64,000 nt of DNA from positions 186,001-250,000 of the forward strand of contig JAOSJV010000010.1 of the NCBI GenBank assembly GCA_027493935.1, in the 5' to 3' direction. Shown here piece by piece: positions 1 to 64,000 of the stretch. The notes below the pieces were generated by a model. It did no database searches. It saw only the letters and a program-made list of their open reading frames with translations, and was not told where the DNA came from. Positions within the stretch are counted from its first letter, which is position 1; every line of letters starts with the position of its first letter. A program made the translations under genes and the position numbers. The DNA is from Burkholderiales bacterium (GTDB taxonomy: Bacteria > Pseudomonadota > Gammaproteobacteria > Burkholderiales > SG8-39).

Positions 1-311
1 CCTGCGCGCTGGCGCTCGGCGTGCTGGGATACGCGCTGCGCCGGTCGGGATTCGAGCTCGCCCCGCTCGCGCTCGGGCTGATCCTCGGACCCCAGTTCGA
101 GGCGTCGCTGCGCCAGAGCATCATCCTGTCGCAGGGCAATCCGGGATGGATCCTCGATCGCCCGATCGCGGCCGGCATGCTGCTCGCGGTCGCCGGCGCG
201 GCGACGGTCGCGGCGGCGCTGCGCTGGCGCAAGCGCCTCGCGACGCTGCGGGGGCGCGTCGCACGGCGGGAACATCTGACGCCGTGCGCCGCGCCCTCGT
301 GCCGACCGTGA
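1..311 (+). CDS. TctA-family tripartite tricarboxylate transporter permease, C-terminal end (5' end outside window)
   Basis: This is the last ~100 residues of a large membrane permease; the reading frame is already open at base 3 and runs off the left edge. The visible protein has the stretch FELAPLALGLILGPQFEASL and LSQGN...DRPIA, which is the characteristic C-terminal end of TctA permeases, followed by a final hydrophobic helix and a basic tail. TctA is the 12-TM subunit of the TctABC importers that take up carboxylates with a periplasmic binding protein. The next gene on the same strand is a binding-protein-like gene, but of a different family. The ORF caller's GTG at 21 is internal, not the true start. 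Confidence 0.8.
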   Translation, partial: CALALGVLGYALRRSGFELAPLALGLILGPQFEASLRQSIILSQGNPGWILDRPIAAGMLLAVAGAATVAAALRWRKRLATLRGRVARREHLTPCAAPSCRP

Positions 312-420
312 CGACGGCGCCGCCGCCGGCGGCCCGTACCCACCGCTTTCCAACCTCGGAGGAACGCCTGCCGCGGGCGAGGTCGCTGACCCGCCGCCCG
401 CGCGCGCGGACATGGAGACC

Positions 421-1426
421 ATGAAGCTTCCGCTCACACTCGCCTGCGGGCTCTACGATCGCACCTACGGGCTGCACGACGGCTCGGTCCGGATCGAGGG
501 CGTCGACCTCAACTTCCTGCCGATGATGCCGGTGGAGACCTTCCGCCGGCAGGCGCGTCACGCGGAGTTCGACGCCTCGGAGTTCTCGCTCTCGACGTTC
601 ATGGCGCTGCACTCGCGCGGCGACCGGCGTTTCGTCGGGATCCCGGTCTACCCGTCCCGGCGGTTCCGGCACGAGCACGTCTGGGTCAACGTCGGGGCCG
701 GAATCGGCTCGCCGCAGGACCTAAGGGGAAAGCGCGTCGGGGGTGCAGGAGTTCGTGCAGACGGCGGCGCTGTGGATCCGCGGGTTCCTCCAGCACGATT
801 ACGGCGTGCTCACCTCGGACATCGACTGGCACTTCGGCGGCTACAACGAGCCCGACCCGCACTTCAAGCCCCGGATCGAGCTCGAGCTGCCTCCCGACGT
901 GCGCGCCCAAGTGATCCCCCGCGATCGGTGTATCGACGACATGCTCGAGCGCGGCGAGCTGGACGCCGCGCTCCCCGCGCTGCCCGCGTCGTTCCGGCGG
1001 GGCTCGCCGAGCGTCGCCCGCCTGTTCCCGGACTTCCGGAAGGTGGAGGAGGCGTACTTCGGGCGCACCGGGATCTTCCCGATCATGCACGTGGTCGTGG
1101 TGCGGCGGGAGATCTACGAGCGCAACCCCTGGGTCGTGCAGGCGCTCTACAAGGGCTTCGTGGAGGCCAAGGCGCTCGCCATCCGGCGCCTGACGACCTC
1201 GCCGCCGCTGCACGCGACGCTGCCCTGGCTCACCGAGCACATCGAGGCCACGCGTCGCATCATGGGCACCGACTACTGGTCCTACGGCCTGGCCGAGAAC
1301 CGCCACGTGCTGCAAACCGCGGCGCAGTACGCGTGGGAGCAAGGCCTGCTCGCCCGTCCGATCGACCGGATCGACGACCTCTTCGCGCCGGAGACGCACG
1401 CCGGCGTGCTCGACCTGCAGCCGTGA
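421..1426 (+). CDS. 4,5-dihydroxyphthalate decarboxylase-like / substrate-binding-like protein (one frameshift)
   Basis: The protein reads LPLTLACGLYDRTYGLHDG...GVDLNFLPM...FDASEFSLSTFMAL..GDRRFVGIPVYPSR, the typical N-terminal half of the family annotated as 4,5-dihydroxyphthalate decarboxylase, which has a periplasmic-binding-protein fold but no export signal here. It continues as VQEFVQTAALWIRGFLQHDYGV to a stop at 1426. The two halves are in different frames; the switch falls in a run of five G at 739-743, so one extra G explains it. Total length is ~335 residues, normal for the family. Start chosen at ATG 421 (MKLPLTL); ATG 412 is also possible. Function in this strain is unproven; some family members are only binding proteins. 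Confidence 0.75.
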
Positions 1427-1487
1427 AGCGGGGCTTGGCGAGGCGCGGCCGTTCCGAGGCGTGCGGGACCGGGCCCGGAAGCTTTTC

Positions 1488-2198
1488 TCAGCGCAGCAGC
1501 GCGACGCCCAGCGCGACGAGCAGGACGAGCGTCAGCCGGCGGAACAGGTCCGCGCGGATCAGGCGCTCGAGCGCGAGGCCGGCCACGACGCCGAGCGCGA
1601 TCGCCGGCACCGACAGCATGTAGTGCCCCCAGACCTCGCCCGAGAGATTGCCGGCCAGCGCATGGCCGCCGATGACGAGCGCATCGCCGAGCAGGAAGAA
1701 CGCCTGCAGGTTGCCCTTGAACTCCGCCGGCGACCAGCGCCGGCACTGCCCGTAGACGATCGCCGGCGGCCCGGACACGTTGTAGGCGCCGCCAAGGATC
1801 CCGGCCAGCAGCCCCGCGCCGTAGGCCCAGCGCGCGTCGTGCAGGCGGGGCAGGCGCCGGTCCATCAGCGCGTAGAGCGAATAGCCGACGATGACCGCGC
1901 CCAGGATCGGCAGAAGGATGCCCGCGTCCACGTGGCGCAGCGCGAGCACCCCGAACGGCACGCCGACGAGCGTCCCGAGCGCGAGCCGCCTGATCGGCTG
2001 CCAGTTGAGCGCCGGCCGCCAGCGCACCAGCACCACCGCCTCCATCGTCGCCGCGACGAGCGCGACGAGCGGCGCGGCGACCAGCAGGCCGGTCAGGTGC
2101 GGCAGCAGCGCCATGGCCACCATGGCCGAGCCGAATCCGGTCAGCGTCTGGGTCAGCACGGCGGCGAAGACCGCGCCGAAGAGCAGCGCCTCGGTCAC
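1488..2198 (-). CDS. TauE/SafE (DUF81) family membrane exporter
   Basis: A 236-residue hydrophobic protein with about eight predicted membrane segments. It has the TauE/SafE hallmarks: an N-terminal LTQTLTGFGSAMVA segment and the mirrored LLAGILGGAYNVSGPPAIVYG in the second half. Family members export sulfite, sulfoacetate or other small organic anions. I start it at GTG 2198, which overlaps the stop of the coxE-like gene by four bases (GTGA), rather than at the longer ORF start, whose upstream residues are an Arg-rich shadow of coxE. It closes the cox-like operon, so it may export a product or counter-ion of that pathway; the substrate is not readable from sequence. Confidence 0.8.
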   Translation of the reverse strand: MTEALLFGAVFAAVLTQTLTGFGSAMVAMALLPHLTGLLVAAPLVALVAATMEAVVLVRWRPALNWQPIRRLALGTLVGVPFGVLALRHVDAGILLPILGAVIVGYSLYALMDRRLPRLHDARWAYGAGLLAGILGGAYNVSGPPAIVYGQCRRWSPAEFKGNLQAFFLLGDALVIGGHALAGNLSGEVWGHYMLSVPAIALGVVAGLALERLIRADLFRRLTLVLLVALGVALLR

Positions 2199-3353
2199 CG
2201 AAGCGAGAGGCGTCCGGCCAGCGCCCTCAGGCTCGCGAGGTTGTGCGCGGCCGCGAAGTGGTCCACGAGCGGCAGCGCCGCGACCATGCCCCGGGTGAGC
2301 GGCTCGTAGGTCGGGTCTCCGAGCAGGGGGTTCAGCCACAGCACGCGGCCGGCGCGGCGCTTGATGCCGCGCAGCTCGTGCGCGAGGAGCTCCGGGTCGC
2401 CGGTGTCCCAACCGTCGGAGAGCACCAGCACGATCGTGCGCCGGTCGACGAGCGTCGGCCACGACCGGTTGAACTCCGCGAGCGCCTCGCCGATGCGCGT
2501 CCCTCCCGACCAGTCGCTCACGTCGCGCAGCCGCGCGAGCGCCTTGCGATACGAGGGTCCGCGCGCAGCAGCTCGGTGACGCGGGTGAGCCGGGTCGCGA
2601 AGGTGAACGTCTCGACCCGGCCGAACACGTTCTGCAGCGCGTAGAGGAACTGCAGCAGGAATCGGCTGTAGAGGTCCATCGAGCCGGAGACGTCGCACAG
2701 CAGCACGAGCTTCAGCTTGCGGCGCCGGCGCGTGCGCCGGCGCAGCTCGACTATCTCGCCGCGCATCAAGTTGGCCCTGAAGCTGCGCCGCAGGTCGACG
2801 GCGCCCTTGCGCCGGGTGGGCTTGCGCCGGCGGCTCACGCGCCGGGCGAGGCGCTTCGCGATCTGCGCGGTGAGCTGCGCCACCTCGTCCAGCTGCTCGG
2901 CCGAGAAGGTCGCGAAGTCCTGCTCGACGAGCACCTCGTGCGCGCTCATACCCGGGAGCTCGAGCGGCTCGCCTTCGCCCGCCTCATCGTCCCACTCCTC
3001 GAGCGCGAAATCGGCCGGCGCCGGCGGCGGCGCGGCGGCGGCGCCTTCGGGTGCGTTCTCCTTGCGGCGCCTGTCCGGCGCGGTCTCCGCGCGTCCGCCT
3101 CGGGGGCCGGCAGCGTATCGGTGCCCGCCTGCCAGAAGGCGTCGAAGCAGCGGTCGAAGACCGGCTGCTCCTCCATGCGGCTCACGAGCACCGTGCGCAG
3201 CGCGAGGTAGACCTCGCCGCGCTCGAGCAGATCGACCGCCTCGAGCGCGCGCACCGCGTCCATCTGCGCGCCGGTCGTCACCTGCAGCCTGCAGGCGCGC
3301 AGGTGCGCGCCGAAGCGCAGGACGGCGCGGGTGAGGTCCCGGCGGGACGCCAC
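2195..3353 (-). CDS. coxE: CoxE-like VWA-domain protein (two frameshifts)
   Basis: A VWA/CoxE-family protein of ~385 residues. The N-terminal part (MASRRDLTRAVLRFGAHLRACRLQVT) and a Pro/Ala-rich linker precede a basic segment (RRVSRRRKPTRRKG) and the VWA domain, whose MIDAS motif is DVSGSMD; GTRIGEAL and VLSDGWDTGDP are later metal-site loops. In CO-dehydrogenase-type operons CoxE works with the MoxR-type ATPase CoxD in maturing the molybdenum active site. The frame changes twice, near 3075-3100 and near 2560, with family homology continuing across both, so I treat it as one gene. Start is GTG 3353, six bases after the moxR-like stop, indicating translational coupling. Confidence 0.85.
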
Positions 3354-3359
3354 GGCGCC

Positions 3360-4222
3360 TCAGCCCCGGGCGGCGACGAAACGCCCGAGTCCGCCAGTGG
3401 CCAGCTCGCGCTTGACGCGCTTTACGTCGTCGACGTCCTTGACTACGCAGCCGAGCGTCTCGGCGACGAGCTCCTCGTCCAGATAGTCGGCGTGCAGGGA
3501 AAACAGCGCGTGCGCCCGAGTCGAGCGTCTCGGCCACGCCTGGCACCTTTGCGAGGCGCAGGGTGCGCACGGTCTCCATGAAGCCCGAGATCTCGTGCGC
3601 CAGGCGCTCGTTCACGCCCGGGACCTTGCGCGTGACGATGCGCAGCTCTTTCTCGAATCCGGGAAAGTCGATCCAGAGGTAGAGACAGCGCCTGCGCAGC
3701 GCGTCGGAGAGCTCGCGCACGCGGTTCGAGGTGAGGATAACGTACGGCGGCGCGGTCGCCCTGATGGTCCCGACCTCGGGAATGGTGACCTGGAACTCGG
3801 ACAGCACCTCGAGCAGGAAGGCCTCGAACTCCTCGTCGGCCCGGTCGATCTCGTCGATCAGCAGCACCGGCGCGCGCGCAGTCGCGCTGATCGCCTGCAG
3901 CAGGGGCCGCTGGATCAGGAACGGCGGCGAAAAAGATCGCGGCTTCCTTCTCGGCGAGCGAGTGCCCGGTGCTCTCCTCGAGCTTGATGTGCAGCAGCTG
4001 CTTCGGGTAGTTCCATTCGTAGAGCGCCTGCGCCGCGTCGAGGCCCTCGTAGCACTGCAGGCGCACGAGGTCGGTCTCGAGCATGCGCGCCATCACCTTG
4101 GCTATCTCGGTCTTGCCCACCCCGGCATGGCCCTCGATGAGCAGCGGCTTTTCCAGCGTCATCGCGAGGTGCACCGACATGGCGATCGCGGGGTCGGTCA
4201 CATAGTCGGCCGCCTCCATCAT
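3360..4222 (-). CDS. coxD: MoxR-family AAA+ ATPase, CoxD-like (two frameshifts)
   Basis: An AAA+ ATPase of the MoxR type, ~287 residues. Walker A is GHAGVGKTEIAK, the substrate loop has YEWNYPKQLLHIKLEE, Walker B is MLLIDEIDRADEEFEAF, and sensor 1 is PPYVILTSNRVRELSDALRRRC. The C-terminal lid reads WAHALFSLHADYLDEELVAETLGC in a third frame, ending at a TGA at 3360-3362. Frameshifts lie near 3870-3930 and near 3515. Paired with the VWA gene directly downstream, this is the standard CoxD/CoxE maturation pair for Cox-type molybdenum hydroxylases. It starts 27 bases after the coxL-like stop; ATG 4219 is an alternative start. Confidence 0.87.
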
Positions 4223-4249
4223 CTCCCCCGATACGCCGGATCTCCGCTC

Positions 4250-6636
4250 TCATCGGGTCGCGATCCCCTTCTCGCGCAGCATCTCGCGGATCCGCTTCGG
4301 CGAGAGCGGCGTGCTCGTCACCTCGACCCCCGAGGTGCTCGATCGCGTCGGCCACCGCGCTGATCACCGCCGCGTACGAGTAGACCGCCCCGCCCTCGCC
4401 CATGCCCTTGTATCCGCCCGGGATCTGCGGCGCCGGCGTGGCCATGTGGATCACGTCGAAGTTGGGCACGTCGCGCGCGGTCGGCAGCAGGTAGTCGGCG
4501 AAGGTGCTGGTGAGGAGCTGGCCGCTCTCGTCGTAGACGAGTTCCTCGAGCAGCGTGCCGCCTATCCCCTGGACCGTGCCGCCGACCGCCTGGCCCTCGA
4601 CCACCATCGGGTTGATCTCGTTGCCGCAGTCGTGGACGATCACGTACTTCAGCACCTTCGTCACGCCGGTCTCGACGTCCACCTCGACCACCGGCATGTG
4701 CACCGAGTAGGGCCACGTCACGCAGATGCTGTCGCGCGGCGCGCGGAAGCTCTCGGTCGCCTCCATTCCCGGCGGGATGTCCGGCGGAAGCGACCACACC
4801 TCGGCGAACGCGACCTGGGCGATGCGCTGCAGCGTCACGCTCTTGCCGGGCATGCCGCGCACGAACGCCGCGCTCGCCTTCACCTCGATGTCCTCGGGCG
4901 CCGCCTCCAGGACGAAGGCCGCGACGCGGGCGATCTTGGCGCGCAGGGCGGTCCCGGTCTTGGCGACGCCGGGGATCACCACGCCGGCGAAGCGGGCGGC
5001 GCGCGTCCCGGAGTCGTAGGGCGTCACCGCGGTGTCGCCTTCGATCACCTCGATGTCCTCGATGCGCACGCCGAGCGCGTCGGCGGCCACCTGCGACGCC
5101 GTGATCGCGTGCGAGGTGCCGACGCTGGTGTCGCCTACGTAGATCGTGACGCGGCCGGAGACGTCCATGCGCATCGTGACCGTGGAGTAGTCCTGCGTCG
5201 GCACGTAGGCGCGCGCCATCGCCGCAGTATAGGTATTCCACCCGGCGCCTTCCACGGCGATCGCGAGGCCGATGCCGAGGTGGCGGCCCTGCTTGCGCAG
5301 CTCGGCCTGTCTGGCCTTCATGCCCTCGTAGTCGACCGCCTTCAGCGCGCGGTCGAGCGCCTCGGCGTAGTCGCCGCTGTCGTAGACCAGGCCCGACACG
5401 GTCTTGTACGGGAGCTCGTGCGGCTGGATCATGTTCTTGCGGCGCACCTCGGCGCGGTCCATGCCGAGCGCGTTGGCGATCAGGTCGACGCCGCGCTCGA
5501 TGACGAACACGCCTTTCGTGCTGCCGAAACCCCGGTAGGCGGCGTAGGAGCACTTGTTCGTCATTACCACCTTCATGTCGCAGTGGAAGCCCTTCAGCTT
5601 GTAGGGGCCCGTGATCCAGAGCCCCGCCCCGAGCGTCGGGCCGCTGATGCGCGCGTCGAGGTAGCCGCCGGCGTCTACGATGATGTTGCACTTGATACCG
5701 AGCAGCGTGCCGTCCTTCTTGTACGCGATCTGCGCGTCGAGGATCTGGTCGCGCGCGTGGATGAAGGCCGACAGGCTCTCGCGCCGGGTCTCGATCCACT
5801 TGACCGGACGGCCGAGCTTCATCGAGAGCAGGCACACCGCCACGTACTCGGGCGCGACCTGCAGCTTGTTGCCGAAGCCGCCGCCGATGTCCGGCGCGAT
5901 CACGCGGATCGCGAACTCCGGGAAGTTCAGGATCTCGGACAGGTGCGTCTTCAGGATGTGCGGGATCTGGGTCGAGGCGTGCACCGTGAGCGTCTTCTGC
6001 CCCGGGTTGTAGCTCGCCACGATGCCGCGCGGCTCGATCGGCGAGCCGGTGTGCCGGTGCATGCGGAAGCGGCGCCGCAGGACGCCGTCGGCCTCGGCGA
6101 ACGCCGCCTCGACGTCGCCGCCCTCGCGCACGAGGTGCAGCCCGACGTTGCTCTCGAGGTTGTCGTGCAGCCGCGGCGCCGACGCGGCGAGCGCGGCTTC
6201 CCGGGTCGGTGATGACCGGAAGCGGGTCGTAGTCGACCTCGACGAGCTCGGCGACGTCGTCCGCCGAGTACCGATCGGCTGCGGCCACCAGCGCGACCGG
6301 CTCGTTCATGAAGCGCACCCGCTCGGCCGCGAGGCACGGGTAGGCGGGCTTCTCGATCTTCTGCGCCGGCTCGTAGGTGTACACCGGCATCGGCCGCGAC
6401 AGCGCGACGGCCTCCGCGCCGGTCAGTACCCCGAGGCAGCGCGGGTGGACGAGCGCCGCCTCGGTGCGGACCGCCTCGACCCTGGCGTGCGCGTGCGGGC
6501 TGCGCACGAATGCGGCGAACACCATGCCCGGAAGCACGACGTCGTCGATGTAGGTCGCCGCGCCCTGGATGAAGCGCCGGTCCTCGGGACGCGGCATCGG
6601 CCGCCCGACGTAGCCCTTCTCAGCGACTTTAGCCAT
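4250..6636 (-). CDS. Molybdopterin-binding large subunit of a Cox-type (xanthine-oxidase family) hydroxylase (two frameshifts)
   Basis: A ~795-residue large subunit. It begins [30 protein letters not shown]. Molybdenum-cofactor regions are visible: [10 protein letters not shown], the active-site loop [20 protein letters not shown], and the catalytic-Glu segment [12 protein letters not shown]. True CO dehydrogenases carry AYxCSFR (form I) or AYRGAGR (form II); this loop is neither, so CO is unlikely to be the substrate and another carbon hydroxylation is more plausible. Frameshifts fall at ~6200 and in the C5 run at 4327-4331; after correction it ends ...[12 protein letters not shown] at 4250. 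Its ATG lies just inside the end of the 2Fe-2S subunit gene. A quinoline-, isoquinoline- or nicotinate-type substrate is possible but unproven. Confidence 0.88.
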
Positions 6637-6638
6637 GG

Positions 6639-7122
6639 TCAGACACGCTCCGTCTTCATCTTCTCGGCCGCCCACCTGATGGACTTCACGATGTTGTGGT
6701 AGCCGGTGCAGCGGCACAGGTTGCCGTCGATGCCGGCCCGGATCTCCTCCTCGGTCGGGGGTCGGCGTGCGCCGCAGCAGCTCGCTCGCCGCCATGATCA
6801 TGCCCGGCGTGCAGTAGCCGCATTGCAGGCCGTGCTCCTGCTGGAACCCCTCCTGGATCGGATGCAGCTTGCCGTCCCTGGCGAGACCCTCGACGGTCGT
6901 CACCTCGCGGCCGTCCACCCGGACGGCGAGCACGGTGCAGGACTTCACGGCGCGCCCGTCGAGGAGCACCGTGCAGGCGCCGCAGCCCGTCGTATCGCAG
7001 CCCACGTGGGCGCCGGTGAGCCGCAGCCGGTCGCGCAGGAAATGCACGAGCAGCATGCGCGGCTCGACGTTGTCCTCAATCTGCTTCTTCCCGTTTACCG
7101 TAACGCTGATCGTGCGGTTCAT
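6639..7122 (-). CDS. 2Fe-2S small subunit of Cox-type hydroxylase (one frameshift)
   Basis: A ~160-residue ferredoxin-like subunit starting [21 protein letters not shown]. The N-terminal plant-type 2Fe-2S cluster has [16 protein letters not shown]; the C-terminal four-helix domain has CGYCTPGM and, after the frameshift, [12 protein letters not shown]. The break lies in the G5 run at 6757-6761. It transfers electrons from the molybdenum subunit to the FAD subunit. Its stop overlaps the region of the large-subunit start. Its ATG lies inside the sequence GCGATGAAC, an ATGA-type junction with the upstream FAD-subunit gene, but in this sequence the upstream frame reads straight through without a stop (see findings). 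Confidence 0.9.
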
Positions 7123-8002
7123 CGCCCCTTTGCCTTTCGTCATGCGTGCCACTGCGGTCTCGAGCGCACGGCGCACGCAGACCGGCGCCACCTCCTTGCG
7201 GTAGGCGCTGTCCGCGTGCACGTCGCTCAACGTATTGGATCCGAGCGCCGTCGCACGCGCCGCCTCCGCGGCGTCGAGGCGGTCGATCGGCTTGTCGCGC
7301 AGCGCGGCCTCGACCGCGCTCGCGCGCAGCGGCACTGGCCCGACCGAGCCGAGCACCACATCGGCCCGCGAGCAGACGCGCTTGCCGTCCGCACGCACCA
7401 CCGCGGCGACGCTCACCAGCGCGAAATCCGGCGCGCGCCGGCTGAGCTTCACGTACTCCCCACCCGTCGCCCTCGGCGAGCGCCGGCACGCGCACCTCGG
7501 TGATGAGCTCGGTCGGCCGCAGCTCGGTAACGAAGAAATCCTTGAAGAACTGCGCCGCCGGCACGACGCGCTCGCCCTCCTTCGAGCGCAGCACGAGCTT
7601 GGCGCCGAGCGCGACCAGCGCCGGCGAGTAGTTCGCCGACGGGTCGGCGTGGGCCGCGGCGCCGCCGATCGTCCCGACGTTGCGCACCTGGGGGTCGGCG
7701 ATGGTCGCGGCCGCCTTGGCGAGCAGCGGGCAGCGCTTGCGCAGCAGCTCCGAATCCTCGAGCGCGCGGTGCGTCGCGAGCGCCCCGATGCGGATGTCGT
7801 CGCCCTCGATGCCGATCGCGTCCAGGCCGCGCACCCGCCACAGGTCGACGATGTGCGCCGGCGACGCCACCCTCAGCTTCATCATCGGCAGCAGGCTCTG
7901 GCCGCCCGCCATCAGCTTCGCCTCGTCGCCGAGCTCGGCGAGGAGCGCGAGCGCCGCGTTGGCCGAGACCGGATCGTGATAGTCGAATGCGCGTGGAATC
8001 AT
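7119..8002 (-). CDS. FAD-binding medium subunit of Cox-type hydroxylase (frameshifted)
   Basis: First gene of the cox-like operon, ~295 residues: [21 protein letters not shown] opens a PCMH-type FAD domain with [13 protein letters not shown] and [22 protein letters not shown], both contacting FAD, followed by the CO_deh_flav_C domain ([20 protein letters not shown]). The frame changes in the C4 run at 7458-7461, consistent with one lost base. The expected stop is the TGA in the ATGA junction at 7119-7122, but the frame found there is open into the 2Fe-2S gene, so a second indel near AAAGGCAAAGGGG is likely. An alternative is a genuine FAD-FeS fusion. A promoter is visible 60 bases upstream. 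Confidence 0.85.
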
Positions 8003-8063
8003 CTAGCTCGTGCCTCTCGCGTGATGGGCGATGCGGGCGGTCTCTCGCCGCCGTTTCTTGTGC

Positions 8064-8092
8064 ATATTAGATTAGGAAAGAAGGTTTGTCTA
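8064..8092 (-). promoter_or_regulatory. Sigma70-type promoter / shared operator of the cox-like operon
   Basis: On the minus strand TAGACA (-35, 8092-8087) is followed after exactly 17 bases by TAATAT (-10, 8069-8064). The spacer AACCTTCTTTCCTAATC closely resembles the spacer of the promoter in front of the marR-like gene at 19.85 kb. A transcript would start near 8057, about 55 bases before the FAD-subunit start codon. The AT-rich stretch stands out in otherwise ~70% GC DNA. Confidence 0.7.
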
Positions 8093-8186
8093 TTATCTTT
8101 CTGGTGCGCTCAGCACCGTCCGCCCGGCCGGCGCGCCCGCGCTGCGCTCGGTGTGGTCCGGCCTGGGTGGACATGGCGACCGGGCG

Positions 8187-9479
8187 TCAGCCGGTGCGCG
8201 CGCGGCTGCTGAACGGTGCGAGCCGCGGCCGCTTGTGGCGGATGTCGTTCAGGTCAACCGTCGTGTCGATTCCGAGCTTGAGGTGGTTCCACCACTCGTC
8301 GACGCAGGCGTCGGCGATCACCTTCTGCCTCTCCAGAATGCGGTTGCTCACTGCCCAGAGCACGTCCTCGGCGCTGTCGATGTTAACGTCGTCGTTCACC
8401 ACGATGACGCGGTTGATGCACTGGATCTCGAGGAAGCCGCGCATGATCTCGTCGATGCGCGCGCTCGGCTCGACGGCGAGTATCGCGAGCCGGCCAAGCC
8501 CGTATTCAGGCACCGTCGCGCGCCTGACCTCCGGGTAGCGCTTCAGCAGGTCCTCGATCTCGGGCTGGAAGCGCACGATCGTGAGGATGATCTGCTCTTT
8601 CGAATCAGCGGGCATGATCGTCTGGTAGACGGGGTCGCGGCGGTGCGAGACGCAGGTGACTCTGAGTGTGGGCTTCATCTGCGGCCGCGCGTAGGCGCCG
8701 GTCCAGTCGCCGAACGGGCCCTCAGGCTCGAGCTCGGTGGAGACAACCCCCTCGACCACGACCTCGGAGCCCGTCGGAACCTCGATGTCCACCGTCTTGC
8801 ACTTCACCATCGTGAGCTCCGCGCGGTTACGCGCATCGGCCATTGCCGCGGCGACCTCGACCTCGTCACGCTCGTCCGGAATCCACTGTGCCGCCGCGGC
8901 GACCATCTCGGTGGGCGCGCCGAGGCAGAAGGCGACCTCCATGCGCTTCCCGGCGCCGGCGATACTCTGGTAGTACTGCTTGTTGTGGCGCGACTTCGGG
9001 TTGAAACCGAGCTTCTTCGGGCCCTTCACCATAAAGCGTATAAACGAGATGTTGCGCCGCCCGGTGTCGGGATCCTTCATGAACACGATGCCCGACGTGA
9101 TATAGGGCCCGGCGTCGAGCGGGTGGTACTGTATGACGGGCAGGAGCTGCGTGATGTCCGGGTCCTCGTGCACGACCTCGAAACACGGCCCGTCGGACGC
9201 GGTCGACGCCGCAAGCGGGTGCGCGATCGCGTCCTGGATCCGCGTCCACAGCCGATTTTCATCGGCGCCGACGCCGAGCCCGTAGCGTGCGTAGCTGCCG
9301 TAGAGGTTCGCGACCAGCGGCATCGAATGACCCCGGATCCGGCGGAACAGGATCGCGCGGTTCCGCCCGGCCTCCTCGGCCTTGATCATGAACGGCACTG
9401 CCTCGCGCGTCACCTCGTAGTCGATGATCGCGAGGTCGTCGAGCGATTCAAGCCTGGAAACGAATTCCCTGATGCGCAT
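8187..9479 (-). CDS. UbiD-family decarboxylase (copy 1)
   Basis: A 430-residue intact protein. MRIREFVSRLESLDDLAIIDYEVTREAVP is a typical UbiD N-terminus; the central prenyl-FMN/active-site segment is ELEPEGPFGDWTGAYA; RVIVVNDDVNIDSAEDVLWAVSNR is the C-terminal UbiD signature. UbiD enzymes (de)carboxylate aromatic or unsaturated acids using prenylated FMN made by UbiX; no ubiX is present in the window. It is the last gene of the MarR-headed operon, 22 bases after the ABC permease. The substrate is unknown; its sequence diverges clearly from the second UbiD at 15.9-17.3 kb, so the two probably act on different compounds or form a heteromer. Confidence 0.9.
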   Translation of the reverse strand: MRIREFVSRLESLDDLAIIDYEVTREAVPFMIKAEEAGRNRAILFRRIRGHSMPLVANLYGSYARYGLGVGADENRLWTRIQDAIAHPLAASTASDGPCFEVVHEDPDITQLLPVIQYHPLDAGPYITSGIVFMKDPDTGRRNISFIRFMVKGPKKLGFNPKSRHNKQYYQSIAGAGKRMEVAFCLGAPTEMVAAAAQWIPDERDEVEVAAAMADARNRAELTMVKCKTVDIEVPTGSEVVVEGVVSTELEPEGPFGDWTGAYARPQMKPTLRVTCVSHRRDPVYQTIMPADSKEQIILTIVRFQPEIEDLLKRYPEVRRATVPEYGLGRLAILAVEPSARIDEIMRGFLEIQCINRVIVVNDDVNIDSAEDVLWAVSNRILERQKVIADACVDEWWNHLKLGIDTTVDLNDIRHKRPRLAPFSSRARTG

Positions 9480-9501
9480 CGCGTGCGGCTCTCCACGTTG
9501 A

Positions 9502-10272
9502 CTAGATTCCGGCTGCCCGCTCCGTCTCTTTCCACGGCGCGAGCTTCCGTTCGATGTACTTGATTAACTCGACGAACCCCACGCCGAGCAGCGATACAAC
9601 GATGATCGGTACGAACATCTTCGCGGTCTCGAAGAAGTTGCCATACTTGACGATCATGCCGCCGAGCCCAACGATCGACGTAAAGAACTCGGCGACGATC
9701 ATCGCCAGAACCGCGCGGCCGACCGCGAGGCGCAGTCCGGTCATGATGAACGGCAGCGCCGCGGGCAGCACCACCTTCCAGAAGATCTGGCGCTCGCTTG
9801 CGCCGAAGGCGGCGCCGATGTCGATCACCGACTGGCTAAGGTTCTTCACGCCACTGAAGGTGTTGATAATCACGATGAACACCGAAAGGGTGAAGATGAT
9901 GATCACCTTCGAGACGAGCCCGACGCCGAACCAGAGAATGAACAGTGGGATGAGCGCGATCGAGGGCGTCGAGTACAGCGCGTTCACGTAGGGCTCGAGC
10001 ATCCACTCCACCATGCGGATCCGGCCCATCGCCACGCCTATGGCAATGCCGATGCCGATGGCGAAGGTCACGCCAAGCGAGAAGCTGAGCAGGCTGTTCG
10101 CGATCGCGGCGGGCAACTCGCCCGAGAGCATCAGGTCGACGAAAGCGACCGCGATCCCCGACGGGGAGGACAGGAACAGCGGATTCACGTAGTTTCCGGC
10201 GATCTCCCAGGCGCCGAGCACGAGCACCAGGGTGACGGCCTTGACGACGAACGGCTTGCCTGCGCGTTTCAT
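9502..10272 (-). CDS. ABC transporter permease, SsuC/TauC-like
   Basis: A 256-residue inner-membrane permease with about six hydrophobic helices and the EAA loop [29 protein letters not shown]. It belongs to the BPD_transp_1 family of taurine/nitrate/sulfonate/pyrimidine-precursor (NMT1) importers. Its ATG overlaps the stop of the ATPase gene by four bases, and the matching binding protein lies two genes upstream, so the importer is complete: SBP (11.1-12.1 kb), ATPase, permease. Confidence 0.92.
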
Positions 10273-11058
10273 CGGTCGTAGGCCCCTCTCAGCAGCTTCG
10301 CGATGTGCAGCCTGAGTTGCACGAACTCGGGTCGTGCGCGGAACTCCTCCGGATTCTCCCAGCGCGGATGCGGCAACCGGACGTCCACGGTCTCTAGGAT
10401 GCGCGAGGGCCGGCGCGTGAACACGATCACGCGATCGGCGAGGTACACCGCCTCCTCAATGCTGTGCGTCACGAAGACCATCGTCTTCTTTTCCCGGTTC
10501 TGGATGCGCAACAGCTCCGCCTGCATGGTCTCGCGTGTCTGCGCATCGAGCGCGGCGAACGGTTCGTCGAGCAGCAGTACGCGCGGGTCGATCGCGAGCG
10601 CGCGCGCGAGGCCCACGCGCTGCTGCATCCCGCCAGAGAGCTCGTGTGGATGGTGGTGCTCCGAAGCCCTTGAGGCCGACCATTTCGATGTAGCCCCCCG
10701 CGAGCTCGGCACGCCGCTCGCGCGGAACGCTGCGGATCTCCAGCCCGAACTCGACGTTCGCCTGCACCGAGCGCCAGGGCAACAGGCCGAAGTTCTGGAA
10801 CACGAAGCCACAGTCGCGCCGCGGACCCTCGACCGGGTTGTGGTCGATGAGCACCCGGCCGCCTGTCGGCGCGAGCAGGCCCTGCACGACGCGCAGAAAA
10901 GTGGTCTTGCCCGCGCCGCTCGGTCCCACGATCACGCAGAACTCCGACTCCGCGATGCCGAAGTTGAGGTCCTGCAGCACCTCGATGGTGTGCGCGGCGC
11001 CGTCGCCAGCGCCGCGCGTGAAACTAACCGAAAGGTTCTCGACATCAATCAACGCCAT
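10269..11058 (-). CDS. ABC transporter ATP-binding protein, SsuB/TauB-like (one frameshift)
   Basis: A ~262-residue ATPase. [16 protein letters not shown] is followed by Walker [15 protein letters not shown]-loop [25 protein letters not shown] signature [15 protein letters not shown], Walker [13 protein letters not shown] and the switch His in [18 protein letters not shown]. The two parts are in different frames; GLKGFGAP in one frame becomes [16 protein letters not shown] if one base near 10661 is removed, so a single insertion explains it. Start at the ATG at 11058. It powers uptake together with the neighbouring permease and NMT1-type binding protein. Confidence 0.9.
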
Positions 11059-11072
11059 GACCGGGACCGTGT

Positions 11073-12065
11073 TCAACGCGGCGGGTAGTCGCGCTGGCCG
11101 ATCGGCGCGATGGCCTTTTCGGTCACCTCCGGCATGGTAAGCTTCGAGAGGTCGACCGACTTGCTCTGTGTCTTCGTCTTGAGGCCAAGATCCTGCATGT
11201 ATGCGAGACGCTTAGGATCGATCTCGCCGTTGATCGCCCAGACGCGCGCCTTTATGTAGCCGTCATAGATCGTGCCGAGGTCCTTGGCGTTGGTCGGCAG
11301 GTGCTTGCCGGCGGCGGCGACGAACTCCGCCTTGTTGTCGTAGGCCCCGCGCGTCGCCTTCACGAGCGCACGCTGCCAGCGCTCCAGCGCGTCGCGCTTG
11401 GCGGGCAACGTGTCGGCCCACACCGCGAGACCTTGCGCCATGTAAAGCGGCAGCTCCTGCGAGACGATCATCAGCCGGTGCAGGTTAGGATCGGCCTCGA
11501 CCGTCGGGCTGAACTCGCCCAGCGTCGCGTCGATCTTTCCAGCGATGAGCGACTTGAGGCGCGCCCCGGTACCGCCGACGGAGAGCATCTTCACTGGGTC
11601 CGGATCGAGCCCCTGACGGTCGAGCAGCGCGAGGATCACCACGTGAGGCAGGCCGCCGATACCGGAGATGCCGAAGCTGCGGCCGGAAAGATCCTTGAGA
11701 CTCTTGATGTCCTTCTTTGCGTACAGCGCAAAGTGCAGCCCCTGGCAATGGGTACCGATCACCGTGAGGTCCGCGCCGTTGCCCACAGCGCCCAGGACGA
11801 GCGCAGTCTCGACGTCGGAGACGTCGACCGCGCGCGCAAGCAGCGCGCGCATATTGATCGAACCGCTCTCGAAGTGCTGATTCTCGACCTTGACGCCTTC
11901 GCGCTCGAAGTAGCCGTTTTCCGCGGCGATGCGGTGCACAACCGTGAACATCGAGATCGACGGCAGACCGACCTTGAGCGTCGGCGTCTGCGCGCCGGCG
12001 CTGCCGGCGGCCAACGCCGCAATTACGGCCGGGATGGCTTTCGTGAAGATGTTTCGCAGCCTCAT
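11073..12065 (-). CDS. ABC transporter substrate-binding protein (NMT1/THI5-SsuA type)
   Basis: A 330-residue exported protein: signal peptide MRLRNIFTKAIPAVIAALAA ending ..GSAGAQ, then TPTLKVGLPSISMFTVVHRIAAENGYFEREGVKV, the NMT1-like periplasmic fold. FGISGIGGLPHVVILALLDRQGLDPDPVKML continues the family pattern. It would bind the imported substrate in the periplasm. It stands 14 bases upstream of the ATPase gene and 51 bases downstream of the CMD-like gene, inside the catabolic operon, so it likely imports the compound the operon degrades. Confidence 0.9.
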   Translation of the reverse strand: MRLRNIFTKAIPAVIAALAAGSAGAQTPTLKVGLPSISMFTVVHRIAAENGYFEREGVKVENQHFESGSINMRALLARAVDVSDVETALVLGAVGNGADLTVIGTHCQGLHFALYAKKDIKSLKDLSGRSFGISGIGGLPHVVILALLDRQGLDPDPVKMLSVGGTGARLKSLIAGKIDATLGEFSPTVEADPNLHRLMIVSQELPLYMAQGLAVWADTLPAKRDALERWQRALVKATRGAYDNKAEFVAAAGKHLPTNAKDLGTIYDGYIKARVWAINGEIDPKRLAYMQDLGLKTKTQSKSVDLSKLTMPEVTEKAIAPIGQRDYPPR

Positions 12066-12116
12066 GTCTCCTCCTTTGCGGTTGATGACCTCGCTGATGC
12101 GACGTACTGCCCCGTT

Positions 12117-12533
12117 CTACTTTCTCCGCCTTGCGGCCGGGCCTCGCGCTCTTGCGTGGGACGAGCGCTTCGCCATCTCCTCGGCGAGGATGGGCACTGC
12201 AAGGTTGACCGAGTGGATACCCATCACGGTGGTGAGCTGGATCACCTCGAGGAGCTCCTCACGCGTCGCGCCCAAGCGCAGCGCGTTCTGCATGTGCCGC
12301 CGCACGCCGGGCGCGTAGAGGTGCGTCGTCGCCGCGTTGATCGCGATCATGATGAACTCCTTCACCTTCTGCGTCAGATGGCGCTTGCGGTGCGGCACGC
12401 TGCGGAACGCGAGATATACCTCGATGAACTCCGGATCCCATTGCCGCATCGTGTCCCACAGCGGGTTCCAGTCGCCCGAGCGGATCTGCTGGTCGGTGTA
12501 GGGCGTCTTCGAGACGCGTCTCTTCGCAGACAT
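12117..12533 (-). CDS. Carboxymuconolactone decarboxylase (CMD/AhpD)-family protein
   Basis: A 138-residue protein with the CMD fold: LTQKVKEFIMIAINAATTHLYAPGVRRHMQNALRLGATREELLEVIQLTTVMGIHSVN. The AhpD-type CxxC pair is absent; the equivalent segment has TTHLYAPGVRRH, so it is not a peroxidase partner but belongs to the gamma-carboxymuconolactone-decarboxylase-like branch often found in aromatic-acid operons. A very basic tail (RARGPAARRRK) ends it. It lies between the GMC oxidoreductase and the ABC importer. The reaction cannot be assigned from sequence. Confidence 0.85.
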   Translation of the reverse strand: MSAKRRVSKTPYTDQQIRSGDWNPLWDTMRQWDPEFIEVYLAFRSVPHRKRHLTQKVKEFIMIAINAATTHLYAPGVRRHMQNALRLGATREELLEVIQLTTVMGIHSVNLAVPILAEEMAKRSSHARARGPAARRRK

Positions 12534-12551
12534 GCTTGCCGGTCTCCTTTC

Positions 12552-14183
12552 CTATGCGCGCGCGTCGGCGAGCACGAGGTCGGCGCCGCGCTCGCCGATC
12601 ATCATGGCGGGCGCGTTAGTGTTGGACGACGCGATCGTCAGCATGATCGAGGCGTCGATCACGCGCAACCCCGCCACGCCGTGCACGCGCAGTCGCGCGT
12701 CGACTACCGAGTCCTCCGCGCGTCCCATGCGGCAGCTGCCCACGGCATGCCACGCGGTCTGCCCGGTCGCGCGAGCGTACTCGAGTAGCTCGGCGTCGCT
12801 CGCGACAGCGGGTCCGGGGCGGTGCTCGGTGACGATGAATCGCTTCAGCGAGGGCTGGGCGGCGATGCGCCGGATGAGGCGCAGCAGCGCGACGGCGTCG
12901 GCCTGGTCGGTAGGATCCGAGAGATAGTTCGGCTGGATGCTCGGCGCTTCGAAAGGATCCGGGGAACGAGCGTGGATCGAGCCGCGCGAGCGCGGCCGCA
13001 GCTTGAAGCCGCCGATCGAGAATCCGGAGAAGGGATCTATGCCCGCCTCGGCCGAGCGTGAATAGCGGTCCTTTCCGCTGATGTGGTAGATCCGCACCAT
13101 CACGTTCGGGCAGCCGTCGTCGCCCTCGGCCGCCGTGCGGGTGATCGCATGCGCCGTCGAGGACGTTCCCGCCATCAGCCCTCTTCGCGTCGCGAGGTAC
13201 TGCAGCCCGACGCGAAGGCGGCGCAGCCTGCTGCGAAGGATGTCGTTGATCGTGATCGGGAGCGTGGTCTCGTACATGTTGCGAACCTGGACGTGGTCGA
13301 TCACGTTCTCGCCTACTGCGCGCAGGTGTGCCACGACCGCGATGCCGATACGCCGCAGAAGCTCGCCGTCGCCGACGCCGGAGAGCTCCAGCAGTTGCGG
13401 CGACTGGACCGTGCCTGCGCAAAGGAGCACCTCCCGCCTCGCCCGCACCCGGCGCGTTGCGCCGCCCGCGCGGAATTCCACCCCGACCGCCCGCAGCCCC
13501 TCGAAGAGCACGCGCGTCGCCACAGAGTGCGTCTGCGAGCAAAGGTTCGCGCGCCGGCGCGCGCCGCGCAGGTAGGCGACCGCAGTGCTGCAGCGCCGGC
13601 CGTTATGCGCCGTCTGCTCGAGATAACGCACGCCCTCGTAGCGCACCGCGTTGTAGTCCAGGGTTTCGTCGATTCCGGCTTCGATGCACGCTCGCACAAA
13701 ACCATCGGAGAGCGCGTCGCGGTCACGGCGCTTGCGGTCGGTGATCTTCACCGGCCCGCCTTGCCCCCACTGCGTGTCGTCGCTGTAGGGGTTGTCCTCC
13801 AGGCGCTTGAAGTAAGGGTGGACGTCGCGGAATCCCCAGCCAGCGCACCCGCTCGCGCGCCAGCCGTCGTACTCGGCGGGATCGCCCCAGACATATGCCA
13901 TGCCGTTCAGCGCACTCGAGCCGCCGAGCACCTTTCCGCGCGGCCAGTAGATCTTCTGTCGGTGCATGCTGGCCTGTTGCTCGGTCTCGAACCTCCACGC
14001 GTAGCGCTCGTGGGTGAGCAGCTTTCCCACGCCGAGCGGAACGTGGATCCACAGATTACGGTCCTCGCCGCCCGCCTCGATGAGAAGCACGCTGTGCCGC
14101 CGGCTCTCGGTGAGGCGCGCAGCAAGCGCACATCCGGCCGACCCCGTCCCTACGACGACAAAATCGTGCGCTGACAGTTCCAC
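12552..14183 (-). CDS. GMC-family FAD-dependent oxidoreductase (choline dehydrogenase-like)
   Basis: A 543-residue flavoprotein. The Rossmann motif is VVVGTGSAGCALAARLTE; GMC signature 1 is PRGKVLGGSSALNGMAYVWG and signature 2 is GTVQSPQLLELSGVG. The catalytic His is in TAWHAVGSCRMG and the second polar residue in SSNTNAPAMMIGE. GMC enzymes oxidise alcohols such as choline, alkanols or hydroxymethyl aromatics. It ends 18 bases before the CMD-like gene and begins two bases after the TPP-enzyme stop, so it is tightly coupled within the operon. It probably oxidises an alcohol intermediate of the pathway; the exact substrate is not readable. Confidence 0.92.
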   Translation of the reverse strand: MELSAHDFVVVGTGSAGCALAARLTESRRHSVLLIEAGGEDRNLWIHVPLGVGKLLTHERYAWRFETEQQASMHRQKIYWPRGKVLGGSSALNGMAYVWGDPAEYDGWRASGCAGWGFRDVHPYFKRLEDNPYSDDTQWGQGGPVKITDRKRRDRDALSDGFVRACIEAGIDETLDYNAVRYEGVRYLEQTAHNGRRCSTAVAYLRGARRRANLCSQTHSVATRVLFEGLRAVGVEFRAGGATRRVRARREVLLCAGTVQSPQLLELSGVGDGELLRRIGIAVVAHLRAVGENVIDHVQVRNMYETTLPITINDILRSRLRRLRVGLQYLATRRGLMAGTSSTAHAITRTAAEGDDGCPNVMVRIYHISGKDRYSRSAEAGIDPFSGFSIGGFKLRPRSRGSIHARSPDPFEAPSIQPNYLSDPTDQADAVALLRLIRRIAAQPSLKRFIVTEHRPGPAVASDAELLEYARATGQTAWHAVGSCRMGRAEDSVVDARLRVHGVAGLRVIDASIMLTIASSNTNAPAMMIGERGADLVLADARA

Positions 14184-14185
14184 TG

Positions 14186-15880
14186 CTACTTGCCGCGCTG
14201 CGCCCGGTGCTTGAAGGAATCGCGCCGGAAGCTATAGAGCGCGTCCGGGTCGACCTTGACCTCGACGATTGCAGGTTTGCCGCAGACGAGCGCTTCGGCC
14301 ACGACGCCTTCAATGTCCGCCGCACGCTCCACGGCGAAGCCGGCCGCGCCGAAGAGCTGCGCCACCTTGTCATAGGGTGGGTTCGGCACATCCGCGCCGA
14401 GGTAGCGGCCGTCGAAGAAATCGCGCTGGTACGCTTTCTCGGCACCCCAGCAGCCATTGTTCATCACGATGCAGACGGTGTTTATGCCGTGCGAGACCGC
14501 GGTTCCGATCTCACCCAGCGTCATGCCGAACCCACCGTCGCCCATCAGGCTCACGACGGTGCGCTCCGGGCAGGCGAGCTTCACGCCGAGGCCGCACGCA
14601 TAGGAGAAACCCACGAGCCCGAAGTCGAGCGGGGTAAAGAGCGCCGGCGGCTGCTGGTAATTGAGCACGTCGGTTGCCTGGAGACAGAGGGTGCCCGCGT
14701 CCATGGTCAACATCGCGTCGGGCGGCAGCACACCGCGCAGTGCCTTGTACAGAGTAGCGGGCTGGATCGGCTCCGCCAGCTTTTCGCCGTCGCGGTCGCG
14801 CTGCGCGAGCAGCGCTCGGCGCTTCTCCTGGAATTCCCGGGCCCAGGCGCTCGCCGCGCCTGGTACGTGCCCGGCCAGCGCGCACGCAAGCTGGTCGGCG
14901 ATGGTTCCCGCGTCGCCGCAGATGCCGACGGCCACAGGGAAGTACCTGCCGATCGCGGTCGGCTCGATCTCCACGTGGATGATGCGCGCCGCCACGTTCA
15001 GGTTTTCGTACGAGTAGAACGTCGTGTTGAAGCCAAGACGCGTTCCAAGTGCGAGGATCACGTCGGCCTCGCGCGCCAAAGTCGAGGCGACGACGTTGCC
15101 TCGTGGGCCCACCTGGCCCGCGTAAAGCGGATGGCTGCAGGGAATGGCGTCGCCGTGACCGGGTGAGAGTGCGACCGGCGCGCTAAGCAGTTCGGCGAGC
15201 TTTAGGGCCTGCGCGTGGGAGCGGCCGTTCTTCACGCCGCCCCCAGCGATGATGAGCGGCTTCTTGGCGTCCTTGAGGAGGCTCGCTGCGCGCTCGATTA
15301 GATCCTGGGCGCCGGCAACGCTGCCGGAAAAACCACGCTCGCCGGGCGCGCCGTCCGGCTCGAACTCGGCCGAGTCCGCCAGGAGATCGCGAGGCATGTT
15401 GAGCACGACCGGGCCACGCCGCGGCGTGAGCGCCACGCGGAAAGCTTCCCGCATCATTTCTGGCACGCGCTTGGTCTGCGTGAGGGTCCAGCTTTTCTTG
15501 GTTACAGGCGCGAACACCGCTTGCTGGTTGACTTCCTGGAACGCGTCCCGGTAGACGTGCTCCGAGGACAACGACCCGGCGAGGGCGATCACCGGCGAGT
15601 AGGCGGCGTTCGCCTGTGACAGCCCCGTGAGCAGGTTTGTGGCGCCGGGACCGTTCTGGCCCGCGATGATGATGCCGGCCTTACCGCTCGCGCGGGCATA
15701 GCCGTCCGCCATATGCGTGCCAGTGCGTTCGTCGCGCACGCCAATGAAGTGCACTTCCTTCGCGTCGTACAACGCATCAAAGATCTCCATACCCGCCGAC
15801 CCGATGAGGCCGAACACGTGGCTCGTGCCCTCAGCACGCAGCGCGTCAACCACCGCCTTGCCGCCGGTCATAATCGTCAT
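14186..15880 (-). CDS. TPP-dependent enzyme of the acetolactate synthase / sulfoacetaldehyde acetyltransferase (Xsc)-like group
   Basis: A 564-residue three-domain thiamine-diphosphate enzyme. The N-terminal domain has the cofactor-activating Glu in VRDERTGTHMADGYARASGK and AGQNGPGATNLLTG. The C-terminal domain has the TPP motif SLMGDGGFGMTLGEIG..MNNGCWGAEK. The segments GLIGSAGMEIFDAL, FQEVNQQAVFAPVTKKSW and GAEKAYQRDFFDGRYLGAD resemble Xsc rather than IlvB. Xsc converts sulfoacetaldehyde plus phosphate to acetyl phosphate; an IlvB-like or C-C lyase role is also possible. I start it at ATG 15880, which overlaps the upstream UbiD stop by four bases, not at the longer ORF start. Confidence 0.88.
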   Translation of the reverse strand: MTIMTGGKAVVDALRAEGTSHVFGLIGSAGMEIFDALYDAKEVHFIGVRDERTGTHMADGYARASGKAGIIIAGQNGPGATNLLTGLSQANAAYSPVIALAGSLSSEHVYRDAFQEVNQQAVFAPVTKKSWTLTQTKRVPEMMREAFRVALTPRRGPVVLNMPRDLLADSAEFEPDGAPGERGFSGSVAGAQDLIERAASLLKDAKKPLIIAGGGVKNGRSHAQALKLAELLSAPVALSPGHGDAIPCSHPLYAGQVGPRGNVVASTLAREADVILALGTRLGFNTTFYSYENLNVAARIIHVEIEPTAIGRYFPVAVGICGDAGTIADQLACALAGHVPGAASAWAREFQEKRRALLAQRDRDGEKLAEPIQPATLYKALRGVLPPDAMLTMDAGTLCLQATDVLNYQQPPALFTPLDFGLVGFSYACGLGVKLACPERTVVSLMGDGGFGMTLGEIGTAVSHGINTVCIVMNNGCWGAEKAYQRDFFDGRYLGADVPNPPYDKVAQLFGAAGFAVERAADIEGVVAEALVCGKPAIVEVKVDPDALYSFRRDSFKHRAQRGK

Positions 15881-17280
15881 TGTGCTTCTCCTCGTTCTGC
15901 TGCCGCCCGCGCCGCAAGTAGCTTGTCGAGCTGCACCCGCACCCGGTCGAGCACTTCCCTCGGCGGCATTGACACCACGCCACGGAAGTGCGCTTTCTTG
16001 GTCGCATCGATGAACAGCTTGGAGGTGATGGCGAACTCGTAGCTCGAAGGATCGATCGGTCCCCCTCCCGTCTCCGGCACAATGAACACGTCTCGCCCGG
16101 GGTCCACACGGGTGGAAACCGCCCACAGCACGTCGTTGGTTCGAAAGATGTCGATGTCGTCGTCGACTGCGACCACGTACTTCAGCCTCGGCATGAGGTA
16201 GGTCGTCGCAAGGAGGAGGTTGCGCACAGTGCCCGGGCGGCGCAGCTTCGGATTGATCTGAACGATGCCCCAGAAATCGCGGGCCAAGTCGGCGGGACGC
16301 GTCACCCCCGTAACGAGCGGAAAGCGTTTCTGCAGTGCGTCGAGCGCCAGTGCATCTTCCAACTCGCGCCAGAACACGACGTTCTCGTTGGGCGGCTTAC
16401 CAGCGAACGCAAGGTGCATCACTGGCTTCGCGCGCGTAGTGATCGCGGTGACGCGCCAGATTGGCGCCTTGCGCCTTTCGCTCTGGTACCCGGTAAACTC
16501 GTTGAACGGGCCTTCCTCGTCCATCTCGCCGGTGTACTGAGTCTCGATGACAATCTCGGCGTCGGCCGGTATTTCGAGATCGATGGTCTCAGCCTTGACT
16601 ACGCGTAGAGGCGTACCGCGCAGCGCGCCAGCTACATCGACCTCGTAGTCGCTCACGGGGAAATCCGAGCCCGCGGCCAAGTAAAGCAACGGATCAACGC
16701 CAAGCACGATCGCCATCGGACACCCCTCGCCTATGTCCTCATAGAACAGGCGCTGGTGGTGGTCCGGAGCGATCTGCGCGAAGATTTCGTTGCGACTGCG
16801 GTACATGTTGCGGTAGATGCCCGCGTTCTTGCCCCAGACGGGGTGGGCACCCATGTTGATGCCGGCCGAGACGTAGCGCCCGCCGTCACCGACGTTCCAG
16901 AACGGGATGGGAAGCTCGTCCAAATTCACCTGATCGCCGCGTTTCACCACCTGCTTACACGGGGCGCTCTTCGCATCCACGCTCACCGGTGCGAGCCTTC
17001 GCCTCAGCCGCTCGACGATCGCACTCGCCATCTGATGTGGCTCTACACCGAGCGCCATGGCGATGCGCTTGCGCGTGCCAAAGAGGTTGGCGAGCGCGGA
17101 CATCCGATAGCCCTTGATGCGTTCAAAAAACAGCGCCGGCCCGTCGTCATCGGCTACGTGCCGGCACCAAGCGCAGATCTCGTACTCCGAATCGACCGGC
17201 TCGGGCACGCGAAGCAACTCGCCCATCTCATCTAGCTTCGCGATGAAATCCCTAAACGGATCCGTGCCGGTGTGCGGCAT
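15877..17280 (-). CDS. UbiD-family decarboxylase (copy 2)
   Basis: A 467-residue intact protein: MPHTGTDPFRDFIAKLDEMGELLRV, then LANLFGTRKRIAMALGV, the active-site region GEMDEEGPFNEFTGYQSE and VVAVDDDIDIFRTNDVLWAVSTR near the C-terminus, all in UbiD order. In the usual EGPFGxxxGYY motif Gly is replaced by Asn (GPFNEFTGYQ). It overlaps the TPP-enzyme gene by four bases, suggesting linked production, and perhaps that its product feeds that enzyme. prFMN would have to come from a ubiX elsewhere in the genome. Confidence 0.9.
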   Translation of the reverse strand: MPHTGTDPFRDFIAKLDEMGELLRVPEPVDSEYEICAWCRHVADDDGPALFFERIKGYRMSALANLFGTRKRIAMALGVEPHQMASAIVERLRRRLAPVSVDAKSAPCKQVVKRGDQVNLDELPIPFWNVGDGGRYVSAGINMGAHPVWGKNAGIYRNMYRSRNEIFAQIAPDHHQRLFYEDIGEGCPMAIVLGVDPLLYLAAGSDFPVSDYEVDVAGALRGTPLRVVKAETIDLEIPADAEIVIETQYTGEMDEEGPFNEFTGYQSERRKAPIWRVTAITTRAKPVMHLAFAGKPPNENVVFWRELEDALALDALQKRFPLVTGVTRPADLARDFWGIVQINPKLRRPGTVRNLLLATTYLMPRLKYVVAVDDDIDIFRTNDVLWAVSTRVDPGRDVFIVPETGGGPIDPSSYEFAITSKLFIDATKKAHFRGVVSMPPREVLDRVRVQLDKLLAARAAAERGEAQ

Positions 17281-17302
17281 GGTCGCACTCTCAGCAGTCA
17301 GC

Positions 17303-18505
17303 TCACTTGAACTGCTGTTGCGCTGAGAAGTCGTTCATAATGCGCGACTCCACCACCTTCGGGTAGCGCAGCGGCGGCGGCGTGTTGCGGCTGCGCCCGA
17401 CAAACCGTGGCACACCAGCGGTGAAGACGCCGACCAGCGACCAGACGTCGCCGTGCTTGATCGCCTCAAGACAGGTCTTCCTAGAGCCGCCCATCGGCGC
17501 GTCAACCAGAAGCACGTCGCCGTCCTTGCCTTCGCGCAGGAACCCGTTGTTCAGCTTGTAGACTTTGGCTACGTTCCCAGTCGCCGCAGCGATCATCCAC
17601 TCCGGCGGGAATTTGGAGAGCGTCGACATCTCGGTCACCGACTTGATCATCCCGAGCGGCATCATGCCGGTGCCAGTGGGCGTGTCGGTGGCAATCAGGA
17701 ATCGGTCGAAGCAGTCGTTCTCCACGGCCAAGTTCAGGCACATCAGCGCCGTGCGGATGTTGCCGGCCTGGCAAATCTGAAGCGCGATATCGCTCTCCTT
17801 CACCACGCGCTCAAAGTCCTCGTCGGGCATGGCGATCGGCCCGCCATTTACGTGATACGAGACGTCTGCGCCCATAGCAATCAGGTGCTCGCCGTGGATG
17901 GAATTCGCGAGCGAGATCGACGCACCGCCGGTGTGCACTTGCACGGTCATGCCCGCCTTCTTGGCCGCCTTGACGAGCGGGACGTAGTCGAACGGGGTCT
18001 TGACCGCCCCGAATCCGGCCTTCGCCAGCCACACCGTGTTGCGCCTCATATCCTCGAAGTCGCTTTCCTCCAGGCACGGCTCGAGAATCACCGCACCTCC
18101 ATGCACGCGCATGCCGCCTGGTCTGAAGTTGTCCCAGCTCTTCTTTGCAGCCACCGCGAGCGCCTTGACGCCCTCGCGGTCCTTCGGCCGACCGGGGACG
18201 TGAATCTCGCTCGCAGAGATCGACGTCGTCGTTCCCCCGTGAACGTAGCTCTCGAGGAAGCCCACCGCCTGTTGTTTGGGCGTGTAGTCGCCAAATGCGA
18301 TGTGCACCTGCGAGTCGATCAACCCTGGACAGGCGGTCGTGCCTTTCGCGTCGACGACGAAATCGCAGGCCTGCACCTCATCGGCCGACGCGCTGCCTAC
18401 GCGCTTGATGACCCCATCCTCCATGAGGATGGTGTCGCCGCGGGCGAACGGGTCACGCCAGTCACCGGTGACGATCGTTGCAATGTTCGTGATGGCGATC
18501 TTCAT
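17303..18505 (-). CDS. Enamidase-like amidohydrolase with QxH instead of HxH
   Basis: A 400-residue amidohydrolase. Its closest recognisable relative is enamidase of anaerobic nicotinate degradation, which opens 6-oxo-tetrahydronicotinate: shared features include FGDYTPKQQ, HGGTTTSIS, PGRPKD, HGGAVILE, VKTPFDY (Lys), VQVHTGG (His), SYHVNGGP (His), IATDTPTGTGMMPLG (Asp) and KSRNTPP near the end (here RSRNTPP). The usual metal motif DxHxH reads DSQVHIA, so the first His is Gln. This could mean a single-metal site, as in some other amidohydrolases, or changed activity. It suggests a cyclic amide/enamide intermediate in the pathway. Confidence 0.85.
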   Translation of the reverse strand: MKIAITNIATIVTGDWRDPFARGDTILMEDGVIKRVGSASADEVQACDFVVDAKGTTACPGLIDSQVHIAFGDYTPKQQAVGFLESYVHGGTTTSISASEIHVPGRPKDREGVKALAVAAKKSWDNFRPGGMRVHGGAVILEPCLEESDFEDMRRNTVWLAKAGFGAVKTPFDYVPLVKAAKKAGMTVQVHTGGASISLANSIHGEHLIAMGADVSYHVNGGPIAMPDEDFERVVKESDIALQICQAGNIRTALMCLNLAVENDCFDRFLIATDTPTGTGMMPLGMIKSVTEMSTLSKFPPEWMIAAATGNVAKVYKLNNGFLREGKDGDVLLVDAPMGGSRKTCLEAIKHGDVWSLVGVFTAGVPRFVGRSRNTPPPLRYPKVVESRIMNDFSAQQQFK

Positions 18506-18532
18506 GTTTCCTCCTCCGACCTCGAACTATCG

Positions 18533-19105
18533 TCAGCGCAAGCCGTCCTGACCGATCATCTTGTCAACGCTGTGCCCGCCGATGCGATGGTTGAGCCTGC
18601 CGCGGTTGGCGAAGCAGCAGATGATGGCGATCTCCCCAGGCATGGGCGCGTCTGGCAGCGTGACTGTCATCGCGTCGTAGTGCGAGCGTATGGTGAGCGC
18701 GTCCTTGTGCGCTAACGGAATGTCGATCGACGTGCCCGGAAGCGCGCGCTTCGCCATATGGCAGATCCAAGCCTTGCCGCCCCCGGCGGCCTCGCGCATC
18801 GTGTCGCCGAGCAGCGTGGTTAGCACCGCCTCGGCGTGCTCGACTTCCCCTTCGATCCCGACCAGGGCACCCTTTCCGTAGCTCTCGATCCGGTAGGGCT
18901 GGATCAGTTCGGCGGCGATCGCGCCGATGTGGCGTCCGACCTTTGCGCTGCCTTCGATGAGCACCGAAAGATCCTCCACGTACCGCCCGGCAGCGGGGTT
19001 AGCGCACACCGCCGCGACCGCCACCCTGCGCAGCGGAAGATCCGCCCTACGTCCGGCCTCCAGGAACAGCTCTTCAGTGGCCGTGACGATCTTTCGAATC
19101 TCCAT
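18533..19105 (-). CDS. Amino acid synthesis family protein (PF06684-type)
   Basis: A 190-residue soluble protein, MEIRKIVTATEELFLEAGRRADLPLRRVAVAAVCANPAAGRYVEDLSVLIE, matching the family named amino acid synthesis proteins, whose biochemical role is not established. KALPG-like RALPGTSIDIPLAHKDALTIRSHYDAMTV is also typical. Such genes are often found beside amidohydrolases and ABC importers for nitrogenous or aromatic compounds. It sits 28 bases upstream of the enamidase-like gene and 64 bases downstream of the MarR gene. I do not assign a reaction. Confidence 0.8.
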   Translation of the reverse strand: MEIRKIVTATEELFLEAGRRADLPLRRVAVAAVCANPAAGRYVEDLSVLIEGSAKVGRHIGAIAAELIQPYRIESYGKGALVGIEGEVEHAEAVLTTLLGDTMREAAGGGKAWICHMAKRALPGTSIDIPLAHKDALTIRSHYDAMTVTLPDAPMPGEIAIICCFANRGRLNHRIGGHSVDKMIGQDGLR

Positions 19106-19168
19106 GGAGCGGCCCTTCCCCGTGTACTTCGGATACCGAGACTCGCTCGCTTCAGTGCGGAGGTGCGC

Positions 19169-19825
19169 TCATGCTGGCTCGCCGACGCGGGCAGCAGGAG
19201 CATCTTCGCTCGACCCTTCGTCCATGCCGTGTGCCCGCAGGTAGCTCTGCAGGGCAAGGGCTCGCTCGCCGCTCTGCACCAGCCGCTCGACCAGCGGTAC
19301 CAATTGCAGGAACTCGGCCCGGCTCAGGCAGCCGAACTGGACGTCGTTCACCTGCCGGCGCAGGGCTGCAATGCTGTCGATCAGCGCGACCGCCTTGGGC
19401 GTCAAACTGAGCGACACGGTTCTTCGATCATCGGTGCCGCGCTCCTTGAACACTAGACCGCCTTGCTCGAGCGTCTTGGTCTCGACCGTGACGTAAGAGC
19501 TGCTCAAGCGCAGATGGTCCGCCACCGTCCTAATGTTCACCGAGCCCCTGGCGCACAGGTTGCGGATGCACAGCAGAATCGTGTATTGCTGACCCGTCAC
19601 GTCAAGGAGCGATGCATAGCCGTCGCGAATCGCGACATGAATTGACAAGAAAGTCAGCAGCCGCTGAACCAGCAGCCGGAACTGGGCGTCGCCTCGGTCG
19701 ACCAGCAGTTCTTCTCTCGACACCGTAAGCGGCGCCTTGGCCGGTCCCGCGGTCGCCGTCGCCGTGGCGCGCGAGGCTTTCGCGCGCTTGCGGCCCGGTG
19801 ATGCCCTTCCAGCCTTTCTCTGCAT
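19169..19825 (-). CDS. MarR-family transcriptional regulator
   Basis: A ~218-residue regulator with a basic Ala/Lys/Arg N-terminal extension of ~35 residues and a MarR winged helix: YTILLCIRNLCARGSVNIRTVADHLRLSSSYVTVETKTLEQGGLVFKERGTDDRRTVSLSLTPKA (helix-turn-helix, wing). I choose ATG 19825 because the upstream ATG at 19837 lies inside the predicted -10 hexamer; GGAG six bases upstream of 19825 acts as ribosome site. It heads the 11-gene catabolic run and its promoter resembles that of the cox-like operon, so it is the likely regulator of both, probably responding to a pathway aromatic or amide ligand. Confidence 0.88.
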   Translation of the reverse strand: MQRKAGRASPGRKRAKASRATATATAGPAKAPLTVSREELLVDRGDAQFRLLVQRLLTFLSIHVAIRDGYASLLDVTGQQYTILLCIRNLCARGSVNIRTVADHLRLSSSYVTVETKTLEQGGLVFKERGTDDRRTVSLSLTPKAVALIDSIAALRRQVNDVQFGCLSRAEFLQLVPLVERLVQSGERALALQSYLRAHGMDEGSSEDAPAARVGEPA

Positions 19826-19835
19826 AAGTCGCTCC

Positions 19836-19864
19836 ATGTTAGCTAGTAAAAATAGGTTTGTCGA
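19836..19864 (-). promoter_or_regulatory. Sigma70-type promoter / shared operator of the marR-headed operon
   Basis: On the minus strand TCGACA (-35, 19864-19859) and TAACAT (-10, 19841-19836) are 17 bases apart, with spacer AACCTATTTTTACTAGC. The first five spacer bases and the TTT..CTA core match the cox-like promoter at 8.07 kb. The predicted transcript start leaves only a few bases before ATG 19825, so the mRNA would be almost leaderless. Confidence 0.65.
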
Positions 19865-20319
19865 TTAGTTTTTAAGTTGATGCACCCTGGTAGTGCCTTT
19901 TCCAAACAATCGAGCAGCGGCGCAAGACGTCCATGGGCGGCCCGCCGAGCGACGGGCGCTTGTAGTCGAATTGAACGCCTGGGTCGGGAAGGCCGGGTCG
20001 AGTCCGATCTCACCGGCCGGAAACACGTAGCATTTTGCACCGCGCAATCGCCCCAATGAGTCGGCCGGAGCGTGCCGCGAAGCCGCCGGAACCGGTCCCG
20101 ACGCCGATCAGTAGCGTAGGGAGTCAAGTAGCCATACACGCTAAGGAACTATCGCTATATATGTGGGCACTCAGACCAAATTGAACGGCCAGTTGCTGGC
20201 CTGAATAGATCGATGCCCGAGCCGCGCTCCACGCGGGGAGAAGAATTGCGCAAGAGAACGGCGTTCCAGGTCCGTGGGAGTCGGTTCTCTGCAAGGCGAG
20301 TCAGCGTGTCTGGAGACCT
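19865..20319. other. Intergenic stretch without a supported gene
   Basis: About 455 bases between the MarR promoter and the 3' end of the DMT transporter. Base composition is lower in GC near both ends. ORFs here are short shadows with no recognisable family and no convincing ribosome site. Nothing else is seen. Confidence 0.5.
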
Positions 20320-21227
20320 TTACCGCCGGTGGTAGACCACGAGCGCGACTCCTACGGCTGCGAGCGCCATTCCGATCGTACCCGTTGCGCTCAGCGTCTC
20401 GCCGAAGATGGCATAAGCGAAAAGTGCTGTCACCGGTGGCACGAGATAGAAGAGGCTTGCGACCTTGGTCGCCGCGCCGCTGCGAATGAGGATGAATAGC
20501 AGGGAGATCGCTCCGATCGACAGAACGAACACGAGCCAAACCATCGTGAGCACGAACTCCGTAGTCCAGTGTATCTGCATCGTCTCCAGCCAAATCGCCA
20601 AGGGCAGGATGACCACTCCGGCCGCGGCAAATTGGATCACCGAGCTCGCGCGCAGATCCACCGTCCCGCAGTAGCGCTTTTGGTACAGCGTTCCGCTCGT
20701 GATCGATATCAAGGCCATAACAGAAAGTCCGAGCGTCGCCGGGGTAATACCCGAGATCGAGCTGCGTCCCTTCACGACCAGCAGCACGCCCAAGAATCCC
20801 AGAATCAATCCGAGCCATTGACTGGCGCGAAGCCGCTCGCCGAAGAGCGGTGCGCTTGCGAATGCGGTCAAGATAGGCTGCAACCCCACGATCAAAGCGC
20901 TGACTCCGGCGGCCATTCCAAGATGAATTGAACCGAAGACGCCCGCAAGATATCCGCCTTGAATCAGTATCCCGGCCACCGCAAGGTGCGCACTTTGTGC
21001 GGGCGTCTTAGGCCAGGGGCTCGCATCAGCCACGCGAGCGGCAACATAAGAGCGACTACAAGGAAAAATCTTAGACTAAGGAAAGTCAGCGGCTCAGCGT
21101 ACGGCAATCCGTACTTTGCGCTGACGAATCCCGTACTCCAGAGCACGACGAATAGGCCTGGCATCGCGCGGACCCAAGGCCGCGCCGGCGGTCCAGGTGG
21201 CTTCTCAAAGTGAGATTGCATCACCAT
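20320..21227 (-). CDS. EamA/DMT-family transporter (one frameshift)
   Basis: A ~302-residue membrane protein with about ten helices in two EamA repeats: PGLFVVLWSTGFVSAKYGLPYAEPLTFLSLRF in the first and LFYLVPPVTALFAYAIFGETLSATGTIGMALAAVGVALV in the second. EamA proteins export metabolites such as amino acids or purine derivatives. The frames are broken near 21015-21025 (..LAWLMRA | SPWPKTPAQSAHLAVAGI..). It is transcribed toward the MarR operon and separated from the IS island by ~70 bases. Its link to the catabolic cluster is only positional. Confidence 0.82.
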
Positions 21228-21296
21228 CCAGAGGGCGCGAACCCACGCGTCAGGTGAGTCCCGCGCCGTTGGCCTGCTACATGCACCTACTGAGCT

Positions 21297-22390
21297 TTAC
21301 GTAAGTACATGACGTTAGATCGGCAACTCGGCCTGCTGCCAGAAGGCTCGGATCAGCGCTGGACGACGCTGCATCGATCTGAGCCGTCGGGTGGCGTAGC
21401 GCTTGACCTGAGCGATGGTGTCCAGGCAGAGGTTGGCGAGCTCGCGCTGTTTGGCGTAGCCGAACAGATATTCGACGGGGTTGAGTTCGGGCGCGTAGGC
21501 GGGCAGGCGCTCCAGGACGATGTCGCCGTCGAGCGAGTCGACGTAGTCGCGGACCAGGCGGCTGCGATGCGCGGGCAGCCCATCCCAGATGATCAGCAGC
21601 TTGCCCTTGATCTGGGCGCGCAAGGCCTTGAGGAATTCGACCAGCTGCGGCCCCTTGATCGCGCCGGGGAAGAAGCGAAAGTAGATGCGCCAGAAGCTCG
21701 CCCCGGCGATCAGCGAGAGCTGCTTCCAGTTGAAGCTGTACTGCAGCGTCGGCGTGCAGCCCTGGGTGCCCAGGTCTTGACCCGTGTCGGGCGCTCGCTC
21801 AGTCCCGATTCGTCGACGAAGACGATGGTTCGTCCCTGGCGTCTGGCGTTTTTTTTAGCGCCGGCCAGCGCTTGGTCTTCCAGCTGCCGATCGCCGCTTC
21901 GTCGCGCTGCAGCGCCCGGCCGGTGGGGCGCTGGCTGGAGAATCCCAGCTCGCGAATGACCCGCCAGACGTGCACGGTGCTGAACGCATGGCCAAATTCG
22001 CGCTTGATCAGCTTGGCGATGCGCGCCAAGGTCCACAGCTCGGTCGCAAAGCCATTGGCCACGGCGCCCGCAATCAACATCTTGGTGAGTCTCGCGCGCT
22101 CGGCCGCGCTCATGGCGCCCCGGCCGACCCAGCGGCCGGCGCCGCCACGCATGGGGATCCTGTGCCAGCAGTCGCACCCAACCCGAGGCTGTTTGCCGAC
22201 TTACCGCGCAAGCGCGCGCCACTTCGGCCTGCGTCACGCCACGCGCCAGCATGCGCATGCCGCGCCGGCGTCGTGCCTCCAGTTCCTTGAAGTCCCGCTT
22301 GTACCGTCTCGTCGCCATGCGCCTCCCTCGAAGTGTCGCCACTTCGATTAACGCGCATCATAGCGAAACGGTTGTCAGGCATTTACGTAA
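21297..22390 (-). mobile_element. IS630-type insertion sequence A (with terminal inverted repeats)
   Basis: The ends carry imperfect inverted repeats: TTACGTAAGTACATGAC at 21297-21313 and, read on the minus strand, TTACGTAAATGCCTGAC at 22390-22374 (14 of 17 identical). They enclose one broken IS630-type transposase gene. Length is ~1.09 kb, normal for the family. IS630 elements duplicate a TA target; the flanks are compatible but I cannot confirm the exact duplication. Confidence 0.8.
21315..22318 (-). pseudogene. IS630-type transposase with several frameshifts
   Basis: Fragments in different frames make one IS630-type transposase: MATRRYKRDFKELEARRRRGMRML..GVTQAEVARACAVSRQTASGW (HTH), AKLIKREFGHAFSTVHVWRVIRELGFSSQRPTGRAL, TIVFVDESGLSERPTRVKTWAP (first catalytic Asp region), a middle part in a third frame, and LLIIWDGLPAHRSRLV...LPAYAPELNPVEYLFGYAKQRELANL (second Asp, and the NPVE region with the final acidic residue). 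At least three frame changes are needed, so as given it cannot make a full protein. Whether this is decay or sequencing error cannot be told here. Confidence 0.85.
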
Positions 22391-22528
22391 TTCTCAGTAA
22401 GAAGCCCCGCCGAATCCCACGTCTAACTACACCGCCATATCTAGTTATCTCGAGTGGCCCCGCGCGGCCTCAATCCGCCGAATACAGCGGAACTCTTCCT
22501 AGACACTATGGTCGTGTTGAGGTGAGGC

Positions 22529-22618
22529 GGCCGGTCTCCGGCGACGTAGGTTGCGCGGCAGGCCGCGCCGAGCTACATGCTGAGAACGAGTCGTCAGCAA
22601 CCACAATGGAGACCGGCC
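22529..22618 (+). ncRNA. Structured leader of the IS110 element; candidate guide (bridge-type) RNA region
   Basis: GGCCGGTCTCC at 22529-22539 pairs perfectly with GGAGACCGGCC at 22608-22618, ending at the base before the transposase ATG. Inside it, GGTTGC (22549-22554) can pair with GCAACC (22597-22602), and GCGCGG/CCGCGC forms an inner hairpin at 22553-22568. IS110-family elements are known to encode structured guide RNAs in a non-coding end. Assignment as that RNA is inference; it could instead be a stem hiding the transposase start. Confidence 0.45.
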
Positions 22619-23731
22619 ATGGAACAAGGTATCAAAGTTTTCGTTGGACTGGACGTGCATAAGGACTCGATCGCGGTGGCCGTGGCGGAGGTAGGGCGGG
22701 CGCCGGCGCGCCTCGTAGGCACGATCGCGCACGACGTCGGCAAGCTTCGGAAGCTGTTGGCGCGTTTCGGCGATGCGGCGCAGGTTCATGTGGTCTATGA
22801 GGCTGGTCCGACCGGTTATGGACTGCAGCGCGAGCTGGCCCGGCGTGGTTATCGCTGCGAAGTGATCGCCCCGTCGCTGATCCCGCGTCGCCCAGGCGAG
22901 CGCGTCAAGACCGATCGGCGCGACGGCATCCGCTTGGCCGAGCTCTCGCGTGCCGGTGAGTTGCGCGCGGTATGGATTCCCGACCCGGCCGATGAGGCGA
23001 TTCGTGACTTGGCGCGTGCCCGCGAGGACGCGGTCAACGCCCGCACCCAAGCGCGCCACCAGCTCAAGAGCTTCCTGCTCCGCCACGAGGTGCGTTACCC
23101 GCATCGCACGTCGTGGAGCAAGACGTTCTATCGTTGGCTGGCGACGTTGAGCTTTGCCCAGTCCGGCGCGCAGACCGCCTTCACTGAGTACTGGCAAGCC
23201 GTCAGCACAGCAGATGAGCGCGTGGCGCGGCTCACCGCCGCGCTGGGCAGCTCGATCGAAGGCTGGCGCTTCGCCTCGATCGTGCAGGCACTGCAGGCGC
23301 TGCGCGGCATCGACATGATCAGCGCCATTGGCTTGGTGGCCGAGATCGGCGACATCGCGCGCTTCGCCCACCCGCGCCAACTGATGAGCTATCTTGGCTT
23401 GGTGCCGAGCGAGCACTCGAGCGGCGAGCGGGTGGTGCGTGGCAGCATCACCAAGACGGGCAATGCGCACGCGCGTCGGCTGCTCACCGAGGCGGCATGG
23501 AATTACCGCTTTCCTCCGCGTATCGGCTATCAGGCACAGCGCCGGGCGGAAGACTTGCCGCAGGCGATTCGCGACGTGGCCTGGAAGGCGCAGCTGCGAC
23601 TGAGCGCACGCTTCGCGGTACTCAAGGCCAGAGGCGTGCACCTGAACAAGGTCTGCGTGGCCGTGGCGCGCGAGCTGACGGGCTTTGTGTGGGCCATCGC
23701 TTCGACCCAAACCAGGCCTGAGCGCGCTTGA
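22619..23731 (+). CDS. IS110-family transposase
   Basis: A 370-residue intact transposase starting MEQGIKVFVGLDVHKDSIAVAV. The RuvC-like DEDD domain is seen as GLDVHKD, VVYEAGPTGYGLQREL and KTDRRDGIRLAEL; the C-terminal Transposase_20 domain has LQALRGIDMISAIGLVAEIGDIARFAHPRQLMSYLGLVPSEHSSG and the conserved Ser region GSITKTGNAHARRLLTEAAWNYR. Start chosen at ATG 22619, directly after a long inverted repeat; the longer ORF start at 22577 would run through that structure. Its last 306 bases plus the right end of the element are duplicated immediately downstream. Confidence 0.93.
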   Translation: MEQGIKVFVGLDVHKDSIAVAVAEVGRAPARLVGTIAHDVGKLRKLLARFGDAAQVHVVYEAGPTGYGLQRELARRGYRCEVIAPSLIPRRPGERVKTDRRDGIRLAELSRAGELRAVWIPDPADEAIRDLARAREDAVNARTQARHQLKSFLLRHEVRYPHRTSWSKTFYRWLATLSFAQSGAQTAFTEYWQAVSTADERVARLTAALGSSIEGWRFASIVQALQALRGIDMISAIGLVAEIGDIARFAHPRQLMSYLGLVPSEHSSGERVVRGSITKTGNAHARRLLTEAAWNYRFPPRIGYQAQRRAEDLPQAIRDVAWKAQLRLSARFAVLKARGVHLNKVCVAVARELTGFVWAIASTQTRPERA

Positions 23732-24561
23732 ACCAACGTCGATACCACCAGATCGATCCGGTGATGCGGTACGGGCAACGATAGGGAAAACCCTCGAGGA
23801 CACTACCCCGGCATCCCGCAAGGATTGATCCATGACGCTAGAGCGAGGCAGTTCCCGCGACGAATCGGTGAAAGGTGGTAACCAACCCACGGATATGAGT
23901 CTGATTCATCGTCGCTGCAGCGCTCGTGCCGCGTCACCGGATCGATTTGGAATTCGACGAAAAAACGCACTGTTGACAACCTTGCGACCATATGAGCGGG
24001 TGGTGCGTGGCAGCATCACCAAGACGGGTAATGCGCACGCGCGTCGGCTGCTCACCGAGGCGGCATGGAATTACCGCTTTCCTCCGCGTATCGGCTATCA
24101 GGCACAGCGCCGGGCGGAAGACTTGCCGCAGGCGATTCGCGACGTGGCCTGGAAGGCGCAGCTGCGACTGAGCGCACGCTTCGCGGTACTCAAGGCCAGA
24201 GGCGTGCACCTGAACAAGGTCTGCGTGGCCGTGGCGCGCGAGCTGACGGGCTTTGTGTGGGCCATCGCTTCGACCCAAACCAGGCCTGAGCGCGCTTGAA
24301 CCAACGTCGATACCACCAGATCGATCCGGTGATGCGGTACGGGCAACGATAGGGAAAACCCTCGAGGACACTACCCCGGCATCCCGCAAGGATTGATCCA
24401 TGACGCTAGAGCGAGGCAGTTCCCGCGACGAATCGGTGAAAGGTGGTAACCAACCCACGGATATGAGTCTGATTCATCGTCGCTGCAGCGCTCGTGCCGC
24501 GTCACCGGATCGATTTGGAATTCGACGAAAAAACGCACTGTTGACAACCTTGCGACCATAT
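23426..24561 (+). repeat. 568-bp head-to-tail tandem duplication (IS110 3' end)
   Basis: Bases 23426-23993 and 23994-24561 are the same sequence; I see one difference, C at 23461 versus T at 24029. Each unit holds the last 306 bases of the transposase gene and 262 bases of non-coding right end. The junctions share GAG (23426, 23994, 24562), a 3-base microhomology. The near identity points to a recent event or an assembly artefact. Confidence 0.92.
23994..24299 (+). pseudogene. Duplicated C-terminal fragment of the IS110 transposase
   Basis: This second copy of the transposase 3' end encodes ERVVRGSITKTGNAHARRLLTEAAWNYRF... to the normal stop. It lacks the DEDD catalytic domain, so it cannot transpose by itself. 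It is open upstream in frame into the duplicated non-coding part (an ORF from ATG 23832), but that upstream stretch is not family protein. Confidence 0.85.
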
Positions 24562-24578
24562 GAGTGTTCCGTTTTCGG

Positions 24579-25688
24579 AGTCATGTTAACGCCCGCGGCG
24601 CACGGCCTTGCGAATGATCTCGGCGGGCTTCTTGGTCCACACGAAGGGCGTGGGGTGTTCGTTCCAGTGCTCGATGTAGTCGCGAATGTGCTTGACGAGG
24701 GCCTTCACCGAGACGAAGGAACCGCGGCGCACCGAGTTGCGCGTGAGGATCCCAAACCAAGCTTCGATCATGTTCAGCCACGAGGCACCGGTCGGCGTGA
24801 AGTGAAAGCACACGTTGGGATGGGCGTCGAGCCACTGGCGCACTTGCGGGGTCGAGTGGGTGGAGGAGTTGTCCAGGATCACGTGCAGCTCGCGTCCGCG
24901 GTAGCGCCGGTGCAGCAGTTTGAGGAAGCGCAGGAAGTCCGCCCCGGTGTGCCGTGCGGTGCACTCACCCAGGACCTTGCCGGAGGCGACGTCAAGGGCG
25001 GCATAGAGGCTGGTCAATCCGTGGCGCTGGTAGTCGTGGGTCTGACCCGCCGGCAAATTGGGCCGCAGCGGCAGCAGGGGCTGGGTGCGCTCCAGGGCCT
25101 GGATCTGGGTCTTCTCATCCAGACTGAGCACCACGGCGTTGGTCGGGGGGTGAGGTACAGCCCCACCACGTCGCGGATCTTGGCCTCGGCCTGCGCATCG
25201 GTGGTGAACTTGAAGCTCTCCACCCGATGCGGCTGCAGCGCGTGCGCCTTCCAGATCCGATGCGCGGTCGCGTGAGATACCCCCACCCGCTCGGCGATCT
25301 CGCGCGTGCTCCAGTGAGTCAGCCCCTTCGGCGGGGCTTTGAGCGTCAGCGCGACGATGCGTGCGCTCTTGGCCTGGCTGAGTCGCGGCGGGCGCCCCGA
25401 GCGGGGCCGATCGGCCAGCCCCGCAAGCCCCTCCTCGGCGAAGCGGCGTCGAATGCGGCTCACCTGAATGGGGGTGTAGCCGGTGAGCCGAGCGACCTCA
25501 GTTCCGGCGACCTCATCGGCCATCAGCAGCACCGCTCGCGCCCGACGGCTCACCCCGGCGGGGCAGGAAGCCGAACGCTGCAGCCGCTCGAGTTCCACCC
25601 GATCAGCCGCCGCCAAGACAATCGCTCGCGCGTGGTTGGCCATGGACCTCCCCCCGGAAGTGTACATGGCGACAATATTAACATGACT
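24579..25688 (-). mobile_element. IS630-type insertion sequence B
   Basis: AGTCATGTTAA at 24579-24589 and its inverted copy TTAACATGACT at 25678-25688 bound a ~1.1 kb element with a single transposase gene, a size normal for IS630. The left end overlaps the transposase stop codon. It sits 17 bases past the IS110 duplication. Confidence 0.78.
24586..25643 (-). CDS. IS630-type transposase B (one frameshift)
   Basis: A ~352-residue transposase: MANHARAIVLAAADRVELERLQRSASCPAGVSRRARAVLLMADEVAGTEVARLTGYTPIQVSRIRRRFAEEGLAGLADRPRSGRP (HTH region), then the DDE domain VVLSLDEKTQIQALER, HVILDNSSTHSTPQV and TGASWLNMIEAWFGILTR. The break is in the G run at 25145-25150, where one missing G separates LYLTPPTNA from VVLSLDEKTQ; otherwise the frame is clean, so the enzyme may be intact in the organism. 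It belongs to a different IS630 subgroup than element A. Confidence 0.9.
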
Positions 25689-25710
25689 TACGTTACCAAA
25701 CAGTAAGTAT

Positions 25711-25813
25711 CCCCCGGCAGAGCCGGGGGCCTTAGATTGTGAGCCGCTCAAAGCGGCTGGTTGCAGGTCGCTAACGCGACCCCGGTGTGTGGGCGCCGCC
25801 TGAAGGCGGCGCC
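25711..25813 (+). repeat. Array of four perfect hairpins at the 3' side of the IS200-like tnpA
   Basis: Four stem-loops follow each other: CCCCCGGC-AGA-GCCGGGGG (25711-25729), AGCCGCT-CAA-AGCGGCT (25742-25758), GGTCGC-TAAC-GCGACC (25766-25781) and GGCGCCGCC-TGAA-GGCGGCGCC (25792-25813). The last abuts the tnpA stop codon at 25814. IS200/IS605 ends carry single hairpins recognised by TnpA; the extra stems may act as terminator or insulating structures. Confidence 0.85.
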
Positions 25814-26244
25814 TCAACGCCAGAGGTTCAGCTGATCGATGCGCTTGTCTTCGTCCTCTTGTTGGCGAATGTATTCCCGGATCATCGCCTCGTCGCGTCC
25901 GACCGTCGACACAAAGTACCCCCTGGCCCAGAAGTGCTGCCCGACGAAGTTGCGCTTGCGCTCTCCGTACACCCGCGCCAGGTGAATCGCGCTTTTCCCC
26001 TTGATGTAACCGATCACCTGCGACACCGCGTACTTCGGCGGGATCAAGAGCATCATGTGCACGTAATCGGACATCAGATGCCCTCCTCGACCCGGCTCTG
26101 CTTCTGCTCGGCCAGCCGGCGGAACACCTCTCCCAAATGCCGGCGTAACTCCCCGTACAGCGCCTTGCGCCGATACTTCGGAATAAACACGATGTGGTAT
26201 TTGCACTCCCACTTGCTGTGGCTTAGGCTGTCGTACTCGTCCAT
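25814..26244 (-). CDS. tnpA: IS200/IS605-type Y1 transposase TnpA (frameshift; HUH motif altered)
   Basis: A ~143-residue TnpA: MDEYDSLSHSKWECKYHIVFIPKYRRKALYGELRRHLGEVFRRLAEQKQ, then GHLMSDYVHMMLLIPPKYAVSQVIGYIKGKSAIHLARVYGERKRNFVGQHFWARGYFVSTVGRDEAMIREYIRQQ. A one-base loss near 26085 breaks the frame. The metal-binding HUH motif of relatives (DHVHM) reads DYVHM, so the first His is Tyr; the catalytic Tyr region (EAMIREYIRQQ) is present. If real, the change should abolish or strongly weaken strand cleavage. The gene lies between the flanking hairpins of the element. Confidence 0.85.
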
Positions 26245-26457
26245 CCCGGATTCCTCCTCTCGTGTGCTTGGCGGCTCACGAGCGGCAGTTTCCCCGATGG
26301 ACTTCCTTTTATGTCAAACATTGGCTGCCTCCCCGGCAAAGCCGGGGGGCCTCCCTTGGTAGGCTAGACGCGGGCGATACCGACACCGCATACAACGAGA
26401 GCAGAGCAGACTCACAGTCGACGCGGCCATATACAAGAAGGGGCTTGACGTCGCGTC

Positions 26458-27291
26458 TACCGGCCGGGTGCAAGGAGCTTCGCGATCGCCGGCCAGTACT
26501 CGCTGGCGTAGCCCGCCGCGACCGCCGCCTCGAGTTAGGCGAGCGCGGTGCGCGCGCCGCGCGCGTCGAGGCCTGCGCCTTGCGCGAGCCTCGAGCGCGT
26601 AGCGCACGTCCTTCAGCATGTACGCGACCGAGAAGGCGCGCTCGGGGAACTCGCCCGGCAGCATCGCCTTCATGCCGTGGTTGCGCAGCGCAAAGCTGTC
26701 GGCCGAGCCTCTCGCGAGCGTCTCGAACAGGAGCTTGCCGTCGACGCCGTGCGCGCGCGCCGCGGCGAGCGCCTCGGCCAGCGCGACGACGGTCTGCGCG
26801 AGCACGGCGTTGTTCATGATCTTCACGAACTGCCCGGCGCCGGGCGCGCCGCAGTGCGTCACGTCGGTCGCCATCGTCGCGAGCAGCGGCCGCAGGCGCT
26901 CTAAGGTCGGCCGCTCGGCGTCGACCATGATCGAGAGCGTGCCGGCGATCGCGGCCTCGCGCGTGCGCGCGACGGGCGCGCGGGCGAGCGCCACCGGCGA
27001 GGTGCCAAGATCGACGAGCGTCTGGCCCGCGCGTAGCAGCGCGACGAGGCCGTCCGCGCCGTCGCATACCTCGCCGACCTCTGCGCCGCCCGGCAGCGAG
27101 AGGAAGACGATCTCCGCCTGCGTCGCGAGCTCGCCCAGGACGCCTGCGGCGGCGACGCCGTCGGCGGCCAGGCGCTCGAGCGGTGCGCTCGTGCGGTCGA
27201 GACCGATCACGCGGTGGCCGCTCTTGCGCGCGAGGTTGCGGCACATCGGCTCGCCCATGACGCCGAGGCCGACGAAGCCGAGCACGCCCAT
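26458..27291 (-). pseudogene. 3-hydroxyisobutyrate dehydrogenase-family protein, broken near the 3' end
   Basis: Starts MGVLGFVGLGVMGEPMCRNLARKSGHRVIG (NAD(P)-binding GxGxxG), followed by VDLGTSPVALAR and the catalytic Lys segment GAGQFVKIMNNAVLAQTVVALAEAL. After DVRYALE one extra base near 26590 shifts the frame, and the corrected frame meets TAA at 26535-26537 inside ..RTALA*LEAAVAAGYASEYWPAIAKLLAPGR, with the ancestral stop at 26458. So the last ~28 residues are lost even after correction. It lies beside the IS island and downstream of a Cox-type hydroxylase, suggesting an operon truncated by decay. Confidence 0.85.
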
Positions 27292-27305
27292 CCCGTGATT
27301 CCCGT

Positions 27306-27791
27306 TCAGCCGCGCATCAGCTCGGCGGCGCGCTGCACGGCGCTCACGATGTTCACGTAGCCAGTGCAGCGGCAGAGGTTGCCCTCGAGCGCGTGCACGA
27401 TCTCCTCCTCGGTCGGCGCAGGGTTCTCGGCGAGGAGCCCTGCCGCGGCCATGATCATGCCCGGCGTGCAGAAGCCGCACTGCAGCGCGTGGCACTCGGT
27501 GAAGGCCTGCTGCACCGGGTGCAGGGCATCGCCGCTTCCCGGCCCTTCGATGCCCGCGAGGCCTTCGATCGTGAGGATCGCGCGGCCGTCGGCCTGCGGC
27601 GCGAGCATCGAGCACGATTTCACCGAGCGCCCATCCAGGTGCACGGTGCAGCAGCCGCACTGGGTCGAGTCGCAGCCGACGTGCGTGCCGGTGAGTCCGA
27701 GCGCATCGCGCAGCGCGTCGACGAGCAGCGTCCGGTCCTCGAGCTCGAGCGCGACCGCCTTGCCGTTCACCGTCATCGCCACCTTCGCCAT
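27306..27791 (-). CDS. 2Fe-2S small subunit of a second Cox-type hydroxylase
   Basis: A 161-residue intact subunit, [29 protein letters not shown], with cluster motifs [24 protein letters not shown] and [12 protein letters not shown], in the normal order and spacing. It carries electrons between the molybdenum and FAD subunits encoded by the two genes upstream. It starts 18 bases after the FAD-subunit stop and is followed, 14 bases on, by the broken dehydrogenase gene. Confidence 0.93.
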
Positions 27792-27809
27792 CGGCTTCCC
27801 TTTAGCGGG

Positions 27810-28604
27810 TCATTGGATCGCCGCCACCGCGCGCCGCGCCATCACACCGGCGAGGTTGGCGCGGTACTCGGCGCTCGCGTGGATGTCGGCGTTCAGGCCG
27901 CTCGCATCCGGCTCGAGGCCGGCGAGCGACCCGGCGTTGAACCGCTTCGCCAGCGCGGCCTCGGCCTCGCGCCAGCGGAACGCCCCGGGACCGGCGCCGG
28001 TGACGGCCACGCGCACGCCGTCGCGATGCTCCGCGACGAAGACACCGGCCATCGCGTAGCCCGATGCCGGGTGCGCGAACTTGCGGTACGCGGCACGCTC
28101 GGGCATGGCGAAGCCGACGCGGAGAACGATCTCGCCCGGCGCGAGCGCGGTCGCGAACATGCCGACCAGAAACTCCGCGGCCGGGATCGTGCGCCGATTT
28201 GTCTCGATCGTGGCATCCAGTGCGAGCACCGCCGCCGGGTAGTCCGCGGCCGGGTCGTTGTTCGCCACCGATCCGCCGAGCGTTCCGGCGTTGCGCACCT
28301 GCGGATCGCCGATGCCGGCGGCGAGCTCGGCGAGCGCGGGAATCGCGCGGCGTACCGCCACCGCGCCAGCGACTTCCGCATGCGTCGTCGCGGCGCCGAC
28401 CGTCAGCCGGCCGTCCTTGCCGTCGATGCCCCGCAGCTCCGCCAGCCGGGCGATGTCGACGACGTGCGACGGCCTCGCGAGGCGCAGCTTGAGGGTCGGG
28501 ATCAGCGTCATGCCGCCCGCGAGCAGCGTCGCCGCGGGGTGCTCGGCGAGCAGGCGCTCGGCTTCGGCGAGGCTCGCAGCGCGGCGGTATACGAGGGGGC
28601 GCAC
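27810..28604 (-). CDS. FAD-binding medium subunit of the second Cox-type hydroxylase
   Basis: A 264-residue intact subunit: MRPLVYRRAASLAEAERLLAEHPAATLLAGGMTLIPTLKLRLARP, FAD-binding TLGGSVANNDPAADYPAAVLALDA and the C-terminal ERAAYRKFAHPASGYAMAGVFVAE. AGGMTL replaces the more common AGGQSL. It is in the order L-M-S, unlike cluster 1, which is M-S-L, so the two clusters are not a simple duplication. Confidence 0.92.
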   Translation of the reverse strand: MRPLVYRRAASLAEAERLLAEHPAATLLAGGMTLIPTLKLRLARPSHVVDIARLAELRGIDGKDGRLTVGAATTHAEVAGAVAVRRAIPALAELAAGIGDPQVRNAGTLGGSVANNDPAADYPAAVLALDATIETNRRTIPAAEFLVGMFATALAPGEIVLRVGFAMPERAAYRKFAHPASGYAMAGVFVAEHRDGVRVAVTGAGPGAFRWREAEAALAKRFNAGSLAGLEPDASGLNADIHASAEYRANLAGVMARRAVAAIQ

Positions 28605-28616
28605 GTCGGGCCTCCC

Positions 28617-30955
28617 TCAGACTTGCGGCGCGTGCGCGCGGCGCGAAAGGGCGCGGCCGCGCGCGGCCGCGATCGCCTCCCACAGGCGCGCGGGCGTGAA
28701 CGGCAGATCGAGCGTCGCGATGCCGAGCGGGCGCAGCGCGTCGAGCACGGCGTTCGCGAGCGCCGGCAGCGACCCGCTGCACCCGGACTCGCCGACACCC
28801 TTGGCGCCGAGCACGTTCGTCCCGGTCGGCACCGGGTGCGGGTGCACGTCGAAGCGCTCGATGATCCCGGCGCGCGGCATCGGGTAGTCGGCGAAGCTCG
28901 CGGTGAGGAGCTGCCCGGAGTCGGGCGCATAGATCGCCTGCTCGCCGAACACCTGGCCTGCGCCCTGCACGACGCCGCCGTGCACCTGGCCGCGCGCGAG
29001 CGCAGGCGACACCACCGTGCCGATGTCGTCCACCGCGGTGTAGCGCACGATGCGCGTGGCGCCGGTGTCCGGATCGATCTCGACCTCGGCGACGTGGCAG
29101 CCGTTCGGGAAGGTCGCGCCGAACGTGCCCTCGCCGAGCGCGTCGAGCGGATGCGGCGTCGGCCCGGCGAGCCGCTCGGCGAGCGCGAAGAGCCCGATCG
29201 CGCGCCCGGTGCCCTTGATCGTGAACGCGCCCCGCGCGTACTCGAGGTCCTCGGGCGCCGCCTCCAGCGCCTCGGCCGCGAACGGCCGCGCCTGCTCGAC
29301 GATGCGGTCGGCGAGCACGCGGCAAGCGCTGCCGCAGCCGGCGAGCGATCGCGAGCCGCCGACACCGCTGCCGACGAGGTCGGCCTCCGGATCGCTCGCG
29401 CGGATGCGCACGCGCTCGATCGGCACGCCGAGCCCGCTCGCCACGATCTCGGCGAACGTGGTCTCGTGCCCTTGCCCGCCCGATTGCGTCAGGGTCCAGA
29501 CGGTGAGGAAACCGTCGGCGCCGAAGCGCCCGCGCACCTGGTCCTTCGGCGCGGCGCCCGCGCCCGCCGCCTCGAGGTAGGCGGCGACGCCGATCCCGCG
29601 CAGCTTGCCGCGCGCCGCGGCCTCGGCGCGCCGCGCGGCGAATCCGGCATGGCCGGCGCGCGCGAGCGCGTCGTCCATGACCGCGGCGAAGTCGCCGGAG
29701 TCGTAGACGGTGCCGTTCGCAGTCTTGTACGGCATGGCTTCCGCCGGGACGAAGTTCCGGCGACGGAACTCGATCGGGTCGAGGCCGTGCTCGGCCGCCG
29801 CGTACTCGATCAGGCGCTCGATCGCGAAGGCGATGTCGGGCCGGCCGGCGCCGCGGTAGGCGGACACCGGCGCGGTGTTCGTGTACACGCATCGCGCGCG
29901 GCCGTACAGCACCGGAATCCGGTAGACGCCGCCCATCGTGACCGTGAGGTTGCGCGTGCCGACCCAGGCGCCGAACGGCGTGGCGTACGCGCCGAGGTTC
30001 GCGACGTGGTCCCAGCGCAGCGCGAGGATGCGGCCGGTGGCGTCGAGCGCGAGCTCGCCGGTGAGCTCGAGCGCACGGCCCTGGTTGTCGCCGAGGAAGA
30101 CTTCGCTCCGCGTGCCGACCCACTTCACCGGCCGGCCGAGCCGCTTCGCCGCGGCCATCACCACGGCGTGCTCGGGATACGCCGGGCTGCGGATGCCGAA
30201 GCTGCCGCCCACATCCTGCGCGACGATGCGCAGCCTCTCCCGCGGCACGTTCGTCAGCGCGGAGAGCGCGCCGCGCATCCCGTTCACGCCCTGCGTCGGC
30301 GTGTAGATCGTGTAGATCGCGGTCCCGGCATCGTGGCTCGCCGCGCACGCGCGCGGCTCCATCGGGTTGCCGACCAGGCGCTGGCTGCGCAGCGTGAGGC
30401 GGCTCACGTGCGCCGCCTTCGCGAACGCGGCCTCGGCGGCCGCCGCGTCGCCCGACTCGAAATCGAACGCGAGATTGCCGGGCGCCTCGGCGTGGAGCTG
30501 CGGCGCGCCCTCGCGCAGCGCGTCGGCGAGCGTCGTGACCGGGGCAAGATCGCGGTACTCGATCTGCACGAGCTCGGCCGCGTCGGCCGCAGCCGCCGCG
30601 GATTCGGCGATCACCGCCGCCACCGGCTGGCCGACGAAGTGGACCCGCTCGCGCGCGAGCGGCGGCCAGACGGGCTTGCGCATCTTCGCGCCGCCGCGCC
30701 CTCGAACGAGACGCCGCCCGGCAGGGTGGCGAACCCGGCCGCCGCGATGTCCGCATGCGTGAGCACCGCCAGCACCCCGCGCGCGGCGGCCGCCGCCGCG
30801 ACGTCGAGCGCGGCGATCTCCGCGTGCGCCCGGTCGGCGCGCACGATGTGCGCGTACGCCTGCCGCGGGAGATGCCAGTCCGCGGTGAAGCGGCCCGTGC
30901 CGGTGATCAGGCGCCGATCCTCGACGCGGGCGCCCTTGAGCGTCATGCCGGTCAC
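28617..30955 (-). CDS. Molybdopterin large subunit of the second Cox-type hydroxylase, AYRGAGR type (one frameshift)
   Basis: A ~779-residue large subunit. N-terminal MTGMTLKGARVEDRRLITGTGRFTADWHLPRQAYAHIVRAD is separated by one frameshift near 30690-30702 from MRKPVWPPLARERVHFVGQPVAAVIAESAAAA. Molybdenum-site motifs are VGGSFGIRSPAYPEH, the loop VSAYRGAGRPD, QSGGQGHETTFAEI and the catalytic-Glu segment LGAKGVGESGCSG. AYRGAGR is the form II (putative CO dehydrogenase, BOX) signature, but form II enzymes often hydroxylate other substrates. Start 30955 or 30946. No CoxD/CoxE genes accompany it; it may rely on the maturation pair of cluster 1. Confidence 0.9.
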
Positions 30956-31045
30956 GCCGTGTCGCGCGGTACGCTCGGTGCGAGCAGCATTGCGATCCGG
31001 ATCATGCCGCTTCCAGGAAGCCGCGGGTCCGCGCCCGATGCGGCC

Positions 31046-31327
31046 TCAGCCCTGCCGCCCGGTCTCGAACAGCGACGGCGTCACCCTGGCACGGCCGAGG
31101 TACTCCCGCAGGTGCTTCACGCCCTGCCGGTCGAGCACGTTGCTGCGGTGCGGGCGGTGCAGGACGCCCTCGTACCCGTTCAGCTTCACGCGGAAGCGCG
31201 CGCCCGAGAGCGGCTCGATCGCCGCGCCGAGGTGGTTGAGCAGGGACTCGACCTCCCGCCAGTGGATGTTGCCGCTGATCGGATCGTGGAAGATCTGCCG
31301 GATCAGTTGTTCGTGCTTCTGGCCCAT
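31046..31327 (-). CDS. HicA-like protein (orphan)
   Basis: A 93-residue small protein, MGQKHEQLIRQIFHDPISGNIHWREVESLLNHLGAAIEPLSGARFRVKLNGYEGVLHRPHRSNVLDRQGVKHLREYLGRARV. The layout, helix-then-GSRFRVxLNG..xHRPH..LxRxxVxxLRxxL, matches HicA-type dsRBD-like mRNA interferases, with the usual His in VLHRPH. No hicB antitoxin lies next to it, so it may be a stand-alone, non-toxic relative. I use ATG 31327 and ignore the longer Arg-rich ORF extension. Confidence 0.75.
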   Translation of the reverse strand: MGQKHEQLIRQIFHDPISGNIHWREVESLLNHLGAAIEPLSGARFRVKLNGYEGVLHRPHRSNVLDRQGVKHLREYLGRARVTPSLFETGRQG

Positions 31328-31508
31328 GCGTGCGTGCGTCGAGCGGGTCCGTTCAGCCCGAAGGATACTGCATGGGCGCGCACAGCGGCCGCCAACGCCT
31401 TGTTGCGCCCCTCGCCCCCGGCGGCGGCGCACTCGACACCCGAGGGCCCGGGCCGCAGGGATCAGGCGCACTCGCGCTACACTCGCGCTCCGCCGAGACC
31501 AGGCACCC

Positions 31509-32660
31509 GTGAGAGAGACCTTCATCCTGCTCGCGCTCGCCGCGGCCAACAGCGGCATCGCCATGCGCATGGTCGAGCCGATGCTGCCGCGCCTCGCGAC
31601 CGACTTCGCCACGCCGATCCCGGTCGTGGCGTCGGTCATCACGGCGTTCGCGTTCGCGCAGGCGGCGGCGCAGTACTTCCACGGCCCGCTCGGCGACCGC
31701 TACGGCAAGCTGCGCATGGTGACGATCCTGATGGCGCTCTCGGCCGTCTCGGCGTTGGGCTGCGTGCTCGCCGCGGACCTCGAGTCGCTGATCGCCTGGC
31801 GCTTCGCCACCGGGCTCTTCGCCTCGGGGTCGATGGTGCTCGGCATGGCGTTCCTGTCCGACGCCGTGCCGGCCGAGCGGCGTCAGCCCGTGCTGGCGCG
31901 TTTCGTTTCCGGCACGATCATCGGTCAGTCGCTCGGACCGCTGGTGGGCGGTGCGGTGACCGATCTCGCCGGCTGGCGCGCGAGCTTCGTGGTGCTCGGC
32001 GCAGTGTTCGCGGCGGTCGCGGTCGTGCTGTTCGTGCGCACCCGCCGGCGCTGGGACGAGGCGCCGCGCTCGCCCGGGCCGGTGCTCTCGCCCGCGGTCC
32101 ACCTTGCGGTGCTGCGCGTCCCGCGGGCGCGTGCGGTGATCGTCGCGGTCTTCCTCGAGACGGTGTTCTTCTTCGGGCCCTTCTCGTTCCTCAGTCCGAT
32201 GCTGAAGGCGAAATTCGATCTGCCGCTCAGCGTCATCGGCATCCTGCTCGCCGGGTTCGGGCTGGGCGGCATGGTCTACATCGCGGTCGTGCGCGTGTTG
32301 CTCGCGCGCCTCGGGCAGCGGGGCTGCGTGACCGTCGGCGGGCTGCTCTGCGGCCTGTTCTATCTCGCGGTGCTCGTGGTGCCGTGGTGGCCGCTCGCGA
32401 TGGTGTGCACCGTCGGCGTGGGCTTCGCGTTCTACATGGTGCACAACACGCTGCAGACGAGGGCGGCCGAGATGGCGCCGCACGCGCGCGCGACCGGGTT
32501 CTCGCAGTTCTCGATGGCCTGGGCGGCCGGCCAGGCGGTCGGCGTCGCCGCGATGGGCGCCGGCGTCACCGTGGTCGGCTACGCGTGGATGATCGGCTCG
32601 TTCGCGCTCGCGTTCACCGCGCTTGCGCTCGTTCTGCGCGTGCAGCTCCACCGGCTCTGA
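31509..32660 (+). CDS. Major facilitator superfamily (MFS) transporter
   Basis: A 383-residue protein with 12 hydrophobic helices and the MFS loop motif between TM2 and TM3 (GPLGDRYGKLRMV), a second YxxH-rich half (AFYMVHNTLQTRAAEMAPHARATGFSQFSMAW). The gene starts at GTG 31509 (VRETFILLALAAANSGIAMRMVEPMLPRLA). The huge ORF from 27393 in the same frame is an antisense read-through of the cox genes and is not real. The substrate is unknown; drug or sugar/organic-acid efflux is typical of this branch. Confidence 0.88.
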   Translation: MRETFILLALAAANSGIAMRMVEPMLPRLATDFATPIPVVASVITAFAFAQAAAQYFHGPLGDRYGKLRMVTILMALSAVSALGCVLAADLESLIAWRFATGLFASGSMVLGMAFLSDAVPAERRQPVLARFVSGTIIGQSLGPLVGGAVTDLAGWRASFVVLGAVFAAVAVVLFVRTRRRWDEAPRSPGPVLSPAVHLAVLRVPRARAVIVAVFLETVFFFGPFSFLSPMLKAKFDLPLSVIGILLAGFGLGGMVYIAVVRVLLARLGQRGCVTVGGLLCGLFYLAVLVVPWWPLAMVCTVGVGFAFYMVHNTLQTRAAEMAPHARATGFSQFSMAWAAGQAVGVAAMGAGVTVVGYAWMIGSFALAFTALALVLRVQLHRL

Positions 32661-32670
32661 GCACGGCGGC

Positions 32671-33644
32671 TCACGCCGCCCGCGGCCGGCCGGCCACGCC
32701 GGACTGCGCGATCACTTCGGCGAGCGCGGAATGGAAGCGCGGCGCCATGACGTGCGCGCCAGCGACGCCCGGGATCGTAGCAAGCTCGAGCAGCAATTCG
32801 ATGCAGATCCGCTTGCCCTCGACCTTCGGATCGGCGGCGCGCTCGAGCCGCTCGACGATCGCGTCCGGGATCGTCGTCCGCGGAGCTTCTCGCGCATCCA
32901 GCGCGCCGAGCGTGCCGAAGGGATCGGCGCGATGCCAATCAGGATCGGCAGGCGCTGCGCGATCCCGAGGTCGAGCAGCCGCGCGGCGTAGCGCCGCACG
33001 ACGCCGAGGTCCATGCAGAACTGGGTCTGGACGAAATCGGCGCCCGCAGCGGCCTTCGCGGCAAGGCTCGCCGGCTGCCAGTCCGCGGGCGGATCCACCG
33101 GCGTATCGGCCGCGCCGAGCACGAGCGGGACCTCGCCCGCGATCGCGACGCCCGAGGGCAGCGTGCGCTCGGTGCGCATGCGGTGCGCCATCGCGAGCGC
33201 ATCGGTCGTGCCCAGATCGAACACCCCCTTCGCGTCCGGCTGGTCGCCGGCCGACGGTGCGTCGCCGCGAAGCAGCAGAACGTTGCGGATGCCGAGCGCG
33301 ACCGCACCGAGCAGGTCGGCCTGCAGGGCGAGGCGGTTGCGGTCGCGGCAAGTCATCTGCAGCACCGGCTCGATGCCGGCCCGTGCGAGGAAGTGCGCGG
33401 CCGCGAGGCTCGACATGTGCGTCCGCGCGCCCGCGCCGTCGGTGACGTTCACCGCGGTCGCGACGCCTCTCAGCGGCAGCGCGTGCGCGACGAACCCGGC
33501 CGCGTCGGTGGCGACCGGCGGCGACACCTCCGCGGTCACGGCGAAGCGCCTGGCCCGCAGCGCGCGTTCGAGCGCGCCGATGTCGGGCTCGGGCGACACC
33601 GTGCGCGACGCGTCGCGCGATGCCGCATTCTTCTCGTCGGGCAA
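32671..33644 (-). CDS. Methylenetetrahydrofolate reductase (MetF)-family protein (one frameshift)
   Basis: A ~324-residue TIM-barrel protein: FAVTAEVSPPVATDAAGFVAHALPLRG, then NVTDGAGARTHMSSLAAAHFLARAGIEPVLQMTCRDRNRLALQADLLGAVALGIRNVLLLRGD and GADFVQTQFCMDL, following the MetF order (Glu near strand 1, TCRDRNR, RGD, TQ). One frameshift near 32880 joins it to PDAIVERLERAADPKVEGKRICIELL. The best start is TTG 33644, a few bases after GGAG-like GGGAGCG; GTG alternatives are further upstream. Such short MetF relatives occur in C1 and aromatic demethylation pathways; housekeeping MetF is also possible. Confidence 0.8.
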
Positions 33645-33834
33645 CCTGCGCTCCCTTTTGGCTTCGGCTGGGAGGCCGGATATTAGCAAGGCGCAGCGGG
33701 CGGTCCGGACGCGAGTGAACTTTCTGCACGGAGCGGCGCTCAAGCTGTAAGAGCGGTAACAGATTGAAACACTTGCTGCCGCGCACGCGCGCCTGGGCTA
33801 GATTGGCCGCGTCGCACATTGCGTGGAGGTCGAA

Positions 33835-34515
33835 ATGAGCAAGGGAGTGATCGCAGGCGCACTGATCGGCGCAGTCGGGCTGACCGGTTGCGCCGGCATG
33901 AGCCAGACCGAGCAGGACACCGCGAAGGGCGCCGGCATCGGCGCGGCCGCCGGCGCGGTCATCGGCGGCATCGCGCGCGGCGGACGCGGCGCGGCGGTCG
34001 GCGCCGGAGTCGGCGCAGCCGTGGGCGCCGCGGGCGGCTACATCTGGTCGAAGAACATGCAGGAGCAGAAGCGCCAAATGGAGGCCGCGACGCAGGGCAC
34101 CGGCGTCGAAGTCACGCAGACCGCGGACAACCAGCTGAAGCTCGAGATCCCGAGCGACATCTCGTTCGACGTCGGCCGGGCCGACATCAAGCCCGAGATG
34201 CGCCCGGTGCTCGACCGCTTCGCGCAGAGCCTGGGCGCGCATCCGGTCACCACGGTGCGAATCATCGGCCACACCGACAGCACCGGCGGCGACGCGATCA
34301 ACAACCCGCTATCGGTGAATCGCGCGGCGAGCGCGCGCGACTACCTGGCCGCGCGCGGCGTGAGCGCGCAGCGCATCGCGATCGACGGCCGCGGCTCGCG
34401 CGAGCCGGTCGCGACGAACGCGACGACCGAGGGCCGTGCGCAGAACCGGCGCGTCGAGATCTTCGTCGCTGAGCCCGCCCCGGCACAGCAGTCCTCCGCC
34501 GCGCCGCGCTACTGA
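33835..34515 (+). CDS. OmpA-family lipoprotein with glycine-zipper segment
   Basis: A 226-residue protein starting MSKGVIAGALIGAVGLTGCAG: signal peptide with lipobox LTGC, so likely an outer-membrane lipoprotein. Next come glycine-zipper repeats (GAGIGAAAGAVIGGIARGGRGAAVGAGVGAAVGAAGGYIW) and an OmpA C-terminal peptidoglycan-binding domain (FDVGRADIKPEMRPVLDRFAQSL..RIIGHTDSTGGDAINNPLSVNRAASARDYL..RAQNRRVEIFV). AGGTCGAAATGAGC gives a good ribosome site for ATG 33835. It is monocistronic. Confidence 0.92.
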   Translation: MSKGVIAGALIGAVGLTGCAGMSQTEQDTAKGAGIGAAAGAVIGGIARGGRGAAVGAGVGAAVGAAGGYIWSKNMQEQKRQMEAATQGTGVEVTQTADNQLKLEIPSDISFDVGRADIKPEMRPVLDRFAQSLGAHPVTTVRIIGHTDSTGGDAINNPLSVNRAASARDYLAARGVSAQRIAIDGRGSREPVATNATTEGRAQNRRVEIFVAEPAPAQQSSAAPRY

Positions 34516-34539
34516 TCCGCAGAAACTCCCCTCCACTCC

Positions 34540-34637
34540 GAGGGGTGGCCGCGCGAGCGGCCGGGGTGGTGCGCGGCGAAGCCGCGGGTCCCTCCTCGCC
34601 GAGGAGGGGTGGCCGCGCGAGCGGCCGGGGTGGTGCG
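34540..34637 (+). repeat. Two 34-bp direct repeats with internal palindrome
   Basis: GAGGGGTGGCCGCGCGAGCG..GGTGGTGCG occurs at 34540-34573 and again at 34604-34637, a 64-base spacing. Each holds the palindrome GGCCGC-GCGA-GCGGCC. They lie just after the OmpA lipoprotein gene and could act as a transcription-terminating structure or be a dispersed intergenic repeat. Confidence 0.8.
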
Positions 34638-34753
34638 GGTCTACCCAGCACCAGCAGCCGCCGCAACCGCCCCGGCGCGCGTTCGCGCGGCACCCTTGCG
34701 CGCAATGGCGGAGAAAGCGATGCGCCGGGCGCCTCGCGGCGCCTGTATTGATG

Positions 34754-34759
34754 TATAAT
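34754..34759 (+). promoter_or_regulatory. Candidate -10 element (TATAAT) of the rhlE transcript
   Basis: A perfect TATAAT within ATGTATAATCC, the only AT-rich spot in the 470-base gap before rhlE. No good -35 box is seen at 17 bases. If used, it leaves a leader of ~225 bases before the rhlE start. Confidence 0.5.
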
Positions 34760-34988
34760 CCGGGCAGTCGTTCGGCGCCCGTTATCCGGTCGGGCGCCCC
34801 GGCGATCGCGGTTGTCCCTGCAGCAGTTTCCCCGCAGACGCCCCCGATTCCCTTCAACGTAGTCGCGACTGCCTGAACCGGTTCTGCGGCCTCACCGCCG
34901 CTGCAGGCCGCAGCAGAAGCGACGGCCTTTGCCGTGGTTTCGAGAATGTGCGGCGCGCTCCGCGCGCGCTGCCGCAGAGGAGTATTGC

Positions 34989-36488
34989 TTGACTCAATCT
35001 TTCGCTGAGCTTGGCCTCGCCGCCGAGCTCGTCCGCGCCGTCGCCGAAGAGGGCTACACGGTTCCGACCCCGGTCCAGGCGCAATCGATTCCCTTCATCC
35101 TCGCCGGCCGCGACGTCCTCGCCGGCGCCCAGACCGGCACCGGCAAGACCGCCGGCTTCACGCTGCCGATGCTGCAGCTGCTCTCGCGTCACGCGCACCA
35201 CGGCGGCCGCCACGCGGTACGCGCGCTGGTGCTCACGCCCACGCGCGAGCTCGCCGCCCAGGTCGAGGAGAGCGTGCGCACCTACGGCCGGCACATGACC
35301 CTGCGCTCGACGCTCGTCTACGGCGGTGTCGGCTTCCAGGCGCAGGCCGATGCGCTGAAGCACGGCGTGGACGTCCTCGTCGCCACGCCCGGACGCCTGC
35401 TCGACCACGCCGGGCAGAAGACGGTCAACCTCTCGCACGTCGAGATCCTCGTGCTCGACGAGGCCGACCGGATGCTCGACATGGGCTTCATCCACGACAT
35501 CCGCAAGGTGCTCGCGCTGCTTCCGAAGCGGCGCCAGAACCTGCTTTTCTCGGCCACCTTCTCCGACGAGATCCGTCAGCTCGCGGGCGGGCTGCTGAAC
35601 GACCCGGCCTACGTCCAGGTCGCGCCGCCGAACGCCGAGTCGGCGCTCGTCACGCAGCGCATCCACCCGGTCGATCAGGGCCGCAAGCGCGCGCTGCTCG
35701 CGCACCTCGTACGCACGGGCGACTGGCACCAGGTGCTCGTCTTCACGCGCACCAAGCACGGCGCGAACCGGCTTGCGGAGCAACTCTGCAAGGACGGCAT
35801 CGAGGCCACCGCCATCCACGGCAACAAGAGCCAGAACGCCCGCACGCGCGCTCTGGCGGACTTCAAGTCAGGCGAGCTGCGCGTGCTGGTCGCCACCGAT
35901 CTCGCGGCGCGCGGCCTGGACATCGAACAGCTGCCGCACGTCGTCAACTACGAGCTGCCGAACGTGCCCGAGCAGTACGTGCATCGCATCGGCCGCACCG
36001 GCCGCGCGGGTGTGACCGGCGAGGCGCTCTCGCTCGTCTCGCCCGACGAGTACCCGTACCTCGCCGACATCGAGAAGCTGCTTCGGCGCAAGCTCGAGCG
36101 CGAGGTCGTGCCCGGCTTCGAGCCGGGTAGCGTGCCGCCCTCGGGCGAAGCGCAGCCGCAGCCGCGCGGACCGGCGCCTCGTCCGCAGGGTCGGCCGCGC
36201 GGTGCGACCGCGCCGCAGCGCACCGCCCGGCAGCCGCGTCGCGATCAGCCGCGTCCGGAGCGCATCCGCGACGCTCGGCCGGCGCCGCGCCCCGCGCACG
36301 AGCAGCGCGCGAGCGGCGGCGATGCGGAGCGCCAGCCTGCGTCCAACGCCACCGCGCTGTTCCCGTCTTCCGGGGCCGTCTACGGACACGGTGGGCGGGC
36401 CGATCAGCGAGGGGCGCGGCCCGCATCGCGCGAGCGACGCCGCGAGGTGCCCGCGCTGCTCGGCGGCGCAACGCGCCGCGGCAGCTGA
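34989..36488 (+). CDS. rhlE: DEAD-box RNA helicase RhlE-type
   Basis: A 499-residue DEAD-box helicase: Q motif [16 protein letters not shown], motif I AQTGTGKT, Ia PTRELAAQ, Ib [67 protein letters not shown] disordered Arg/Pro-rich tail of ~110 residues follows. I start it at TTG 34989 ([10 protein letters not shown]), preceded by AGAGGAG at a good distance, rather than at the longer ORF start. It leads a cluster with an RRM protein, IF-1 and FKBP, fitting a role in RNA unwinding at low temperature and in ribosome assembly. Confidence 0.93.
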
Positions 36489-36514
36489 CACAGTTTCGAA
36501 AAGAGGAGTCGCAG

Positions 36515-36784
36515 ATGGAAATTTTCGTCGGCAATCTCGCCCCGCAGACCACCGAGCAGGAGCTCGTCGACCTCTTCAAGCCGTTCGGCGAGGTGAAGTG
36601 GGTCGAGGTGAAGCGCGAGCTGTTCAGCGACCGCTGCAAGGGGTTCGGCTTCGTCGAGATGCCCGGCAAGCAGCACTCGCTCGCCGCCATCGCCGGACTG
36701 AACGGCAAGGACCTGCACGGCCAGCCGTTGCGCGTGAACGAGGCGCAGTCGCGCGCCCCGCGCGGCGGTGCGCGCCGGCGCTGA
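36515..36784 (+). CDS. RRM-type RNA-binding protein
   Basis: An 89-residue single RNA-recognition-motif protein: RNP2 is IFVGNLA and RNP1 is KGFGFVEM (FxGFxFVE pattern), with a basic C-terminal tail ([10 protein letters not shown]). Such short RRM proteins in cyanobacteria and betaproteobacteria are cold-induced RNA chaperones. It follows rhlE by 26 bases with AAGAGGAG as ribosome site, so it is likely co-transcribed. Confidence 0.92.
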
Positions 36785-36802
36785 AGATACGGAGGAAGGC
36801 CG

Positions 36803-37075
36803 ATGTCGAAGGAAGAACTGGTCGAAATGGAAGGCGTCGTCAGCGAAGTGCTGCCGAACACCTCGTTCCGCGTCACGCTGCAGAACGGCGCGGCCGTCAC
36901 CGCGTATGCCTCGGGCAAAATGCGCAAGCACCGCATCCGCATCCTCGCCGGAGACCGTGTCACGCTCGAGATGTCGCCCTACGATCTCACCAAGGGCCGC
37001 ATCAACTTCCGCCACAAGGACGACGCGCCGGCGCCGACCATGTCGGCCCGGCCGCCGATGCGACGGCGGCGCTAG
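36803..37075 (+). CDS. infA: Translation initiation factor IF-1
   Basis: A 90-residue S1/OB-fold protein: [73 protein letters not shown], clearly IF-1, with an extra basic tail of ~18 residues ([15 protein letters not shown]) not found in E. coli IF-1. Betaproteobacteria often carry a second infA beside RNA-helicase genes, while the first is in the ribosomal-protein operon; this is probably that second copy. GGAGGAAGG precedes the start. Confidence 0.95.
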
Positions 37076-37091
37076 ACCGGGAGCGCCGCAC

Positions 37092-37433
37092 ATGCCCACC
37101 ACTACCGCATCGGGCCTGATCATCGACGATGTCACCGTCGGCGAAGGCGACCTCGCCACCGCCGGAAGAAACGTGACGGTGCATTACACCGGCTGGCTCA
37201 CCGACGGCGGGAAGTTCGACTCCAGCAAGGATCGCAACGAGCCGTTCGTCTTCCCGCTCGGCGGCCGGCGTGTCATCGCGGGCTGGGACGAGGGCGTCCA
37301 GGGCATGAAGGTCGGCGGCGTGCGCAAGCTCACGATTCCGCCCGAGCTCGGCTACGGGGCGCGCGGCGCCGGCGGGGTCATCCCGCCCAACGCCACGCTC
37401 GTCTTCGAAGTCGAGCTGCTCGGCGTCGGCTGA
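37092..37433 (+). CDS. FKBP-type peptidyl-prolyl cis-trans isomerase
   Basis: A 113-residue single-domain [85 protein letters not shown], the complete FKBP core with the active-site aromatic residues. It has no signal peptide, so it is cytoplasmic and probably helps fold newly made proteins. ATG 37092 is preceded by GGGAGCGCC; it lies 16 bases after infA, ending the rhlE-led cluster. Confidence 0.94.
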
Positions 37434-37570
37434 GCGCCGGCAGCGTCCACGCCGGGAGCCTCGGCGAAAGACGCTCATTCGGGCGGAAGAGACCGCACGA
37501 AAACCCGCTCGCCGTTTCCGCGAAAGCGAGAGCCTAAACGCGGTTCCTCGCCTCCTCGATCACTTGCTGG

Positions 37571-37663
37571 ATCCCCGCGTTCGCGGGGATGACCGTTTGC
37601 TTGCGCGTTGGCGGGTCTTACACGGTCTAATCACTTGCGCACCATTCCCGCGTTCGCGGGGAT
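37571..37663. repeat. Two REP-like palindromes (ATCCCCGCG-TT-CGCGGGGAT family)
   Basis: Bases 37571-37590 are ATCCCCGCGTTCGCGGGGAT and 37645-37663 repeat it imperfectly (TTCCCGCGTTCGCGGGGAT). The same palindrome, usually in the wider context CTGGATCCCCGC..GCGGGGATGAC, recurs in other intergenic gaps of the window (40.8, 50.7 and 53.5 kb). Here it sits between convergent genes (FKBP and the metallo-beta-lactamase gene), so it could act as a bidirectional terminator. Confidence 0.85.
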
Positions 37664-37681
37664 GACCGGCGCGGAGGCTCA

Positions 37682-38447
37682 CTAGGCCGCGAGCGCTTCG
37701 GCCTCCTTCGTGCGTCGCCGCCGGTCCGCGGCGAGCCGCGCCGCCAGCGCCCGCAGGAGCGCCGCGCCGTCGCCGCGCCACGCGCTGCCGTGCATGCACG
37801 CGAGCGTCGTCGGCCGCTCGGTCGCGAGCCGCTCGAGGATGGCACCGGTGTCGGGTGAGTGCGAGTAGTAGTCCATCGCGCCGCGGAACGCCTCGCTCGG
37901 CTCCAGGATGTCGGACTCGGTGAGCGGAGTCGTGCCAGGGCCGCCCTGGGTGAAGAGGTCCCCGCACAGCAACGTACGCGTGGACGACTCCATCATCAGC
38001 CCGCTGTCCCAGCCGTGCGGGGAGATGGTGCGCGTCGAGCCAGCGCATCACGTGCTCACCGAGCGCGACCACTTCCCCGTCGGCGAGCCCGCGCACCGGC
38101 CGGTCGGCCACGTCGCCCGCGCCGACCATCGCCCCAATGCCGCTGCACAGGCCCTCGGCCTGCGGCGCCGCCGCGAGCCATTGATTGAGCGCGCCGCACT
38201 CGTCCGGCTCGAAGTGGGAGTACGCGACGTAGCGCAGCCGCTCGACCGGCATGATGTGCGACACCGCCTCGCGCACGAGCGGGAACATCCGGCGCGGCCC
38301 GGTGTGGAAGAGCAGCGGCGCCTCGTCCACGATCAGGTACTGGTTGAAGTTGAACGGGCCGGCGGGCGTGTCGACCGGCGTGTTGATGCGGTAGATGCCC
38401 CGCGCGATCTCGTGGGCGTTGGTGCCCGACTGGCTATTGGTGATCAT
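37682..38447 (-). CDS. MBL-fold metallo-hydrolase, flavodiiron-like domain (one frameshift)
   Basis: A ~255-residue metallo-beta-lactamase-fold protein: EIARGIYRINTPVDTPAGPFNFNQYLIVDEAPLLFHTG, then the metal motif SHFEPDECGALNQW (HxExD, as in flavodiiron proteins), HGWDSGLMME, LLCGDLFTQGGPGTTPL (Asp) and LACMHGSAWRGDG (last His). One extra C in a C4 run (38019-38022 on the plus strand) splits the frame. No flavodoxin domain follows, so it is only the hydrolase-like module. It is divergent from an ECF sigma gene and shares an operator-like inverted repeat with it. Confidence 0.87.
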
Positions 38448-38480
38448 GGCGTCTCCTTCGGGTTGGGGGTCGGAGCCCGG

Positions 38481-38511
38481 TTGTGTAACGAGCCGGCGCT
38501 GCGTTACACAA
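38481..38511. promoter_or_regulatory. Perfect inverted repeat between divergent MBL and sigma-factor genes
   Basis: TTGTGTAACG at 38481-38490 and CGTTACACAA at 38502-38511 are perfect inverted copies separated by 11 bases; GTAAC appears once more at 38519-38523. It lies 30-60 bases from both start codons. It could be an operator or two outward-facing -35 elements for the ECF sigma factor encoded next to it. Confidence 0.75.
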
Positions 38512-38540
38512 CCCGTTCGTAACTAGCCTATGCTGCGCGT

Positions 38541-39119
38541 GTGCAGGATGAATCCGGCCAGGCCGAGCTCGACGATGCCGGGCTCGCGCGGCGCATCGCC
38601 GCGGCGGGCGCGCGCGGGCATGCGGCCGCCGAGGCGGAGCTCTACCGCCGGCTCGCCCCACGTGTGCGGCTCTACGGCCGCAAACATCTGCGCGACGACC
38701 ATGCGGCCGCCGACCTCGTCCAGCAGGTGCTGCTCATGACCCTCGAAGGCCTGCGCGCGGGCAGGTTGCGCGAGCCCGACCGGCTGGTCTCCTTCGTGTT
38801 CGGCACGTGCCGCATGGTCGTGCTCGAGCTGCGCCGCACCCACGCCCGGCGCGAACGGCTGCTCGGAATCTACGGCGGCGATGCCCCCGTCGCCGACCCG
38901 GCCGTCGCCCCGCGGCTCGACCACGACCGCTTGCAGCAGTGCCTCGAGCAGCTCCCCGAGCGCGAGCGCTCGGTGCTGGTGATGACGTTCTACGAGGATG
39001 CGCCCGCGCGGGCGGTGGCGGGCGCGCTCGGCCTGTCGGAGGGGAACGTGCGGGTCGTCCGCCACCGTGGGCTGCAGCGGCTGCGCGACTGCGTGTACGG
39101 GCGGGAGGCAGGTCCATGA
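38541..39119 (+). CDS. ECF-type RNA polymerase sigma factor
   Basis: A 192-residue sigma-70 family protein: region 2 ELYRRLAPRVRLYGRKHLRDDHAAADLVQQVLLMTLEGLRAGRL..LVSFVFGTCRMVVLELRR, and region 4 CLEQLPERERSVLVMTFYEDAPARAVAGALGLSEGNVRVVRHRGLQRLRDCV (HTH). Region 3 is missing, as expected for the ECF group. It starts at GTG 38541 and its stop overlaps the next gene, an anti-sigma-like zinc-finger protein, by four bases. The inverted repeat just upstream may be its own autoregulatory promoter. Confidence 0.9.
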   Translation: MQDESGQAELDDAGLARRIAAAGARGHAAAEAELYRRLAPRVRLYGRKHLRDDHAAADLVQQVLLMTLEGLRAGRLREPDRLVSFVFGTCRMVVLELRRTHARRERLLGIYGGDAPVADPAVAPRLDHDRLQQCLEQLPERERSVLVMTFYEDAPARAVAGALGLSEGNVRVVRHRGLQRLRDCVYGREAGP

Positions 39120-39691
39120 ATCGTGCGTGCGCGTCACCGATCACGCTCGCGACGCTCGCCGAGTACTGGCTCGGCGAGCTCGACGCCGAGCGCGAAGCCG
39201 AGCTCGACGAGCACCTGCTCGGCTGCGGCGAGTGCAGTGCGGCGCTCGCCGGGCTCGCCGAGCTCGCCGGCGGCGTCCGCGCGCTGGTGCGCGCCGGGGC
39301 GGTGCGCACGGTGGTGACCGACGCGTTTCTCGAGCGGCTCGCCGCCGCCGGGCGCAAGGTGCGCGAGTATCGCGTGCCGCCGGGCGGCAGCGTGAACTGC
39401 ACCGTTGCGCCGGACGATGACCTGCTCGTCTCCCGCCTCGAGGCACCGCTCGCCGGGCTCGAGCAGGTCGACGTCGTCCTGCTCGACATCCCCGGCAAGC
39501 CTTACGAGCGGTTGCGCGACGTGCCGTTCGACGCGAAGGCTGGCGCGGTCGTCGTCACGGAGCGCGTCGACACCCTCCGCGCTGCGCCCGCGGGGCGCGT
39601 GCGCGTGCAACTCTACGCCGTGAGGGGCGAGGCCGAGCGCCTGCTCGGCGAGTACACGTTCAATCACGCGCCCTGGCCGGGGCGCGGCTGA
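39116..39691 (+). CDS. Putative anti-sigma factor with N-terminal zinc-finger (zf-HC2) domain
   Basis: A 191-residue protein. The N-terminal domain has LAEYWLGELDAEREAELDEHLLGCGECSAALAGL, the HxxxCxxC zinc-binding anti-sigma domain. The rest (EYRVPPGGSVNCTVAPDDDLLVSRLEAPLAGLEQVDVVLLD..) is a soluble beta-rich sensor-like domain with no membrane helix, so signals are probably sensed in the cytoplasm. ATG 39116 overlaps the sigma-factor stop. It is expected to hold the sigma factor until a redox or other signal releases it. Confidence 0.85.
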   Translation: MNRACASPITLATLAEYWLGELDAEREAELDEHLLGCGECSAALAGLAELAGGVRALVRAGAVRTVVTDAFLERLAAAGRKVREYRVPPGGSVNCTVAPDDDLLVSRLEAPLAGLEQVDVVLLDIPGKPYERLRDVPFDAKAGAVVVTERVDTLRAAPAGRVRVQLYAVRGEAERLLGEYTFNHAPWPGRG

Positions 39692-39832
39692 GCCCAGGGG
39701 ACCCTGTCCTCGCGTCATCCGCGCGAACGCGGGGACTCACGTCGCCTCCGCGGACCGCGGACCTGGATTGCCGCTTCCCGCTGACACCCGCGGGGACAAT
39801 TCCTGGGGACGACCGGCTCTTGCGGGGCTGGT

Positions 39833-40552
39833 CTAGCGGTCGAGCTCGGGGTAGTGCCGGAAGATTCCGTGCTGGTTGAACGGAATGCGGCGCGCCGATG
39901 CGAGGTAGGCGGCGATCCGCGGCCGTGCCGCGACGCGCGTGGCGAGCGCCATCGTCCTCGGATAGCGCGAGCGCCGGCGCGCCATGGCGCGCGGGAACGC
40001 GTAGCGCAGCCCCTCCACCATCTGGAAGAGCGAGAGATCGGCGTAGCAGAGGCGCCGGCCGAGCAGATAGCTCCCGGCGGAGCGCTCCAGCACCCGCTCG
40101 AAGTAGCCGAGGAACTTCGGCAGGCGGTTGCGCAGGAAGTCGTCCGCGCGGCGTGCGGCCTCGCGCTTCTGCTCCTCGTAGTAGAGCCCGCCGCCGATCG
40201 GGTGGTGGGTGTCGTGCGCCTCGGTCAGGAAGTCGGCGATGGTGAGCTGCAGCTGGTGCGCCCACGCCCGCTCGGCCTCGCCCTTGGGTACGAGCCCGAG
40301 CCGCGGACCGAGGTAGAGCAGGATATTGGCGGTCTGTCCGATCACGAGCTTGCCCGCCTTGAGGTACGGCGGCGCGAACGCAGGACGCGGCACGTGCCGC
40401 CCCTCGATGAACTTCGCGAGTGCCGCCACGCCCATGCCGCGGCGCGATTCGCGCGCGACGTCGACGTAGTCGGCGCGGCCCTCCTCCAGCGCGAGCCGGA
40501 CGAATTCGCCGCGACCCGGAATCGAGGGCCAGTAATAGAGCTCGTAGCGCAT
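39833..40552 (-). CDS. Glutathione S-transferase family protein
   Basis: A 239-residue protein. The N-terminal thioredoxin-like domain reads MRYELYYWPSIPGRGEFVRLALEEGRADYVDV and continues with IGQTANILLYLGPRLGL (glutathione-binding Gln-Thr). The C-terminal helical domain has SYLLGRRLCYADLSLFQMVEGLRYAFP, the N-capping/hydrophobic-staple region. YYWPSIPGRG resembles the sigma/alpha-type Tyr-containing start. I use ATG 40552; the ORF start at 40570 is less likely. It is a single gene; the substrate is unknown. Confidence 0.9.
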   Translation of the reverse strand: MRYELYYWPSIPGRGEFVRLALEEGRADYVDVARESRRGMGVAALAKFIEGRHVPRPAFAPPYLKAGKLVIGQTANILLYLGPRLGLVPKGEAERAWAHQLQLTIADFLTEAHDTHHPIGGGLYYEEQKREAARRADDFLRNRLPKFLGYFERVLERSAGSYLLGRRLCYADLSLFQMVEGLRYAFPRAMARRRSRYPRTMALATRVAARPRIAAYLASARRIPFNQHGIFRHYPELDR

Positions 40553-40570
40553 CCGTGCATCTCCTGACAA

Positions 40571-40943
40571 CGGGTCCCGTCCGGCCTCAGTTCATCACCG
40601 ACGGCAGCCAGAGGCTGAGGAGCGGAAAGGTGATCATCCGCGTCACGCCTTGAGCCGGCCGATCGTGCGCAGTATAGCGGCCCCACCGCGACGCGCTCCG
40701 CTCGCCACGTGCGCGTTCGGTTGTGCCACGACCGTCCGAGACGGCTTTGCCGCTCCCGAGAAAGCGGGAGCCCAGGCGGGCGCCGCGGCTGCTGCAGACG
40801 TCCGCTGGATCCCCGCTTTCGCGGGGATGACGATCGGGGCGGGGACGACGACCTGCGCGGCGATGACGGCCTGCGCGGGGATGACGATCCCCTCGTCAGC
40901 CACGGAGTTGACGCGCCGTGAGGCGAGCACCACTCCGGCGCGC
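40571..40943. other. Intergenic gap with REP-like palindromes
   Basis: No supported gene. It contains CTCCCG-AGAAAG-CGGGAG (40753-40770), the REP-like ATCCCCGC-TTTC-GCGGGGAT (40809-40828) and several degenerate GCGGGGATGACG units (40820-40885). Short ORFs on both strands only translate these repeats. Confidence 0.75.
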
Positions 40944-41687
40944 TCAATGCCCGAGGATCTGGCTCAGGAAGAGCCGGGCGCGGTCGGTCTGTGGCGCACC
41001 GAAGAACTCCTGCGGGGGCGCCGCTTCGACGATCTCCCCCTGGTCCATGAAAACGACCCGGTCGGCGACGGTGCGCGCGAAACCCATCTCGTGCGTGACC
41101 ACCACCATCGTCATGCCCTCGCGCGCGAGCTCGACCATCACGTCGAGCACCTCCTTGATCATCTCCGGGTCGAGGGCCGAGGTCGGCTCGTCGAAGAGCA
41201 TCGCCTTCGGCCGCATGGCAAGCGCGCGCGCGATCGCCACGCGCTGCTGCTGCCCGCCGGAGAGCTGTCCCGGGTACTTGCCGGCCTGCTCGGGGATCTT
41301 CACCCGCTCGAGGAGCTCCATCGCGAGCGCCTCGGCCTGCCGCCGCGGCATCTTTCGCACCCACAGCGGCGCGAGCGTCAGGTTCTGCAGCACGGTGAGG
41401 TGCGGGAACAGGTTGAAGCTCTGGAACACCATGCCGACCTCGGCGCGGATCGCCTCGATCTCGCGCAGGTCGTCGCGGAGCTCGATGCCGTCGACCACGA
41501 CCGTGCCCGAGTCGTGCCGCTCCAGCCCGTTCACGATGCGGATCATGGTCGACTTGCCCGAGCCCGAGGGGCCGCACACCACGATCTTCTCGCCCGGAGC
41601 GACCTCGAGATCGATCGCCTTCAGGGCCTGAAAGTCGCCGAACCGCTTGCTCACCTTGCGCAGCTCGATCATCGGACGAGCGCTCAT
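40944..41687 (-). CDS. aapP: Polar amino-acid ABC transporter ATP-binding protein AapP
   Basis: A 247-residue ATPase: [24 protein letters not shown], Walker [15 protein letters not shown]-loop [18 protein letters not shown], signature [15 protein letters not shown], Walker [15 protein letters not shown], switch [20 protein letters not shown]. The HisP/GlnQ/AapP type is clear. Its ATG overlaps the stop of aapM by four bases. It energises uptake of a broad range of L-amino acids with AapJ, AapQ and AapM. Confidence 0.95.
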
Positions 41688-42802
41688 CTTCGTCTCCCCG
41701 CGTCCGCGCGCGCGAGCTCGCGCTCGAGGCTCTGGCTGTAGCGCGACATGGCGAAGCAGAACACGAAATACACCAGCGCGGCGAAGAGGTATGCCTCGAC
41801 GCCGAACCCGGTCCAGGCCGGCTCGGTCAGCGACACCTTGACCGTCGAGAGAAGATCGAACAGGCCGATGATCAGCACGAGCGAAGTGTCCTTGAAGAAG
41901 CCGATGAACGTGTTGACGAGCGGCGGGATCGAGATCCTGAGCGCCTGCGGCAGCACGACGAGCAGCGTCTTCTCCCAGAACGACAGCCCGAGCGCGTCGG
42001 CCGCCTCGTACTGCCCGCGCGGGATCGCCTGCAGGCCGCCGCGCACCACCTCGGCGAGGTAGGCGGCGGCGAACAGGATCATCGCGATCTGCGCGCGCAG
42101 CAGCTTGTCGATGGTGACGCGCTCGGGCAGGAAGAGCGGCAGCATCACGGAGGCCATGAAAAGGAGCGAGATGAGCGGCACGCCGCGCACGAGCTCGATG
42201 AACCCGACGCAGAGCCCCTGGATCACCGGCATCCCGGAGCGCCGGCCGAGCGCGAGCAGGATCGCAAGCGGGAACGCGATCGCGAGGCCGAACGTCGTGA
42301 GGAGCAGCGTGAGGATCAGCCCCCCCCAGCGCTCGTTCTCGACGTACGGCAGCCCGGGCACGCCGCCCCACATCAGCACGCCTACCGCGGCGAGCCCCGC
42401 CGCCCACAGCGGGACGAGCCGCCAGTTCCACAGGCGGCGCAGGCCGCTCGCGGCCCACAAGCCGACGAGGATCACGCACGCCACCGCCGGCCGCCAGTGC
42501 TCCTCGTACGGGTAGGTGCCGAACAGGATGAAGCGGTGCTTCTCGGCGACGAACGCCCAGCACGCGCCCTCGCCCGCCGCCGCGCGGCACGCCTTCGAAT
42601 CGGGCGCGGTCCAGATCGCGTCGAGAAACGCCCAGTCGACGAACGGCGGCAGCGCGCGCCACAGCAGCCACAGGGCGGCGAGCGTGAGGAGCGCGTTCGG
42701 CCAGCTCGCGAAGAGATTCGCGCGCAGCCAGCGCAGCGGCGCCGCGCCGCCCGCCGGTGCGCTGCCCGCGGCGTTTACGACCGGGTGCACGGGAGCCGAC
42801 AT
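41684..42802 (-). CDS. aapM: Polar amino-acid ABC transporter permease AapM
   Basis: A 372-residue permease with a long N-terminal part, typical of Aap[41 protein letters not shown], then the transmembrane core with the EAA-like loop [45 protein letters not shown]. The extended periplasmic loop with [15 protein letters not shown] is characteristic. It starts six bases after the aapQ stop region. Together with AapQ it forms the membrane channel. Confidence 0.94.
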
Positions 42803-42807
42803 GCCCG

Positions 42808-43962
42808 CTACCGCTCTTTCAGCGCGATGCGCGCGTTGTACCAGTTCATCAGCGCCGAGATCACGAGCGAGATCGTCAGGTAGACCGCCATGATGATCGC
42901 AATGCCCTCGATCGCCTGGCCGGTCTGGTTGATCGTGGTGTTGGCGATCGAGACCAGGTCCGGATAGCCGATCGCCACCGCGAGCGAGCTGTTCTTGATC
43001 AGGTTCAGGTACTGGCTGGTCACCGGCGGCACGATCGCGCGCAGCGCCTGCGGCAGGACGACCAGTCGCATCGCCAGCCCGCGTCGCAGGCCGAGCGCGT
43101 AGGCCGCCTCGAACTGGCCACGGTCGATTGCGAGCACGCCGGCGCGCACGATCTCTGCGATGAACGATGCGGTGTAGACGATCAGGCCGGCGGTCAGCGC
43201 AGCGAACTCCGGGCTGAGGTGCGCGCCGCCGGCGAAGTTGAAGCCGGCGAGCGCGGGCACGCTGAACCGGGTCGGCGCGCCGCCGGCGAGCCAGGCGAGC
43301 GCCGGCGGAAGAACGAGGAGCGCGGCGGCGCCCGCCAGCACCGGCGGCCGCCGGCCGGTGCGTGCCTGGCGCCGGCGCGCCCACCGGGCGTGCGCGAGCG
43401 CCGCCCCGGCGCCGAGCGCGGTCGCGGCGAGCATCCAGCCGTGCACGGCGCTCCACGCCGGCACCGGGAAGAAGATGCCGCGGTTGGCGAGGAACACGCC
43501 GGGCAGCGGCTCGACCGCCTCGCGCGGCCCCGGCAGGTTCTCGGTGATGACCGCGTACCAGAAGAAGAGCTGCACCAGGAGCGGCACGTTGCGCACGAAC
43601 TCGACGTAGGCGGCGGCGAGCTTCGCGACCAGCCAGTTGCGCGAGAGCCGCGCGAGACCGATCAGCGCGCCGAGCGCGGTCGCGGCGACGATGCCGATCA
43701 GCGCGACCCGGAACGTGTTCGCCAGGCCGACCGCGAGCGCCCGCAGATAGGTGTCGGCGGCGCCGTACGCGATGAGCGAGGTCTCGCCGATCTCGAACCC
43801 GGCCTCGCGCCCGAGGAAAGCGAACCCGCTCGCAATCCGCCGCGCCTCGAGGTTCGCGAGCGTATTCGAGACCAGGTACCAGCCGAGAAGGATCACGGCG
43901 GCCAGCGCCGCCGCCTGGTAGGCAGCCGCCCGCAGCCGCGGGTCGCCGGTCGAGAGCCTCAC
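42808..43962 (-). CDS. aapQ: Polar amino-acid ABC transporter permease AapQ
   Basis: A 384-residue permease: [92 protein letters not shown], and the EAA loop [45 protein letters not shown]. This is the standard AapQ architecture (first membrane pair, large insert, second half). It is 28 bases downstream of aapJ. Confidence 0.94.
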
Positions 43963-43990
43963 CGCTCGCGCGCCCGGCCGGCCGGCGCGG

Positions 43991-45004
43991 CTACCTGATC
44001 GGCGGCGCGTACATCAGGCCGCCCTTCGTCCAGAGGTCGTTGATGCCGCGATCGAAGCCGAGCGGCTTCAGGTTCGCATCGAACATCTCGCCGTAATTGC
44101 CGACCAGCTTCACGACGTTGAACGCCCAACGGTTGCCGAGCCCCAGCATCTTGCCGATGTCGCCGCTCGCGCCGACGAAGCGCTGGATCGACGGGCTCGT
44201 GCTGGCAGCGTTCTGCTCGATATTCTTCGACGAGAGGCCGAGCTCCTCGGCCTCGAGCAGCGCGAACAGCGTCCACTTGACGATGTCGAACCACTGGTCG
44301 TCGCCGTGGCGCACGACCGGCCCGAGCGGCTCCTTGGAGATGACCTCGGGCAGGATCACGTGGTCGGCCGGGTTCGGCGCCCGCGAGGCGCGCACCGCCA
44401 CCAGCCCCGAGACGTCGGTCGTGTAGACGTCGCAGCGCCCGGCGAAGTAGGCATTCAGCACCTCCTCGAGCTTCTCGATCACCACCGGCTTGAACGTCAT
44501 GCCGTTGGCGCGGAAGTAGTCGGCGAGGTTGAGCTCGGTCGTGGTGCCCGGCTGGACGCACACCGTGGCGCCGTTCAGCGCCTTGGCGCTCTTCACGCCG
44601 AGCTTGCCCGGCACCATGAAGCCCTGACCATCGTAATAAATCACTCCGGCGAAGTTGAACCCTAGGCTCGAGTCGCGCGCCGCGGTCCAGGTGGTGTTGC
44701 GCGACAGGATGTCGATCTCGCCCGACTGCAGCGCGGTGAACCGCTGCTGCGCGGTGAGCGGCGTGTAGCGCACCTTGGCGGCATCGCCGAAAACCGCGGC
44801 CGCGACCGCGCGGCAGAGATCGACGTCGATGCCTCTCCACTCTCCGCGGGAATCAGGCTGCGAGAAGCCGGCGAGCCCGGTGTTCACGCCGCACTGCACG
44901 TAGCCCTTCGCCTTCACGGCAGCCAGCGTGGTCTGGGCCGCGGCCCGGTCCGGCGCCGCGGCGAGCACGAGCGAAGCGGCCGTGGCGATCAGAAGCGTCC
45001 TCAT
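43991..45004 (-). CDS. aapJ: Polar amino-acid ABC transporter substrate-binding protein AapJ
   Basis: A 337-residue periplasmic protein with signal peptide MRTLLIATAASLVLAAAPDRAAAQ and mature TTLAAVKAKGYVQCGVNTGLAGFSQPDSRGEWRGIDVDLCRAVAAAVFGDAAKVRYTPLTAQQRFTALQSGEIDILSRNTTWT, the AapJ signature. ATG 45004 is the real start; the ORF extends 81 codons further only because the upstream DNA is GC-rich. It is the first gene of aapJQMP. Confidence 0.95.
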   Translation of the reverse strand: MRTLLIATAASLVLAAAPDRAAAQTTLAAVKAKGYVQCGVNTGLAGFSQPDSRGEWRGIDVDLCRAVAAAVFGDAAKVRYTPLTAQQRFTALQSGEIDILSRNTTWTAARDSSLGFNFAGVIYYDGQGFMVPGKLGVKSAKALNGATVCVQPGTTTELNLADYFRANGMTFKPVVIEKLEEVLNAYFAGRCDVYTTDVSGLVAVRASRAPNPADHVILPEVISKEPLGPVVRHGDDQWFDIVKWTLFALLEAEELGLSSKNIEQNAASTSPSIQRFVGASGDIGKMLGLGNRWAFNVVKLVGNYGEMFDANLKPLGFDRGINDLWTKGGLMYAPPIR

Positions 45005-45273
45005 TATCGAGCCTCCTCCGGTTGACGGGCGGCCGGCGCACCCCAGCCGGCTGCGGGGCTGCCCCGGCGGGAGCATAGCAGCGTCGGGGTAGCCCGTCGG
45101 CCCCCGCCGACCGCCCGATCTGCGCTCGTCCGGAAACAATCCATTCGGTCTTCCCGGGCTAATGAATCGCCCGCTCGGCGCACTAACGGGTACCTGAGCG
45201 CTGAACGGAACGGTTCTGCGAGGCGCGCAGAAGAAAGCTAAACCCAACCAACCTTATGGATAGGAGTCTTCAA

Positions 45274-45471
45274 ATGAAAGTCAAAGCCCTGATCGCCGCC
45301 CTTGGCCTTGCCGCGGTTGCCCCGCTCGCGAACGCCGACACCGCCCAGCTCGAGCTCCTGCCGCGCGTCGGCGGCGCCGAGATCACCCAGTACGCGCCCG
45401 CGGTCTCCGCGAACGCGACGCTGGACAGCGCGTTCTTCTACGCCAACACCGGCGGCGTGTCGCCCCAGTAA
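45274..45471 (+). CDS. Small secreted protein of unknown function, copy 1
   Basis: A 65-residue protein I do not recognise. MKVKALIAALGLAAVAPLANA is a clear signal peptide, and the 44-residue mature part is DTAQLELLPRVGGAEITQYAPAVSANATLDSAFFYANTGGVSPQ, without Cys. ATG 45274 has TAGGAG eight bases upstream; the ORF start at 45256 would spoil the signal peptide. A strong Rho-independent terminator follows within 25 bases. The gene stands alone with its own control regions and is duplicated. Confidence 0.75.
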   Translation: MKVKALIAALGLAAVAPLANADTAQLELLPRVGGAEITQYAPAVSANATLDSAFFYANTGGVSPQ

Positions 45472-45492
45472 CTGGGCTGCACCCCCCGAAGA

Positions 45493-45518
45493 AAGCCCGG
45501 CCTCGGTCGGGCTTTTTT
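45493..45518 (+). terminator. Rho-independent terminator after small secreted-protein gene 1
   Basis: AAGCCCG-GCCTCGGT-CGGGCTT followed by TTTT, 21 bases after the stop codon. Confidence 0.9.
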
Positions 45519-45893
45519 GCATCGGCTCGCGACGATGACCGAGTGGACCCGTCACCTGCGCCGCCACAAGCGGCTGCGGCGCCGCCCCGCGCCCGCGCCC
45601 GCACGCTGCGCCCGCGCGCCGGCACGGCTCGCCCGATCACGCCCGCGCTCCCCGCAGTTCGACAAGCCCGCAGTGCTCAAGGCGGCCCCGCCCAGCGCCC
45701 CCGCTGGCGCCGGTTCCCCGCGCCGAGCGCTTCGTGGATCTGCGCTCGTCCGGAAACAATCCATTCGGTCTTCCCGGGCTAATGAATCGCCCGCTCGGCG
45801 CACTAACGGGTACCTGAGCGCTGAACGGAACGGTTCTGCGAGGCGCGCAGAAGAAAGCTAAACCCAACCAACCTTATGGATAGGAGTCTTCAA

Positions 45894-46091
45894 ATGAAAG
45901 TCAAAGCCCTGATCGCCGCCCTTGGCCTTGCCGCGGTTGCCCCGCTCGCGAACGCCGATACCGCCCAGCTCGAGCTCCTGCCGCGCGTCGGCGGCGCCGA
46001 GATCACCCAGTACGCGCCCGCGGTCTCCGCGAACGCGACGCTGGACAGCGCGTTCTTCTACGCCAACACCGGCGGCGTGTCGCCCCAGTAA
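45894..46091 (+). CDS. Small secreted protein of unknown function, copy 2
   Basis: The encoded 65 residues are identical to copy 1 (the visible coding difference GAC/GAT is silent). It has the same TAGGAG ribosome site, signal peptide and terminator. Identical proteins with silent change indicate that the sequence is coding and under constraint, or that the duplication is very recent. Function unknown. Confidence 0.75.
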   Translation: MKVKALIAALGLAAVAPLANADTAQLELLPRVGGAEITQYAPAVSANATLDSAFFYANTGGVSPQ

Positions 46092-46112
46092 CTGGGCTGC
46101 ACCCCCCGAAGA

Positions 46113-46139
46113 AAGCCCGGCCTCGGTCGGGCTTTTTTT
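46113..46139 (+). terminator. Rho-independent terminator after small secreted-protein gene 2
   Basis: AAGCCCG-GCCTCGGT-CGGGCTT followed by five further T, same as the copy-1 terminator but with one T more. Confidence 0.9.
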
Positions 46140-46291
46140 GCATCGGCTCGCGACGATGACCGAGTGGACCCGTCACCTGCGCCGCCACAAGCGGCTGCGG
46201 CGCCGGCCCGCGCCCGCGCCCGCACGCTGCGCCTGCGCGCCGGCACGGGCGCCTCGCCGACGCGCGAGGATGCGCAGCGCATAATGATGCG

Positions 46292-46873
46292 GTGAATCGC
46301 ATCCACGCCTACGCTGCCGTGCTGCTGCTTCTGCTCGGGCCGGCCACCGCAGCTTCGGCGCAGGCCGCCGACGCCGTGCTGTCGTTGGCCGAGCTCGCGA
46401 AGCCCGGGCGCGTCCTGGTGTTGCGTCATGCGATCGCGCCGGGCGTGGGCGACCCGGGGCATTTCGTCCTTGGGGACTGCTCGACCCAGCGCAATCTCGA
46501 CGCTGCCGGACGCGCGCAGGCAGCCGAGCTTGGCCGGCGGCTCGCGCGCGCCGGCATCACGCCGGCCAGGGTCTACTCCAGCCAGTGGTGCCGCAGCCTG
46601 GATACCGCACGGCTGCTCGGCCTGGGGCCGGTCGAGGAACTCCCCGCACTCAACTCCTTCTTCGCCCGACCGCAGAACCGCGAGCCGCAGATGTCCGCAC
46701 TGCGTGCGTTCCTCGCCCAGCTACCGGCCGACGGACGGCCGGTCGTGCTGGTGACGCACCAGGTCGTGATCAGCGCGCTCGCCGGACGCAGCCCGGGTTC
46801 GGGCGGCGGCGTCATCCTCGCCCTGGACGGGACGCGCGAACCTCGCGTCCTCGGCGAGCTGGGGGCGAACTGA
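46292..46873 (+). CDS. Exported histidine phosphatase family protein (SixA/PGM-like)
   Basis: A 193-residue protein: signal peptide MNRIHAYAAVLLLLLGPATAASAQA, then GRVLVLRHAIAPG (RHG-type motif here RHA), STQRNLDAAGRAQAAELGRRLARAGITPARVYSSQWCRSLDTARLLG (second Arg) and VLVTHQVVISALAG (second His). The catalytic His-Arg-Arg-His set is present. It probably acts in the periplasm on small phosphate esters. GTG 46292 is the start; it lies ~40 bases past the second repeat unit. Confidence 0.88.
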   Translation: MNRIHAYAAVLLLLLGPATAASAQAADAVLSLAELAKPGRVLVLRHAIAPGVGDPGHFVLGDCSTQRNLDAAGRAQAAELGRRLARAGITPARVYSSQWCRSLDTARLLGLGPVEELPALNSFFARPQNREPQMSALRAFLAQLPADGRPVVLVTHQVVISALAGRSPGSGGGVILALDGTREPRVLGELGAN

Positions 46874-46894
46874 CCGCACCTCACCGGCCGACAA

Positions 46895-47132
46895 TCACCC
46901 GCACTTGCCGCTTCCGGGACTGACGAACTCGCCCGTTCCGTCCTCGGGCATGTGCCACAGGCGCGTTTGCGCCCTCGGCTCGCCGCCCTCGTACCGCACG
47001 ACCACCGCCCGGTAGCAGGGCGCGAGCGACTCGAGCGCGATGCGCCGCAGCCCCTCCTCGGACGCGATGCCGAGCGCAATGACCCGTTTGGCTTACCTCC
47101 GCGCCCGCCGTGATCGGCGCGCGCCAGGTCAC
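46895..47132 (-). CDS. Hypothetical protein, fragmentary (frameshift)
   Basis: I do not recognise this gene. In one frame the DNA reads VIALGIASEEGLRRIALESLAPCYRAVVVRYEGGEPRAQTRLWHMPEDGTGEFVSPGSGKCG to a stop at 46895, which looks like real protein (balanced composition, no Arg-run shadow pattern). Upstream the plausible continuation TWRAPITAGAEVSQTG is in another frame, joined near 47088. A start codon is not clear; GTG 47132 is only the ORF-track choice and more protein may lie upstream. The length and ends are uncertain. Confidence 0.35.
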
Positions 47133-47413
47133 GAACCCGCGCCCGAGCGCGTGTCCGTCGCGAATTGCCGGCGTCGCACGACAGCGCGGCAGAACGCCGT
47201 CGTTGCCGCAAAGAAGGCGGTGCGAAGCCTCGGTGCTCGCTCGTGCGAGACCTGCCCGCGAACAGCGTCACCGGGCGGCGGGAGGCCAGAGTGCGGTTCC
47301 GTCCCGACTCGACGACTTACTGGCGCCCGCGTTCGCGGCAACGACTCACCGGAAGACCCGGCTTGCGCGGAGATGGCGCCCGCACAGTTTGCCCCCTGCC
47401 GGCGGGCGCTTGG

Positions 47414-49364
<1,951 letters not shown>

Positions 49365-49507
49365 CGTGGGGCGGATCGCGAAGCTGCTGCGCCTTGGTGA
49401 ACTTTCCAGTGTACCGCGACTGCAGTGTCCTTTTCCGGGCCGATTGCCGCGCGTGCGCGCAACTGCTAGGCTTCGAGCGCTTCCGCGGCGCGAGGCACCG
49501 GGTCGGG

Positions 49508-50699
49508 ATGGCCCTTCCAGGCAACACTGTCTACGACGCGCTCGTGGTGGGCGCCGGTCCGGCGGGCGCCCACCTCGCCCGCCTGCTCGCCCGGACCGGG
49601 CGGCGCGTCGCGCTCCTCGACAAGTCGCGCGTCCCGCGAGACAAGACCTGCGGCGGCGGGCTCTCGCGCAAGGCGATCGCGCTCCTCGACTGCGACGTGG
49701 CGCCGACGGCTCACGCGTGGATCAAGGGCGCGATCCTCACTTTCGGCCACCGGCTCACCCGCGTCAGGGAGTTCGAGCAGCCGGCGGGTTGCAACGGAGC
49801 TGCGCAGCGAGTTCGATCATCTTCTGGTCAGGCAGGCCTGCGGCGCCGGCGCGCGGCTGCTCGAGGCGACCGCCTTCCTCGACCTTCGCTTCCGCGGCGA
49901 TCTGGTCGAGGTGACGACGAGCCGCGGCACGCTCGCGTGCCGGCGGGTGTTTGCCGCCGACGGCGTCGCGAGCGCGGTGCGCGCGAAGCTCTTCGGCAGG
50001 CGGGCGGTCGCCTACGTCCCGGCGCTCGAGGCGCTGGTGCGCGTGCCGGCCGCCGCACACGAGCGGTTCGCCGAGCGCGTCGTGCTCGACTTCGGCGGCA
50101 TGCCGCACGGCTACGGCTGGATCTTCCCGAAGCGCGACCACCTCAACGTCGGCGTCTACTCGCCCTTCGGCGGCAGCGCGCTGCGTGCGCACCTCGAGCG
50201 ATTCATGGCGCGCTGCCCCGAGCTCGGCCGCCGCCGCGCCATCGAGCACCGCGGCTTCGCGATCCCGCTGCGCAACGCCGCCGGCGTCTTCGAGCACGGC
50301 CCGGTCGCGCTCGTTGGCGACGCAGCCGGACTCGCCGAGGCGATCTTCGGCGAGGGCATCTACTTCGCGCTCGCGAGCGCGGCGCTCGCGGCGCAGGCCG
50401 AGACCGAGTGCGAGCGCGGCGCGGCGCCGCTTCGCTACAGCGCGCTGCTGCGCGCGCGGCTGCTGCCCGAGCTGCGCGCGGCGTGGTGGCTCGCGCGGCT
50501 CCTTTTCGCCTGCCCCGAGTTCTCGTTCGGCCACCTCGTGCGCAACGACCGCGCGAGCGACCTTTTCGCCGGCGTGATCACCGGCGAGACGCGCTATCGC
50601 GATTGTCTGCGCCAGATCCTGCTCGCGGCGCCGAAGTGGCTGTTCCGGGAGCGGACGCCACATGAGCTTCCCCCGCTCGGGCCCGGCGTGCCCGGTTAG
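49508..50699 (+). CDS. Geranylgeranyl-reductase-family FAD-dependent oxidoreductase (one frameshift)
   Basis: A ~396-residue flavoprotein: VYDALVVGAGPAGAHLARLLARTGRRVALLDKSRVPRDKTCGGGLSRKAIALLD is the FAD domain of the GGR/digeranylgeranylglycerophospholipid-reductase family (the PRDKxCGGGL motif binds FAD). After a frameshift near 49795 it continues VFAADGVASAVRAKLFG, GYGWIFPKRDHLNVGVY and GPVALVGDAAGLAEAIFGEGIYFALASAALAAQ, the second FAD motif. The family reduces isoprenoid double bonds; other substrates are possible. ATG 49508 has a weak ribosome site. It is divergent from the exporter gene. Confidence 0.87.
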
Positions 50700-50714
50700 G
50701 AAACCGCCGGTCCG

Positions 50715-50790
50715 GTCACCCCCGGACGCGGGGATCCAGGAAAGCGCCGACTGCTCACGGGCGCACGCCCCCCGGCGCGCGCGGGGATGA
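50715..50790. repeat. Degenerate REP-like palindromes in a convergent gap
   Basis: GTCACCCCCGGACGCGGGGATCCAG (50715-50739) and CGCGCGCGGGGATGACGGG (50775-50793) match the ATCCCCGCG..CGCGGGGATGAC family in both orientations. They separate the convergent flavoprotein and protease genes. Confidence 0.7.
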
Positions 50791-50893
50791 CGGGTTGCCC
50801 GCCGATCAGCGGACTTTCACACGGCCTGTTGCGCGGGAATGACAAGCTCCTCCGCGGTCGGTCTGCTCCGCCTTCGCCGGAACGACGCCCGCC

Positions 50894-53392
50894 TCAGGTG
50901 TTCGAGAGCATCTTGATCAGGTTCGGCATGCCGCTGCCCTGGATGTACGGGTCGCGGCCGAGGTCGGTGCAGTTGCCGAGCAGGATCCGCTTGACGCGCT
51001 CCGGGTAGCCGACGAACTCCTTGCGGATCGAGAGGAAGGCGGCGAGCAGCCCCGCCACGTGCGGCGTCGCCATGCTGGTGCCGCTCATCTCGATGTAGAG
51101 ATCGCGCGCGGTGGGGTTCGCCTTCTTCCTGAACGCGTGGTACGCGGAGAGGACCTGCTCGCCCGGAGCCACCAGGTCGGGCTTGCGCCGCCCGTCGGCG
51201 GTCGGACCGCGCGACGAGAAGAACGACACGCCGTAGGTGTGCGGGCGCGACTTGTGGATCGAGCCGATCGCGATCGCCTCCTCGAGGTTGGCCGGATCGC
51301 CGATCGAGAGATCCATGTTGGCCGGCACCTCGCCACCCTCGGCCTTGAGCAGTGCGTAGCCCTCGTTGCCGGCGGCGAGGCACACGAGCACCCCCTGGTT
51401 CCACAGCCGCCGCAGCTCCTGGCAGAGCGGCGTGTGGCCGCAGCCGTACACGCTCGGGTCGAAGCCGCCGCCGAGGCTCAGGTTGACGCCGTGGACGAGG
51501 AGCTGCCCGGCGCGCTCGTTCAGCTCCGCGACCTTGTCAAGCGCCTTGATGATCCAGGAGTCCTGCCCGTTGCCGCCGTCGTCGAGCACCTTGAAGCCGT
51601 AGAGCTTCGCCTGCGGCGCCATCCCCTGGAGCTCGACCGCGTCGCCGCCCGCCTCGAGCGGCACCTTCATCCGGCCGGCGATGATCCCGGCGACGTGGGT
51701 GCCGTGCCCGTTGCCGTCGAGCGCGGCGAAACCCTGCTCCCCGGGAAGCAGCTCGCGCGCCTCGCCCTGCTGGGTGCAGTCCCACTGCGCCACGACGTTC
51801 GCGAACTCGGCGAAGTGCGGATGATCCGCGCGGATGCCGGTGTCGAGCACCGCCCAGTTGATGCCGCGGCCGGTCGCCTGGTAGCCGATGCTCGCCGGGC
51901 GCGCCTGGATCGTGTGGGTCGACTCGTGGATCAGCGCGCGCTTGCTCGCGTTGCGCCAGACCTTCTCGATCTTGAGGTCGAAGAAGAGCGTGCGCAGGCT
52001 CTCGAGCTCGAGCCGGGTGAGCTTCGCCGCGACGAAACGGCGCATGAGGTCGATCTCGGCCTCGGCCACCGGGTCGCCGGTCGTCTCGACCAGTTGCGCG
52101 ATGGTCGACCGCACGCGCTCACGGATCGCGTCGAGCGAGCCGCCGGCCGACGTTCCGGCATCGGGCGCGCGCAGCTGGATGAGCGTCGGATGCCGCGCCT
52201 CGCGACGCCCGTTCTCGATGTCGCGCACGAGATCCTTCACGAGCACCGCGCGCCCGGTGATCTGGGCGAACGCGTGGCCGACCACCTCGCGCACCGCCTC
52301 GCGCGCGAAGCCGGTGCGCAAGTAGCCGGTCGCCGAGTGCGGATGGCGCGGCGAGTCGGGGTTGAGGCCGACCCCGGCGTGGTTCTCGATCGTGCCGCCC
52401 TCGAAGTCGTTCGAGATGTCCGGGTCGGCCGCGACCGGATCCAGGCGATCGGCGATGTTCACCCAGCGCGCGACGCACTCCGGCACCTCGAGCGGGCCCC
52501 ACTCCTTCAGCACGTCCTGCACCTCGTCGAGGCCGAGCGGCGAGCCGAGCGTCAGGAAGAGGCGCACGTCCGCGTCGGCCCTGGCGAGCCGCCTGAGCAC
52601 GTTGTAGGCGATCATGGTGCCCTGGCTGTGCGCAACGACGACGAACGGCCCGCCGCCCGCGCTCAGCCGGTCGACGAGCGTCTGCTCCATCCTCGCCCGG
52701 CGATCCGGGTGGAACAGGAAATCGTTGACGTCGCGCAGGAACGTGCTCGAGAGAAACCGCGTCACGAGCTTGCGCAGGAACGGCGGCAGCGGAAGGATCT
52801 TCACATGGACGTCGCGCGCCGCGGGTCCGGCCGGCGGCACTGCGCCCGCGAGGATGCGCCCCGAGAGCTTGCGCAGCATGCGCTGCTCGGCCGGATCGGT
52901 CGTGAGCGTGCGGATCTCGGCGTCGAGCGCCGCCGCGGCATCGAACTCGCGCCCCGCGGCGAGCGCGGAGGCCGCGGCGACGCCGCTGCTCGCGCTGCCG
53001 GCGAGCCCGCCTTCGTCCGAGATCGTGTCGCCCGCCGAGCAGTCCTCCGCGAGCGGCTCCGGGTAGTACTCGCGGTTCGCCCAGTACGCCATGCGCGTCC
53101 GGTCGCCCATCTCGACGCCGAAGAGCCCCGTGTCCCACTGGCACTTGAGGATCGAGGCCTCGGGCTTGTTGCCGATGCCGTGAATGAAGATCACCGTCTG
53201 CGCGGCCGGCTGGACCCCCGACTTCACCGTCAGGGGAGCGCGCACCGGCGCCGGCCGGCGTCGAGGCCTTGCGCCGGCGCCGGCCGGCGCCGAGAGCTTC
53301 AAGCGCTCGAGACGCGCGCTCTTCTTGCGTGCTGTGGCCGACTTGCGGGAACCCTTGGCGCTCGATCTCGCGGCGCGCTTTGCCATGGCCAT
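50894..53392 (-). CDS. Fusion of an alpha/beta-hydrolase (lipase-like) domain and a subtilisin-type S8 serine protease
   Basis: An 832-residue intact protein. After a basic N-terminus (MAMAKRAARSSAKGSRKSATARKK), residues ~65-330 look like an alpha/beta hydrolase: TVIFIHGIGNK (oxyanion strand), VVVAHSQGTMIAYNVL (nucleophile elbow GxSxG variant AHSQG), FLTLGSPLGLDE. Residues ~520-825 are a subtilase with the Asp in WAVLDTGIRADH, His in GNGHGTHVAGIIAG, Asn in LAAGNEG and Ser in MSGTSMATPHVAGLLAA. The linker (~370-510) has helical, charged character. There is no export signal, so it is probably cytoplasmic. I know of no standard enzyme with this order; two hydrolases in one chain suggest an effector or a processing/toxin role. 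Confidence 0.85.
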   Translation of the reverse strand: MAMAKRAARSSAKGSRKSATARKKSARLERLKLSAPAGAGARPRRRPAPVRAPLTVKSGVQPAAQTVIFIHGIGNKPEASILKCQWDTGLFGVEMGDRTRMAYWANREYYPEPLAEDCSAGDTISDEGGLAGSASSGVAAASALAAGREFDAAAALDAEIRTLTTDPAEQRMLRKLSGRILAGAVPPAGPAARDVHVKILPLPPFLRKLVTRFLSSTFLRDVNDFLFHPDRRARMEQTLVDRLSAGGGPFVVVAHSQGTMIAYNVLRRLARADADVRLFLTLGSPLGLDEVQDVLKEWGPLEVPECVARWVNIADRLDPVAADPDISNDFEGGTIENHAGVGLNPDSPRHPHSATGYLRTGFAREAVREVVGHAFAQITGRAVLVKDLVRDIENGRREARHPTLIQLRAPDAGTSAGGSLDAIRERVRSTIAQLVETTGDPVAEAEIDLMRRFVAAKLTRLELESLRTLFFDLKIEKVWRNASKRALIHESTHTIQARPASIGYQATGRGINWAVLDTGIRADHPHFAEFANVVAQWDCTQQGEARELLPGEQGFAALDGNGHGTHVAGIIAGRMKVPLEAGGDAVELQGMAPQAKLYGFKVLDDGGNGQDSWIIKALDKVAELNERAGQLLVHGVNLSLGGGFDPSVYGCGHTPLCQELRRLWNQGVLVCLAAGNEGYALLKAEGGEVPANMDLSIGDPANLEEAIAIGSIHKSRPHTYGVSFFSSRGPTADGRRKPDLVAPGEQVLSAYHAFRKKANPTARDLYIEMSGTSMATPHVAGLLAAFLSIRKEFVGYPERVKRILLGNCTDLGRDPYIQGSGMPNLIKMLSNT

Positions 53393-53502
53393 CCCCCGAA
53401 CTCGAGCGTGGATAGACAGCGACGTGCAAGGTACGATACCACGAGGATGCGCGCCCTCAATCCCGAAAGCATGGTCGCCGTCCCCGCACGAGAACCGCCG
53501 TC

Positions 53503-53522
53503 ATCCCCGCGAACGCGGGGAT
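53503..53522. repeat. REP-like palindrome
   Basis: ATCCCCGCG-AA-CGCGGGGAT, flanked by GTC and CCA as in the other family members of this window. Confidence 0.85.
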
Positions 53523-53615
53523 CCACTGGGCCCTCGACCGGGCCGGAGACGCATTGCGCGCTCCCGCCCCCGACAATCTCCTTCGGGAGCAGGCTTCGCG
53601 AGCGCGACGTACCCT

Positions 53616-53882
53616 TCAAACCCGCTTGCGCCGGTCGGAAAACGCGACCAACTCCGCGCGCACCTCGTCGATGTTCGCCTTGATCCGGGCCCGGACTTCC
53701 TCGGGGACTTCCCGCGTGAGCTCCTCCGCGATCGCGGCTTGCCGCTCGACGCTCGCGAGCAGGTCCCGGCGCAAGCGCTCGATCCTGGCCGCGAGCTCGT
53801 GCAGCGTCGGCTGGCTCGCAATCGTTGCGGCGGCGCCCCGGGGCTCCCCCGGCAGCGCGACGACTTCAGCACGGCGGCGCAT
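53616..53882 (-). CDS. Small coiled-coil protein, possible antitoxin-like partner
   Basis: An 88-residue protein I do not recognise: MRRRAEVVALPGEPRGAAATIASQPTLHELAARIERLRRDLLASVERQAAIAEELTREVPEEVRARIKANIDEVRAELVAFSDRRKRV. It has a short basic N-terminus and a long amphipathic helical part (residues ~25-80) likely to form a coiled coil. Its ATG overlaps the stop of the upstream DUF4258-like gene by one base (TGATG), so the two are translated together. A toxin-antitoxin pair is one reading; the partner may bind the toxin-like protein. Confidence 0.65.
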   Translation of the reverse strand: MRRRAEVVALPGEPRGAAATIASQPTLHELAARIERLRRDLLASVERQAAIAEELTREVPEEVRARIKANIDEVRAELVAFSDRRKRV

Positions 53883-54181
53883 CAGGCGTACCGCCGGATG
53901 CGCCGGTGGCGGTGCCCGACGGTGGTGAGCGCAGCGTCGCGCGCCATCACCGCGCAGGTGCTCGGTCCCTTGCCGAGCGCGTTCAGCGACGCCTCGCCGA
54001 GCGCGCGCTCGATTCTGCGACGCCCGCGCTCGTCGAGGTAGAAGACGCTCGGACCGCGGGGCTGGTGCTCGGCGCGGCGGAACGCGAGGCGCGTTGCGCG
54101 CCCGGCGTCGTCGATGCCGCGCGGCCTGATGCGCGTGCGCGCATGCGCGGTGCATTGGGGCGGAACACTGCCGGCCTCCAT
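53882..54181 (-). CDS. DUF4258-like small protein (toxin-like)
   Basis: A 99-residue protein: HARTRIRPRGIDDAGRATRLAFRRAEHQPRGPSVFYLDERGRRRIERALG and CAVMARDAALTTVGHRHRRIRRYA. The initial HARxRxxxRGI followed by a beta strand and an Arg-rich C-terminus is the pattern of the DUF4258/RelE-like small-protein group. ATG 54181 is used. It is coupled to the small helical protein downstream. Assignment as a toxin is inference from the pattern and neighbourhood. Confidence 0.55.
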   Translation of the reverse strand: MEAGSVPPQCTAHARTRIRPRGIDDAGRATRLAFRRAEHQPRGPSVFYLDERGRRRIERALGEASLNALGKGPSTCAVMARDAALTTVGHRHRRIRRYA

Positions 54182-54857
54182 GGACGCCTCCCTGCCGAAG
54201 AAGGCTCCCCCTTTTGGCCGGCATTGTAGAGTGGCATTCGCGCCGCGGCCCGGCGAAATTGCGGCTCGACGGCCCAAGCGGATGATTTTCCGGAACCGGT
54301 TGCGAAGTAGTGCGCACGATCGAGCCGTGCCTACGGGGTACCGCACGCATCCCGCCCCTGGCCGCCGTCTGCGGCCCGCACGCGACGCGGTCGAGGAAGT
54401 CTGCCCGGCACGCACCCGCGTCTCACCGATACGTGTCGCCGCAAGGACCTGCGTCCACCCCTAGGACCCGACCGAGCATCGCTCCGACGAAACCTTCGTC
54501 CCCCGGACGCACCGCTTCGGCGGGACGCGGGTTGACGCCCGAGGGATCGCCTGCCTGCTCGCGCGAGGCATCACCTTCCCGCTGCGATGCGGTGCGAGCA
54601 TGCGCAATCAACGGCTTGCCGGATGCCCGGCTTCGCGGAGAAGACTGATGCACAGCGCTCCCAGACGCGATCTCGGCAAGATCGCAGCCCTGCTCCCGAG
54701 GGCGCGACGAATGGAGTCCGACAGCGGTGCGCGCGGCCCGCGCAGCCATTCGGCCGCATCCGCAATCTTGCGAGGAATCCCGCTGGCCGCTCGGCGTCCG
54801 CAGGGCCGCTCGCCGAGCAGCGCAGCGCTCGCCGGCGCGCAAGTACCGCTCGAGGTG
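54182..54857. other. Intergenic stretch of ~675 bases without a supported gene
   Basis: ORFs in all frames are short or have shadow-like composition (strings of Arg, Ala, Ser), none with a family pattern. No palindrome of the REP type is seen. It separates the DUF4258-like pair from the ATPase operon. Confidence 0.5.
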
Positions 54858-55589
54858 TCACGCCGCGAGCGCGGTCTGCGCCCGCCAGGGGTCGAACTCC
54901 GGCGGCAGCAGCTCGAGGATCGCCTGCCCCGGCATGCCGTAGACGTCGTAGGTCACGTCGAGCTGCTGGAGCACGCGCACGAAGCGGCGCACCGTGCCCG
55001 GCGCGGCATTCGACTGCGCGCCTCGCCTCGGCAGGCCGCGCGCTCGCTCGAGGTAGAGCCCATTCAGCGCCTCGAGCACGCCGCGGCTCGCGATGAGATC
55101 GGTGCGGCTCGTGATCTCCTGGTACACCTGCTGCTCGACGTGCAGCGGTCCCGAGAGCACGAGGATCGCGTGGCCCCGATGGCGGCGGTAGACCGCATAC
55201 GGCCCGTAGAGCAAGTGCCGGTAGCGATAGCGGAAGCTGAAGTCCGGCACGTGGCGGTAGTCGAGCCCGGGACGGCGCGCACCCTCGGCGCGCGGCGGGC
55301 ACACCTGGTCGAAGTAGTAGAGCGAGAGCCACGCCCACAGGCCGCGGTTGCCCTCCACCTCCTCGGGCGGGAGCGGCGCGAGCCGCCGCCACAGGTACTC
55401 GCCGGCGCTCCAGCGCATCGCGAAGCGCTCGCGCTCGACCGTCGCCTCGGCCGAGAGCGCGGTGCTCGCCTGCGGGTCTTCGAGCAGCGCGGCGGGCGGC
55501 GCCTCGCGCGCCCCCTCGCGCACCCGCGCGAGATAGGCGCGAAACTTCTCGAGCCCCGCCGGCGTGAGCGCGCGCACGAGCTCGGTCAT
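54858..55589 (-). CDS. Hypothetical protein resembling DUF6339-type proteins of ATPase defence operons
   Basis: A 243-residue soluble protein: MTELVRALTPAGLEKFRAYLARVREG, then NRGLWAWLSLYYFDQVCPPRAEG, DYRHVPDFSFRYRYRHLLYGPYAVYRRHRGHAILVLSGPLHVEQQVYQEITSRTDLIASRGVLEALNGLYLE and RRFVRVLQQLDVTYDVYGMPGQAILELLPPEFDPW. The LWxWLxLYYF...RHLLYGPYxxY...SRTDLI pattern matches, from memory, a family often found with GHKL ATPases and Z1-type helicases in restriction-like operons; this is not verified. It is the last gene of a three-gene operon and starts one base inside the upstream stop region. Confidence 0.6.
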   Translation of the reverse strand: MTELVRALTPAGLEKFRAYLARVREGAREAPPAALLEDPQASTALSAEATVERERFAMRWSAGEYLWRRLAPLPPEEVEGNRGLWAWLSLYYFDQVCPPRAEGARRPGLDYRHVPDFSFRYRYRHLLYGPYAVYRRHRGHAILVLSGPLHVEQQVYQEITSRTDLIASRGVLEALNGLYLERARGLPRRGAQSNAAPGTVRRFVRVLQQLDVTYDVYGMPGQAILELLPPEFDPWRAQTALAA

Positions 55590-56362
55590 CAGAGCGCCCC
55601 TCGCCCGAGCGCGCGTTCGAAGCGCACGCGCGCGTCGCGCGCGCGGCAGAACGCTTCCACCGCCTGGTCGATCCACTGCGTCTTGCGCGCGGCCGCCTCC
55701 TCGCCCACGCCCTGCGGCGGCGCCTCCACGCCCGGCAGCGCGCAGGCGTAGCGCAGCCACAGGCTCGTCCAGTCCGACGCATCGAAGTCCGGGTCGGCCT
55801 GGTCCTCGTCGAAGAGCACCGCGTGCAGGATCTGGCGCACCACCTCGGGATAGACGAGTGCGAGGAACGGAGTCGGCCGAGCGCGCGGCCTCGCCCACGT
55901 CGGCGATGCGGCGGTTGAGCTCCAGCACCGGCCAGTCGGTGAGCTCGAGCCGCCACACGCGCTCGCCGAGATCGGTGAGCTCCACCGGCAGCAGCGGCTG
56001 CTTGCGCGTCTCGTCCTCCTCGGGCCTGAGCGGCGAGGAGCTTGTCGGCCACCGCGAGCAGGAGCCCGTGGCGGTCGTCCACCACCTGTGAGGCGGAACT
56101 TCGGCAGCGGGCTCCGCGTGATCTCGGCCAGGCGCAGGTCGGCCGGGGTCTCGCGCTTCGCGACCGTGCCGAACGCGAAGCGCATGTAGGAAGTGGCGTT
56201 GTAGGCCTCGACGTACACGCGCGAGGCGGGCGGGAAGTCGAATTCGCCGAGGTCGTAGTCGGCGTCGAACGCCCACACCCCGCCCGCCGCCGGCACCAGG
56301 CGCACCGTCACCTTCGCGCGCGGGATGCGCCGGCGGCCGGTGAAGTTCAGGCGCCGCATCAT
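55589..56362 (-). CDS. Hypothetical protein of the GHKL-ATPase operon (several frameshifts)
   Basis: A ~257-residue protein I do not recognise. It begins MMRRLNFTGRRRIPRAKVTVRLVPAAGGVWAFDADYDLGEFDFPPASRVYVEAYNATSYMRFAFGTV (beta-rich), continues through HGLLLAVADKLLA, RKQPLLPVELTDLGERVWRLELTDWPVLELNRRIADV and ends PFLALVYPEVVRQILHAVLFDEDQADPDFDASDWTSLWLRYACALPGVEAPP...QWIDQAVEAFCRARDARVRFERALG. At least three frame changes are needed. Its start overlaps the ATPase stop (ATGATG context). The position between ATPase and the DUF6339-like gene suggests a complex subunit. Confidence 0.65.
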   Translation of the reverse strand: MMRRLNFTGRRRIPRAKVTVRLVPAAGGVWAFDADYDLGEFDFPPASRVYVEAYNATSYMRFAFGTVAKRETPADLRLAEITRSPLPKFRLTGGGRPPRAPARGGRQAPRRSGPRRTRRASSRCCRWSSPISASACGGSSSPTGRCWSSTAASPTWARPRARPTPFLALVYPEVVRQILHAVLFDEDQADPDFDASDWTSLWLRYACALPGVEAPPQGVGEEAAARKTQWIDQAVEAFCRARDARVRFERALGRGAL

Positions 56363-58282
56363 GGCGCCGCCTCCTCGTCGAGCGGGACCGCCTTCACCCG
56401 CACGTCGCGGCGCGGATCGAAGCCGCGCACCGCAGAGCCGCGAAGCCCGGCGCGTCGATGCGCAGCACGATCGTGTTCCCCGCGCGGCGCAGCACCTCCG
56501 CGCCCGCGGCCTCGAGCGCGAACCGCGACCCGGCGAGATCGAAGTCGAACGGCTGGTAGAGCGCGAACGGGTTGCCGCGGCGCACCTCGTAGGCCGCCTG
56601 CACCGCCGCGAAGCGCGGCACCGCGCCCACCGCGCCCGCGCCGCTCAGCCGGAAGCCGCCGGCGAGCTTCTGCAGCAGGAACTGGCGGTCCTTGCCGACC
56701 GTGTCGACCTCTTTCGTCGGGCCGCTGCCGTCCGAAGCCGGCGCGCTCGGCGCGGCGCGCGTCGCGCTCGGCGATCGCCGCCTCGGTCGGCACGTCGAGC
56801 GCGAAGAGGTGCCGGAGCAGCGTGAAGTCGCGCCCCGCCGCCGGCCGCGTGAGCACGCGCACGATCTCGCGCGGCGCACCCTTCACGTAGCGCAGCGTGA
56901 AGGGCCCGTGCCGGTAGCGCTCCTTGAAGCGCGGCGAGCGCTCCTGCCACTCGGTGTGCGCCGGGTTCTCCGAGTCGCCGAGTAGCCCCGAGAGCGCGCG
57001 CTCGCGCACGTGCACGATCGCGCGCACGCCGGCCTGCACGGGGCTGCGCACCCCCGCCACCGTGATGCCGTCGCGCACGAAGTGCTCCTCGCCGCCGGCG
57101 AGCGCGTCGTCGCGCTCGAGATAGACGTCGAAGGCGGCGAGCGAGGCTTCGCCCGCGGCGGGCTTCACCCACACCGGCACCTCGACCGCGACGCGCTCGC
57201 CGCGCGCGAACGCTTCGCGCAGCGGCGCGAGCGCGGTCTCCAGCGCCGCATCGCCCGTCCAGCGCGGCGCGGTGGCCGCGCTCGGCTCGGGCAGGCGCAC
57301 GCGCCGCCGCGCGCCGTGCACGAGCCCCCATTGCGCGAGCTCGACCAGGCGCGCGAGCGCGAGCCCCTCGCTCCAGCCCGCGCGCCCGAGCACGCGCGGC
57401 AGCGAGTCGGCGTCCAGCACCTCGCGCCGGCCGTCGTGCACCACCTCCACCTCGAGGTCGCCGGCGAGGATCGGCACGAAGTAGTGCCGCACCACCGAGG
57501 GCAGAAACGCCGCCGGATCGAGCTCGGCGTCCGGATAGGGCACCACCACCGAGAGGCCGGGCGCGCGCCCGCGCGCAAGCCCGAAGTCGGCGCAGAACGC
57601 CTCCACCCGCGTCGCGTCCTCGACCGGCAGCGCGAAGTCGCCCTCGAAGGCGCCGAAGTACCCGTAGGGGTAGTAGCGCGCGCCGGCGAGCTTGTGGATC
57701 CGAAGCACCGCTTGCCCCATCAGCAGGCGCCGCCCGTCGTCGCGCCGCGCGGTCACCGCGAAGAACGCGTTCAGCCGCGAGGTCGCCGGGAAGACCGTCT
57801 TGCCCAGGCCCCAGCGCCCGAGATCGGTCGCGCCCTTGCGCGAGCGCCCGACGTTGCGCCAGAAGTAGTAGAAGTCGTTCCTCGGCGCCTCCGCGCCGAG
57901 CGCCTCGTCCTCGCTCTGGCGCGGATCGCCCTGCAGCCCGCGCGTGCCGAAGTCCTCGATCGCGACGAAGTCGAGCGGCGCGCCCTCCTCGGGCAGCTGC
58001 GCAAGCCCGCTGCGGTCGGCGGCGAGGTGCGGCCACAGCCCCGCGAGATAGCGCGCCGCGCGCTCGGCCGGAATCCCCGCCCCCCGGCGCCGAGAAGGCG
58101 ATGCGCACCCGCGCCCGCTCACCCGGCGCGCGCGCGTCGAGCGAGTTCTGGATCGCCTCGCGCACCAGCGCGTCCGCGAGGCTCTCGAGCGCCTCCGTCG
58201 AGAAGAACTCGCTCTCGATCGGGTCGATGTTCATCTCGCCGGGGTGCATCCGGCGGAATTGCCACGCCGGTGGCTGACTCAC
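56359..58282 (-). CDS. GHKL (Hsp90/MORC-like) ATPase, operon leader (three frameshifts)
   Basis: A ~640-residue ATPase. The GHKL motifs are visible: N-box SLADALVREAIQNSLDA, G1 box AIEDFGTRGLQGDP (DxGxG), G2 GRWGLGKTVFPATSRLNAFF. This is followed by a long region ending FLLQKLAGGFRLSG..AGNTIVLRIDAPGFA. Frame changes lie near 58080, 56740 and 56440. The present start is GTG 58282 (VSQPPAWQFRRMHPGEMN); a second copy of the first ~45 codons lies at 59.1-59.3 kb. GHKL ATPases of this style occur in restriction-like and other defence operons. It is followed without gap by two further genes. Confidence 0.8.
58133..58265 (-). repeat. 133-bp direct repeat, copy 1 (5' end of ATPase gene)
   Basis: Matches 59141-59273 at an offset of exactly 1008 bases with about three mismatches. 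It encodes QFRRMHPGEMNIDPIESEFFSTEALESLADALVREAIQNSL in both copies. A DUF433/DUF5615 module lies between the copies. Confidence 0.9.
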
Positions 58283-58400
58283 TCGAACTCCCTCCACCGC
58301 TCCACGCAGATCGTCGTGCCCTCCGGTCGAGTTGCGCAGCGGCCCGCCATCCAGTGCTCCCGCTCCGTGTACCAGGGGCGCGGAATCGCGATGCAGCGCC

Positions 58401-58763
58401 TCAAGCTCGAAGCCGCGTGATCCGCGTGCGCCGAGGCTGGAGCACGATGAACGCTCCCCGGAGACTTTCGCCTTCGCGCTGCACCAACTGCACGACGCGC
58501 GTCGCAAGTGCAGAGCGCGCCGACGCGGGAGAGCGGATCAGGACCACGCCGACCGATTCGCGGTTCGCCGCGAAGACGAGCTGTCCGAAGTCCTTGTCCT
58601 CGGTAAGGAGCACGCGCGCTTCCCGTACCGAGAGGGCGACCACTTCGTCGTCGGTCGCGCCGGGAGCGCGTTCGAGCACGGCCAGAACGTCGAACCGCGC
58701 TGCGCGCAACGCTCGGACCGCCAAGAAATCGCAGCTCTCGTCCGCAAGGAGTTGGACGCTCAC
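58401..58763 (-). CDS. DUF5615-family PIN-like toxin (module 1)
   Basis: A 120-residue protein: MSVQLLADESCDFLAVRALRAARFDVLAVLERAPGATDDEVVALSVREARVLLTEDKDFGQLVFAANRESVGVVLIRSP. Acidic residues of the PIN-like/Mut7-C fold are at LADESCD and LTEDKDFG. Such genes are RNase-like toxins neutralised by DUF433 proteins; the pair lies 21 bases apart. It is inside the duplicated 5' region of the GHKL ATPase gene. Confidence 0.88.
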   Translation of the reverse strand: MSVQLLADESCDFLAVRALRAARFDVLAVLERAPGATDDEVVALSVREARVLLTEDKDFGQLVFAANRESVGVVLIRSPASARSALATRVVQLVQREGESLRGAFIVLQPRRTRITRLRA

Positions 58764-58784
58764 CGCACGACCCGGAGGGGGACT

Positions 58785-59012
58785 TCAATCGGCGGCTGCG
58801 GTTTCCTCGTGCGCGACGGCATCGGCGGCGAACAGCATCGCCGCCCGAATGTCCTCGCGGGTGAGGTTCGGATGGGCGTCCAGAAGCTCGGCCTCGCTCG
58901 CACCCTCGCCGAGCTTCCGCAGGATCCGCTCGACCGGAATCCGGGTGCCACGGATCACCGGCTTTCCCAGCATGATCTTCGGATTGATCTCGATTCGCTC
59001 GTTTGCGGCCAT
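58785..59012 (-). CDS. DUF433-family antitoxin (module 1)
   Basis: A 75-residue protein: MAANERIEINPKIMLGKPVIRGTRIPVERILRKLGEGASEAELLDAHPNLTREDIRAAMLFAADAV. The pattern INPxxxxGKPVIRGTRIPVxxIL..G.S..ELL..P.L...DI.AAL is the DUF433 (VapB-like, MerR-like fold) signature. ATG 59012 is used; the ORF extends upstream only as shadow. It is the partner of the DUF5615 toxin downstream. Confidence 0.9.
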   Translation of the reverse strand: MAANERIEINPKIMLGKPVIRGTRIPVERILRKLGEGASEAELLDAHPNLTREDIRAAMLFAADAVAHEETAAAD

Positions 59013-59104
59013 CGCCCCTCCACATGCCCAGGCGTCGGGCGTCGCGACCCGGACAGGCTCCAGAATAGCACTGCCAGACGCAAGCGGCCCCTGCGGCGCC
59101 AAGA

Positions 59105-59332
59105 TCACCGCGGGACAACCGTCCTGGTCGGGAGCCCGCGCGCGCCGAGCGAGTTCTGGATCGCCTCGCGCACCAGCGCGTCCGCGAGGCTCTCGAGCGC
59201 CTCGGTCGAGAAGAACTCGCTCTCGATCGGATCGATGTTCATCTCGCCGGGGTGCATCCGGCGGAACTGCCACTGCGGCATACGGGTCCAGTCTACGCGA
59301 CTGCGCTCGTCCTGCGCGAGGCCGCGACTCAT
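59105..59332 (-). pseudogene. 5' fragment of the GHKL ATPase gene (ancestral start?)
   Basis: Reads MSRGLAQDERSRVDWTRMPQWQFRRMHPGEMNIDPIESEFFSTEALESLADALVREAIQNSLGARGLPTRTVVPR, then a stop at 59105. The first 16 codons precede the part shared with the ATPase gene. Its ATG 59332 overlaps the stop of the Fic remnant by four bases, so this was probably the original operon junction. The protein breaks off directly after the shared stretch, where unrelated sequence begins. Confidence 0.85.
59141..59273 (-). repeat. 133-bp direct repeat, copy 2 (5' end of ATPase gene)
   Basis: The other copy of the repeat at 58133-58265, joined to the upstream Fic remnant rather than to the present ATPase gene. 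Confidence 0.9.
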
Positions 59333-59760
59333 GGGTGCTCGGTTCCCTCGTTCAGAACGGCCAGATACCATACCGGTCGTAAACGAAGAGCCGGTTCCGC
59401 CGCTTCCCGGTGAGCTCGCGCGCAACCGCCAGCTCGACGAGCAGCTCCATCCCCGACGAGGCGGCGGGGAACGACAATCCGGTCGTCCGGCAAACTTCCG
59501 CCAGCGATACGACCGGCCGCGCCTTGAGCGCATCGAGAAACGGATGAATCGTTTCGAACTGAACGCGCGCAATCCCCTGCGCGCACAAGCAGTGAATCCG
59601 CAGTCGCGTACAGAAAGCGCTCGAGCGCGGCCATGCACTCTGGCACGCGGGCATGCGGGGGCGGCACGAATACGGCATTGCCCGGTCGGGTGCCGCCGAT
59701 CCGGTTCTGCGAACGGCCCTGTTTTGCCGCGCTTCACCCTCCATGCCGCATTCAGCAATG
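59329..59760 (-). pseudogene. Decayed Fic-family protein lacking the catalytic core
   Basis: Remnants in three frames: QNRIGGTRPGNAVFVPPPHARVPECMAALERFLYATADSLLVRAG, then IARVQFETIHPFLD joined directly to ALKARPVVSLAEVCRTTGLSFPAASSGMELLVELAVARELTGKRRNRLFVYDRY, and LAVLNEGTEHP. In intact Fic proteins HPFLDGNGRxGR..plus ~100 residues stand between HPFLD and the winged-helix tail, so an in-frame internal deletion removed the AMP-transfer site. The first ~100 residues of a usual Fic protein are also missing. It ends in an ATGA overlap with the ATPase fragment. Confidence 0.85.
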
Positions 59761-60081
59761 CTGGATTGGGCTCCGAATCATTAAGACTTTGCATCGAGGT
59801 CTGAATAGCTGAGCGCGCGACTGCAAGCTCTGCGCACGGACTGACGTGGCTTGCGGCGACGTCGCCGCAGCCCTGCGGCGCCGAGCTGCGACCGAAACCT
59901 CGCGAGCGGGCGCGGCACACGCGGGGTTCGGGCGCGGCCGGGCGCTGGGCACGAACGAAGCCGGCGAGTGGGCGACCTTGCCGGGAATGCGGGGTAAGGC
60001 GATGGATCCGCGCGCGTGCCCGGCGTGGTTACGCTTGACTCCGGTGCCAGGCGCCAACCGCCGTTCCGGTACGGGCGCGTC
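59761..60081. other. Intergenic stretch (~320 bases) without a supported gene
   Basis: Lies between the Fic remnant and the nucleotidyltransferase gene. Only shadow-like ORFs; no palindromes or family patterns seen. Confidence 0.5.
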
Positions 60082-60630
60082 CTACCGGGCAGACCGGACA
60101 AACCTGGTTCGGTCCTCGGCGAGCGCCTTGTAGGCGCGATCGCGCTCCGCGTCATCCAGAAACCTCGTCTCGCGGAACCGGCTTTCGATCGTCGGCGCCG
60201 AGAGAAGACCGGCGGCGAGGCCCGCCTGGATCCACTCGCGATCACGCGGTTCGCCACGTGCATACTTCGAGACTGCGGCATCGTTGAGATCGAGGAAGAA
60301 CACGACGATGCCGTTCCGGAGCGGCACTTTCACGAGTCGATACTCCCACTGCGCCGGGAGGGTGGGAAGCTCGGGCGAGATGGGATCCAGGAAATACCCG
60401 TGACTCGCGTCGAACGGACTACCTTCCCCCAGGCTTTGGGTCAACTCGAAGACGCGGCCCGGGTCCTGACGCGTGTAGCAATCGACGTCGATCGACACGA
60501 GCATTCGCGCAGGGATCTCTCTTCCCTGCGCGACGCCGAGTATGGACAAGCTCCCGACAACGACGAATTCCGTATGCTGGGTGAGCTTCCTGGCTTGGTT
60601 GAAGAGCTCTTGCAGATGGCCTAGTTCCAT
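60082..60630 (-). CDS. Nucleotidyltransferase-type protein (DUF6036/AbiEii-like), toxin candidate
   Basis: A 182-residue protein: MELGHLQELFNQARKLTQHTEFVVVGSLSILGVAQGREIPARMLVSIDVDCYTRQDPGRVFEL. VVVGSLSILG is the GS motif of the nucleotidyltransferase fold and SIDVDCY the DxD metal motif. Then FDASHGYFLDPISPELPTLPAQWEYRLVKVPLRNGIVVFFLDLNDAAVSKYARGEPRDREWIQAGLAAGLL. It is coupled to the HTH gene upstream; their ends overlap by 10 bases. HTH plus nucleotidyltransferase pairs act as toxin-antitoxin or abortive-infection systems. Confidence 0.82.
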   Translation of the reverse strand: MELGHLQELFNQARKLTQHTEFVVVGSLSILGVAQGREIPARMLVSIDVDCYTRQDPGRVFELTQSLGEGSPFDASHGYFLDPISPELPTLPAQWEYRLVKVPLRNGIVVFFLDLNDAAVSKYARGEPRDREWIQAGLAAGLLSAPTIESRFRETRFLDDAERDRAYKALAEDRTRFVRSAR

Positions 60631-61145
60631 GCCCAGGACCAAGGCGAATTCTGAAACAGCGCATCCTCCCATTCGCCAAGCGCGGCCATTGCCTGGGCAA
60701 GCTTGCGCGGCGGCATTGCAAGAAGCTCCGCCCAGCGTTCGATGTAGTACGGACTGCAGGATCGCTTGCTACGCCACAGCGCGACGCGCGCGCGAGCCTT
60801 CTCCACCATCGCCGCGGCCGCTTGTTGATCGTCGGCCAGCGCGATGGCCAGCCGCAAGTGCCGGTTACGCTGGTGTTCGAGTTTCCTTGCCTGCTCGGCG
60901 CGAGCAAGCCTCCGCGCGTCGTCGCGCGCCGGGTGGTCGAGGACTTCTGCGTGGATATCGAGCGCGCGCAACAGCCGCTCGATCGTGTCCGTTTGCACGG
61001 GGTGCGGTTTGCCCTGCTCGAGCCGCGACAGGACTGCGCGCGACACGCCGGCCGCAGCGGCAAGCTCTTCCTGCTTCAGCCCTTTACGCGCTCTCTGCGC
61101 CTTGATGAGCTGTCCATACTGCTCGGCAAGCATTGGCGTACTCAT
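60621..61145 (-). CDS. XRE-type helix-turn-helix protein, partner of the nucleotidyltransferase
   Basis: A 174-residue protein: YGQLIKAQRARKGLKQEELAAAAGVSRAVLSRLEQGKPHPVQTDTIERLLRALDIHAEVL is an XRE HTH domain, followed by an extended charged helix (LARAEQARKLEHQRNRHLRLAIALADDQQAAAAMVEKARARVALWR) and a C-terminal YIERWAELLAMPPRKLAQAMAAL..ALFQNSPW. ATG 61145 is used, since the upstream ORF start would run through the promoter. It probably represses its own operon and acts as the antitoxin. Confidence 0.87.
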   Translation of the reverse strand: MSTPMLAEQYGQLIKAQRARKGLKQEELAAAAGVSRAVLSRLEQGKPHPVQTDTIERLLRALDIHAEVLDHPARDDARRLARAEQARKLEHQRNRHLRLAIALADDQQAAAAMVEKARARVALWRSKRSCSPYYIERWAELLAMPPRKLAQAMAALGEWEDALFQNSPWSWAWN

Positions 61146-61160
61146 TGGGAAACTTCGTAC

Positions 61161-61189
61161 ATTATAGTAGACATCAGACGCGAAGTCAT
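61161..61189 (-). promoter_or_regulatory. Sigma70-type promoter of the HTH/nucleotidyltransferase operon
   Basis: Minus-strand ATGACT (-35, 61189-61184) and perfect TATAAT (-10, 61166-61161) with a 17-base spacer. Predicted start near 61154 gives a leader of ~9 bases before ATG 61145. Confidence 0.65.
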
Positions 61190-61376
61190 TCTGGAAGGTT
61201 CCACCCAAGATCAGACGCGCTTAAAGGCGGCCCGGGAAGAATTTCCTATTTCTTTTCAGTTATGTATCTGACCAGAACGACCGCCGCTTCAGGTGGCGGC
61301 CGCCCGAGTACACTCGCCGACGGGGATCACGTCTGGATCCGCGGGGCGCAGAATGACGCCCTCTGGGACTGAACCG

Positions 61377-61490
61377 ATGACCCGAGACGACCTCCTGAAG
61401 CGTATCTGGATCGACCCCGCCCGCTGCGGGGGACGGCCGTGCATCCGCGGGCACCGCATCTGGTATCGAACGTCGAATTCCGGGTCGTAG
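61377..61490 (+). pseudogene. Truncated DUF433 antitoxin fragment
   Basis: MTRDDLLKRIWIDPARCGGRPCIRGHRIW is the N-terminal part of a DUF433 protein (CGGxPCIRGxRI), then the frame departs (YRTSNSGS) and stops after 37 codons. The rest of the domain and a toxin partner are missing, so it is a decayed module. Confidence 0.8.
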
Positions 61491-61557
61491 TCGGCAGTAC
61501 TTGCCCCCTTCAGATGCAGCGAACGCGGCCAGGAACTGTCGCTCCCGAGCCGGCCGG

Positions 61558-61920
61558 TCAAGCAGCCCGCTTCTCGATCGGTTTCACGGCGAGCCGAAGC
61601 CCGGTCGCTTTGAGCAGTGCGTTCAGGCTGCGAAGTTCCGGATTGCCTGTCTTGGAGAGCATCTTGTACGTCGCCTCGCGAGTGAGCTTCGCTCTGCGGG
61701 CGATCGCGGCGATACCGCCCTGCGCCTGGGCAACTTGGCGCAGCGCCAGCATGATCGCGGCCTGGTTGCCGCCCTCGATCACAGCCTCGAGGTATGCCGC
61801 GGCCTCCGCCGGGTCCTTGAGCTGCTCGATGAGCCAGGACTCGTAAGGCAGGCTAGCGGCGGGCGCGCGTCTTTTTCCGCGCAGTCCGCGCCTTGTAGTC
61901 CGCGAAGTACTCTTTCGCAC
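61558..61920 (-). CDS. HigA/HI1420-family antitoxin
   Basis: A 120-residue protein ending in an XRE-type HTH: SWLIEQLKDPAEAAAYLEAVIEGGNQAAIMLALRQVAQAQGGIAAIARRAKLTREATYKMLSKTGNPELRSLNALLKATGLRLAVKP. This is the pattern of the HI1420-family addiction-module antidote. No good ATG; GTG 61920 overlaps the toxin gene by ~68 bases, and a shorter start near LPYESW is possible. Toxin-first gene order, as in higBA. Confidence 0.85.
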   Translation of the reverse strand: MRKSTSRTTRRGLRGKRRAPAASLPYESWLIEQLKDPAEAAAYLEAVIEGGNQAAIMLALRQVAQAQGGIAAIARRAKLTREATYKMLSKTGNPELRSLNALLKATGLRLAVKPIEKRAA

Positions 61921-62203
61921 GGTCGATATCCTTCTGCTGCGTCCGCTTGTCTCCTCCGCAAAGGAGAAGAACCACTACCTGTCCCAGCCGGGCGAAATAG
62001 GCCCGGTATCCCGGGCCCCAATCGATTCTGAGCTCGAGCACACCTTCGCCCACCGGCTCGGTATCGCCGAAGCTGCCAACCGCGACACGGGCAATGCGCG
62101 CCTCGATCCGCGCGCGCGCCTGCCGGTCCTTCAGGTCCCGCAGCCATTCGACGAATGGCTGCTCGCCGGTCGGGGTCTGGTAATAGCGAAGCTCGATGGC
62201 CAT
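61853..62203 (-). CDS. RelE/HigB-type toxin (HI1419-like)
   Basis: A 116-residue protein: MAIELRYYQTPTGEQPFVEWLRDLKDRQARARIEARIARVAVGSFGDTEPVGEGVLELRIDWGPGYRAYFARLGQVVVLLLCGGDKRTQQKDIDRAKEYFADY. GPGYRAYF, VLLLCGGDKRTQQKDI is the signature of the HI1419/HigB-type RelE-superfamily mRNA interferase. It is upstream of and overlaps its antitoxin. The upstream DNA (62204-62230) is AT-rich and probably holds the promoter. Confidence 0.92.
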   Translation of the reverse strand: MAIELRYYQTPTGEQPFVEWLRDLKDRQARARIEARIARVAVGSFGDTEPVGEGVLELRIDWGPGYRAYFARLGQVVVLLLCGGDKRTQQKDIDRAKEYFADYKARTARKKTRARR

Positions 62204-62421
62204 TGTAATTTATAGTTAACAGAGAAGTCAACGCGAGCCTACGCCCCTTCAACCGTCGGGCGAGCGGGAACCGCGGAATAGACGCATCGCGCGCAGTTTC
62301 GCGCCCGGGGTGGCTCAGCGAATGAGCCACGCCTCGCAGCACGGCCGCACAGATGGCAGCGAGCCTACCTTGGCTGCAAAGTCCAGAGAAAACGCACAGG
62401 GCCTGTATCCTTCGGACGCCT

Positions 62422-62781
62422 CTACCTGTGACACGCCCAGCGCCGGTACGCCTCGATCCACTCCGCGCCCGCGGGTAACGGGGTGGGCAAGGGCAAGTCG
62501 AGGATCGCGATTGCCTGGCGTGTTCGCCCGCGCGCGCAGATGGCGACGATCTCCTCGGCGTCGTTCAGGTCGACGCGTTCAACCGTGACCTCGCACCCGA
62601 GGACCTGCGTCTTGAACGGCAGCTCGAGGCTCTCGTCGATCATCGTATAGAGGGCGGTCCGCTGCTCCGACTCGTTGTACGCATCGACGACTGCTTCCTC
62701 GACGAGTCGGTCGAGCTTGCGCGGATTCACGGACGGTCGGGCGCGTCTTTCCTTCGAACGGTTTCCAGGCGGCTTGCTCAC
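62422..62781 (-). CDS. Small acidic/basic protein of unknown function linked to TA module 2
   Basis: A 119-residue protein: VSKPPGNRSKERRARPSVNPRKLDRLVEEAVVDAYNESEQRTALYTMIDESLELPFKTQVLGCEVTVERVDLNDAEEIVAICARGRTRQAIAILDLPLP..EWIEAYRRWA. The central EAVVDAYNESEQ...LPFKTQVLGxEVTVxxV resembles small proteins often mis-named calcium-binding; the role is unknown. GTG 62781 overlaps the DUF5615 stop by four bases, making it the third gene of that operon. Confidence 0.75.
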   Translation of the reverse strand: MSKPPGNRSKERRARPSVNPRKLDRLVEEAVVDAYNESEQRTALYTMIDESLELPFKTQVLGCEVTVERVDLNDAEEIVAICARGRTRQAIAILDLPLPTPLPAGAEWIEAYRRWACHR

Positions 62782-63146
62782 CCGACAGGCGATGGCCGCT
62801 TGACTCGAAGCTTCCGGTCGCTCAGCACGGCGAAACAGCCTGCGAGAGCGTCCAGTGGATGCTCGTTGGCGGCCCAAGTCACCCGTTCGATGAGCGCATT
62901 CGCCCCGGGTGCGCGTAGCCGCACAACCAAGATGCCAGGATGCGACCCGGGCGCGAACTGGCGAACATCCGAAAAGTCGAGATCCTGCGTGATGAAGAAG
63001 CGCCCGGCGCCTCGCACCGCCGCCCAGACGTCGGGGTCGGGCTTGCCGGTGAGCTTCTCGGCGGGAACGGTGTCGACCTCGTGGCACAATGCTTCCAGCA
63101 GCGCGACGAGACGTGCGGGCATGATCTCGTCGAGCTTGACCTTCAT
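62778..63146 (-). CDS. DUF5615-family PIN-like toxin (module 2)
   Basis: A 122-residue protein: MKVKLDEIMPARLVALLEALCHEVDTVPAEKLTGKPDPDVWAAVRGAGRFFITQDLDFSDVRQFAPGSHPGILVVRLR. Acidic active-site residues are in KLDEIMP and FITQDLDFSD. It overlaps the DUF433 antitoxin gene by four bases (ATGA). Sequence differs clearly from the module-1 toxin, so it is not a recent copy. Confidence 0.9.
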   Translation of the reverse strand: MKVKLDEIMPARLVALLEALCHEVDTVPAEKLTGKPDPDVWAAVRGAGRFFITQDLDFSDVRQFAPGSHPGILVVRLRAPGANALIERVTWAANEHPLDALAGCFAVLSDRKLRVKRPSPVG

Positions 63147-63388
63147 GCCACGGAAGGCGCCGGCGGCACGGGGAGATCCTCTTCGGCCGAGGCAGCGGCG
63201 AACGCGATCACGGCCTTGACTGCCGCGTCGTCGAGCGTGGGAAAGTCGCGGAGAATCTCGGCGACCGTCATCCCTTCGGCCAGGCTCGCCAAAACCGTTC
63301 GCACCGTAACGCGCGTCCCGCGCACGACCGGCTCTCCGCCGCAGATCGCAGGATCGCGCACGATGTGCGCCTGGTAATCGATGGCCAC
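63143..63388 (-). CDS. DUF433-family antitoxin (module 2)
   Basis: An 81-residue protein: MAIDYQAHIVRDPAICGGEPVVRGTRVTVRTVLASLAEGMTVAEILRDFPTLDDAAVKAVIAFAAASAEEDL, matching DUF433 (CGGxPVVRGTRVTVxxVL..G....ILxDFPTL). It is coupled to the DUF5615 toxin gene downstream. Confidence 0.93.
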   Translation of the reverse strand: MAIDYQAHIVRDPAICGGEPVVRGTRVTVRTVLASLAEGMTVAEILRDFPTLDDAAVKAVIAFAAASAEEDLPVPPAPSVA

Positions 63389-63523
63389 TGAGGCACTCCT
63401 CTATCTGGTCTTGCCCGTAAGGCTACCCGAACTTCCGTCTTCTGCCCACGGACCACGCTTCGCCGACATGGCGAATCGCGCACCGCGTCGTTACCGTGCG
63501 CGCCAATTTCTCCTCCGTTCCGG

Positions 63524-64000
63524 TCAGGACCGCCGCGCCCGCGGCTTCGGCCGGGGCGGCGTGGACACCGGCGCGCTCTCCTCGGCCGGGCGCAGCGCGA
63601 GGTCGCGGGCGAGCGCGCCGGCCGCCTGGTAGAGTGGCGCGAGCACCTCGGCCGGGGGTTCGTCGAGCGACCATGACGGCGGCGCGCCGAGCTGGCGCAG
63701 GAGCGTCGCGGACGACGCGGGCGGCTCGATCCGGAAGTGGAGGTTGAGGGGCGGGCCGCGGTGCCGCTCGTACTCGGCCGGATCGCGTTTCGCGAGCGAG
63801 ACGAAGGGAATCTGCGCGGCGCCGGGTGCCGCGCGCTCGGCGCCATCCGCCGCACCAGCCGCACCCGCGCGGCGCTTGCGCAGCGCGCCGAGCACGTCCT
63901 CCTTGCTGCGCCCGCGCAGCTCGAAGAGGAGGAACGGGTCTTTGTCGAAGGCCTCGCCCAGAACGTAGTGCGTCGCGGCCACGTGCTTGCAGGGATTGGC
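63524..64000 (-). CDS. SWIM zinc-finger protein, C-terminal part (5' end outside window)
   Basis: The frame is open at the right edge and reads ANPCKHVAATHYVLGEAFDKDPFLLFELRGRSKEDVLGALRKRR, the end of a SWIM zinc finger (..CxC..PCKHVAA) and the adjoining conserved helix. The tail is Ala/Pro-rich (PRPKPRARRS). In most genomes this protein is next to an SNF2-type helicase with which it works. The ORF-track start at 63982 is internal. Confidence 0.85.
   Translation of the reverse strand, partial: ANPCKHVAATHYVLGEAFDKDPFLLFELRGRSKEDVLGALRKRRAGAAGAADGAERAAPGAAQIPFVSLAKRDPAEYERHRGPPLNLHFRIEPPASSATLLRQLGAPPSWSLDEPPAEVLAPLYQAAGALARDLALRPAEESAPVSTPPRPKPRARRS

Follow-up and report, generated by a model that had tools for sequence, protein, structure and literature searches.

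Enzymes of the amidohydrolase superfamily commonly carry an HxH motif after strand β1, although its known members include QxN and other variants. The α metal is held by both histidines of this motif, the β4 Lys or Glu and an Asp, and the β metal by the β4 residue (a Glu in NagA) and two later histidines. Few features of these enzymes are as strongly conserved as HxH, and only a small number of families are known to contain single-metal forms. One precedent is NagA, whose QxN forms bind one metal and HxH forms two, and whose mycobacterial member is active when engineered to QxN, with a 7-fold higher Km, but dead as AxA (PMC6016474); it bears out the remark in the first-pass annotation of the DNA described here that some amidohydrolases with altered HxH motifs use a single metal ion. 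For the dioxygenase KpiC, enamidase is the nearest characterised relative, at 28% identity (PMC7356986). TgnF, a relative from the trigonelline pathway of the PF06684 proteins discussed below, is described in work cited in PMC7913881 as stimulating succinate semialdehyde oxidation.

The window analysed here is a 64,000-nucleotide stretch of a Burkholderiales genome (assembly GCA_027493935.1, contig JAOSJV010000010.1), which encodes a 400-residue enamidase-like amidohydrolase on its minus strand (17303..18505). Enamidase itself opens the ring in nicotinate breakdown. The first-pass annotation had described an intact enamidase-like gene in which an undamaged CAG codon places Gln at the first His of HxH (DSQVHIA), and all of this held. 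The reading frame (18505..17303, minus), taken from the open reading frame list and its translation, opens with ATG and is free of frameshifts, and the motif region reads GLIDSQVHIAF, with Gln66 encoded by CAG (18308..18310, minus) in place of His67 of 2VUN. The superfamily profile PF01979 scored 49.5 bits against a cut-off of 25. In sequence, enamidase 2VUN is the nearest of the solved structures (E 4.6e-95, ~40% identity), the next matches being far weaker, and an AlphaFold model (pLDDT 91.6, pTM 0.93) matched the same entry with TM-scores of 0.92/0.96 and an rmsd of 1.8, all other structures lying far behind; these matches give the model the TIM-barrel fold of the superfamily. A scan of 15000-20200 for promoters and terminators gave no signal above chance.

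Secondary structure assignment with DSSP put Gln66 at the end of β1 (62-67), Lys162 on β4 (160-163), His191 at the end of β5 (187-191), His218 just past β6 (215-217) and Asp274 just past β8 (269-272). These are the canonical ligand positions of the superfamily. The protein thus has the β4 Lys (18020..18022), the β5 and β6 histidines (17933..17935 and 17852..17854) and the post-β8 Asp, presumed general base/acid and α-metal ligand (17684..17686), but QxH in place of HxH after β1, with the second His retained as His68 (18302..18304; all minus). The ligands previously assigned to QVHTGG (His191), YHVNGG (His218) and ATDTPTG (Asp274) were found as stated. The lysine of VKTPFDY was a misassignment: this residue, Lys169, lies between β4 and the next helix of the model, and its column holds K, R, T, P, A, D, E, Q, S or N among 78 relatives. 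The β4 lysine is instead Lys162 of LAKAGFG, aligned with Glu164 of 2VUN, which like the enamidase-type sequences has Glu here (LGEVGLG). The window protein therefore departs from enamidase at two metal-site positions, Gln66 and Lys162.

Relatives were collected at each level from the window's own genome through its family, order and class up to its phylum, and also from a second order, plasmids and GTDB contigs, yielding 78 usable sequences of three types: His66 with Glu162 (n=28, every enamidase-type sequence), His66 with Lys162 (n=26) and Gln66 with Lys162 (n=24). His68, His191, His218 and Asp274 never vary among the 78. All 24 Gln sequences fall within one clade of 41 (support 100/99), drawn from many genomes, whose other 17 members have His; no third residue occurs at column 66. 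A wider draw of 349 genomes from the window's own order added no further members. Lys162, Glu100 and His102 join the four ligands above as invariant across the 41, and about 102 positions in total, the five ligands among them, do not vary in this subfamily (a count made without the Gln sequence L036, which has the same ligands). Gln is encoded by CAG in every case readable by motif search, and dN/dS between Gln members is 0.04-0.12. That Gln might be private to the window genome was rejected, as it occurs in 23 sequences of other genomes. The window enzyme belongs to a Lys-type, PF06684-linked, enamidase-like subfamily with a recurrent metal-site Gln, uncharacterised and separate from the nicotinate enamidases by its β4 Lys for Glu.

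In a tree built with column 66 excluded, well-supported branches force three changes at this position. Since the outgroups carry His, the tree is most simply read with His as ancestral and three separate gains of Gln: one in the lineage of the window, whose sisters L001 and L002 have His (98/92); one in a clade of 21; and one in the pair L073 and L075, which belong to the order of genome G869, Hyphomicrobiales judging from the same-order L074, whose sequence matches exactly that of L066, a plasmid protein of Mariluticola halotolerans. A single Gln clade was rejected by the AU test (p 4e-125, 235.8 log-likelihood units), as was a clade of 22 with L073 and L075 removed (p 6e-4). To the earlier question of whether QxH marks a clade the answer is thus mixed: Gln is fixed in the clade of 21 but arose twice more elsewhere, Gln and His members being interleaved. 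Of the outcome named earlier as refuting, QxH dispersed and confined to dead copies, only the first half applies: it is scattered, but among genes with intact ligands and the low dN/dS given above. Gene conversion from the Gln clade was not favoured; flanking residues stay typical of each lineage (QVHIAF in the window, cf. HVHIAF in L003; QVHNTF in the Gln clade; QVHITF in L073), which favours point changes over recombination. Phe269, at the start of β8 (17699..17701, minus), accompanies Gln in all three origins and is found in 23 of the 24 Gln sequences and 1 of the 17 with His, although with only three independent pairs this coupling falls short of significance. Because the same His-to-Gln swap arose at least three times within the subfamily, position 66 looks like part of a tolerated or tuned metal site, neither an error nor the mark of a dead gene.

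The window enzyme is closest to genes from Xanthobacteraceae, Afipia and Pseudolabrys metagenome-assembled genomes (L001-L003, 68-74%) and only ~60% like its own-family counterparts, and the window genome lies outside the order of these Hyphomicrobiales relatives. Horizontal transfer of the gene is likely, given that its nearest matches at 68-74% are in Hyphomicrobiales while its own family reaches only ~60%.

The gene sits in a minus-strand operon in which it is preceded by a MarR-family regulator (19169..19837) and a PF06684 gene (AA_synth, formerly DUF1185; 18533..19105), its conserved partner, and followed by a UbiD-family decarboxylase (15877..17280), a thiamine pyrophosphate enzyme (listed as 14186..16126, although its Pfam match begins at residue 86, so that translation probably starts near 15880), a GMC-family oxidoreductase (12552..14183), a carboxymuconolactone decarboxylase-like protein (12117..12533) and an ABC transporter with an NMT1/SsuA-type substrate-binding protein (11073..12065). 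The ATPase gene of this transporter (10269-11076, minus) is split over two frames, the N-terminal half in one and the other half in another; either the assembly or the genome itself carries a frameshift here. Further upstream, the translations by eye show molybdenum hydroxylase-like genes of xanthine dehydrogenase type (27306-30756, minus), including a 2Fe-2S subunit (27306-27791) and an FAD-type subunit (27810-28604). Between them and the operon lies a transposase-like gene of 384 residues (22577-24299, plus) followed by a partial second copy of its C-terminal part, which starts from VVRGSITKTGNAHARRLL and has its flanking sequence repeated; broken transposase-like frames noted by eye flank the region (21710-22342 and 24586-25817, minus), as would fit mobile-element traffic close to the operon.

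In most subfamily loci PF06684 is next to the enzyme gene or only a short distance away, and a literature search found no publication on the pair. Other neighbours vary by locus: UbiD, thiamine pyrophosphate and GMC enzymes in the window, monooxygenases or DHDPS-like genes elsewhere. The partners include FAD monooxygenases (nearest solved structures PnpA and HspB), HpaB-type monooxygenases, an L-PSP/RidA-family protein, DHDPS-like proteins, SSADH and GntR or MarR regulators. An FAD monooxygenase is found beside both Gln (L083-L085, L091) and His members (L065, L066, L100), and an HpaB-type monooxygenase likewise (L097 with Gln, L003 with His). The idea that Gln marks a different pathway was accordingly unsupported. 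The first-pass annotation had also suggested that Gln may mean a different reaction or substrate; since genes with Gln and genes with His have neighbours of the same kinds (PF06684, flavin or HpaB monooxygenases, MarR/GntR), interleave on the tree and keep the other ligands, Gln is probably no sign of a new reaction. No nicotinate-pathway gene is present among the annotated genes of the window operon, and 6-hydroxynicotinate reductase was not found in the subfamily neighbourhoods searched, unlike in L072 (1-6167), where two PF06684 genes and a UPF0280 gene lie beside this reductase and a nicotinate-type enamidase. The L072 arrangement suggests that PF06684 acts in pyridine catabolism rather than in amino acid synthesis.

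From this neighbourhood, together with PF06684 relatives such as TgnF, we infer that enamide-type hydrolysis in N-heterocycle catabolism is the most likely role of the subfamily. The enzyme would hydrolyse the C-N bond of an enamide- or lactam-type intermediate formed when an N-heterocyclic or related aromatic acid is degraded. A β-site metal on His191, His218 and Lys162 would polarise the carbonyl and activate water, Asp274 would shuttle the proton, and Gln66, replacing one ligand of the α site, would leave the α metal weak, exchangeable or absent. With its first His replaced the α site should weaken, while the retained His68, Lys162 and Asp274 make a residual or exchangeable α metal possible. 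Our preferred reading, held with moderate confidence, is thus that the window protein is a catalytically competent Lys-type enamide hydrolase of N-heterocycle catabolism with a weakened or lost α site, working mainly through its β metal as E. coli NagA (QxN) does. The conservation of His68, Lys162 and Asp274 counts against this reading, in that a fully abandoned α site would not be expected to require them.

The same conservation, seen in Gln and His members alike, speaks for an enzyme that is still binuclear, with the side-chain oxygen of Gln66 binding the α metal and His and Gln near-equivalent at this position; the β4 Lys could be carbamylated and bridge the two metals, with Gln as a weak α ligand. 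It also fits that the repeated exchange involves no residues other than His and Gln, each of which can donate to a metal or a hydrogen bond. Gln is a poor metal ligand, however, and we regard this alternative as possible but the less probable. The QxN form of NagA is moreover associated with a single-metal site (PMC6016474). A further proposal, which we advance only tentatively, is that a single-base change, for which Phe269 may compensate, has repeatedly switched the subfamily between two-metal (HxH) and one-metal (QxH) forms without altering the reaction.

It is unlikely that the subfamily is non-hydrolytic and cleaves rings with O2 and a single iron in the manner of KpiC: it retains Asp274 and the complete set of hydrolase ligands, and the similarity to 2VUN in sequence and fold favours hydrolase chemistry, even though KpiC is reported as an amidohydrolase-family extradiol dioxygenase (PMC7356986) and several loci carry PnpA/HspB- or HpaB-type aromatic monooxygenases, makers of dihydroxy-arenes or pyridinols. 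That Gln66 arose through a mistake in sequencing or assembly, or reflects a decaying gene, is very improbable despite the frameshift in the nearby ATPase gene and the His of the closest relatives L001-L003, as Gln occupies the same codon in 23 sequences from other genomes (CAG wherever read), every invariant active-site residue is present, dN/dS is low and the window branch is not long (0.20, vs 0.14 for L001 and 0.23 for L002).

The wider interest lies in a single position at which His and Gln interchange, with three independent gains, in active sites that are otherwise nearly the same, so that natural sister enzymes (the window protein or L059 with Gln; L001 or L076 with His) are available for testing directly what the α metal does. 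If switching between HxH and QxH is real, it provides a natural series for testing the purpose of the second metal. The finding also points to a widespread, uncharacterised hydrolase linked with PF06684, a family whose own function is uncertain.

Among known systems, the PF06684 proteins TgnF, HcdD and BB2672 belong to the same family as the gene adjoining the window enzyme, any joint role with an enamidase-like protein being putative. KpiC, the 3,4-dihydroxypyridine dioxygenase of Arthrobacter sp. IN13, is likewise a PF01979 member nearest to enamidase among characterised proteins and acts in pyridine catabolism, but has 475 residues and reported oxygenase activity, and is likened here by its published description (PMC7356986). 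NagA of E. coli and V. cholerae (QxN) is from the same superfamily and likewise belongs to a family with HxH members in which the first residue of the motif is replaced (PMC6016474). The window enzyme agrees with it in the change of that residue to Gln, and differs in having QxH rather than QxN, the second His being invariant, in its β4 Lys where NagA has Glu, in its substrate and in an identity of only 12-14% in the fold match. Closest are the Eubacterium barkeri enamidase (2VUN) and its nicotinate-pathway relatives, with which the window protein shares the fold, ~40% identity, His68, His191, His218, Asp274 and Asp64, and from which its subfamily is set apart by Gln for the first His in the Gln members, a β4 Lys for Glu and a clade of its own.
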